From assembly GCA_013178315.1 (NCBI GenBank), contig JABLWX010000015.1, forward strand, positions 1 to 40,678: DNA of 40,678 nt. The letters are read 5' to 3'. Source of the DNA: Candidatus Aminicenantota bacterium. Its GTDB lineage: Bacteria > Acidobacteriota > Aminicenantia > Aminicenantales > Saccharicenantaceae. Position 1 is the stretch's first letter. Each line of letters starts with the position of its first letter. The notes below the pieces were generated by a model that was not told the DNA's origin, ran no database searches, and saw only the letters and a list, made by a program, of their open reading frames with translations. Below, piece by piece: positions 1 through 40,678 of this stretch. A program made the position numbers and the translations under genes.

Positions 1-1301
1 TAGTTTTCCAGATAACGGAAATCCGGGGTGAGCTCGCCGTTATAAACAATTATGGCTCTTTTCAGGACAGGGTCGAGCTCCAGCCGGTCAAAAGCGCGGT
101 TATAATCGGCCAGGGCCAGGTCCGGAACGTACTTTTTTAAACCCTGGCTGAAATAGGTAGAAGATTCGATCGGAAGCTCGGCAGGAAGATTATAAACGGC
201 CAGGACCACCGGCCCGGCTCCCTGGAAGCCGTCCCTGGATTCTCCCGTGGCCGGGTCATAAACATAAACGGGCTTTTCAGAATCCGTAGGCCGGACGGTG
301 CTTTCAATAGAACCGTTGATATCACAGGTAATATCCCCTATGACCTGCAACCTGGGCTGGTCTTTGGTCCCATATAGTTTCTGCAGGAATTTCCTGGTTA
401 CAAAGCGAGGATATTTTGGAGTCCAGAAAATGCCGTTTATAAGGATATTAAGGTAAGGCAGGTACTCTTCGGAAACCGGGTAATACTTATCGGGGTTTTG
501 GTAATAATCCTGAAGGTCAAAAGGCTGAGCTCCCTTCGGTCTGACCATATCCTCTTCCTTGAAGACGACCTTATAGACCCGGTGGGGTGAGAAATAACCT
601 TTTTCCACCGTTTCGGCCAGTTCGGAGGGCTTGATTTCCACCGCCGGCAGCAGGTCATACACTTCCTGGGCACCCTGGGATACATGACCATAACCAAAAA
701 AGCCGCAGATAAAAGGGCTAATCTCGGCCGGCAGGCCCCTGTCCACTATTTCCTGGCCAACAGCCCTGACCTCTTCCTTAACTTCAGTCAGGCTGGCATA
801 GTGAACAGCCTGCTTTATCCTCTCGAAGGGGGTCTTCAATCCCAGAAGCTTCATTCTCTGACCATAGGCCCACAGGGAGTCAACCATCCCGGCATGGCCG
901 GCATAGTTCCCGAAAAACAGGACCCGGCGGCCCCGGTCATCGGTCATCTTCTCGTAATCAATCAGGGTGCAGCCCAGTTCCATTATCTTCCGGAGCATGG
1001 GCATGTTGTGAGCCTGGCCCTTAATCGTATGGGAGAAAAAAACGTAAACCTTGCCCGGCTCGAATAGTTGGAGGGGAATTTCCTTGATGGCCAGCACCAC
1101 CCGGCTGGGACAGAGGTCTTCCTGGACTAAAGCTCCAGCCGACCGGTATTCTCCGTCGGGAAAAACCCTGATGTCAGAGGGTTGGACATAGAATTGAAGA
1201 GGGTACCTCTCCTGCAGTTCACGCAGGTGCGAGGGGATCAACGGAACCCGCCTTTCCCAGCGGCTGATGTCTTCGCGTCTGATGCCAATATTAATTTTCA
1301 T
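1..1301 (-). CDS. Lysine-ketoglutarate reductase domain (saccharopine pathway), C-terminus cut by window edge
   Basis: The leftward frame is open for 433 codons from the ATG at 1299-1301 to the window edge. The translation matches the lysine-ketoglutarate reductase half of alpha-aminoadipic semialdehyde synthase. It has an N-terminal AlaDH/PNT-like segment with RREDISRWERR, then FFSHTIKGQ, LIDYEKM and GHVSQGAQ, and near residue 340 GDITCDINGSIE, the family's substrate-site signature. The known reaction condenses lysine with 2-oxoglutarate to saccharopine using NADPH, in the cytoplasm. The reductase domain is about 450 residues in the animal enzyme, so nearly all of it is here. Whether a saccharopine dehydrogenase domain is fused or encoded next lies outside the window. 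An AAGGA sits 6-7 nt before the ATG. The gene diverges from cysS. The family call is strong; lysine as substrate is inferred from homology. Confidence 0.85.
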   Translation of the reverse strand, partial: MKINIGIRREDISRWERRVPLIPSHLRELQERYPLQFYVQPSDIRVFPDGEYRSAGALVQEDLCPSRVVLAIKEIPLQLFEPGKVYVFFSHTIKGQAHNMPMLRKIMELGCTLIDYEKMTDDRGRRVLFFGNYAGHAGMVDSLWAYGQRMKLLGLKTPFERIKQAVHYASLTEVKEEVRAVGQEIVDRGLPAEISPFICGFFGYGHVSQGAQEVYDLLPAVEIKPSELAETVEKGYFSPHRVYKVVFKEEDMVRPKGAQPFDLQDYYQNPDKYYPVSEEYLPYLNILINGIFWTPKYPRFVTRKFLQKLYGTKDQPRLQVIGDITCDINGSIESTVRPTDSEKPVYVYDPATGESRDGFQGAGPVVLAVYNLPAELPIESSTYFSQGLKKYVPDLALADYNRAFDRLELDPVLKRAIIVYNGELTPDFRYLEN

Positions 1302-1335
1302 TATGAATCCTTTGTGCAGGTATTATCAGGCAATT

Positions 1336-1365
1336 ATTATGTCATATTTTGAGAAACAAGGTCAA
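1336..1365 (-). promoter_or_regulatory. Sigma70-type promoter for the LKR gene
   Basis: On the minus strand TTGACC (1360-1365) is followed after 18 nt by CATAAT (1336-1341), each one mismatch from consensus. A start near 1329 would give a leader of about 28 nt carrying the ribosome binding site. This is pattern matching only. Confidence 0.45.
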
Positions 1366-1412
1366 ACCAACCCGTCTATATGTAAGACCGATCAGCTCCT
1401 GTTTTCTGCCTA

Positions 1413-1441
1413 TTGACGCCCCACCATGGTTTGGACATAAT
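1413..1441 (+). promoter_or_regulatory. Sigma70-type promoter for cysS, implying a leaderless mRNA
   Basis: TTGACG (1413-1418), a 17-nt spacer and CATAAT (1436-1441) form a near-consensus promoter. The cysS ATG at 1449 is exactly 7 nt past the -10 box, where transcription would normally start, and no Shine-Dalgarno sequence precedes it. The TTG that opens the longest reading frame at 1413 is part of the -35 box. Confidence 0.5.
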
Positions 1442-1448
1442 AGACAGG

Positions 1449-2843
1449 ATGATTCGCTTCTTCAACACGCTTTCCGGCTCCCTGGAGGAATTCAGGCCAA
1501 TCAAGGAAGGCGAAGTTCGCCTCTATACCTGCGGTCCCACGGTCTACGACTATCCCCATATCGGCAATTACCGGGCATACATTTTTGAAGACCTGCTGAA
1601 GAGATTTCTTCTTCTGGCCGGTTTCAAGGTCATCCACGTCATGAACATAACCGATGTTGACGATAAGACCATCAAGGGAGCCGCGCGCCAGGGCCTTTCC
1701 CTCCAGGAGTACACGGCCAGGTATATCGAGGCCTTCTTCGAAGACCTCAAGACCCTCAGGATCATGCCGGCCGATATTTACCCCCGGGCCACCGAGCATA
1801 TCTCCGACATGGTCAGGATGGTCAGGGGATTGCTGGACAAGGGCTATGCTTATTACAAGGAAGGTTCTGTTTACTTCAGCATCCAGAAATTCCCGGCCTA
1901 CGGTCGCCTGGCCAAAATCGACCTGGCCGAGCTTAAAGCCGGGGCCAGGGTCGACAGCGACGAGTACGAAAAGGAAAGCGTCCATGACTTTGCCCTGTGG
2001 AAGAAAGCCAAGGAGGGTGAGCCTTTCTGGGAAACCGAGCTGGGTGCCGGTCGACCGGGCTGGCACATAGAATGCTCGGCCATGAGCACCCGCTACCTCG
2101 GGCCCAGTATCGACATCCACTGTGGCGGCATAGACAATATTTTCCCCCACCACGAGAACGAGATAGCCCAATCCGAAGCTTACTACGGGCAGAAATTTGT
2201 CAATTACTGGCTGCACTGCCACCACCTGGTGGTGGACGGGGAAAAAATGTCCAAGTCCAAGGGCAATTTTTACACCCTGCGCGACCTGCTGGCCCGCGGG
2301 CTGAACCCGGTTGACCTGCGCTTCTTCCTGCTCTCCACCCATTATCGCAAGATGCTCAACTTTACCTTCGACAGCCTGGAGCAGGCCCGGGCCTCGCGGC
2401 AGAGAGTCCTGGATTTCGTCTACGAACTGGAACACCGCACCTTCGCCCCGGGCTCCGAACCGGAAGTGGAGGCACTGGCCGAGAAAGTGCTGGTTGATTT
2501 CAAGGAAAGTCTGGCCGATGATCTCAATATATCGGCTGCCCTGGCCGTGCTGTTTGATTTTATAAGGGAAATAAACTCCAGGCTGTCCCGCGACCTCCTC
2601 AAGAAGGAAGATGCCGCTAAGATCCTGCGGACGGTGGAGGAGCTGGACCGGGTGCTGGCCATCCTGCCGGAGAGAAAAGAGGAAGCTCTGCCGCCGGAGC
2701 TTCTGGAAAAAATCGAGCTGAGGCAGAAGGCCAGGAAGGAAAAGAATTTTGCCCTGGCTGACGCCATCCGGGAAGAGCTGCGCCAGCGGGGAATAATACT
2801 GGAAGATACTAAAGAAGGCGTCAGGTGGAAAAGGATAAAGTAG
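1449..2843 (+). CDS. cysS: Cysteinyl-tRNA synthetase
   Basis: This class I aminoacyl-tRNA synthetase charges tRNA-Cys in the cytoplasm. From the ATG at 1449 the protein has 464 residues, the usual length. Visible landmarks are the zinc ligands C28 (YTCGPTVYD), C209 (WHIECS), H234 and E238 (FPHHENE), the HIGH-class motif HIGN at 37-40 and the KMSKS loop at 266-270. A DALR-type helical anticodon-binding region follows. The frame could extend upstream to a TTG at 1413, but the MIRFFNTLSG start matches the family and the TTG lies in a promoter box. The 3' end overlaps yraN by 19 nt, so the two genes are probably co-transcribed. Confidence 0.97.
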   Translation: MIRFFNTLSGSLEEFRPIKEGEVRLYTCGPTVYDYPHIGNYRAYIFEDLLKRFLLLAGFKVIHVMNITDVDDKTIKGAARQGLSLQEYTARYIEAFFEDLKTLRIMPADIYPRATEHISDMVRMVRGLLDKGYAYYKEGSVYFSIQKFPAYGRLAKIDLAELKAGARVDSDEYEKESVHDFALWKKAKEGEPFWETELGAGRPGWHIECSAMSTRYLGPSIDIHCGGIDNIFPHHENEIAQSEAYYGQKFVNYWLHCHHLVVDGEKMSKSKGNFYTLRDLLARGLNPVDLRFFLLSTHYRKMLNFTFDSLEQARASRQRVLDFVYELEHRTFAPGSEPEVEALAEKVLVDFKESLADDLNISAALAVLFDFIREINSRLSRDLLKKEDAAKILRTVEELDRVLAILPERKEEALPPELLEKIELRQKARKEKNFALADAIREELRQRGIILEDTKEGVRWKRIK

Positions 2844-3196
2844 GTTCACTCCCGTTCGGTCGCTGGGGTGAAGAAATTGCCGCCGAGTACCTCGAGAAAA
2901 AAGGGTTCCGCATCCTGGACCGGCATTTCCAATTCCATCACACCGAAATTGACCTGGTGGCCCGCGACGGCCACTACCTGGTCTTCATCGAGGTCAAGAC
3001 CCGGAGCTCGGGCGACTTCGGCTGCCCGGAAGAGGCCATCACCGAACGCAAAAAAGCCCACCTGAGGAGAGCGGCCGAGGGTTATCTCTACCTGAACCAG
3101 CTCAACAATATCGATTGCCGCTTCGACGTCATCAGCATCCTCTTTTCGGACGGGCAGCCACCCGTAATTGAACACCTGGTCAATGCCTTCGAATAA
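2825..3196 (+). CDS. yraN: YraN/UPF0102 family nuclease-like protein
   Basis: A 123-residue cytoplasmic protein of the UPF0102 family, which has a restriction-endonuclease-like fold and whose cellular role is not settled. It has the conserved GRWGEEIAAEYL opening (residues 12-23) and the core EIDLVARDG / FIEVKTRS. E41, D43, E56 and K58 are placed as in the D-(D/E)xK metal site of this fold. It begins with GTG at 2825, overlapping the end of cysS in another frame, which suggests translational coupling. The M14 peptidase gene starts 16 nt after its stop. The family assignment is firm. The function is not known from sequence. Confidence 0.9.
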   Translation: MEKDKVGSLPFGRWGEEIAAEYLEKKGFRILDRHFQFHHTEIDLVARDGHYLVFIEVKTRSSGDFGCPEEAITERKKAHLRRAAEGYLYLNQLNNIDCRFDVISILFSDGQPPVIEHLVNAFE

Positions 3197-3212
3197 ATTT
3201 TTCAGGAGATAG

Positions 3213-5822
3213 ATGATGCTCAGACACCGCCTTATTTCAATCGCCTTATTCTTATCCGTCGTTTTCCTGGTCTTTCCCGACCCGGTTCATTCCCAGGTGA
3301 TCCCATCACCAGAAGAAATCCTGGGGTTCAAGGTCGGGGCCGATTACCATCTCATCACCTACGACCAGGCCATCGATTACCTGAAAAAGGTGGCCTCAGT
3401 CTCGGACCGTATCAGGCTCCAGGAAATGGGCAAGACCACGCTCGGACTGCCCATGTATTATGCGGTCATTTCTTCCCCCGGGAACCTGGCTGAACTGGAA
3501 AAATACCGGGACATCATGAAGAAGATATCGCTGGCCCGGGGCCTTGGCCCGGAAGAAGCGGCCAGGCTGTCCCGGGAAGGAAAAGCCGTGGTCTACATCG
3601 ACGGCGGCCTGCATGCTTCCGAATGCGCCCCGGCCCAGCACCTGGTGCAGTTGGCCTACGACCTGGTCTCGGCCCGGGATGAAAAGACCCTGAAAATCCT
3701 GGATGAAGTCATCTGTCTCCTGGTGTTTGCCAACCCGGACGGCATGAACATGCTGGCCGAGTGGTACCACAAAAACGTGGGCACGCCGTTTGAGGTCTCT
3801 CCCCTGCCCTACCTCTATCATTATTATGCCGGGCACGATAACAACCGCGATTCCTACCTGGCCAACCTGAAAGAAACCAGGCACCTCAGCCGGCTGGTCA
3901 ACCAGGAGTGGTACCCGGTCATTCTTTATAATCATCACCAGACAGCTCCCTTCCCGGCCCGCATCTGGATTCCACCCAACTCCGAACCGACCAACCCCAA
4001 CGTCCACCCGCTGATAGTCCGCTGGCAGAATCTCATCGGCTCGGCCATGGGCGCAGCCTTTGATTCCGAGGGAAAGGAGGGAGCCATTTCCCGGATATTT
4101 TTTGACACCTGGTATCCCGGCTACGTGACCCAGGTGGTCGACTCCCACAACATCATTTCCATACTAACCGAGACCGCCCTGTACCGCTATGCCACGCCCA
4201 GGTTTTACACGGTCAGGGATTTCCCGGCCGAATACCAGGACCTGACCATGTCAGCCTTCTATCCCAGCCCCTGGAAAGGCGGCTGGTGGCGGCTGCGGGA
4301 TGCAGTCGATTACTGCCTGACCGCTTCCAAAGCTGTCCTGGAGGTGGCCGCCAAATACCGCCAGGAACTGCTTTTCAACAAGTACAAAATGGCCAGCGAG
4401 GTCATGGCCAGGTTTCAGAAAGAACCTCCCTATGCCTGGATCATACCCCGGGCCCAGGGCGACCCTGGTAATTTAGCGCTGCTGATGAACCGGATGATTC
4501 TCCTGGGCATAGAGGTTTATGAGGCCCAGGAAGATTTTTCCTGCGATGGTATAGCCTACCCGAAGGGGACGCTGGTCATACCGATGAGCCAGCCCTTTGC
4601 CCTGTTTGCCAAGAACATGCTGGAAGAGCAGCGTTACCCCGACCTGAGAAAATACCCGGACCTGTGGCAGGGACTGGTCCAGTCCAGGAAAATTGAAGGT
4701 TCGCCGCTTGAAGCCTACGACATGATGGGCTGGACTCTCTCCTACCAGTTCAACCTCAAGGTCCAGGCGGCCGGCAGTCCGGTCACAGTTAAGATGAACC
4801 GGTTGCCTGAAGTTACTCCGCCCGCAGGAAAAGTGGAAGGCTCAGGAACCGCGGCCTTCCTGATAGACCACGGGCAGAACGCTTCCTTCACTGCCATGAA
4901 CCGTATCTTGAAACAGAAAGGAAAAATCGCCTGGGCCAAAAAGAGCTTTAACTACGAGGGGCAGAATTATCCGGAGGGAACTATAATTGCCAGTTCCGTC
5001 GGCCGTGACTTCATGGAAAAACTGGCCCGGGAACTGGGCCTTAAGATTCAGGCCTGCGCTTCCCGACCGATGGCTGAGGCGGCCGAAGTTCGGGCTCCCC
5101 GGCTTGGAGTCTACCAGTCCTGGGTGGCGGTGGAAGATGAAGGCTGGACCAGGTTTGTCCTGGATGAACACGAATTTTCCTATAAGAACCTGCACGATGC
5201 TGACATCAGGGCCGGAAACCTGGCCGCCCAGTACGATACCATAGTCATCCCCGACCATTACTCGCCGGAACTGCTGCTCAACGGTTACCGCAAGGGCGAC
5301 ATGCCACCCGATTATGTTGGCGGACTGACGACCCGGGGAGTCAACAACCTGAAAGAATTTGTCAGGCAGGGCGGAACCCTGGTCTTCCTGAATACTTCCT
5401 GCAACCTGGCCACCGGCGAATTCAAGCCGGCCGTGAGGAACATCCTGGAGAAAGCCAAAAGAGACGAATTCAACTGCTCCGGCTCGATTCTCCTGGCCGA
5501 GTTTGACCGTTCTCATCCCGTGGCCTACGGAATGGATGGCCTTCAACCGCTGGTCTTTGCCGAAAGTTGCGCTTTTGATGTCTTTCCCTCGTTCGACCAG
5601 AAAAATTCTCCAAGGATAATAGCCAGGTATGCAGCTGACAACCTGCTGCTCAGTGGCTGGATATACGGAGAGAAGCTTATCCAGCAGAAGGCGGCCATCG
5701 TCGAGGTACCCCAGGAAAAGGGGCGGTTGATTCTCCTGGGCTTTCCGGTCCAGTTCCGGGCCCAGTCGCGCGGCACCTTCAAGCTGCTTTTCAATTCAAT
5801 TTTTTATGGAACAATAAAATAA
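3213..5822 (+). CDS. Secreted M14-family zinc carboxypeptidase
   Basis: An exported 869-residue metallocarboxypeptidase. Residues 1-28 form a signal peptide ending near HSQ. The M14 domain shows zinc ligands H134 and E137 in GGLHASE, substrate-binding N211-R212 in NNRDS, a third zinc-ligand His in YNHHQT (241-242) and a candidate catalytic Glu at 320 in ILTETALYR. After about residue 400 comes a long C-terminal part resembling a class I glutamine amidotransferase-like fold, as in other large bacterial M14 proteins; this part is only weakly assigned. Two in-frame ATGs (3213 and 3216) follow AGGAG at 3204-3208; spacing favours 3216. It likely trims peptides outside the cytoplasm. It is the last gene of the cysS-yraN run. 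Confidence 0.9.
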   Translation: MMLRHRLISIALFLSVVFLVFPDPVHSQVIPSPEEILGFKVGADYHLITYDQAIDYLKKVASVSDRIRLQEMGKTTLGLPMYYAVISSPGNLAELEKYRDIMKKISLARGLGPEEAARLSREGKAVVYIDGGLHASECAPAQHLVQLAYDLVSARDEKTLKILDEVICLLVFANPDGMNMLAEWYHKNVGTPFEVSPLPYLYHYYAGHDNNRDSYLANLKETRHLSRLVNQEWYPVILYNHHQTAPFPARIWIPPNSEPTNPNVHPLIVRWQNLIGSAMGAAFDSEGKEGAISRIFFDTWYPGYVTQVVDSHNIISILTETALYRYATPRFYTVRDFPAEYQDLTMSAFYPSPWKGGWWRLRDAVDYCLTASKAVLEVAAKYRQELLFNKYKMASEVMARFQKEPPYAWIIPRAQGDPGNLALLMNRMILLGIEVYEAQEDFSCDGIAYPKGTLVIPMSQPFALFAKNMLEEQRYPDLRKYPDLWQGLVQSRKIEGSPLEAYDMMGWTLSYQFNLKVQAAGSPVTVKMNRLPEVTPPAGKVEGSGTAAFLIDHGQNASFTAMNRILKQKGKIAWAKKSFNYEGQNYPEGTIIASSVGRDFMEKLARELGLKIQACASRPMAEAAEVRAPRLGVYQSWVAVEDEGWTRFVLDEHEFSYKNLHDADIRAGNLAAQYDTIVIPDHYSPELLLNGYRKGDMPPDYVGGLTTRGVNNLKEFVRQGGTLVFLNTSCNLATGEFKPAVRNILEKAKRDEFNCSGSILLAEFDRSHPVAYGMDGLQPLVFAESCAFDVFPSFDQKNSPRIIARYAADNLLLSGWIYGEKLIQQKAAIVEVPQEKGRLILLGFPVQFRAQSRGTFKLLFNSIFYGTIK

Positions 5823-6078
5823 CCCTGGCTGGGAAAGCCGGTCAGAAAGTATTAAGGCGAGTTTATCTGTCTGTATGAAATAGGGGTCTATGAAATAAAT
5901 AGTTTGTTGCGAAAATAAAAGTTCCAGCAGGAAATCTTTTCCCGGAACCTCTAAGTCTTTTAGATTATTTTTCAACTCGCTCAATTTTATTTTATGTCGC
6001 CGGCCAAATTCCCCTGTAATAGTCTTTTTCGGATTGGAGTGTGGCGAAGGTTTGATGGTAGCAGCAGGAGCCGTCCTA

Positions 6079-6582
6079 TCAGACGGCCTGGGCCTGATGG
6101 GTTTCTTCCACCTTGCGGACCCGCGAAGGATCACCGGTCATGCCGGCCAGTACCGAAACCGGCAGGTGAAACAGGGGATGCACAAAATCGGGAGCAATTT
6201 CGGCCAGCGGAACCATGACAAAATTCCTGAAACTCATCCTGGGATGGGGCACCACCAGCTTGCTGGTCTGGACCACGGTCTTTTCGGCCAGCAGGATGTC
6301 GATGTCAATCACCCTGGGGCCTTTATCCACCGAGGGCCGGCGCTTCATCTTAAGTTCGATGTCCTTGACCAGGTAGAGCAGGGCTATCGGGCTTTTCGAA
6401 GCTTCCACCTCCAGCACCTGGTTGTAGAACCAGGGCTGGTCCAGGTAATCAACCGGCTCAGTCTCGTAGACAGACGATTGCCTGATTATCCTGACCCCGG
6501 CTTTCTGCAGCAGAGTGCGAGCCTGGGCCAGGTGGCGGGACCGGTGGCCGAGGTTACTGCCGAGCGAAAGGTAATATCTCAT
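6079..6582 (-). CDS. folK: 2-amino-4-hydroxy-6-hydroxymethyldihydropteridine pyrophosphokinase (HPPK)
   Basis: This cytoplasmic enzyme transfers pyrophosphate from ATP to 6-hydroxymethyl-7,8-dihydropterin in folate synthesis. The 167-residue protein has the family's landmarks: LGSNLG (7-12), SSVYETEPV (36-44), the pterin-binding WFYNQV (51-56), and the metal-binding pair D93 and D95 in RVIDIDIL. R80, R81 and R90 are available to contact ATP, and LVVPHPRM follows. Length and motif order are normal. It lies 59 bp downstream of the deacylase gene on the same strand, so the two may share a transcript. No good Shine-Dalgarno sequence is visible. It is convergent with the M14 gene across 256 bp that hold only a weak hairpin (5825-5841). 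Confidence 0.95.
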   Translation of the reverse strand: MRYYLSLGSNLGHRSRHLAQARTLLQKAGVRIIRQSSVYETEPVDYLDQPWFYNQVLEVEASKSPIALLYLVKDIELKMKRRPSVDKGPRVIDIDILLAEKTVVQTSKLVVPHPRMSFRNFVMVPLAEIAPDFVHPLFHLPVSVLAGMTGDPSRVRKVEETHQAQAV

Positions 6583-6641
6583 TTTTAGCTCTAAATATTA
6601 GCACCCTCAGCTCAAAAATCAATACTCGCAGCCAAAATAAT

Positions 6642-8264
6642 TTATTTTTTTTCAAAGGCTGGACCGCGAATTATCATCCCCGGCCTGGCCCCGGTAAAAT
6701 TTCCCCTTTCCAGCACCGGCTGACCGTTAACCAGAACCTGAATTATGCCCCGGCTGTGTTGATGGGGCCCGGAAAAAGTGGCCACATCTTTAACTTCCGC
6801 CGGGTCAAAGATGGTCAGGTCGGCGTAATAACCTTCCCTGATCAGCCCCCGATCTTTAAGCCTCATGGTTTGGGCCGGCAGCGAGGTCATCTTCCTGATG
6901 GCTTCTTCCAGGCCGATTATTTTTCTTGCCCTGACATATTCACCCAGAACCCGGGTAAAGGTGCCGTAACTCCTGGGATGCGGGCTCCCCTGCCCGGCCA
7001 CCTGCAGGCCACCGTCAGAGCCGATCATCACATAAGGGAGTTTCATCAACTCTTCCACATCCCTTTCGTCCATCTGAAAAAAGATGGCCGAGACATCGCC
7101 TTCTTTAACCAGGTCAATAATCAGGTCCGCCCCGTTGTCCACGGTGGTCGGCTTGCCCTGCAATTCCAGAATCTGCTTCAGGTTCTTGCCTTCGTAGGCG
7201 GGGAATTTCCGGCTGCTGGCTATGTATATGGTTTCCAGTTTATCTATGCCCCGGTTTGAAGTCAGCCGGTTCCTGATGACCGCCTGCTTGACCCTGGCAT
7301 ATATTTCCGGGTTCTGCAGCCTCTCCAAAAACTTCTCTCGACCGCCCTCAAAAACATCCTGGGGCAGGCTGCTGGTAAAACCGGAACTGGTGGCGGTGTA
7401 GGGATATTGGTCAAGAGTCACTTCCACTCCCCTGGCCCGGGCCGCCACCACCGGGGCGGTGATTCTTTCCAGCTGGTTCCAGACATCTTCGTCAGCCAGT
7501 TTAATGTGGGATATCTGGACCTGAATCCCATTCTTCTCGCCGATGGTTATGGCTTCCTCGATGGCTTCGGTAATTCTTTTGCCCTGATTCCTGATATGGG
7601 AAGCATAAAAGCCGCCCGACTCGCTTAACACCGAAGCCAGCTCCACCAGCTCTTCGGTCCTGGAATAGGTCCCGGGCAGGTAGGCCAGCCCCGTCGAAAG
7701 GCCGATGGCTCCTGCCTTCATTTCCTGCCGCAGCAGATCTTTCATCCGGGTCATTTCCTCGGCCGAGGGGGCCTCCATTTTCATGCCCATGACCTGGCGC
7801 CGGATGGTATTATGACCGGCCAGGGAAGCAAAGTTGCAGGCTATACCCTTTTTCTCGATGGCCGCGAACAATTCGGCCAGCGGAAAATCATGGTCGCCAC
7901 AATTTCCGCCGACGAGAGTGGTCACTCCCTGGGAAACGTAATTCTCGCAGCCGGGTATCTCCAGAAGGTCGCGATCGGCGTGGGTGTGAATATCGATGAA
8001 GCCCGGGCTTACCGCCAGCCCTTCCGCCTCTATTACCTTAGCCGCCTCGCTGGCTTCGATCCGGTTTCTGATAGCGGCAATTCTCTTGCCCTTTATCCCG
8101 ATATCGGCCCGAAACCAGGGATTGCCGCTGCCGTCGAAGACCAGGCCGTTCTTTATAACCAGGTCATACTTCATCTCTGCCTTCCGGCAACTGAAACAGA
8201 GAACGCCGGAAATCAGAATTAAAACCAGAATCATTGCCGGGAACCGGCTTCTCATTTTTTCCAT
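6642..8264 (-). CDS. Exported N-acyl-D-amino-acid deacylase (amidohydrolase superfamily)
   Basis: A metal-dependent hydrolase related to D-aminoacylase, which releases D-amino acids from N-acyl derivatives. From the ATG at 8262-8264 it has 540 residues. The metal-site pattern is complete: H93 and H95 in GFIDIHTH, C122 in GGNCG, H223 in ASHIRNQG, H253 in QISHIKLA and D417 in GSDGG. A hydrophobic signal segment (about residues 8-24) precedes the catalytic domain, so the enzyme is probably periplasmic. The frame is open back to 8432, but those 56 codons look non-coding. A GGAG lies 8 nt before this ATG and a promoter-like pair lies just upstream, both favouring the short form. The exact acyl or peptide substrate is not evident. 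Confidence 0.88.
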   Translation of the reverse strand: MEKMRSRFPAMILVLILISGVLCFSCRKAEMKYDLVIKNGLVFDGSGNPWFRADIGIKGKRIAAIRNRIEASEAAKVIEAEGLAVSPGFIDIHTHADRDLLEIPGCENYVSQGVTTLVGGNCGDHDFPLAELFAAIEKKGIACNFASLAGHNTIRRQVMGMKMEAPSAEEMTRMKDLLRQEMKAGAIGLSTGLAYLPGTYSRTEELVELASVLSESGGFYASHIRNQGKRITEAIEEAITIGEKNGIQVQISHIKLADEDVWNQLERITAPVVAARARGVEVTLDQYPYTATSSGFTSSLPQDVFEGGREKFLERLQNPEIYARVKQAVIRNRLTSNRGIDKLETIYIASSRKFPAYEGKNLKQILELQGKPTTVDNGADLIIDLVKEGDVSAIFFQMDERDVEELMKLPYVMIGSDGGLQVAGQGSPHPRSYGTFTRVLGEYVRARKIIGLEEAIRKMTSLPAQTMRLKDRGLIREGYYADLTIFDPAEVKDVATFSGPHQHSRGIIQVLVNGQPVLERGNFTGARPGMIIRGPAFEKK

Positions 8265-8289
8265 CAGCATTTCTCCGTTTTCAGTTCCT

Positions 8290-8318
8290 ATTTTTTTCGC
8301 CCCAAGACTTAAAGTCAA
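8290..8318 (-). promoter_or_regulatory. Putative promoter for the deacylase gene
   Basis: On the minus strand TTGACT (8313-8318) and AAAAAT (8290-8295) are spaced 17 nt apart. Transcription would begin near 8283, leaving a leader of about 19 nt that contains the GGAG. The -10 match is poor (4 of 6). Confidence 0.35.
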
Positions 8319-8503
8319 CATGTTTTTTTCTGAATACTTGGGCATCAGGAAGTTTGCATAAAAGGATTCACGTAGCGGCCAAGTACCACCCAGTACTCTA
8401 GAACTGATATCAGCTGGCAAACCAATATTCATTTGCGCAATCCAACCTACTGATTATAAATAAGATAGAGGCCTACAGACCGAAAGATTTCAGAAAAAAA
8501 TTC

Positions 8504-8533
8504 TTGACAACTAAAGAATAGCTCGATTATGAT
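8504..8533 (+). promoter_or_regulatory. Sigma70-type promoter for the giant surface-protein gene
   Basis: A perfect TTGACA (8504-8509) is followed after 18 nt by TATGAT (8528-8533), 5 of 6 to consensus. It would give a leader of roughly 215 nt before the ATG at 8756. Confidence 0.55.
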
Positions 8534-8625
8534 ATTTTTGCTCTGAGAAGGGGATTTCGCTGGGTCTGGGGGTGTGAATGATTTGGATAAGGAGGGGGCA
8601 AACTCTCGCCGCCAACAGAAACTCG

Positions 8626-8654
8626 TATTCTCATACCAAGAGAGAATATTTTTT
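8626..8654 (+). terminator. Terminator-like hairpin inside the leader of the giant gene
   Basis: TATTCTC (8626-8632) and GAGAATA (8642-8648) form a perfect 7-bp stem with a 9-nt loop, followed directly by six T residues (8649-8654). It lies between the promoter and the start codon, so it would act as an attenuator if functional. The stem is AT-rich and therefore weak. Confidence 0.4.
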
Positions 8655-8755
8655 CATTAATTCGCTCAATGGTTTTCTAACCGCTCTTCATCCCGTTTGG
8701 TAGGACCTCTCTTTTCTGGATTCGGATCTCCGGATTTAGCGAAGGGGAGGTCAAG

Positions 8756-11700
8756 ATGTCTAAGCATCATCTTCCGGGGTTGGTCTTTCTTTATTTGCTG
8801 GCAGCCATCCTAATTGGGGTTTCCAGTCATTCCCAGTTACGGGAAGAGCAACAGTCAGAAACCCAGTTGGAACCGGGGCGGAATGTCAACATGGTATCGG
8901 GGACAACGCTGCCTTACGGCGATCCCTGGCTGCAGCGTCAGAATGAGCCGTCCATAGCTGTTTCCACAAGGAATCCGCTTCACCTTCTGGCTGGAGCTAA
9001 TGATTACCGCACCGTCGATATTCCCTTTTCCGAGGGAGAACTGCCCGGAAAAGTTCAGGGGGCCATGGCCGGTGACGCCTGGCTGGGAATATACAAATCC
9101 TTTGACGGTGGAGAATCCTGGATCACATCCCTGCTTCCCGGGTTCCCTCAGGATACCTCGGCCGAAGGGATGGCTTCGCCGCTGAAGCAATTCACAACAG
9201 CTGCGGACCCCATCGTCAGGGCCGGGACTAACGGTCTTTTCTATTACAGTGGCATGGCCTTTAACAGGGCCCAGACCATGGGTGGGGGCTCGCTTTTCGT
9301 GGCTCGCTTTATTGATAACAATAATCTCGAGGGTGGAGACCCTATCAAGTATCTGGATACAAAAATAATTGACACCGGCACCAGCGGTCAGTTCATCGAT
9401 ATGCCCAGGATAGCCGTCGATATGCCCAGAGGTTCTGGAACCATCTCCATTGATGGTCAGAATATTCCGCGCAGTAATGTCTACGCCGCCTATACCGTCT
9501 TTCTCGGCAAGACTGACCTAAATGTCCGCAGTCGTATAATGTTCAGACGGTCAACCGATTGTGGCACTACCTGGGGTTCTGCTATCAAGATTAGCGAAAG
9601 CCAGCACATCATTCAGGGCGCCACCATCGCCATCGATCCTAACACAGGAGCAGTTTACGTGGCTTTCAGGCGCTTTCTCCATCCCAGCCAGTCAAACTCT
9701 ATTGTTGTGGTCAAGTCCAATGATTTCGGGCAGACTTTCAGTGCCCCCGTGGTCATTGCCAACATAAATCCTTTTGACCAGCCGGCCACTGATGCCGGCG
9801 GAGATAATATCAGCGACCCGGCCGGACCTTCTTTCCGCACTAATAGCTACCCCACCATGGCAGTAGACAATAACGGGATTGTCTATGTTGCCTGGACAGA
9901 AAGGGGCTGGGGTCCGACCGGAGAAGCCCGCATAGTCATGTCAACTTCCCAGGGCGGGTCGGGTTGGACAACACCCAGGCCCGTGATTAATGAAGCTGAT
10001 AGTTATAGTTTCCAGGGGCACCAGTTCATGCCCCACCTGACTTTCGCCCAGGGCAAGTTAGTTCTGGTCTGGTATGACCAGCGTGTGGATGAGTGTGGAA
10101 TGGAGTATGGCCACGGCAACTGGATCAGCGATAACATGCCCATTCGCCATACAACCGACGTCCGCTGCGCCCAGGCTAATCCGGGCTTGAATCCGGTTTT
10201 TCAACCGTCTGTCCAGGTATCCAAATACCTCTGGGCCCTGAAACCCGGTTCGGACACGGAACTCGAGCAGGAGCAGTTTAACCCGCCCAATTTTGAAATG
10301 TTTAAGGGAGGAACCACACCATTCCATGGCGACTACATTGAGGTAGCGCCCTCTCCCCAGTTCGTACTCGGCCCGAACGGCTGGAAATTCAACACCGAGC
10401 CTTCACCCAACGCGGTATTTCACGCTGTCTGGACAGATAACCGTGACGTCAGGCCGCCGGCTGACGGCAAGTGGACTAACTATACTCCTCCGGCTTCTGA
10501 CCAGCCGGGGTTTGGTTCTGTGGCCTGCAGCTCCAGTTCTCCTTCAACTGCGGGCATGCGCAACCAGAATATTTATACCTCCAGCCTGGTTCAAGGGGTA
10601 CTGGCAGCCTCGCCAAGCAGCAGCAAAACCCTGGGAGACCTTGGCCACTATTATGATACAGACAATGGCTTGATTCCTAGGGCTTTTGTTGTCTTTGTGC
10701 AGAACCCCGGCGCCGACATAAAGACTTTTAGATTGACCATTGTGGATTCTGATGCAGAAGGCGCAATTCCCTGGATTGATGGCTCGTTCGAAGAGCTTGA
10801 AAACCTGGAAGAACTGGATGTAATGATCGCGCCCTATTCTACGGTGGCCCGGACCGTTTTTGTCCGCTCCAGCGATGAGAAGGCTTCTGTTCAGGTGGAT
10901 GTGGTGGAGATTGATGGGCTGGGCGGAGAGCCAGTTTCGGGTGGCCTGAGCGGATCAGTTGTCTTGAATCCCGATCCCAGTAGCCCCGTTTACGCGCCTT
11001 CTGACGAATACCATAATCCTAATATCCGGAATCCGAATATCGTTAACTGGGATGAGCTCAACCCGAACATCGTCAATCCCAACATTCGCAATCCCAATAT
11101 CCGGAACTGGGACGAGATTAACCCCAACATCGTCAATCCCAACATTCGCAATCTCAATATCGTCAATCCTAATATCCGGAACCCGAACATCGTAAATCCA
11201 AACATCAGAAACCCAAATATTGTCAATCCCAACATAGTTAACCCAAACATCCGCAACTACACTGAAGAGGATTTTGATGGGGCCCAGGTTTCGGACGTCG
11301 TGTTTACGGTAAAAAATGAGGGCAACACCTCCTCAACTTATACACTTAAGACTTACTCCAAAGAGGCCCTGCCGGATGAAGTCTATGCCCAGCTTCTTGT
11401 CTACCGGGTTCACTATACCCCTTCAGCCGATTACTATAATCAGACAGGTTCAGCCTGCGAACTAAAAGTTGAACGCCACCACCAGCTCATTCTGAACGTC
11501 ACCAACCCCAACATCCGCAACCCCAATATAGTTAATCCTAATATTCGGAACCCCAATATTAGGAACGGCGGTCTGGATAACGCCACCTTTGCCGTTCCAC
11601 CCGGCGAGGAAGTTGAAGTTATCCTGCGGGTCATAGATTTTGAACCCGAGACCACCCAGGGTCAGTTCAGAATTATGACCACGGGTCAGGTTTTCAGTGC

Positions 11701-14700
11701 CGAAGCCTTTGCTGAAAGCCTTGGATTTGCTGTCACTTCCCATGCTTACAATACGCAAGATGCCAAAACAATGCCGGAAGAGGAGCTAACTTATCCGGCC
11801 ACCGCCACCAAGCTTATAATCAGCACCAGCTACCTGCCCGATGGGGTGGTGGGCATTCCTTACTCGGCAACTCTTCTGGCAGATGGAGGAAAGACTCCCT
11901 ATGGATGGGCACTGACCACTGGTGAATTGCCTCCGGGCTTGAATTTGGACGGTTCTTCGGGTGAAATCTACGGAACGCCAACCACAGCCGGCAAATATGA
12001 CTTCATTGTCAGGGTTGATGATAGTGCAGGCGATTTCGATACCCAGGCATTCAGCATTTACATAGATTCAGATTCAGAGCCCGATGCTTTAACTATTACC
12101 ACCACATCGCTTCCGAGCGGAGTTCTTAACTACTGGTATGGCGCGACACTGGAAGCGGCGGGCGGCGTCTGGCCGCGGACATGGAGCCTGGCTGGCGGCT
12201 CGCTTCCGCCCGGATTGAGCCTCGACAGCACGGGCGTGATAAGCGGCAAAATACTCCAGGAAGAGGGACAGGATTATCCAACCAGTTATCTATTCAGGGC
12301 CCGGGTAAACGATAAGATTGGCAACACGGCACTCAGAGACTTCATAATCATAGTCAATATAAACACCAAGGCCTATTACACCATCTCCGGTACCGTCTAT
12401 GACGAGTTCACGGGCTATCCTCTCGGTGGCGTCGTCATGCGCGGCCTGCCCAATACACCTGTGACCGACGATTCAGGTTATTATTCCGACCAGGTTCCCG
12501 AAGGCTGGTCTGGAACCGTCACTCCCTTCAAGGCAGGGCATACCTTCTCTCCCACCAGCAGAAGCTATGCTGAGGTAGGTTCACCTCAAACCAGTCAAGA
12601 TTACAATTTCGGAGCAGCAATCTTTAATTTAACAATCTCCAAAGCAGGGACGGGCACAGGGACGGTGACGAGCAGTCCGGCCGGTGTTGATTGTGGCCTG
12701 GACTGCAGTGAGGCTTATAGTGCGAGCACCTCAGTTCAGTTGACAGCGGCATGGGCCCCCGGATCAATGTTTGCCGGATGGAGCGGGGATGTACCCGCGG
12801 GCCATGAGAGCGACAACCCTGTGACGATCACAATGGATGGAAACAAGAACCTGACGGCCACGTTTAATCTTGCTCCTGTTCTGGTGATTACGACAGTTGC
12901 AGTTTTCGACGGGATCAAGAACACAGCTTATAACACCACTTTACAGTTTGCAGGAGGTGTACCACCTGTCACCTGGAGCGTTTTATCGGGTTCGCTCCCC
13001 AGCGGCCTTAGTCTGAATTCTGGCACAGGACAAATTAGTGGAACTCCAACTGTATCAGGTTATTTTAGCTTTATTGTCCAGGCCAAGGATGCATCCTTAC
13101 AGACAGCTACAAAGGCCTTGAGCATGACCATTGCGGATTGGGTGGCAAGGTATAATGGATCAGGAGATGAATATGACGTTGTTACAGCCGCTGCAGTTGA
13201 TGCATTAGGGAATGTGTATGTTACAGGCTACAGTATTGGGAGCGGAACCGGCAGAGACTACGCTACAATCAAATACGATAATGCCGGAGTACAGCAGTGG
13301 GTCGCAAGATACAATGGCCTAGGAAACGGCGATGACATGGCTTCGGATATTGCTGTAGATTCGTGGGGGAATGTTTATGTCACTGGTAAAAGTGTTGGGA
13401 GCGGAACATTGGACGACTACGCTACTGTAAAGTACAACAGTTCTGGAATCGAACAATGGGTGGCGAGGTACAATGGTCCCGCGAACAACTATGATTGGGG
13501 TGAGGCTATTGCTGTTGATTCATTGGGCTATGTATATATTACAGGTTCAAGCGTAGGGAATAGTTTTGATTATGCAACGATCAAGTATAATAGTTCTGGA
13601 GCTGAACAATGGGTTTCGAGGTTCGATGGACCTTTAAATGAAGATGATTATGCGAGTGCGATAGCTGTTGATTCGTCAGGCAACATTTATGTTACCGGTA
13701 CGGGCATTATAGCGCCTTCAAGAACGTTTGATTTTGTTACGATTAAATACAACAACGGGGGCATACAGCAATGGGCGTCATCATCTGGGACTACCGGCTA
13801 TGAACAGAGTAATGACATTGCTATAGACGCATCAGGAAATATTTATTTGACGGGTTGCACTTACAGGGACGGTACTGGATACGACTATTTTACCGTCAAG
13901 TTTAATAGCTCAGGTGAGATTTGGACTGCGAGGTATAATGGTCCGGCGAACAGTGATGACAAGGCGTGCTCTATTTCACTCGACCCATCAGGAAATGTTT
14001 ATATTACAGGATACAGCCAAGGGAGTGGGACAGGTAATGATTATGCAACGGTCAAGTATAACAGTTCAGGAGTCGAGCAGTGGGTCGCGAGGTACAATGG
14101 TCCCGTAGATGGGGAAGACTTGGCCTTCGACATCACTGTTAATCCCTTGGGAGACGTCTATGTTACAGGTCGCAGCGAAATAGGCCCAACGGATTGGGAC
14201 TACGCCACGATCAAGTATAACAGCTCAGGAAGCCAGCAGTGGGTGGCCAGGTACAATGGCCCTGGAAACGATGATGATTTGGGGCAATCTATTGCCATCG
14301 ATCCCATGGGAAATGTTTATGTAGCCGGTTCCAGTTATGCGAGCGAGTCGGGTACTGATTACACTACATTAAGGTACACGCAGTCCTTCCCATCAACTCT
14401 TTTCATCACAACAGACGCTTTGGACATTGGGTATGTCGGCACACCCTATGCTGCGACGGTGTGGGCCTTTGGCGGGAGCGGCTCGCGGTCATGGTCGATC
14501 ATTAGTGGGTCCTTGCCGCCCGGCATGAACCTCAGCCCGACCACCGGTATCATTGCCGGCACGCCAACAACCCCAGGTACATACAATTTTACAACCCAGG
14601 TCGTTGATGGGAGCCTCACTGCTACCAAGCCACTAAGCATCACAATAAGCCCAAGTTCCGCACCACTAGAAAGCTTCATAATAAACGCGCCCGAAAACGG

Positions 14701-15355
14701 ATTTGCTGGAACACCCTTTTCAGTCACGATCACAGCAAAAGACGCAGGTGGTAATACGACAACCAATGTGACAGGAGAGACAGCTCTAACGGTCGATTCA
14801 GGAACTATTTCACCCACTTCAATCCCGGCTGCTGAATTCCAAGACGATGGGGTATGGACTGGAAATATCACTCTTAGCGCAGATGGTAACAGAACCATCA
14901 CGGCCACGAACAGCGGAAAAACAGGATCCGATACGATCAGAATATGGGCACTCATTACTTCTGCAACCGACCCGAATGAAGGAGCTATTCCCGATGGCAA
15001 AGATTTTGAGTCCATCCATTTATATAGGTCGAATAACAGATTGAGATCCGAAGTCAAATTCTATGACATTATCACGCTGAGTTACCCATTTTTCATCTAT
15101 GTAGATGTCGATGGTGATTCTACCCCGGAAATCCGGATAACATGCGGGCTTACAGGTTTTCAAGCTCGGACTTACCCCGCTGGTGAATTAATATATGCGG
15201 GTACTCCATCAGTCATAAAGGACACATACATCATGGAATATATATGGACTGATGTGTTCCCAACTTCCCCAATTCGAATCTGGCTACTGGCTGATGATAG
15301 AGATGGGTATGATAAATTGCCTGATGGTACTGGAGTAATTATAGTTAATTTCTAG
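8756..15355 (+). CDS. Giant secreted multidomain surface protein with NPNI[RV] pentapeptide repeats and SBBP propeller
   Basis: A 2199-residue protein with an N-terminal signal segment (residues 8-25). Reading along it: a sialidase/BNR-like propeller (about 45-560) with Asp-box-like motifs such as SFDGGESW and STDCGTTW; a linking beta domain; 16 tandem NPNI[RV]-type pentads (754-833); a beta-rich insert (834-916); four more pentads (917-936); two putative Ig (He_PIG) domains (about 1015-1205); a carboxypeptidase-regulatory-like domain (1208-1290); an InlB B-repeat-like domain (1292-1375); He_PIG (1376-1460); eight SBBP beta-propeller repeats (1462-1878); He_PIG (1882-1965); an invasin-like Ig domain (1971-2065); and an unrecognised C-terminal 130 residues. 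I see no LPXTG, autotransporter barrel or type IX sorting domain. The role is probably adhesion or glycan binding, by inference. It is monocistronic with a strong AGGGGAGG site. Confidence 0.9.
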   Translation: MSKHHLPGLVFLYLLAAILIGVSSHSQLREEQQSETQLEPGRNVNMVSGTTLPYGDPWLQRQNEPSIAVSTRNPLHLLAGANDYRTVDIPFSEGELPGKVQGAMAGDAWLGIYKSFDGGESWITSLLPGFPQDTSAEGMASPLKQFTTAADPIVRAGTNGLFYYSGMAFNRAQTMGGGSLFVARFIDNNNLEGGDPIKYLDTKIIDTGTSGQFIDMPRIAVDMPRGSGTISIDGQNIPRSNVYAAYTVFLGKTDLNVRSRIMFRRSTDCGTTWGSAIKISESQHIIQGATIAIDPNTGAVYVAFRRFLHPSQSNSIVVVKSNDFGQTFSAPVVIANINPFDQPATDAGGDNISDPAGPSFRTNSYPTMAVDNNGIVYVAWTERGWGPTGEARIVMSTSQGGSGWTTPRPVINEADSYSFQGHQFMPHLTFAQGKLVLVWYDQRVDECGMEYGHGNWISDNMPIRHTTDVRCAQANPGLNPVFQPSVQVSKYLWALKPGSDTELEQEQFNPPNFEMFKGGTTPFHGDYIEVAPSPQFVLGPNGWKFNTEPSPNAVFHAVWTDNRDVRPPADGKWTNYTPPASDQPGFGSVACSSSSPSTAGMRNQNIYTSSLVQGVLAASPSSSKTLGDLGHYYDTDNGLIPRAFVVFVQNPGADIKTFRLTIVDSDAEGAIPWIDGSFEELENLEELDVMIAPYSTVARTVFVRSSDEKASVQVDVVEIDGLGGEPVSGGLSGSVVLNPDPSSPVYAPSDEYHNPNIRNPNIVNWDELNPNIVNPNIRNPNIRNWDEINPNIVNPNIRNLNIVNPNIRNPNIVNPNIRNPNIVNPNIVNPNIRNYTEEDFDGAQVSDVVFTVKNEGNTSSTYTLKTYSKEALPDEVYAQLLVYRVHYTPSADYYNQTGSACELKVERHHQLILNVTNPNIRNPNIVNPNIRNPNIRNGGLDNATFAVPPGEEVEVILRVIDFEPETTQGQFRIMTTGQVFSAEAFAESLGFAVTSHAYNTQDAKTMPEEELTYPATATKLIISTSYLPDGVVGIPYSATLLADGGKTPYGWALTTGELPPGLNLDGSSGEIYGTPTTAGKYDFIVRVDDSAGDFDTQAFSIYIDSDSEPDALTITTTSLPSGVLNYWYGATLEAAGGVWPRTWSLAGGSLPPGLSLDSTGVISGKILQEEGQDYPTSYLFRARVNDKIGNTALRDFIIIVNINTKAYYTISGTVYDEFTGYPLGGVVMRGLPNTPVTDDSGYYSDQVPEGWSGTVTPFKAGHTFSPTSRSYAEVGSPQTSQDYNFGAAIFNLTISKAGTGTGTVTSSPAGVDCGLDCSEAYSASTSVQLTAAWAPGSMFAGWSGDVPAGHESDNPVTITMDGNKNLTATFNLAPVLVITTVAVFDGIKNTAYNTTLQFAGGVPPVTWSVLSGSLPSGLSLNSGTGQISGTPTVSGYFSFIVQAKDASLQTATKALSMTIADWVARYNGSGDEYDVVTAAAVDALGNVYVTGYSIGSGTGRDYATIKYDNAGVQQWVARYNGLGNGDDMASDIAVDSWGNVYVTGKSVGSGTLDDYATVKYNSSGIEQWVARYNGPANNYDWGEAIAVDSLGYVYITGSSVGNSFDYATIKYNSSGAEQWVSRFDGPLNEDDYASAIAVDSSGNIYVTGTGIIAPSRTFDFVTIKYNNGGIQQWASSSGTTGYEQSNDIAIDASGNIYLTGCTYRDGTGYDYFTVKFNSSGEIWTARYNGPANSDDKACSISLDPSGNVYITGYSQGSGTGNDYATVKYNSSGVEQWVARYNGPVDGEDLAFDITVNPLGDVYVTGRSEIGPTDWDYATIKYNSSGSQQWVARYNGPGNDDDLGQSIAIDPMGNVYVAGSSYASESGTDYTTLRYTQSFPSTLFITTDALDIGYVGTPYAATVWAFGGSGSRSWSIISGSLPPGMNLSPTTGIIAGTPTTPGTYNFTTQVVDGSLTATKPLSITISPSSAPLESFIINAPENGFAGTPFSVTITAKDAGGNTTTNVTGETALTVDSGTISPTSIPAAEFQDDGVWTGNITLSADGNRTITATNSGKTGSDTIRIWALITSATDPNEGAIPDGKDFESIHLYRSNNRLRSEVKFYDIITLSYPFFIYVDVDGDSTPEIRITCGLTGFQARTYPAGELIYAGTPSVIKDTYIMEYIWTDVFPTSPIRIWLLADDRDGYDKLPDGTGVIIVNF
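11015..11254 (+). repeat. NPNI[RV] pentapeptide repeat block 1 (16 units)
   Basis: Sixteen consecutive 15-bp units encode N-P-N-I-[RV], with variants NWDEL (unit 3), NWDEI (unit 7) and NLNIV (unit 10) that keep the five-residue register. Codons differ freely between units: proline uses CCT, CCG, CCC and CCA, isoleucine ATC, ATT and ATA, arginine CGG, CGC and AGA. The pattern P-N-I-x-N resembles the A-[DN]-L-x-x consensus of pentapeptide-repeat beta-helices with Pro in place of Ala. Confidence 0.95.
11504..11563 (+). repeat. NPNI[RV] pentapeptide repeat block 2 (4 units)
   Basis: Four more in-register 15-bp units (NPNIR, NPNIV, NPNIR, NPNIR) follow a beta-rich insert of 83 residues that separates them from the first block. 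The codons again differ between units. Confidence 0.95.
13139..14390 (+). repeat. Eight tandem SBBP (beta-propeller) repeats
   Basis: Eight repeats of about 50-54 codons share the core WVARYNGP, then AVDSxGNVYVTG, DYATIKYNSSG and a closing Q/E. Repeats 2, 3, 6, 7 and 8 are closely similar also at the DNA level around AAGTATAACAG and AGGTACAATGG. Eight copies would suit an eight-bladed propeller or two smaller ones. Confidence 0.9.
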
Positions 15356-15532
15356 AAGAAGCAAGGCTGGTCTCAGATATTGGAATTAGAGCTAAATGGA
15401 CTATAAATTTATGTTGCAGACTCAGATGGCTCCCGCATCCAGATAATCAGCCTATCAGCATGTTTATCACCAAAGAGCAATGCGATAGCATTAGCCAATG
15501 TTTATATGGATCAATTAGAGCCGATTAAACAG

Positions 15533-18331
15533 CTATAGCGTCCTGATCCGCTGACGGGCGTCCTCGACCATAGCCTGGCCCGCGTCGGCTTTGGCCTTAA
15601 TGTTTAAGAATTTCTGGTAAGCCTCTTTGGCGGCGGCCTTCTTGCCCTGTCCCTCCAGGGCCCGGCCGATGTAATAATAAAGCGTGTCCAGATAGCGGAA
15701 AGTGGGCAGGTCATTCAGGAAAACCGACATGGCCTCACCCTGCCGCTTTTCACACTTCTCGAATTCAGCGCTGGCTTCCAGGTAGGCCCCTGCTTCAAGA
15801 TAAGCCCTTCCCAGGGCAAACCGTCCCAGCCAGGTATCAACCAGAGCCTGAGCTTCATCGAACAACTTTAAGGCGTTGGCTGTGTCCGCTCGCCTGAGAG
15901 ACAAGTATCCTCCCAGCAACTTAGAATAAGCCAGGTGGATGTCCTGTACCTTCTTGCCCAGTTCAGCCGCCATCAACCTGGCTTTGCCCTCATCCCCGGC
16001 TTCTGAATACACCACACCCGCTGCAAACAAGATTTCTTCGCGACTATTCATCGAAACTGCCTGGTCGGCCGCCTCTACGGCTTGCTTACTCTTCCCCTGG
16101 TTCAGATAAGCCTGAGCCAGCATGAGGGATTTATCGGCTGCCCTGTATGTTGATTTTTTCTCTAAGTCAGCAACGATTGCTTTTTTCAGGATGCCAATCG
16201 CTTCTTCCACCCTGCCTTCATAGAGGGCCAGGTCAGCCAGCCCAGTGGCCGCAAGAGATGCTCCCAGCGGACCCAATGGCGCAAGTTTATCGTAATATTT
16301 CACAGCTTCTTCGGGCTTCCCCTCAGCGACTTCAACCAGAGCCAGGACTATGAAGGCTTTTTCATAATTGGGACTTATCTCAAGCGTTTTCAGGGCTTCA
16401 AGCCTGGCTCTTCCGAAATCGCCGGAGGCCAGGGCATACCAGCTCTGGTTATAGCGGTGATCCAGGTTGTCGGGTTCTACTTCTATGGCCTTTAAGCCTT
16501 CCCGGAAGGCCTCGGGCATCCTGTATCCGAAGAAATAAGCCAGGGCCAAGTTGGTATGACCGGCCACATCCTGGGGAAAGTGCTTGAGAAGTTCTGTGTA
16601 TTCTTCAATAGCCCGCTTGAAATTATTCTTGAAAAGGTAATAGGCACCGCGCGTCCGGTGCTTCTCCCGGTCAGTCATCTGTTCGATGCGGTTCATCGCC
16701 TCGTTAAAATACTTTTCTGCAAGCTGCCACTCTCCCCGGGCATAATAAGCTACGGCTAGCCCGGCATAAGCCCGGCCACAGTTCGGGTCATGGTCAATCG
16801 CCCGGAGGTAAGCGGCAATGGCTTCTTCCTCTCTCCCCTGGGCATCCAGTCTCTGGGCATCCGCGTAGGCTTTCATGGCCTCAAGCGAAGTCGTGGTGAA
16901 GGTTTCCTTGATCAGGGCCTCTGAGGAATCAGGAGCAATAAGGCCCAGCCCCGAACGGAGCCTGGCTGCAATAACGTCAGTGGCCCTCAGAATATCAGTT
17001 TTATTTTTTATGACCTGGTCGGCTGAGGCTATCTCCTCCCCTTTGACCGCATCAATAGCTCGCGTCTTGATGAGAAAACCTTCCCTGGCTTTTTCAATAG
17101 AAGCCTTGACAACCGCATTAATCCCTTCTCGGCGCGAAAGCAGAAGGGCACTGGTCTCGGTCAGGCGGCCTCCCGCGCCGGGGTCCAGGTGGTTGATAAG
17201 GTTCATAGCCTGCTTGCGTTCATAGACTGAGATGTTTTCAGCCCCACCCAGACTGATGCTCAAAAGCTGCTCAAGAACTCCGTCCAGCATGGGATCGCCG
17301 GTCTGATTGGTAACATCGGCAATCAGGACCGAAACAGATTTGGGGCCGCCCGTTTCTGCTGGCACTGCCTTGTGTCCGATGAATTTCTGGATGGCCATGA
17401 CTCCCAGGGTGATCACTATGGCTGCGGCCACGACTATGAGAATCAGCCTGGTTAGAATCTTAGGGGCGCCTATGACTTCCTGCTGTACCAGTCGAAGGTC
17501 GTTAATAAAATCGCCAATGTTTTTGTAGCGGTCGGCAGGATTCTTGGCCAGGGCTTTATTAAGAATCGGGTTAAACGCGGGATTGACCGACCTGGGCTTG
17601 AGGTGAGGGGTCGGGACCGGGTCGCGGAGAATGGAGGTTAAGGTTTCTATCGGAGTCGGCCTGGAGAAGGGGTGCTTGCCGGTCAGCATTTCATAAAGAA
17701 CTATACCCAGAGAAAAAATATCGCTCCGGGTGTCAATCTTACCCCCCTTGGCCTGCTCCGGAGACATATAAGCTATAGTGCCTGTAATTATGCCTTGCTC
17801 ACTTATCGAAGCCTGCGTGAGCGTGCTGGTCAGCCCGACGGCATCTAATCCTGGTGCCACGCGCTTGGCCAGCCCGAAATCCATAACTTTGATATGCCCC
17901 TGGCTGGTGAGCATGATATTAGCAGGCTTAAGGTCACGGTGAACGATTCCTGCCTTGTGAGCATTTTCCAGGGCTTCGGCCACCTCCAGAGCAATCCGGA
18001 CTACGTCCCGGAGCTGAATAGGCTCTCTCTCCATCCGGTCCTTGAGAGTTTCTCCCTCTATGTACTCCATGGCTATGAAAGCTCTGCCCTCATGTTCGCC
18101 GGTTTCATAGATTTTACAGATGAATGGATGATCCAGGGCAGCTGCTGACTTGGCTTCACGGAGGAAACGTTCCCGGAAATGGGGATCCTTCTCAAGTTCA
18201 TCGGATAGGAATTTCAGGGCTACTCTTCGCTCCAGAATAGTATCCCTGGCCAGATAGACCTGGCCCATGCCTCCCTGCCCGAGAAGCTTGATGACCTCGT
18301 AATGCTGAACCCGATCTCCAGGTTTAACCAT
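15533..18331 (-). CDS. Transmembrane serine/threonine protein kinase with C-terminal TPR domain
   Basis: A 932-residue Hanks-type kinase. The N-terminal catalytic domain (10-280) has the glycine loop GQGGMG (18-23), Lys40 in VALKFL, Glu59, the catalytic HRDLKPAN (131-138), DFG (151-153) and a SPEQ activation-segment end. It should therefore be active. One membrane helix (about 294-314) follows, then a domain of about 140 residues (331-470, starting SVSVLIADVTNQTGD) typical of acidobacterial-type kinases, and then TPRs to the C-terminus. The predicted topology is kinase inside and TPRs outside, so it may sense extracytoplasmic protein partners. It is monocistronic behind a good promoter and convergent with the giant surface-protein gene; no direct link between them is shown. 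Confidence 0.93.
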   Translation of the reverse strand: MVKPGDRVQHYEVIKLLGQGGMGQVYLARDTILERRVALKFLSDELEKDPHFRERFLREAKSAAALDHPFICKIYETGEHEGRAFIAMEYIEGETLKDRMEREPIQLRDVVRIALEVAEALENAHKAGIVHRDLKPANIMLTSQGHIKVMDFGLAKRVAPGLDAVGLTSTLTQASISEQGIITGTIAYMSPEQAKGGKIDTRSDIFSLGIVLYEMLTGKHPFSRPTPIETLTSILRDPVPTPHLKPRSVNPAFNPILNKALAKNPADRYKNIGDFINDLRLVQQEVIGAPKILTRLILIVVAAAIVITLGVMAIQKFIGHKAVPAETGGPKSVSVLIADVTNQTGDPMLDGVLEQLLSISLGGAENISVYERKQAMNLINHLDPGAGGRLTETSALLLSRREGINAVVKASIEKAREGFLIKTRAIDAVKGEEIASADQVIKNKTDILRATDVIAARLRSGLGLIAPDSSEALIKETFTTTSLEAMKAYADAQRLDAQGREEEAIAAYLRAIDHDPNCGRAYAGLAVAYYARGEWQLAEKYFNEAMNRIEQMTDREKHRTRGAYYLFKNNFKRAIEEYTELLKHFPQDVAGHTNLALAYFFGYRMPEAFREGLKAIEVEPDNLDHRYNQSWYALASGDFGRARLEALKTLEISPNYEKAFIVLALVEVAEGKPEEAVKYYDKLAPLGPLGASLAATGLADLALYEGRVEEAIGILKKAIVADLEKKSTYRAADKSLMLAQAYLNQGKSKQAVEAADQAVSMNSREEILFAAGVVYSEAGDEGKARLMAAELGKKVQDIHLAYSKLLGGYLSLRRADTANALKLFDEAQALVDTWLGRFALGRAYLEAGAYLEASAEFEKCEKRQGEAMSVFLNDLPTFRYLDTLYYYIGRALEGQGKKAAAKEAYQKFLNIKAKADAGQAMVEDARQRIRTL

Positions 18332-18431
18332 GGGCCAAAATTAATTAATAAACACGATAACCCCGGCCGCCACCAGCTCTGAAACATACCCGAAAATTTT
18401 CTTAAGGTTTTTCCCCAGCCAATTCGAAGTC

Positions 18432-18460
18432 TATATAACACAGCCTGCCATTTCAGTCAA
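18432..18460 (-). promoter_or_regulatory. Sigma70-type promoter for the Ser/Thr kinase gene
   Basis: On the minus strand TTGACT (18455-18460), a 17-nt spacer and TATATA (18432-18437) lie about 95 nt upstream of the kinase ATG. The -35 is 5 of 6 and the -10 is 4 of 6. Confidence 0.45.
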
Positions 18461-18474
18461 CCAATTTCCAAGGG

Positions 18475-18503
18475 TTGATTTAGGGCGGTATTTTGATTAA
18501 TAT
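18475..18503 (+). promoter_or_regulatory. Putative promoter for the cysteine desulfurase-like gene
   Basis: TTGATT (18475-18480), 17 nt and TAATAT (18498-18503) lie about 110 nt upstream of the ATG at 18619, back to back with the kinase promoter. Both boxes match consensus at 4 of 6, so support is modest. Confidence 0.35.
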
Positions 18504-18618
18504 TAAAAACCTGATTTCGGACCATGGAAAGTAACTGTAATCCGCACTGCCGGCTTCCGGGCCGGAAGACTGTGTTTTCCCATATCCCCGAATTAAAAAA
18601 TTTCTGGAGGCCAATTCT

Positions 18619-19785
18619 ATGAACATCATTTTCCTGGACAACGGAGCCACTTCCTATCCCAAACCGGAAGAAGTCTACCGGTTCATGGACTATTTCTACC
18701 GTAACTTCGGCGTCAACCCGGGCCGCTCTGGCTACGACCTGTGCCTGGAAGCCGGGGACATGGTGGAAAACACCAGAAAAATGCTGACCGAATTTTTTAA
18801 CGGCCACGACCCCAACCGCCTGTGCTTTACCTACAACTCGACCGACGCCCTGAACCTGGCCATCTTTGGCCTGCTGGAGCCCGGGCAGCACGCCATCACC
18901 ACCACCATCGAGCACAACTCGGTCCTCAGGCCACTCTACCATCTTTCCCTTCAGGGAGTTGAGGTCGATTATGTTCCCTTTGACAGCCACGGGTTTGTGG
19001 ACCCCGAGGATATTCGCAAAAGGATCAAGAAAAATACCAGGCTGGTGGTGGTCAACCACGCCTCCAACGTCATCGGCACCGTCCAGCCGGTCAGGGAAAT
19101 TGGCCGGGTCTGCAAGGAAAACGGCGTCCTGTTCGCCATTGACGCCTCCCAGTCGGCCGGCAAGGTGCCCATCGACATGAAGGACATGAACATCGATGTC
19201 GTCTGCTTCACCGGCCACAAGTCCCTGCTGGGCCCGACCGGTATCGGTGGGTTGTGCGTGGCCGAAGGGGTGGATATCAAGATAACCCGGGCCGGTGGAA
19301 CCGGGGTTCGGTCGGCCCAGAGAACCCACCTGGAAGAATACCCTTACCGCCTGGAGTACGGCACTCCCAACGTCCTGGGCATCGCCGGACTGCAGGCCGG
19401 GGTCAAGTGGATCCAGGAAAAAGGGCTGGATAACATCCACCACCACGAAATGAAATTGACCGAGATGCTGGTCAGCGGCCTGAAAGAGATTGACGGCGTG
19501 ACCCTGTACTGCCAGGACGATCTAACCAACCATATCAGCGTCATCGCCTTTAACGTCAACGGGATGGAAGCCCAGGACGTGGGCATCATGCTGGACGCTG
19601 ACTATAACATTGCCTGTCGCACCGGCCTCCACTGCGCTCCCCTGGTCCACGAGCAACTGGGAACGGACAAGATAAAAGGAGCGGTGCGTTTCGGTATCGG
19701 CCCCTTCAACACCGAAGATCACATTAAGGCGGCCATAGAAGCGGTTAGAGAAATCGTTGACTTCCACAAGAGCAGGAAACGCTGA
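18619..19785 (+). CDS. Cysteine desulfurase-like class V aminotransferase
   Basis: A 388-residue PLP enzyme of the SufS/IscS superfamily, closest in look to the EF2568-type subgroup. Known members take sulfur from cysteine as an enzyme persulfide, releasing alanine. The PLP Lys201 follows His200 in FTGHKSLLGPTG, the PLP-ring Asp175 sits in FAIDASQSAG, and C339 in CRTGLHCAPL is placed as the persulfide cysteine. The N-terminal FLDNGATSYPKP and NPGRSGYD are typical of the subgroup. GGAG lies about 8-9 nt before the ATG. No SufBCD or IscU gene is adjacent. It is convergent with a dsrC gene 104 bp away, which suggests, without proof, a sulfur-relay pairing. Selenocysteine lyase activity is an alternative. 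Confidence 0.88.
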   Translation: MNIIFLDNGATSYPKPEEVYRFMDYFYRNFGVNPGRSGYDLCLEAGDMVENTRKMLTEFFNGHDPNRLCFTYNSTDALNLAIFGLLEPGQHAITTTIEHNSVLRPLYHLSLQGVEVDYVPFDSHGFVDPEDIRKRIKKNTRLVVVNHASNVIGTVQPVREIGRVCKENGVLFAIDASQSAGKVPIDMKDMNIDVVCFTGHKSLLGPTGIGGLCVAEGVDIKITRAGGTGVRSAQRTHLEEYPYRLEYGTPNVLGIAGLQAGVKWIQEKGLDNIHHHEMKLTEMLVSGLKEIDGVTLYCQDDLTNHISVIAFNVNGMEAQDVGIMLDADYNIACRTGLHCAPLVHEQLGTDKIKGAVRFGIGPFNTEDHIKAAIEAVREIVDFHKSRKR

Positions 19786-19889
19786 AGTCCGTTCCAGGCA
19801 GAATCTCCGGACCGCCCTCCCCTGTCCGCGATAATATTTGAAAATTTCCCCAAAAAATCTCTATGGTAAACTCAGGGCGCTCATCCTAC

Positions 19890-20210
19890 TCAGACGCAGC
19901 CGTCAGGCTTGGGCAGCCCGGCCACCTTGCAGGCCCCCTTGGCCGGGCCGGAGGGAAAGAGCTCGTAGATGTGCTTGAGAGATATTCCTGTTTCGGCCAC
20001 CATCTTGCGGATCATCGGGGCCTGGCCTTTCTGCAGGTAGTAGCTTCTTATGTAGTTGACGACCTTCCAGTGTTCTTCGGTCATCTGGTCTATGCCTTCG
20101 GCCTGTTTGGCCAGAAACCGGGCGATCTCCTCGTCCCAGATTTCAGGGGTGGCCAGAAAGCCTTCTTCGTTGAGTTTAAGCCTGGTACCCTTGAATTCGA
20201 CTTCGCTCAT
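19890..20210 (-). CDS. dsrC: DsrC/TusE-family sulfur-carrier protein with both redox cysteines
   Basis: A 106-residue cytoplasmic protein of the DsrC/TusE/DsvC family. The C-terminal arm carries both conserved cysteines: C94 in KGACKVAGLP and the penultimate C105 in PDGCV, 11 residues apart as in true DsrC. TusE-type proteins keep only the last one. DsrC carries sulfur as a trisulfide for DsrAB sulfite reductase and DsrMKJOP; neither complex is in the window. Here it lies 46 bp downstream of a histidine kinase gene on the same strand and faces a cysteine desulfurase gene. GGAG is 9 nt before the ATG. The family is certain; its role in this organism (dissimilatory sulfur metabolism, thiol regulation or tRNA thiolation) is open. 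Confidence 0.93.
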   Translation of the reverse strand: MSEVEFKGTRLKLNEEGFLATPEIWDEEIARFLAKQAEGIDQMTEEHWKVVNYIRSYYLQKGQAPMIRKMVAETGISLKHIYELFPSGPAKGACKVAGLPKPDGCV

Positions 20211-20256
20211 TGGATTTCACTCCAGAAAAAACAATCAGAACAAATTATAGCTCAAC

Positions 20257-22005
20257 TCAGGCCGGCTGGCTATCTATGGCCGGGGCCGGCAGCCAGACCG
20301 TGAAGCTGGAGCCAAAACCAGGAGAGCTTTCGACCTCGATTTTCCCGCCGTGGGCCAGAACGATATGCTTGACTATGGACAGGCCCAGGCCGGTTCCGCC
20401 CGTGCGCCTGGAACGAGACTTGTCCACCACGTAAAAGCGTTCAAAAATCCTGGGCAGGTGCTCCTCGGGAATTCCGATACCGGTGTCGGTCACCCTAAGG
20501 AGCACGCCCCCGGCCTCCGGCTTTAGGCTGACCACCACCCCGCCTTTCTCCGTGTATCTGATGGCATTGTCCACCAGGTTGATGATCAGCTGTTCGATCT
20601 GGAAAGCATCGGCCGCAATAAGGGGCAGGGGTTCAAGTTCCATTTTTAAGTACAGCCCCTTTTTGCCGGCTTCTTTCTGGTAAGCTTCAACCACCGCCCC
20701 GACCACTGCAGCCAGGTCCAGGGGAGATTTTTCCAGTTCAAGACCTTTTTCTTCCAGCTCCGACAGACGGGCCAGGTCTTCGACCAGCCTGACCAGGCGA
20801 GTTGTATTTCTCTTTATGATGTCGAGGTAGCCACGGCCCTCCGGGCTGAGTTTTTCCTCTTCCAGGGTTTCCAGGAAACCGCTGATGGCCGTAAGCGGCG
20901 TCTTCAATTCGTGGGCCAAGTTGGCCACGAATTCCTTCTTCCTCAGGTTGAGTTCGCGGGTTTCGGTTATATCCCTGAACTTTATAAGATAATTCTGCCG
21001 CCCGGGCAGCCAGCTCGAAAGACAGGAATAAGTCCGCCCTCCCCTTTCCAGCTGGCATTCAACCGGCCCGGCCGATTGCCTGGCCCGGTTGACCAGCTCG
21101 TGGAGTTCGGGCCGGCGCAGGCTCTGCCAGAAAAACTCGCTGTCGGGGCTTATTTCCGGGAACATCTCCCTCAGGTTCCGGTTCATGAGAACGATCCGGC
21201 CATTCTGGTCAACCAGGAGCCAGCCCTCATCACTGGAATCTATAAAAGTCCGGAAAACTTCCCGGTCAGATTTTACGGTTTCGGACAACTCGCCCATCCT
21301 CTCAAGGAGGGTGTTCAAATCGGCGGCCAGGGGCTCCAGCCTGGAAACCAGGAAAGGTCCCAGCGAGACCTGTTCCGCGCCGGCCGCCGCCCGGGCCAGG
21401 GCAGCCGACACCTGGTCCAGTGGTCTATGGATGGTCCTGATCAGGAAAAATAAGACCAGGCTACCGGCGATAAAAAGGATTACGAGCGTAATCACCAGCC
21501 GGTTCCTGGCCTGGAGGTATGGCCCCACGGCCAGCTTTAGCGGCCGGCTGACCCGGCAGACCGCCACCAGCTCTCCCTGCTTTCTGACCGGAACAGCCAC
21601 GTAGAGCATCTTCCGGCCCAGGGTGTCGCTGTACCTGACCGCGGAAAAAACTTCGCCGCCCAGGGCCGCCGTGATTTCAGGCCGGTAACGATGGCTTTCC
21701 ATCTCTTCGGCCCGGCCCTCGCTGTCATAGCTGACCCTGCCATTGGTATCGATCAGGGTCACCCTGGTCCTGGAGATCCTGGCCTGGGTGAAAAGCATTT
21801 TCTGCAAGGGTTCCCGTTCCGGGGCTTCATAACCGGCAATTTCAACGCTCAGGGCCAGGGCTAACTCCTTCAGCTCGTTGACCTGGTCGTTCATCATTAC
21901 CTGTCGCAGGTGTCGCAGGCTCCACAGGAAAATGACCGCCAGGATTACCAGCAGAAAGCACAGCAGCATCAGGTAACTTCTGTAAAATAACTTTTTGAGT
22001 TTCAT
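20257..22005 (-). CDS. PhoR-like membrane sensor histidine kinase
   Basis: A 582-residue two-component sensor. Two membrane helices (about 8-30 and 168-190) bracket a periplasmic sensor domain of about 135 residues, then a HAMP-like linker, a PAS domain (about 247-347), a HisKA domain with H365 in NLAHELKTPL and an ATPase domain with the N box (N476 to N480), DTGIGIP (507-513) and GTGLGL (537-542). All motifs needed for autophosphorylation are present. The layout matches PhoR-type kinases, but the usual upstream response regulator gene is missing; a divergent hydrolase gene lies there instead. dsrC follows 46 bp downstream. GGAG lies 7 nt before the ATG. The signal sensed is unknown. Confidence 0.93.
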   Translation of the reverse strand: MKLKKLFYRSYLMLLCFLLVILAVIFLWSLRHLRQVMMNDQVNELKELALALSVEIAGYEAPEREPLQKMLFTQARISRTRVTLIDTNGRVSYDSEGRAEEMESHRYRPEITAALGGEVFSAVRYSDTLGRKMLYVAVPVRKQGELVAVCRVSRPLKLAVGPYLQARNRLVITLVILFIAGSLVLFFLIRTIHRPLDQVSAALARAAAGAEQVSLGPFLVSRLEPLAADLNTLLERMGELSETVKSDREVFRTFIDSSDEGWLLVDQNGRIVLMNRNLREMFPEISPDSEFFWQSLRRPELHELVNRARQSAGPVECQLERGGRTYSCLSSWLPGRQNYLIKFRDITETRELNLRKKEFVANLAHELKTPLTAISGFLETLEEEKLSPEGRGYLDIIKRNTTRLVRLVEDLARLSELEEKGLELEKSPLDLAAVVGAVVEAYQKEAGKKGLYLKMELEPLPLIAADAFQIEQLIINLVDNAIRYTEKGGVVVSLKPEAGGVLLRVTDTGIGIPEEHLPRIFERFYVVDKSRSRRTGGTGLGLSIVKHIVLAHGGKIEVESSPGFGSSFTVWLPAPAIDSQPA

Positions 22006-22058
22006 CCCGACACTCCAGGGCCCGGAAAGAGCTTTGCCGCGGCCTGTTATGATTCCAG

Positions 22059-22087
22059 ATTATAAGAAATTTCGGGCCAAATAAAAA
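22059..22087 (-). promoter_or_regulatory. Putative promoter for the histidine kinase gene
   Basis: A perfect TATAAT on the minus strand (22059-22064) lies about 55 nt upstream of the ATG. The -35 region 17 nt further up is T-rich but matches consensus poorly. Confidence 0.35.
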
Positions 22088-22146
22088 CCGTTTTTTGCAA
22101 TTTATTTATGTGTTAAAATTTTAGGGTGAAGAGAAGGAGGTGGTCC

Positions 22147-22884
22147 ATGGAAAAGCTGGTCATATTGGTCATGGCTTTTTTGCTGGGCCTGGCTCCCCTG
22201 CTGGTTTCAGGCCAGAAGCATGAAGAAGACCTGATTCCGACAGCCTCGGGGGACCTGAAAATCAGTTTCCTGGGGCACGGCACCTTGATGTTCACCTTCC
22301 AGGGTAAAGTCATCCACGTCGACCCCTGGCAGGAACAGGCCGATTACCGACAGCTGCCGAAAGCCGACCTGATTCTCGTAACTCACGAACACTTCGACCA
22401 TCTGGACCCTGAAGCCATAAAGATGCTCCGCCAGGATTCCACGGTCATCATCGGGACTGCGGCCTGCCAGTCGAGGGTTCCCGGACTCAAGGTAATGAAA
22501 AACGGAGACCGGCTGACGGTCGGGGGCCTGGAAATAGAAGCTGTGCCAGCCTACAACATCCAGCACAAGAGGCCAGACGGCAACCCCTTCCATCCCAAAG
22601 GCTCGGGCAACGGTTATGTCATTACCTTTGCTGACAAGAGGGTATATGTTGCCGGGGACACCGAAAACATACCGGAAATGAAGAACCTGAAGAATATCGC
22701 CATCGCCTTTTTGCCCATGAACCTGCCCTACACCATGACCCCGGAAATGGTGGCCGAGGCCGTCCGCTGGTTCAAGCCGGCCATCCTTTATCCCTATCAT
22801 TACGGTGAAACCGAAGTTGCCAGGCTGGTCAACCTGCTGAAGGATACTCCGGAAATTGAAGTAAGAGTGCGCCGGCTGAAATAG
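22147..22884 (+). CDS. Exported metallo-beta-lactamase-fold hydrolase (UlaG-like)
   Basis: A 245-residue metal-dependent hydrolase. Residues 1-23 form a signal peptide ending near VSGQ. The MBL-fold signature THEHFDH places metal ligands at H80, H82, D84 and H85. Further ligand candidates are the Asp in AGDTENIP and the His in YPYHYGET. This compact form resembles UlaG-like MBL-fold proteins, though most of those are cytoplasmic; here the protein is probably periplasmic. The frame also opens with GTG at 22126, but AAGGAGG at 22134-22140 lies 6 nt before the ATG at 22147, which settles the start. The substrate cannot be told from sequence. It diverges from the histidine kinase gene. Confidence 0.85.
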   Translation: MEKLVILVMAFLLGLAPLLVSGQKHEEDLIPTASGDLKISFLGHGTLMFTFQGKVIHVDPWQEQADYRQLPKADLILVTHEHFDHLDPEAIKMLRQDSTVIIGTAACQSRVPGLKVMKNGDRLTVGGLEIEAVPAYNIQHKRPDGNPFHPKGSGNGYVITFADKRVYVAGDTENIPEMKNLKNIAIAFLPMNLPYTMTPEMVAEAVRWFKPAILYPYHYGETEVARLVNLLKDTPEIEVRVRRLK

Positions 22885-23093
22885 TGACCAGGAAACTGCT
22901 GGCCTGGAAAAACAGAAAAGATCGAAGGCCGGTTCTCATTTTATCCGGGCACAAAGAGATTACCTTCTTATTTCGGTTCGCAGCCGATTTGATGTAGCCA
23001 GGCTGAAGTCCTGACCAGAGCCCGGGGAAGACCCGGCAGCCAGAGCCCTCCAATCACCCGTTGACGTCCCGGCGGGCAAAGAGCCGGACCATT

Positions 23094-25814
23094 TTAATAG
23101 ACCCGGTAGAACCTTAATTTCTTGTTCAGCCACTTGACAATTTCCATGCCCCAGAGCGATAGCGAGGACAGCACCACGACCAGGCCCCAGTCAAAGAGGG
23201 TCAGGTTCTGGGTCTTGAAAATTTTCTGGAAGGAAGGCACGTAGACCACCGAAAGCTGAAGCGATAGAGATACCAAAAAGGCATAGACCAGCTTCAGGTT
23301 GGAAAAGAGTCCCAGCTCAAAGACCGACTTCATCTGACTGCGACAGTTGAAAGCATGGAAGAGCTGGCTGACCGAGAGAACGATGAAAGCCGCGGTCCGG
23401 GCCCTTTCTATGCCCTCGTTCTCCACGAACAGTACATAGCTGAAGGCTACCAGGGCACAGGCCGCCATAAATATCCCCTGGATAGACATCAGGCCGGCCC
23501 GCCGGCGGTCGATGATTGGTTCGCCGGGCTGGCGCGGCGGACGGGACATTATCTCCGGGTCGGGCGGGTCGAAGCCCAGGCCCAGGGCCGGGAAGCTATC
23601 GGTCACCAGGTTCACCCAGAGAATCTGGATGGGGAGCAGGGGAACCGGCCAGCCGAGCAAGGAAGCGGTGAACATGACCATGATCTCGGCCAGGTTGCAG
23701 GACAGCAGGTAGTGGACAAATTTCTTGATATTGTCGTAAATGGCCCGGCCCTCTTCCACCGCGGCCACGATCGAGGCAAAGTTATCGTCGGTCACCACCA
23801 TGTCCGAGACTTCCTTGGTGACGTCGGTCCCGGTTATGCCCATGGCCACGCCGATGTCCGCTTCCTTGACGGCCGGGGCGTCGTTGACCCCGTCACCGGT
23901 CATGGCCACAACCTCTCCCCTGTCCTTCCAGGCCCGGACGATTCTCAGCTTGTGCTCGGGCGACACCCGGGCATAAACCTGGATCTTATCCACCTTCTCC
24001 CGGTATTCTTCCGGCTTCAGGCTGTCGAACTCTTCACCACTCAGGGCCAGAGCACCTTCATCCAGCATACCCAGCTCCCGGGCAATGGCCACGGCGGTTA
24101 CCTTGTGGTCGCCGGTAATCATAACCGGCTTGATTCCAGCCCGTTTGCAATCGGCAATCGCCTTGATTACCTCGGGACGCGGCGGGTCGATCATGGCCAC
24201 CAGGCCGGCAAAGACCAGTTCCTTCTCTATGGCCGTGGCCTCGAGTTTTTCGGGGAAAGAGGAAAATTTCCTGTAGGCACAGCCCAGAACTCTCAGGGCC
24301 TGCCGGGCCAGGGAATCGTTGACCTGAAGCAGGCGGTCCAGGTCTTGCGGAGTTATTGGCCTTTCCTGCCCACCCTCAAAAATCCGACTGCAATTCTTGA
24401 GCAGGATATCGGGTGCCCCCTTGACGTAGGCCACAAAACCATGACCCGATTTCCGGAGCATGGTCATCATCTTGCGCTCGGAGTCAAAGGGAATTTCTTC
24501 AACCAGGGGCTCGGCTTTTTCCAGTTCTTCAAGACTCAGCCCGGCCTTGGCAGCCAGAGTTAGAAGCGCTCCCTCGGTCGGGTCGCCGACTATGCGGTAA
24601 CGGCCCTGATTCTCAGCCAGCCGGGCCGAGTTGCAAAGGGTTCCACAGGTCAGGGTCCTGAGCAGACCGGGAAATTCTGCCGGCCTGACCGGGCGGTCAT
24701 CAAGAAGAAATTCGCCCTCCGGCTGATAGCCAATTCCGGAAACCGTGAACAGGCGCCCGTCGGCATAGACGGCCTTGACCGTCATCTCGTTCCTGGTCAG
24801 GGTGCCGGTCTTGTCGGAACAGATGACGGTGGCCGCGCCCAGGGTTTCAACTGAAGGCAATTTCCTGATGAGGGCGTGGCGCTTGACCATTCTCTGGACA
24901 CCCAGGGCCAGGGCAATGGTCACCACCGCCGGAAGGCCTTCCGGAATTGCGGCCACGGCCAGGCTGACCGCCGTCAGGAAGATCTGGACCAGTTCCCCAC
25001 CCCGCAACCACTCCAGCAGGAATATCAGCCCGACCAGACCAAAACACAGGTAAACTATCCAGCGGCCGAATTGCTCCAGCTTTCTCTGCAGCGGAGTGGT
25101 TTCCAGGGAAATCTCCTGGATCATGCGGGCAATCTGGCCCAGCTCGGTAGACATGCCGGTGGCCACCACCATGGCCCGGGCCTTGCCGGATGAGACCGAA
25201 GTCCCGGCATAAACCAGGTTGGCCCGGTCAGCCAGCGGGATGTCTTCCCCTTCCAGCACGGCCCCGGTCTTGAAGACCGGGGTGGACTCCCCGGTCAGGG
25301 CGGCTTCGTGAACGGCGAAATTGGTCGTATGGTAGACGACCCGGGCATCAGCGGCCACGTGGTCGCCAGCTTCCAGTTCCAGCAGGTCGCCGGGGACAAT
25401 TTCCCGGGCCGGGACCTGTTTCAGCTCGCCGTCCCTGATGACCCTGGCCATCGGGGCGGCCATCTTCTTCAGGGCAGCCAGCGATTTCTCTGCCCGGAAC
25501 TCCTGGACAAAACCCAGCACGGCATTAAGGATGACAATGGCGATTATGGCCAGGGCGTCTACCCATTCTCCCAGAAAACCGGAGACTATGGCCGCACCGA
25601 TCAGCACCCAGATCAAGAAAGACTTGAACTGGTCGAAAAAGACGGCCAGGGGGGAACGGGAGGGTGCTTCCTGCAACTGGTTTGGTCCGTATTTTTCAAG
25701 AGAAGCAGCCGCCTGCTCAGAGCTAAGTCCATGCTTGAGGTCAGAATTATAGGCAGCGGCGACCTCTTCTGGAGTCATCATCCAGAATTTAAGGGCTGGT
25801 TCCTTGTCTGGCAT
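23094..25814 (-). CDS. SERCA/PMCA-type P-type Ca2+-transporting ATPase
   Basis: A 906-residue P2-type ATPase that should export Ca2+ across the inner membrane. Domains in order: N-terminal cation-ATPase segment; actuator with TGES (174-177); TM4 with AAIPEGLP (288-295); phosphorylation site D334 in CSDKTGTLT; nucleotide domain with VKGAPD; hinge TGDGVNDAP; and a C-terminal helix bundle. The calcium ligands of SERCA TM4, TM5 and TM6 are matched: the Glu of IPEGLP, Asn and Glu in SCNLAE, and Asn, Thr and Asp in WVNLVTD. Both Ca2+ sites may therefore be present. An AAGGAGA precedes the ATG by about 10 nt, with an extended -10 promoter further up. A Na+/K+-type or Mn2+ preference cannot be excluded. 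Confidence 0.93.
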   Translation of the reverse strand: MPDKEPALKFWMMTPEEVAAAYNSDLKHGLSSEQAAASLEKYGPNQLQEAPSRSPLAVFFDQFKSFLIWVLIGAAIVSGFLGEWVDALAIIAIVILNAVLGFVQEFRAEKSLAALKKMAAPMARVIRDGELKQVPAREIVPGDLLELEAGDHVAADARVVYHTTNFAVHEAALTGESTPVFKTGAVLEGEDIPLADRANLVYAGTSVSSGKARAMVVATGMSTELGQIARMIQEISLETTPLQRKLEQFGRWIVYLCFGLVGLIFLLEWLRGGELVQIFLTAVSLAVAAIPEGLPAVVTIALALGVQRMVKRHALIRKLPSVETLGAATVICSDKTGTLTRNEMTVKAVYADGRLFTVSGIGYQPEGEFLLDDRPVRPAEFPGLLRTLTCGTLCNSARLAENQGRYRIVGDPTEGALLTLAAKAGLSLEELEKAEPLVEEIPFDSERKMMTMLRKSGHGFVAYVKGAPDILLKNCSRIFEGGQERPITPQDLDRLLQVNDSLARQALRVLGCAYRKFSSFPEKLEATAIEKELVFAGLVAMIDPPRPEVIKAIADCKRAGIKPVMITGDHKVTAVAIARELGMLDEGALALSGEEFDSLKPEEYREKVDKIQVYARVSPEHKLRIVRAWKDRGEVVAMTGDGVNDAPAVKEADIGVAMGITGTDVTKEVSDMVVTDDNFASIVAAVEEGRAIYDNIKKFVHYLLSCNLAEIMVMFTASLLGWPVPLLPIQILWVNLVTDSFPALGLGFDPPDPEIMSRPPRQPGEPIIDRRRAGLMSIQGIFMAACALVAFSYVLFVENEGIERARTAAFIVLSVSQLFHAFNCRSQMKSVFELGLFSNLKLVYAFLVSLSLQLSVVYVPSFQKIFKTQNLTLFDWGLVVVLSSLSLWGMEIVKWLNKKLRFYRVY

Positions 25815-25870
25815 CGGATCGTTGTCTCCTTTAATTTAAAACCATATGCATCCTGGAAAACCGGCTTATG

Positions 25871-25879
25871 ATTATACCA
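25871..25879 (-). promoter_or_regulatory. Extended -10 promoter for the Ca2+ ATPase gene
   Basis: On the minus strand TGG directly precedes a perfect TATAAT (25871-25876), an extended -10 arrangement that can work without a good -35. The start would lie near 25864, giving a leader of about 50 nt with the ribosome binding site. Confidence 0.5.
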
Positions 25880-26048
25880 TTTTAAGGGCAAAATCTGGAT
25901 AGGAATGTCGCCATCTTTCCTGGGTTCCATAAATAAAGACGCCAAACCATCACAGGCCACAATGCCCGGCGGGGAGAATTGACTGTCCGACCTGGAATCA
26001 ACCAGCCACCACCGAAGCCCTGGCAGATCAGTCCGCGCGGCGAACGGA

Positions 26049-27743
26049 TCAAAGACCCATTACCCGGCTGTCTTTTGGATATTCAACCGTAAACTCGATG
26101 GTAATTTCCTGTTTCTGGGCCGGATTGAGTTTCAGTTTCCAGGTCAGAATGCCTTTTTCATCCCGGCTGGAAGGTGCTGGCACTATTTTTACGTCCTTGA
26201 CCTCAATTTTTGTGTTCTGGCTAACCGGTATCTGGTCCTGAACTTCAATTTCCACCGGCCTGTTCCTCAGGTTCTCAATGGTAATCCGGAAAACCTGGGT
26301 GACTCTCTCGTTCTTACCCAGAAAACCCGGTCCGCTTTTTTCCCGCCTGACCAGCTCCCTTTTAACTTTGACCCGGTTATCCTCACCGAAAAAGAGCTCG
26401 AGGTCGTCATTAACCGGAATTAGTGGCATCATCAGGGACCCGACAAAATCCTGGGCAATGAACAGGTCGCTTTTTCCGCTGAGCAACGGGTAGGGTAGCG
26501 CGTTCTTGAAGGCCGCCCGCAGGAAAACCTGTTCCTGGAGCTTGGGAATGGCCAGGTAGTCGAAGGAAGCCGGGATTTTCTGAGAGTCGATGGGCACCCG
26601 ACGTTCGACCCCGTCGCTCAGGATGGTCCAGGGTTTCTTGATTTCAAAATTAACCCCCAGCCAGGTTTCAACTGTCTCGGCGGTTTCCTCAAAAGCCAGA
26701 GCCGGGGCAGCTTCAGCCTCAACCGCCATCTTGCTTTCGGCCAGGTCTCTGGCCGCGGCTCTCATCAACCTCGGCTGGACAAAATCCAGGTACCAGGGAG
26801 GAAGTTCTCCCGGCTGCTGGCCGGCCGTCGGCCGGCTGGTAGAAAGCAATAGCCTGACATTGTCCCAGTTTTCCCCGGTCTTCTGGGTGACGATGGCAGC
26901 TAATGTAAGTTCGACTTCTCCCGACTCGGGCATTGCTTTGACCGTGTAGACCGGGACCCAGCGGGCGGGGCTGACCGCATAAATCAATTCCACCTGGAGC
27001 TGGGTCGACTGCGCGGCTTCTACCAGGACGTTGACCACGGATTGTTCCCTGGAGCGGGCCGGCATGATTTCATTAAGCTTTTTCTTGAGGGCTTCCAGCC
27101 TGGCCTGCTGTTCAGCCAGAGCCCTGGCATTGTCCTGCCGGCTCTTCTGGATGCTTTGCAACCTGGTTCCCAGGTAATCAACAAACTTATCGACACCGGC
27201 CAGGTCTGGACGACCGGCCAGGAGCTCTTTTGAAACCTGGCCGCCCAGGGCCGAGCCAACAGAATTCAGAAATTTTTCCTGGGAATCGAGGATGGCCTCC
27301 TGTCCCTTGATCCGGCTGATCTCGGCTTCAACTGAACTTATCTCGTCCATGAGCTTCTTAACTTCCGGAAGCTCGCTGGCTTCCAGGAATTCCCGACTCG
27401 TCTCCACCCCCAGAATCTTGACCGGAGCCGAGCCGCTGGCCGATACCCTGACCGAGCCCGGAATTATCGTTCCCGGAAGACCCCTGAAAACCATGGCCCT
27501 GGTTTCCGGGCCAATCGCAGCCTGACCTTTTCTTACAACCTGGGCTCTATCCGGATAGACAATAACATTTTGAATCCGGCTGGCCACTTCTACCAGGGCG
27601 CTACCACCGCTTCTGGCCACCGCCTGGGCCCGGGGCTCCACCTGCTGGCCGGAATCCATGGTACCGGCCACAAGCGAGCCTGAGGCCAGAACGAGACCGA
27701 GTAGAAATAGAGCAAAATAAGTTGTTTCCTTTATATTTTTCAT
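26049..27743 (-). CDS. MuiA-like DUF4139 domain-containing exported protein
   Basis: A 564-residue protein of the mucoidy inhibitor A-like family (DUF4140 then DUF4139). A signal peptide (about 1-27) is followed by the DUF4140 opening IVYPDRAQVVRKG (near residues 61-73), a long coiled-coil-prone segment rich in Lys, Glu and Gln (about 125-225) and the DUF4139 beta domain with QKTGENWDNVRLLLSTSRP (near residues 288-306). It ends with a conserved beta stretch. The biochemical role of the family is not known; the name comes from an effect on mucoidy. The start ATG at 27741-27743 follows a GGAAGG about 10 nt away. An inverted repeat overlapping a promoter-like sequence lies directly upstream. Confidence 0.82.
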   Translation of the reverse strand: MKNIKETTYFALFLLGLVLASGSLVAGTMDSGQQVEPRAQAVARSGGSALVEVASRIQNVIVYPDRAQVVRKGQAAIGPETRAMVFRGLPGTIIPGSVRVSASGSAPVKILGVETSREFLEASELPEVKKLMDEISSVEAEISRIKGQEAILDSQEKFLNSVGSALGGQVSKELLAGRPDLAGVDKFVDYLGTRLQSIQKSRQDNARALAEQQARLEALKKKLNEIMPARSREQSVVNVLVEAAQSTQLQVELIYAVSPARWVPVYTVKAMPESGEVELTLAAIVTQKTGENWDNVRLLLSTSRPTAGQQPGELPPWYLDFVQPRLMRAAARDLAESKMAVEAEAAPALAFEETAETVETWLGVNFEIKKPWTILSDGVERRVPIDSQKIPASFDYLAIPKLQEQVFLRAAFKNALPYPLLSGKSDLFIAQDFVGSLMMPLIPVNDDLELFFGEDNRVKVKRELVRREKSGPGFLGKNERVTQVFRITIENLRNRPVEIEVQDQIPVSQNTKIEVKDVKIVPAPSSRDEKGILTWKLKLNPAQKQEITIEFTVEYPKDSRVMGL

Positions 27744-28098
27744 GATCTCTGCCTTCCTTTTTCGAGATTTTGAAACATCTTATACCAACCGCTTGAAAAT
27801 CTCAATTGCGGGGACGCATCTTTTCCGCTTTCGAGACAGGAAATTTTGGCCACAATCCTAACAGCCAGCCAGAATCGAAAAGAGAAGTTATTATCTCAAA
27901 GCGCCGAATTGAAAAAACAATGGGCTACCTATCTTCTGTATCTTTAATTCTTAAAGAGCTAAGGTTGATACCTCAGACCGGGGAACCTGGGCTATGCCTG
28001 AAAAATTCTTACCTTAACCCTGCCGCCTTTTCTCCCGAAGCCGGTTGTCCTCCATAAGTTCGCCTTCCCCGGCCAGCGATAGGGATCTGCTACTGGCT
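27744..28098. other. Gene-free interval upstream of the DUF4139 gene
   Basis: These 355 bp lie between the Mrp and DUF4139 genes, both leftward. The part next to DUF4139 holds a promoter-like sequence and an inverted repeat. From about 27,850 to 28,098 I see nothing; an 83-codon rightward frame there (27806-28057) has no ribosome binding site and no recognisable protein. Confidence 0.5.
27764..27805 (-). promoter_or_regulatory. Inverted repeat overlapping a putative promoter of the DUF4139 gene
   Basis: GAGATTTTGAA (27764-27774) and TTGAAAATCTC (27793-27803) are inverted copies with one mismatch in 11, separated by 18 nt. On the minus strand TTGAGA (27800-27805) and TATAAG (27779-27784) overlap or lie between the arms, spaced 15 nt, which is short for sigma70. 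It could be an operator or a 5' leader hairpin. Confidence 0.4.
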
Positions 28099-28875
28099 TC
28101 AGCCTAACTTCTCGATGATTTTTTGACCCAGCTTATCCAGAATCCCGGACACCAGCGGGCTGGACAGGTCCAGGCCATGGGAAGGCATCCGGGCCAGTTC
28201 CAGGCTGGTCGGAATCTGGACGATAAGTTCTGTGCCGAATTGCCTGGCCAGCTTTCCGGTTTCGTCCTGCCCGAAAAAGCTGGTCTTTTCCCCGCAGTGA
28301 GGGCAAACGAAATAGCTCATATTCTCCACCAGGCCAATAACCGGCACTTTCATCCTTTCGGCCATCTGCATCGAGCGGGCTACCACCACCGAGACCAGGT
28401 CCTGAGGTGTGGTGACAAAGATGAACCCGCTCAGGTGAAACGATTGCATGACCGTTATGGCCACATCCGAAGTTCCGGGCGGCATATCAATTACCAGGTA
28501 ATCCAGCTCGCCCCATAGCACCTCTCCCCAGAACTGCTGGATGGCCTTGGACAGAAGCGGGCCGCGCCAGATGACCGGCTGTTCCTCGTTATCGACCAGG
28601 AAGCTTATGGACATCACCTTCAGTCCCTGGTCGGTTTCCACCGGGCAGATGAAATCGCCGCAAACCTTCATTTCATATTTTGGAAGATGCATTATACGCG
28701 GGATACTGGCCCCGGTGATATCAGCATCGAGAATGCCCACGCGATGACCTTTTTGCTTCAGGGCCAGCGCGGTCAGATAAGTCACGGTAGACTTCCCCAC
28801 CCCTCCCTTTCCACTCATCACTCCAACCAGGTGCTTGATTTTATTCGGATTATCTTTTTTCTCTGGCTGATTCAT
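28099..28875 (-). CDS. mrp: Mrp/NBP35-family P-loop ATPase (iron-sulfur carrier type)
   Basis: A 258-residue cytoplasmic ATPase of the Mrp/ApbC/NBP35 family, whose members bind and transfer Fe-S clusters. The deviant Walker A motif GKGGVGKST (22-30) follows a short N-terminus. VIDMPPGTSD (128-137) is the switch region, and C191 and C194 in CPHCG form the bridging CxxC that holds the cluster in the dimer. It lacks the DUF59 domain found at the N-terminus of many bacterial Mrp proteins, so it is the short form. AGGAG sits 5 nt before the ATG. No other Fe-S assembly gene is adjacent; the cysteine desulfurase-like gene is about 8 kb away. Confidence 0.92.
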   Translation of the reverse strand: MNQPEKKDNPNKIKHLVGVMSGKGGVGKSTVTYLTALALKQKGHRVGILDADITGASIPRIMHLPKYEMKVCGDFICPVETDQGLKVMSISFLVDNEEQPVIWRGPLLSKAIQQFWGEVLWGELDYLVIDMPPGTSDVAITVMQSFHLSGFIFVTTPQDLVSVVVARSMQMAERMKVPVIGLVENMSYFVCPHCGEKTSFFGQDETGKLARQFGTELIVQIPTSLELARMPSHGLDLSSPLVSGILDKLGQKIIEKLG

Positions 28876-29179
28876 CTTTGCTCCTATCGTCCAGGCTTAA
28901 TTTATTTACATCCATTATATACCCCCCTCACCCGGTCCGGCCAATTGAACGATCCTCAAACATTAAAATGAAATTGATTATCCTGAAAAAATCTTGCTGG
29001 CCGGCTCGGCCAGGCTTCCTCTGGCCAGCGTCAGAGACTCAGACGCCCTGGGTTCCAGAACTTTTCAGCTCGGTCTGAATTTTGGACTGTAATTTCAGAA
29101 CGCGGCAGAAATCTGCTTTCTGCCATATTTTTCATTTTAATTTTGATGCCTGGATTTTATACAGGTTGCTCAGCTTGTT
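28876..29179. other. Intergenic interval between mrp and the M28 peptidase gene
   Basis: These 304 bp hold a terminator-like hairpin for the M28 gene (28986-29029, described separately). A perfect minus-strand TATAAT (28914-28919) with no clear -35 lies about 39 nt upstream of the mrp ATG and may be its promoter. I see no gene here. Confidence 0.4.
28986..29029 (-). terminator. Rho-independent terminator-like hairpin after the M28 gene
   Basis: On the minus strand GCTGGCC (29023-29029) pairs perfectly with GGCCAGC (28996-29002) across a 20-nt loop, then AAGA and six T residues (28986-28991) follow. It lies about 150 nt after the M28 stop codon. The loop is long and itself holds pairing GC segments. 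Confidence 0.4.
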
Positions 29180-30520
29180 TCACTTGATTTCCTGGAAAAT
29201 ATATTCAGCCCGGCGACGCGAGGGCATCCGGTAAACGGAAACCAGGCTTTCGAACCCGTTCACCCCAAGGACCGAAACCCCGAAGGTCAGGTCATCGATG
29301 GAAACATTCTTCAGGATGAAAGAATCTGTTTTCCTGGCAAAATAACACCGCTCCCAGAACGGAGCCTTGGTATCCCTGACATAGACCTTGAAACCGGAAA
29401 TCTTCTCCATATCCCCTTCCCACTTCCAGCGCAGTTCAGCATCATAGCCCTGGCCCCGGCCGAGAAGCGGTCCTCCCCTTTCTGAAGTTACCACCGGGGC
29501 TTCGGGAGCACAGGCCAGCGACAGGGTTGAGGCCAGAACGATTCTGGCCACATCGGCACAGTACGGAACTGACAGATTTTCAATTATGTCCTGGGTGGTA
29601 TGCTGGACGGAATAATTTTCCCTGGCCTCGGTAAAACGTATCCCGGCATAGCCTTCCTGCACGAACGGCGTGTGGTCTCCGCCGCGGCCGAAGCGGTCGG
29701 CCCGGTAAATCAGGTTGACCTCAAACGACGGATAAACCTGTTCGGCAATCTTTTTCATGTACCTGGCCAGCTCCCGGCTGGTTGAATCACTGGGGTCATC
29801 GCTGAAGACCCTGACCCGGGTTGAATCAATGTAGCCGTTTCCGGCCCTGACGTTGGAAATCATGTCCATGGTCAGCACCGCTTCGACCCTTTTTCCCTGC
29901 TGTTTCATCTTCTGGGCATAAAGCGTTGAGCCCACCAGGCCCTGTTCCTCGCCGGAAAAGGCTGCAAAATGAATGGTAGCTTCGGTTTCCAGGGGAGCGA
30001 TAATCCTGGCCATCTCCAGGAGGGCGGCTATCCCGGAAGCGTCATCGTTGGCCCCCGGGGCCCCGGTATTGAAATCCTCGTAATGGAAGCGGCCGTCCTG
30101 GCTGACGGCAATTGTGTCATAATGAGCATTGACGATGATTATTCTTTCCCGGTTGGCCTTTCCCTTTTTTATGGCCACCACGTTATGAAGTTCGGTATCC
30201 CTGACTATTCTCTGGCCCTGCTTTGGAAGCTTATAGCCGTCGTCAACCACTTCCAGCCCCGGAATTTTTCGGAATTCTGTAAGCAGCCAGTCGCGGGCCG
30301 CGGCAATGCCAGAGTTTTTGCCCGCCGGCTCGGAGAGAAGGTTCCTGGTCTTAAAGCCCTGCAGGGCCTTGATGGTGGCGGTAATATTCTGCTCGGAGAC
30401 CTGGTCAACGGCCTTCTTCAGGAAGTCGTAGCCCCGGGCTTCAATTTCCTGGGCTCCAGATGCCTGAATAATAAAAAAAGCCCCGGCCAGAATAAAAAAT
30501 AATCTGATCCCTTTTTTCAT
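29180..30520 (-). CDS. Secreted M28-family zinc aminopeptidase
   Basis: A 446-residue exported di-zinc exopeptidase. A signal peptide (1-23) is followed by the M28 domain with ligands H133 and catalytic D135 in NAHYDT, bridging D159 in GANDDASG, catalytic E191 with ligand E192 in SGEEQG, D219 in TMDM and H307 in QHTTQD. All active-site residues are present. Residues from about 345 form a beta domain resembling fibronectin type III, possibly for substrate or surface binding. GGAGG lies 6 nt before the ATG. The gene starts 43 bp after the tricorn gene ends, on the same strand, so the two likely form an operon in which tricorn-derived peptides are trimmed to amino acids; this pairing is inference. 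Confidence 0.93.
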   Translation of the reverse strand: MKKGIRLFFILAGAFFIIQASGAQEIEARGYDFLKKAVDQVSEQNITATIKALQGFKTRNLLSEPAGKNSGIAAARDWLLTEFRKIPGLEVVDDGYKLPKQGQRIVRDTELHNVVAIKKGKANRERIIIVNAHYDTIAVSQDGRFHYEDFNTGAPGANDDASGIAALLEMARIIAPLETEATIHFAAFSGEEQGLVGSTLYAQKMKQQGKRVEAVLTMDMISNVRAGNGYIDSTRVRVFSDDPSDSTSRELARYMKKIAEQVYPSFEVNLIYRADRFGRGGDHTPFVQEGYAGIRFTEARENYSVQHTTQDIIENLSVPYCADVARIVLASTLSLACAPEAPVVTSERGGPLLGRGQGYDAELRWKWEGDMEKISGFKVYVRDTKAPFWERCYFARKTDSFILKNVSIDDLTFGVSVLGVNGFESLVSVYRMPSRRRAEYIFQEIK

Positions 30521-30563
30521 CTACAACCTCCGTTTTTAGCGACTTGACCGTTTCCCGTCCCGG

Positions 30564-33500
30564 CTACTTCTTGGGATACGGGGGCACGGCCGGAAGCTTA
30601 GGCTCCCTGGTCTTGAGTTCTTCCAGGATGAGTTCGATGGCCTTGTTGAGCTGCTCGTCTATTCCTTCATATTCTTTGGCCGGGTCGTTATCCAGGTAAA
30701 TATCCGGTTCTACCCCCTCGCCTTCGATGATCCACTGTCCTTCCAGGCTGAAGGTGGCAAATTCCGGCTTGTTCAGGTAGCCGCCGTCCACCAGGGGCAG
30801 GGTACCCCTGATGCCGACCACCCCGCCCCAGGTCCTCTTGCCTATCAGCTTGCCGAGCTGCATTCTCTTAAACCGGTAGGGAAAGATGTCGCCATCGGAA
30901 GCCGAAAATTCGTTGATCAGGCAGACCTTGGGTCCCATGATCAGGGCCTCGGGGTCAGGCCTGGGCACCGAGCCCCGGGCGATGTCCATCATCACCGCCT
31001 GGCGGGCCAGCCGTTCGATCAGCATGGGCGAGACATTGCCGCCGCCGTTCCCGCGGACGTCGATGATCAGGGCCTTCTTATCAACCTGGGGATAGAAATG
31101 CTTGACGAACTCATTGAGCCCGGTGACGCCCATGTCGGGCACGTGGATGTATGCTACCTTGCCGCCGGTAGCCCTGGAAACATACTCGGTATTCTTCTTG
31201 ACCCAGTTGTAGTAATAGAGACTGTTTTCTGTCTCAATCGGCACCACCACCACTTCCCTGGCGCCTTTGTCCGAGGGCTGGGAATTAATTTTCAGGGTCA
31301 CCTGTTTCCCGGCAGTGTTGACCAGCAGTTCGTAAATATCCTTTACCTGGTTGACCGGCTTCCCGTTGACCGCAATTATGTATTCGCCCTCCTTAACATT
31401 GACCCCGACTTCGGTCAGCGGCGAGCGCAGGCTCCGGTCCCAGTTCTGCCCGGCCAGGATTTTCTTTATAAGGTAATAGCCGGACCTGTCGCGTTCCAGG
31501 CGAGCGCCCAGCCGGCCGACGTTCACCCGGTCCACTTTCGGCAGGTCGCCACCCCCGACATAAGTGTGGCCGGCATTCAGCTCTCCGATCATCTCCCCGA
31601 TGACGTAGGTCAGGTCGGCCCGGTGGTTGACCGCCCTGGCCAGCGGCTCATACTGGGCCCTGACTTTTTCCCAGTCCACCCCGTGCATGTTGGGTGCGTA
31701 GAAGAAGTCCTTCATCTGGCGCCAGCACTCATCAAAAATCTGGGCCCACTCGGCTTTCCGGTCGAGCCACATTTCCAGCTCGGAGAGATTCAGCTTGTCT
31801 TCAATCTTGATCGGTCCGGCCGGAAGGTCGATGATGGCAAAATCGCGGCCCTGCTGCACCAGCATCTTCTTCTTGTCGGCCGAAATTACATAGCCGTTGA
31901 CGCTGCCCAGGTCTTTTTCTTCGAGCTTGCCAAGGTCGTAGAATTTAAGCGAGGTCTGCCGATCACCGAAGGATCTCTTCATATAGAATAGCTTATCCCC
32001 AACCGAGGTCAGGCCGAAATAGCCGGATACTTCAACCGGCAGGGCCACGATCCTGTCCTTGATGCCTTCCTTATCGACGCGGACCGCCAACTTTTCCGCA
32101 GCCGGCTTGGCCGCAACCGGCTTTTCAATTTTCGGTTTTTCCGGAGCGGTAGCTTCGGCCGCCGCCACCTTCACCTCGTCGCTTTTCGGTTCAAACGGGG
32201 ACTTAACCTCGCGGGTCAGGGTCACCAGGTAGATCCTCGACATGTTCAGGTAGGCATGGTTCCACTCGGTTCGGCTGTAGACCGGGCTGAAGTCGCGGTC
32301 GGAAACGAAGAACAGGTACTTGCCGTCAGCACTGAAGCAAGGAGAATAGGAAGAATACCAGCTGTCGGTGATTTCTACTGTCTCCTTGCTGTTCAGGTTG
32401 TGTATGTAAACTTTTTGCATCCCGTTTTCAGCCTGGTCTGAAAAAGCAATCCAGGCTGAATCGGGAGACCAGGTATAGTCGTTGATTTCCCAGAACTTGC
32501 TCCTGGCCACCTCCACCACCTGCTTCTTCTCCACGTCAACGTAGCGCAGGCGAAACATCCGGTCCGACCAGAGGAGTTTCTTACCGTCGGGGGACCAGAG
32601 CGGGGCGTACTTGTAGCACTCGCCGTCGGAGGTCAGCTGAACGGCCGGGCCCGAGCCGTCCTGGGGAATGATGTAAACTTCTTCCCGTCCCGTCTTATCC
32701 GAAATGAAAGCGATCCAGCGGCCGTCGGGCGACCAGGCCACGTCCCGCTCGTGAACGCCCGGGGTCCCGGTCAGGTTCCGGGTGTTGCCGTTCTTGGCCG
32801 GCACGGTGAAGATTTCACCGCGGGCTCCGAAAACCGCCCGGGCCCCGTCCGGGGCGATATCCCAGGTGTTTACCCTGTCAGCCACCTTGACCAGCTCGGT
32901 CCGGGCCACCACCTGGTCATCGGCGATATGGACCGGAATCCGGCTGACCTTTTCCGAGGCCAGGTCCAGTTTATAGAGATAGCCGCCGTTCTCAAAAACG
33001 ATGGAGTCGGGACCGAGCGAGGGAAACTTGATGTCGTAGTCCTTGAAATCAGTTACCTTTCTTGTTTCCCCGGTTTCGGTATTATAAACATAGAGGTTAA
33101 AGCGCTTGTTCTCGTCGCGGTCGGACAGGAAATAAATCCTGTTCCCGCTCCACATGGGAATGATGTCAGAGGCCCCGTTATTGGTGATGTTTTCGGTCTT
33201 TTTCGTCTTGAAATCATAAACCCAGATGTCATCAACCATACCGCCCCGGTACCTTTTCCAGGTGCGGAACTCCCGGAAGATGCGGTTAAAGGCCAGCTTC
33301 TGCCCGTCGGGCGAAAAAGAACAGAACCCGCCCCGTGGCAACGGCAGTTCTTCCGGCGTCCCCCCATCCCTCGGCACCAGGTAGAGCTGCCCGTTGAAAT
33401 CATTCCACTCGGCCATCCTGGAACGGAAGATGATTTTCTGGCCGTCGGGCGTCCAGCCCATGACGATGTTGTTCGGGCCCATCCTGTCCGAGATGTCATC

Positions 33501-33866
33501 GCGGCCCAGAACGGGCGTGTAGGTCAGGCGGACCGGGACGCCGCCTTCGGCCGGCATCAGGAATACTTCCCGGTTGCCGTCGTACTCGCCGGTAAAGGCG
33601 ATGAACTTACCATCTGGCGAAAACCTGGCAAAGGCTTCATAGCCCACATGGGAGGTCAGCCGTCTGGCCACCCCGCCCGCCGCCGGCACCGAGTACAGGT
33701 CACCGGCATAGGAAAAGACCACCAGGTCCTTGTAGATGGCTGGAAAGCGCAGGACCCTGGCTTCCTCTGCCGCGTGCAATCTGGCCGCGCCGGCCAAAGC
33801 CAGCAGAATCAGGAAAAAAACCAGAATACCGATAGAATGCTTTACCCGGAAAAGCCTGGAAATCAT
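30564..33866 (-). CDS. Exported tricorn-type S41 protease with beta-propeller domains
   Basis: A 1100-residue homologue of tricorn protease. A signal peptide (1-32) leads into about a dozen WD40/PD40-like propeller repeats (40-550; SPDGK/SPDGR motifs), then a low-complexity linker rich in Ala, Lys, Glu and Pro (about 555-600), a core domain with H767 in LNAGHTYV, a PDZ domain (about 785-870) and the S41 domain with RGNGGGN (938-944), the nucleophile S990 in SASDGD and an acidic GEGVEPD near 1048-1054. Archaeal tricorn has Ser before the His (S745-H746); here it is Gly766. Archaeal tricorn is cytosolic, whereas this one is exported. AAGGAG is 6 nt before the ATG. It probably degrades peptides in the periplasm. 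Confidence 0.93.
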   Translation of the reverse strand: MISRLFRVKHSIGILVFFLILLALAGAARLHAAEEARVLRFPAIYKDLVVFSYAGDLYSVPAAGGVARRLTSHVGYEAFARFSPDGKFIAFTGEYDGNREVFLMPAEGGVPVRLTYTPVLGRDDISDRMGPNNIVMGWTPDGQKIIFRSRMAEWNDFNGQLYLVPRDGGTPEELPLPRGGFCSFSPDGQKLAFNRIFREFRTWKRYRGGMVDDIWVYDFKTKKTENITNNGASDIIPMWSGNRIYFLSDRDENKRFNLYVYNTETGETRKVTDFKDYDIKFPSLGPDSIVFENGGYLYKLDLASEKVSRIPVHIADDQVVARTELVKVADRVNTWDIAPDGARAVFGARGEIFTVPAKNGNTRNLTGTPGVHERDVAWSPDGRWIAFISDKTGREEVYIIPQDGSGPAVQLTSDGECYKYAPLWSPDGKKLLWSDRMFRLRYVDVEKKQVVEVARSKFWEINDYTWSPDSAWIAFSDQAENGMQKVYIHNLNSKETVEITDSWYSSYSPCFSADGKYLFFVSDRDFSPVYSRTEWNHAYLNMSRIYLVTLTREVKSPFEPKSDEVKVAAAEATAPEKPKIEKPVAAKPAAEKLAVRVDKEGIKDRIVALPVEVSGYFGLTSVGDKLFYMKRSFGDRQTSLKFYDLGKLEEKDLGSVNGYVISADKKKMLVQQGRDFAIIDLPAGPIKIEDKLNLSELEMWLDRKAEWAQIFDECWRQMKDFFYAPNMHGVDWEKVRAQYEPLARAVNHRADLTYVIGEMIGELNAGHTYVGGGDLPKVDRVNVGRLGARLERDRSGYYLIKKILAGQNWDRSLRSPLTEVGVNVKEGEYIIAVNGKPVNQVKDIYELLVNTAGKQVTLKINSQPSDKGAREVVVVPIETENSLYYYNWVKKNTEYVSRATGGKVAYIHVPDMGVTGLNEFVKHFYPQVDKKALIIDVRGNGGGNVSPMLIERLARQAVMMDIARGSVPRPDPEALIMGPKVCLINEFSASDGDIFPYRFKRMQLGKLIGKRTWGGVVGIRGTLPLVDGGYLNKPEFATFSLEGQWIIEGEGVEPDIYLDNDPAKEYEGIDEQLNKAIELILEELKTREPKLPAVPPYPKK

Positions 33867-33901
33867 GGTGAGCTCCTTAATCCAAGATATCAGACTACCA
33901 T

Positions 33902-33929
33902 TTTATAGTTTGCCCGAACGTTTTATCAA
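33902..33929 (-). promoter_or_regulatory. Sigma70-type promoter for the tricorn-M28 operon
   Basis: On the minus strand TTGATA (33924-33929) and TATAAA (33902-33907), each 5 of 6, are spaced 16 nt. The start would lie near 33895, leaving a leader of about 28 nt with the AAGGAG site. Confidence 0.5.
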
Positions 33930-34120
33930 GAAAAATATCTGATGTTCACCGGCACATACGAACGCGGCCTGGTCAGCGCGCCCTTTTCTTTAACCACTGC
34001 CTTAAGGACATAAATCGCTGTGAATATCAGGGCAAACAGGCTAATCGCGCAAGACATATTTTTTACTGTGACCGCGGGTAATATAGATTGCCAAATTATC
34101 ACGGCCGGAAAAGAGCCGGT

Positions 34121-34149
34121 TTGACTATTTGAATAATTTATTTTATTTT
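34121..34149 (+). promoter_or_regulatory. Putative promoter for the ZIP transporter gene
   Basis: TTGACT (34121-34126), 17 nt and TATTTT (34144-34149) precede the ATG at 34164. Transcription would start about 7 nt before the ATG, which lacks a ribosome binding site. Confidence 0.4.
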
Positions 34150-34163
34150 CCAATTTGCCGAAC

Positions 34164-34970
34164 ATGAGTTTTGCGACGCTCTCACCCATACTTCAGGCTT
34201 TCCTGGCTACCATGTTCACCTACCTGATGACCGCGACCGGGGCGGCCTCGGTGCTTTTCCTCAAGAAGGTTAATCGGCGAATCCTGGACCTGATGCTGGG
34301 TTTTGCCGGCGGGGTGATGATCGCCGCCAGCTTCTGGTCCCTGCTGGCCCCGGCCCTGGAGATGTCAAAAAACCGCAGCCTGCCGATGTGGTTTCCCCCG
34401 GCTGCGGGCTTCCTGGCCGGAGCCGGTTTTCTTTTCGCCCTGGACCGGACCCTCCCCCACCTTCATCTCTTCCTGCCGGAAGAGCTGGCCGAGGGACTCA
34501 AAACTCACTGGCGGAAAACCACCCTGCTGGTCCTGGCCATCACCCTCCACAACATTCCCGAAGGCCTGGCCGTGGGTGTAGCCTTCGGAGCGGCCTCGCT
34601 CGAAGTACCACGGGCCACCCTGGGTGGAGCGATCGCCCTGACCCTGGGATTAGGTCTGCAAAATCTGCCCGAAGGCCTGGCCGTTTCCGGGCCGTTGCGG
34701 GCAGCGGGACTCAGCCGCCGAAAGAGCTTTTTCCTCGGTCAGCTATCTGGGTTGGTGGAGCCTGCGGCCGGAGTCCTCGGGGCCCTGGCCGTGACCAGGA
34801 TGATTTCCATCCTGCCCTATGCCCTGGCCTTTGCCGCCGGGGCCATGATCTTCGTGGTGGTGGAGGAAGTGATTCCCGAATCGCAGCAGAGCGGAAAATC
34901 AGACCTGGCCACCATCGGTCTCATCCTGGGTTTCCTGTTGATGATGATCCTGGACGTGGCCCTGGGCTGA
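34164..34970 (+). CDS. ZIP-family metal transporter
   Basis: A 268-residue inner-membrane protein with about eight hydrophobic helices, of the ZIP family (GufA-like), which imports Zn2+ or related divalent metals. The two metal-site helices are clear: TLHNIPEGLAVG (TM4) and LQNLPEGLAVSG (TM5). A further acidic cluster VVEEVIPE lies in the last third. A short loop with HLHLF between helices 3 and 4 may bind metal. The frame is open to a TTG at 34155, but the ATG at 34164 is preferred. No Shine-Dalgarno sequence is seen. It is convergent with the metzincin-TPR gene, with only 12 bp between their stop codons. Metal specificity is not determined by the sequence. Confidence 0.92.
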   Translation: MSFATLSPILQAFLATMFTYLMTATGAASVLFLKKVNRRILDLMLGFAGGVMIAASFWSLLAPALEMSKNRSLPMWFPPAAGFLAGAGFLFALDRTLPHLHLFLPEELAEGLKTHWRKTTLLVLAITLHNIPEGLAVGVAFGAASLEVPRATLGGAIALTLGLGLQNLPEGLAVSGPLRAAGLSRRKSFFLGQLSGLVEPAAGVLGALAVTRMISILPYALAFAAGAMIFVVVEEVIPESQQSGKSDLATIGLILGFLLMMILDVALG

Positions 34971-34982
34971 GCCGACCCCTGA

Positions 34983-37058
34983 TTACTTCTTTACTTTTTT
35001 CCTGAGTTCATCCACAAAATTCGGGTCCACCCGGAAACCGCTCTGCAGGGCCTTCAGGCAGAACTCCCAGCTCTGCTCGTACTGGCCGCGGCGGTAATAG
35101 ATAACGGCCAGGTTATTATAGATGGGGCCATTTCCCGGATGCTGGGGATTCAGGGCCACCGCCTTCAGGAACAATTCCAGGGCGCGCTCATCATTGGCCA
35201 GTGAATATTCCACCGCAGCCAGGTTGAGCACCGTGTCGCGGTCGAGCGGGTTAATTTCCAGGGACCGGTTCAGCGCTTCCCGGGCTTCGTTGAGCCTGTT
35301 CTGCTGGGCCAGGGCTATACCCAGATTGTTAAAGGCCACCGCCAGGTCCGGCTGGAGCCTGAGAGCTTCCCCGGCTGCCTTCTCGGCTTCCTTCCAGTCC
35401 TTTCTGGCCAGATGGGCAAAGCTCAAATTCACATAGAGAGCGGGACTTCCGTGGCCGAGCTCCCTGGCCCGCTCGAAGTTCCTAATGGCTTCGTCCCAGT
35501 TTTTTTCCTGGAGGTAGCTCAATCCCAGCCCGGCATAAGCTTCGGCAAAAAGCGGGTCCGCCCCGATGGCCTTCAAAAAATATTCCCGGGCTTCATCCCG
35601 GCGCTTCAGGTCGGAAGCAACCAGGCCCAGGTTGTAAAGGGCCTTTTCGTTCTTCGGGTTCCTGGCCAGTGCCTTTTTATAATAATTGATGGCCTCTTCC
35701 AGCTGCCCGCTCTGCCGCAGGATGTTGCCTTTCATGTTATAAGCCGCGGTCATCCCGGGGTCGAGGGCCAGGGCCTTTTCCACGCAGTCCGCAGCCCGTG
35801 TCAGGTCCTTCTGTTTCAAGTAGACTTCGGCCAGGTTGGCGTAGGCCAGGGCAAACTCACCGTGAAGCTCGACAGCCTTCTGAAATTCTCTCTCCGCTTC
35901 CGGCAGCCTGTCCTGCCGGAGGTATATTTCCCCAAGGTTGTTATGGGCCTCGATAAAATCAGGCCTGGCCCGGAGTACCTCAAGATAGATTTTTTCGGCC
36001 TCGGCCAGGCGGTTCTGGCGGCCGTAGGCAATACCCAGGTTGTACAGAACCCTGACCTGCCCGGGTCGGTCTTTCAGGATTCTCTGGTAGAGCTGGATGG
36101 CTTCATCCACCCTGCTGGCCCTCCTCAGGGCTATGGCCTTCAGGTTGAGGGCTTCGTAACTTCCTGGACTCATCACCAGGGCTTCGTCGCAATACTCAAC
36201 GGCCCTCCCGTATTCTCCCTTTTCCAGTTGAAGCTGGGCCAGCATCAGCGAGCAATCGGCCAGGCAGATAGCCCTTTTCTGGGCCGGGAACGGAAGTCGG
36301 CTGGCCGGAACTTTTCCCCCGAACAGTCTCTTAATTTCCTTATCGTTGAGAATTCTCTGCCGGATTCCAAGGTATATTTTTTCCAGTTCTCCCCTGGTGC
36401 TCTCCGGAAAAGGAAATCCAAACGGTCGGAAGTGGCGCTGTCGGCCAAGCCGGATGATTTCCTGGTTGTCCCGGTCGAAGGTCTGGCCTTCGCCCCCGCA
36501 GCTCATTATCGAGCTGGCCAGGGGAATGTGAACTGCTCCGAAAACATGCCCCAGCTCGTGCAGCAGAAGTTTCTTCAACTTGTAGCGGTCCGGGGTGTAG
36601 ATGACCACCACCGTGCCCACCCGGAAAAGGGAAAAACCGGTATATTCCAGCTCCAGGTCGGGCTGGGCGGTTACGGCTATCAGAATATCGGCTCCCCGCT
36701 TCAGCTCGGCCCGGTCCAGGTCTTCGGCCAACTCCTCCAGGCTCCGGGCTTCATCCGGCGACTGCCAGCGGTCCCAGCCCTGCCAGCGGAAGCGGAGGTC
36801 AAAGAGCTTTTCAAACTCCCGGCTCACCTCCCGAAGCAGGCCTTCCACCCGTTCCCTGGAAACCAGCCGGGCCTCCAGCTCCTCGTCGGCCGCCAGCCGG
36901 ATGCTTATTTCCCTGATTTCACCGGGGCTGGCCACTGGTTGGTTCATCACCGGTTGGGGGGTGTGATAACCGTCGTGTTCAGCCGGTACGGGAGAGGAAT
37001 AGCCAGACCAGGCCACGAGAAAAAGGAGGAGCATACAATAAGCCACCCGCCTGAGCAT
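34983..37058 (-). CDS. Exported metzincin-like metalloprotease fused to TPR repeats
   Basis: A 691-residue protein numbered from the ATG at 37056-37058 (an upstream in-frame TTG adds one codon). A signal peptide (1-22) is followed by a protease-like domain (about 45-240) with HELGHVFGAVH, giving zinc ligands H167, H171 and H177 and catalytic E168, and a possible Met-turn at M185 in SSIMS. These are hallmarks of metzincins. A linker and about twelve TPRs (from about 265 to the end) follow. The substrate is unknown; the TPRs could recruit it. The gene starts 42 bp after the RND pump gene on the same strand and probably shares its transcript. A small hairpin (CCCG/CGGG) in the gap lacks a T tract. 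Confidence 0.85.
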   Translation of the reverse strand: MLRRVAYCMLLLFLVAWSGYSSPVPAEHDGYHTPQPVMNQPVASPGEIREISIRLAADEELEARLVSRERVEGLLREVSREFEKLFDLRFRWQGWDRWQSPDEARSLEELAEDLDRAELKRGADILIAVTAQPDLELEYTGFSLFRVGTVVVIYTPDRYKLKKLLLHELGHVFGAVHIPLASSIMSCGGEGQTFDRDNQEIIRLGRQRHFRPFGFPFPESTRGELEKIYLGIRQRILNDKEIKRLFGGKVPASRLPFPAQKRAICLADCSLMLAQLQLEKGEYGRAVEYCDEALVMSPGSYEALNLKAIALRRASRVDEAIQLYQRILKDRPGQVRVLYNLGIAYGRQNRLAEAEKIYLEVLRARPDFIEAHNNLGEIYLRQDRLPEAEREFQKAVELHGEFALAYANLAEVYLKQKDLTRAADCVEKALALDPGMTAAYNMKGNILRQSGQLEEAINYYKKALARNPKNEKALYNLGLVASDLKRRDEAREYFLKAIGADPLFAEAYAGLGLSYLQEKNWDEAIRNFERARELGHGSPALYVNLSFAHLARKDWKEAEKAAGEALRLQPDLAVAFNNLGIALAQQNRLNEAREALNRSLEINPLDRDTVLNLAAVEYSLANDERALELFLKAVALNPQHPGNGPIYNNLAVIYYRRGQYEQSWEFCLKALQSGFRVDPNFVDELRKKVKK

Positions 37059-37100
37059 CAATTAGATAATACCCGAATTTTTTCCGGGCAGGAAGCCGGC

Positions 37101-40100
37101 TCAGGCTTTCCTGGCTCTTTTCTGCTCAAACAGAGAATAGACCACCGGAATGACCACCAGGGTGATGAAGGTGGAGCTGGTCAGACCGCCGATAACCGTC
37201 CTGGCCAGGGGGGCCTGAACTTCGCTTCCTTCCCCCAGCCCGATGGCCATGGGCAACATGGCGATGATGGTGGTCAGAGCCGTCATCAGGATGGGGCGCA
37301 GCCTTCTCCGGCCAGCCTCTTTGATGGCCTCCATCATTTCCATGCCGTCTCGATCCCGGAGCAGGTTGGTATAATCCACCAGAAGGATGGCGTTGTTGAC
37401 CACGATCCCGCCCAGCATGATTAAACCGATGTAGGTCTGAACGTTCAGGGTGGTATTGGTCAGAATGAGTATCAGCACCACTCCGATGATGGCCAGGGGC
37501 ACCGAGAACATGACGATCAGCGGGTCGCGCAGCGACTCGTAGAGCATGGCCATGACCATGTAGACCAGGAACAGGGCCAGGATGATGGCCAGCATCAGCT
37601 CCCGGTTGGCTTTCTGCTGTTCCTCGTAATCCCCGGTAAAGTTTATGACGAAATCGCGGGGCACGGGAACAACCCTCAGGGCCCGGCGAGCATCGCGGAT
37701 GACCGAGCCCAGGTCGCGGTCGGCTATCTCTCCGGAAACGGTGATGACCCTCTCCCGGTCGCGCCGTTCAATCTGCTGCGGTCCCCTTTCTTCCCGGACC
37801 TCGATGACGTTCCGCAGGCTGACCGGCTCACCGATGGCATTGGTAATGGTCAGGTCCAGGATCTCGTTAAGGTCCAGCTTCTCTGAATCCTTGACCCTGA
37901 CCAGGATCCGGTACTCCCGACCGCCTTCGCGGAAGTAGCTGGCCTGGGAACCGGACAGAATGGTCATGATGAAATTTCCGATCTGGTTGACCGAAAGCCT
38001 CATGTCGGAAGCCTTCTGGCGGTCGACCACCAGGTGGCGTTCCGGCGTTCCTTCCAGCCGGCTGACGCGGACGTCGGTCACGCCCCTGATTTTTGTGACC
38101 ACGTTCTTGACCTGCTCGGCCAGGCTCTGGGCCACCTTCATGTCGTAGCCGCGGACCTCGATCTGCAACCTCTCGGCCCCGCCGCCTCCCCTCATGCCAA
38201 ACATCATCTGGCCGCCCGAGGCCCTGGTCCGGACCAGGGCTCCCGGAACTCCGGAGAGCTTGCGGCCGAGGTCGGCTGCGATTTCCATGCTGGAGCGGGT
38301 TCTCTGTGATTTCGGGACGAGCTTCAGGGTGATGTTTCCCTGGTTGGCCCCACCGCGCCAGCCGCCGCTTCCGGCCCTCTCCTCGATCGATTCAATTTCC
38401 GGGACATACATCTTGGCCAGGTTGACCACTTCCCTGAGCTTCTGGTCCATGACCGAAAGCCTGGTACCCACTTCCATTTCGACGGTGATGGAGACTTCGC
38501 CCTCGTCGGTCTGGGGCATATACTCCCGTCCCACAAACCTGAACAGAAAGATGCTGACCAGGAGTAGGATTCCGGTAATCAGCAGCACCCGTGGCCGGTG
38601 ATGGAGGCTGTAATTCAGGAGATTTTTGTAAGAGTTCTCCATCCTGGCGAAGAGTTCCTTGGCTTTAACCGCCAGCCTGGAATGATGGTAGTGGCCCATT
38701 TCTTCTTCCTTGAGAATCTTGCTGGACAGCATCGGCACCAGGGTCAGGGCCACAACCAGGGAGCAGGCCAGCGAAAAGGCCACCACGTAGGCCAGCTGCT
38801 TGAACATGATGCCCGAGGCTCCCCGGACGAACAGCATCGGCATGAAGACGATGACCGTGGTCACGGTGCTGGCGATGATGGCCGAGGTGACCTCCTTGGC
38901 CCCGTTGACCGCCGCCTGCATCAGCGGCTTACCCTCTTCCTCCCGCATGCGGAAGATATTTTCCAGGACCACGATGGAGCTATCGACCATCATGCCTATT
39001 CCCAGGGCCAGGCCGCCCAGGCTCATGACGTTCAGGGTAAAACCGTTGAAGTAAATCAGGGTAAAGGTGGCGATGATGGAAATCGGGATGGACAGGGCAA
39101 TGACCAGGGTGCTCCTGAAGTTTACCAGGAAGAACAGCAGGACAAAGATGGCCAGAAGACCACCGTACAGGGCCGAGTCGCCGACGTTGCTGATGGCATT
39201 CTTGATGTAGCGGGCACTATCCCGGAGAGTGATGAACTTGAACTGGGGATAATCTTCCTGGAGGCTCTTGATTTCCTTGAGGACTCCGTCCACCACCTTA
39301 ACCGTATTTTGGCCAGACTGCTTGTAAACGGCCAGCCTGACCCCTTCCAGGTCGTTGATGCGGGCCACCCGGGTAATGCGCCGAAAAGTATCCTCGACAC
39401 TGGCAATGTCCCTGACCCGTATGGCTGCCCCATCCCTGACCGCGATGATGGTCTCCCTGATCTGGTCGACGTTGGTATAAACCCCGGGTATCCTGATGGT
39501 AATCTCGTAGTTTCCCTTCTCGATGGTACCGGCCGGGATATCAATATTTTCCTGGCGCAGCTTGCTGATGATGGTATCGAGTGGCAGGCCCAGGGCCTTG
39601 ACCTTGTCCGGCATCAGGTTTATCTGGATTTCCCTTTCCCGGCCGCCCCAGACTTCTATCGAGGCCACGCCGGGGACTCTTTCCAGGCGGTAGGTCATCT
39701 GCTCGTCGATGATCTTCCGGACCTGGATGGGGTCGAGCTCGGTCAGGACACCCATCATCAGGACTGGCATCTGGGCCGGGTCGAACTTCCTCAGGGTCGG
39801 TCGCTGGACTTCTTCCGGGAAACGGCCGATGATCCGGTCGATTCTTTCCCGGATGTCATTGGCCGCCTCTTCCAGGTCCGTACCCCAGGCAAACATGACC
39901 CGGACCGTGCTCGAACCCTGGGAAGAAACCGAATAAATTTCTTCGACCCCGGGAACCGAGCTCAGGGCTTCTTCAATCGGCCTGGTAATGATCTGTTCCA
40001 TCTCTTCAGGAGCGGTGTTGCCGTAGGAGGTGGAAACATTCAAGGTCGGGTAGGTTATATCTGGCATCAGGTCAATCGGGATCCGGCTCAGCGAGATGAA

Positions 40101-40175
40101 GCCCAGGACGATGACCACCAGGGTCAGCATTATCACAAAAATCGGCCGTTTTATCGAAAATTCAGATAAACTCAT
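37101..40175 (-). CDS. RND-family (HAE1-type) multidrug efflux pump inner-membrane subunit
   Basis: A 1024-residue proton-driven transporter that would work as a trimer with a periplasmic adaptor and an outer-membrane channel. It opens with MSLSEFSIKRPIF, followed by TM1, a large periplasmic loop, a TM2-TM6 block, a second periplasmic loop and TM7-TM12. TM4 has GIGMMVDSSIVVLENI, where the Asp is the expected proton-relay residue. Length and duplicated organisation are normal. Of two adjacent ATGs (40178 and 40175) the second is 5 nt from GGAGG and is chosen; the frame also extends to a TTG at 40187. The adaptor gene ends 41 bp upstream. No outer-membrane channel gene is seen in the window. 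The substrate is unknown. Confidence 0.95.
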   Translation of the reverse strand: MSLSEFSIKRPIFVIMLTLVVIVLGFISLSRIPIDLMPDITYPTLNVSTSYGNTAPEEMEQIITRPIEEALSSVPGVEEIYSVSSQGSSTVRVMFAWGTDLEEAANDIRERIDRIIGRFPEEVQRPTLRKFDPAQMPVLMMGVLTELDPIQVRKIIDEQMTYRLERVPGVASIEVWGGREREIQINLMPDKVKALGLPLDTIISKLRQENIDIPAGTIEKGNYEITIRIPGVYTNVDQIRETIIAVRDGAAIRVRDIASVEDTFRRITRVARINDLEGVRLAVYKQSGQNTVKVVDGVLKEIKSLQEDYPQFKFITLRDSARYIKNAISNVGDSALYGGLLAIFVLLFFLVNFRSTLVIALSIPISIIATFTLIYFNGFTLNVMSLGGLALGIGMMVDSSIVVLENIFRMREEEGKPLMQAAVNGAKEVTSAIIASTVTTVIVFMPMLFVRGASGIMFKQLAYVVAFSLACSLVVALTLVPMLSSKILKEEEMGHYHHSRLAVKAKELFARMENSYKNLLNYSLHHRPRVLLITGILLLVSIFLFRFVGREYMPQTDEGEVSITVEMEVGTRLSVMDQKLREVVNLAKMYVPEIESIEERAGSGGWRGGANQGNITLKLVPKSQRTRSSMEIAADLGRKLSGVPGALVRTRASGGQMMFGMRGGGGAERLQIEVRGYDMKVAQSLAEQVKNVVTKIRGVTDVRVSRLEGTPERHLVVDRQKASDMRLSVNQIGNFIMTILSGSQASYFREGGREYRILVRVKDSEKLDLNEILDLTITNAIGEPVSLRNVIEVREERGPQQIERRDRERVITVSGEIADRDLGSVIRDARRALRVVPVPRDFVINFTGDYEEQQKANRELMLAIILALFLVYMVMAMLYESLRDPLIVMFSVPLAIIGVVLILILTNTTLNVQTYIGLIMLGGIVVNNAILLVDYTNLLRDRDGMEMMEAIKEAGRRRLRPILMTALTTIIAMLPMAIGLGEGSEVQAPLARTVIGGLTSSTFITLVVIPVVYSLFEQKRARKA

Positions 40176-40216
40176 CATTCCCTCCAATTTTCAGGTAGCG
40201 AAACCTGGAACATGGC

Positions 40217-40678
40217 TTATTTCCCCGGGCCGGAAGGTTTTCCCGGTTTCGGCTGGCCTTCTCCCGGCTTGGTCGGCTCTGGCAGGATGATGCTCATACC
40301 GTCCTGGAGAAGGTGTTGACCCAGGGTAACGACATATCCCTGCAGGCCGGCCGGTTCCAGGATCTCGGCCCTTTCGCCTTCGACAATTCCAACCGTAACC
40401 GGCTGAAAGGTGGCCTTTTTATTTTCCAGGTCGGCCAGGAAAACTCCCTGCCGGTCTCCCCTGGTGACCACGGCTCCGAAGGGCACCAGCCTGGCCTGGT
40501 CGCGCCTGGCAAACTCGATTTCGGCGTTGATGAACATCCCAGGCTTGAGCAGGCCATCCTCGTTGGGAATATCGACTTCCACCCTGGCCTGTCTCGAAGT
40601 CTCCTTTAGCAACGGAGCCACCCGTACCACCTTGCCATAAAATTTCCTTCCTGGAAAAACCGTGGAGCTTATTTCCAC
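40217..40678 (-). CDS. RND efflux periplasmic adaptor (membrane fusion protein), N-terminus outside the window
   Basis: The last 154 codons of an HlyD/AcrA-like adaptor. The frame is open to the right edge, so the GTG near 40678 is not the start. The visible part starts in the beta-barrel domain (FPGRKFYGKVVRVAP), continues with DGLLKPGMFINAEIEF, the family's most typical motif, then the membrane-proximal domain and ends in a Pro/Gly/Lys-rich tail of about 25 residues. The adaptor links the pump to its outer-membrane channel. Its position 41 bp before the pump gene confirms the assignment. The Pro-rich tail may be disordered. Confidence 0.9.
   Translation of the reverse strand: MEISSTVFPGRKFYGKVVRVAPLLKETSRQARVEVDIPNEDGLLKPGMFINAEIEFARRDQARLVPFGAVVTRGDRQGVFLADLENKKATFQPVTVGIVEGERAEILEPAGLQGYVVTLGQHLLQDGMSIILPEPTKPGEGQPKPGKPSGPGK

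Follow-up and report, generated by a model that had tools for sequence, protein, structure and literature searches.

A gene of Candidatus Saccharicenans encodes a protein in which a signal-like N-terminus is followed by a domain of predicted metzincin fold, with an intact HExxHxxGxxH zinc motif, and then by twelve TPRs. As structure prediction and comparative sequence, the fold, the motif and the fusion are established. The reading that we favour, and hold to be somewhat probable, is that the protein is an exported, envelope-located metzincin zinc endopeptidase whose TPR superhelix recruits clients, resembling BepA of E. coli in its working without being related to it. The gene lies in a window of 40,678 nucleotides, which is the whole stretch of DNA that was analysed (contig JABLWX010000015.1), and is identical in Candidatus Saccharicenans subterraneus BY38 (locus L039); the host is Candidatus Saccharicenans, of the Aminicenantales.

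Architecture of the protein

The open reading frame gives 692 amino acids from a TTG at 37061, or 691 from the adjacent ATG at 37058. Residue numbers used here are TTG-based, and ATG-based numbers are one lower, so that E169 corresponds to the E168 of an earlier, first-pass annotation of this DNA. Orthologues in the genus are of similar length. The features of the gene are:

34983..37061, minus strand: whole gene, with signal peptide, metzincin domain, helical linker and twelve TPRs (open reading frame and translation)
36984..37061, minus strand: signal peptide, approximately residues 1-26, followed by some 20 variable, disordered residues (by reading, model and dN/dS)
36417..36926, minus strand: predicted metzincin-fold domain, residues 46-215 (AlphaFold2 model; Foldseek and VIA matches)
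36528..36560, minus strand: zinc motif HELGHVFGAVH, residues 168-178 (translation; invariance)
36501..36515, minus strand: Met-turn SSIMS, residues 183-187, with M186 (invariance of S184 and M186; structural alignments)
36261..36416, minus strand: helical linker, residues 216-267 (modelled at full length with helices at 220-238 and 241-247)
35019..36260, minus strand: twelve TPRs, residues 268-681 (Pfam, repeat HMM, model, OGT fold match and column conservation)

The first-pass annotation had counted about twelve TPRs behind a full HExxHxxGxxH motif, and both observations are borne out, the repeats numbering twelve by Pfam TPR_2 (1e-67) and again by a repeat HMM (270-681). Full-length Pfam and NCBIfam scans list TPRs only, because the TPR families crowd out the rest, and the N-terminal domain was scanned separately. 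A full-length structural model (pLDDT 89.5, pTM 0.81) places a helix at residues 3-19 and has low pLDDT at 20-46, and the N-terminus is hydrophobic and signal-like.

A predicted metzincin fold

An AlphaFold2 model of the domain alone, built on an alignment of 27 domains, has a mean pLDDT of 89 and a pTM of 0.86. In domain numbering, its strands fall at 7-16, 46-56, 83-88, 99-102 and 107-111, and its backing, active-site and C-terminal helices at 25-44, 116-130 and 154-163; this five-stranded sheet with three such helices is the metzincin architecture, and the predicted fold and sequence features agree with a published list of metzincin features (PMC12237041). Foldseek ranks ADAM-8 and snake venom metalloproteinases highest for the model (E 7e-9). 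When chains already ranked by Foldseek were compared with VIA, the top 50 had Z from 17.3 to 16.0 and rmsd of 2.2-2.8 A over 161-168 residues, the nearest being adamalysin/ADAM metzincins. The structural alignments with metzincins extend beyond the Met-turn, to about residue 212.

Sequence comparison points the same way. A single-sequence search of the PDB returned archaemetzincin at E 0.12, one unrelated row and nothing else, while a family profile (alignment A3) matched mostly metzincins, among them archaemetzincin 2x7m (1.4e-5), fragilysin (3e-5) and snake venom proteases (3e-4). Against PF13688 (Reprolysin_5), for which the gathering cut-off is 27 bits, the window's domain scores 24.8 bits and its relatives at loci L026 and L036 score 51.6 and 36.6. 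Comparison of the N-terminal fold with metzincins had been put forward as a check in the first-pass annotation, and model, Foldseek and VIA matches, profile and PF13688 scores of relatives together predict a metzincin fold.

Zinc site across the family

The predicted zinc ligands, from translation and motif, are H168, H172 and H178, with E169 as predicted general base. In 17 aligned relatives, with identity down to 37% (alignment A4), the ligands, F174, G175, S184 and M186 are all invariant, and M186 is likewise invariant in A3; S184 and M186 belong to the SSIMS that the first-pass annotation had singled out as a candidate Met-turn. Among 60 distinct relatives the zinc ligands are intact in 59, with the Glu base present in the rows that were read, so that homologues lacking the ligands, which would have undermined the original proposal, are confined to one. 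With the predicted metzincin fold as well, the first-pass interpretation is supported. Because the ligands are kept so widely and these further residues are invariant in all 17, the motif is not a chance occurrence, and the conserved site suggests that the protein is likely an active envelope protease.

The third ligand is His in 41 relatives and Asp in 18, an Asp in this position being known from snapalysins and thuringilysins (PMC12237041). A 59-row tree of divergent sequences, in which many forks are weak, places its 17 Asp rows in one group with support of 99/97. The residue after the third ligand in the 41 His rows is Val in 29, Ile in 4, Thr in 3, Arg in 3 and Leu in 2, and in none is it Asp.

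A few members depart from this pattern. The protein at L088 (9789-11699, plus strand, genome G024) has lost all zinc ligands, keeps eight TPRs and is likely a pseudo-protease, and three distant acidobacterial proteins (L095, 3633-4655; L096, 678-1823; L098, 2976-5330) keep HExxHxxGxxH but carry Leu where the Met-turn would have Met. These four suggest that parts of the family may have a non-catalytic role, and they are what speaks for a reading in which the work is done by the TPR scaffold, the metzincin domain serving for binding or sensing and catalysing little or nothing. The three ligands of 59 of the 60 relatives, the Glu base and a dN/dS of 0.06-0.18 in the catalytic domain argue against it, and we regard it as very improbable.

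Selection and the probable absence of a conserved prodomain

Measured against five orthologues, dN/dS is 0.06-0.18 for the metzincin domain and 0.09-0.11 for the TPRs, indicating purifying selection on both parts, and 0.46-1.34 for the first 45 residues. Zymogen synthesis is common among metzincins (PMC6949598). Here, the stretch between signal peptide and domain leaves no room for a classical prodomain, and since dN/dS, low in both domains, rises to about 0.5 or more in residues 1-45, a conserved prodomain is unlikely. In distant relatives the first strand of the domain follows the signal peptide almost immediately.

Distribution of the domain and its fusion to TPRs

The metzincin domain occurs in 53 of 119 related genomes; in a sample of 297 genomes from the phylum, 31 have it when the weakest matches are counted. 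It is also found in KSB1, Omnitrophota, Planctomycetota (Thermogutta), Ignavibacteriota and Armatimonadota. A search for the same fusion in related genomes, also proposed at first pass, found it: at least four TPRs follow the domain in the same frame in 49 of the 60 distinct domains, and the fusion recurs across Aminicenantales, other Acidobacteriota, KSB1 and Omnitrophota. Several of the others stop at a contig end or are divided between frames (L046, L057, L060 and the first copy of L083). TPR-poor or TPR-less members are those at L063, L064, L095, L096, L106 and L061, the last beside a full-length copy, and at L065 TPRs flank the domain on both sides. Tandem metzincin genes are seen at L083 (9402-13472), where the TPRs of the first copy run on in a second, overlapping frame, and at L061 (2192-4818), where the first copy is without TPRs.

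Gene neighbourhood

Upstream of the metzincin-TPR gene, the window holds two genes:

37101..40187, minus strand: RND transporter (ACR_tran, Pfam 3e-273), whose stop codon precedes the metzincin-TPR gene by 39 bp
40217..40678, minus strand: 3' end only of the gene that precedes the RND gene, in the membrane-fusion-protein position (by position)

Further upstream still, the identical locus L039 has a gene for a TolC-type OEP. Eight loci of the genus that offer enough sequence have the order TolC-MFP-RND-metzincin-TPR, in which the OEP was identified by Pfam in L039 and by position and length in the rest, and two more show the RND-metzincin part. Four loci have the order metzincin-TPR-TolC-MFP-RND. 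In three of these four, where the contig reached that far, a large SBBP protein is encoded upstream. Directly upstream at L049 (1949-5782), L052 (1986-5783) and L110 (9210-13076) is a surface-type DUF7948/SBBP/fn3 protein of about 1280 amino acids. Such a protein is the next upstream gene in a second subgroup and in genome G013, and it is a possible client of the metzincin-TPR protein.

This linkage raises the possibility of a dedicated TolC-MFP-RND partner, such that the pump would be the docking site of the TPRs, with the protease maturing or removing pump parts or exported cargo, and the placement of the gene directly after or before TolC-MFP-RND, on the same strand, in most Candidatus Saccharicenans species is what one would expect of it. 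The two can be found apart, however, G006 having the RND operon without metzincin-TPR and G013 having metzincin-TPR without an orthologous RND. The second subgroup and G013 have the DUF7948/SBBP/fn3 gene as upstream neighbour instead, and BLAST against the window's proteins found no orthologue of the window's RND near the gene in loci of other families. Partnership with the pump as a general function was accordingly rejected, being confined to the genus and broken in two of its genomes, and a dedicated partnership seems distinctly unlikely.

Elsewhere in the window, a gene for a ZIP-family metal transporter (34155-34970, plus strand) converges on the metzincin gene, and this synteny extends over much of the genus. 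Other peptidases are encoded at 3213-5822 (M14-like), 29180-30520 (M28) and 30564-33866 (tricorn-like, PD40/PDZ/S41). TPRs fused to a protein kinase domain (15533-18331, minus strand), a 2199-residue protein carrying SBBP, He_PIG and InlB-type repeats that is probably surface-exposed (8756-15355, plus strand) and a DUF4140/DUF4139 protein (26049-27743, minus strand) are also present.

The M14 carboxypeptidase-like, M28 and tricorn-like S41 genes of the window, and the occurrence of tricorn and M28 genes nearby across much of the genus, would suit a secreted, nutrient-scavenging protease acting on external protein, its TPRs merely holding substrate or cell surface. Yet G006 has lost metzincin-TPR and keeps tricorn and M28, and the strong conservation of all twelve TPRs, at a dN/dS of about 0.1, points to specific partners; we consider scavenging quite improbable.

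The TPR superhelix and its asparagines

The best fold match of the TPR part, and its nearest natural protein, is the TPR superhelix of OGT, which by sequence ranks second behind a designed consensus TPR. Asn occupies TPR position 6 in eight of the twelve repeats, five of these being invariant across all 17 rows, and the positions align with the asparagine ladder of OGT, in which position-6 Asn contacts peptide backbones (PMC10618255). Because 13 of 22 aligned repeats in control TPRs of the same genome also carry Asn at this position, the ladder is not specific and is suggestive only; as proof of peptide binding it was rejected. A thread-and-cut scheme for an envelope protease, in which the Asn ladder would grip unfolded backbones and feed them to the metzincin site, in a multi-phylum family that seemingly underwent one His-to-Asp ligand swap and kept its TPRs, is unlikely.

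Comparison with known systems

The closest parallel in working is BepA (YfgC) of E. coli, which pairs an HExxH zinc protease domain, located in the periplasm, with a C-terminal TPR domain that binds clients and partners (PMC7950410). BepA differs in that its protease domain is M48, with an active-site plug, and in having far fewer TPRs; no M48 match was found among the Pfam rows for the window's domain, whose predicted fold matches metzincins instead. The M94/DUF1025 mini-zincins also combine a zincin with TPRs, some with a signal peptide (PMC3890501), but theirs is a much smaller domain that carries HExxHxxGxxD and lacks a Met-turn. That no characterised example of such a fusion was known, as first stated, thus holds for metzincins, for which none was found, and not for zinc proteases with TPRs at large. 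TPRs are named among the accessory domains of astacins (PMC9848320). No description of a metzincin-TPR family was found in the open-access literature.

Within the metzincins, the adamalysins/reprolysins (M12B, PF13688) are closest in fold, and the L026 and L036 relatives reach the PF13688 cut-off. Adamalysins carry a family-specific Asp directly after the third zinc His. In the present family that Asp is absent, the residue being mostly Val or Ile, and the window protein further differs in being bacterial, TPR-fused and short of room for a classical prodomain. Archaemetzincin (M54) is the best PDB match by sequence profile, but its TM-score is below that of adamalysins, and M54 proteins have a Cys after the third His that is part of a Cys4 zinc site (PMC12237041). 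The window protein has Ile179 there, and no row of the 60-relative comparison has Cys; membership of the archaemetzincins was rejected for its absence. OGT resembles the TPR part in fold, sequence and Asn-6, and differs in being a glycosyltransferase and in that Asn-6 is general among TPRs.

On the favoured reading of a client-recruiting envelope protease, a Sec signal peptide would direct passage across the inner membrane, after which zinc would be held by H168, H172 and H178, E169 would activate water and M186 would form the floor of the site. By analogy with BepA and OGT, we infer that the TPRs recruit clients: the OGT-like superhelix may capture extended or unfolded client segments, or dock on an envelope partner, and captured segments would be offered to the cleft, in the service of quality control or maturation, much as BepA does with its unrelated protease domain.

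If this is true, the family would be BepA's counterpart among metzincins: a secreted zinc protease and a TPR recruiter would have been joined independently, and this in lineages (Aminicenantales, Omnitrophota and KSB1) where envelope quality control is barely known. Its His-ligand, Asp-ligand, Met-turn-less and ligand-less members constitute a natural experiment on what a metzincin requires.
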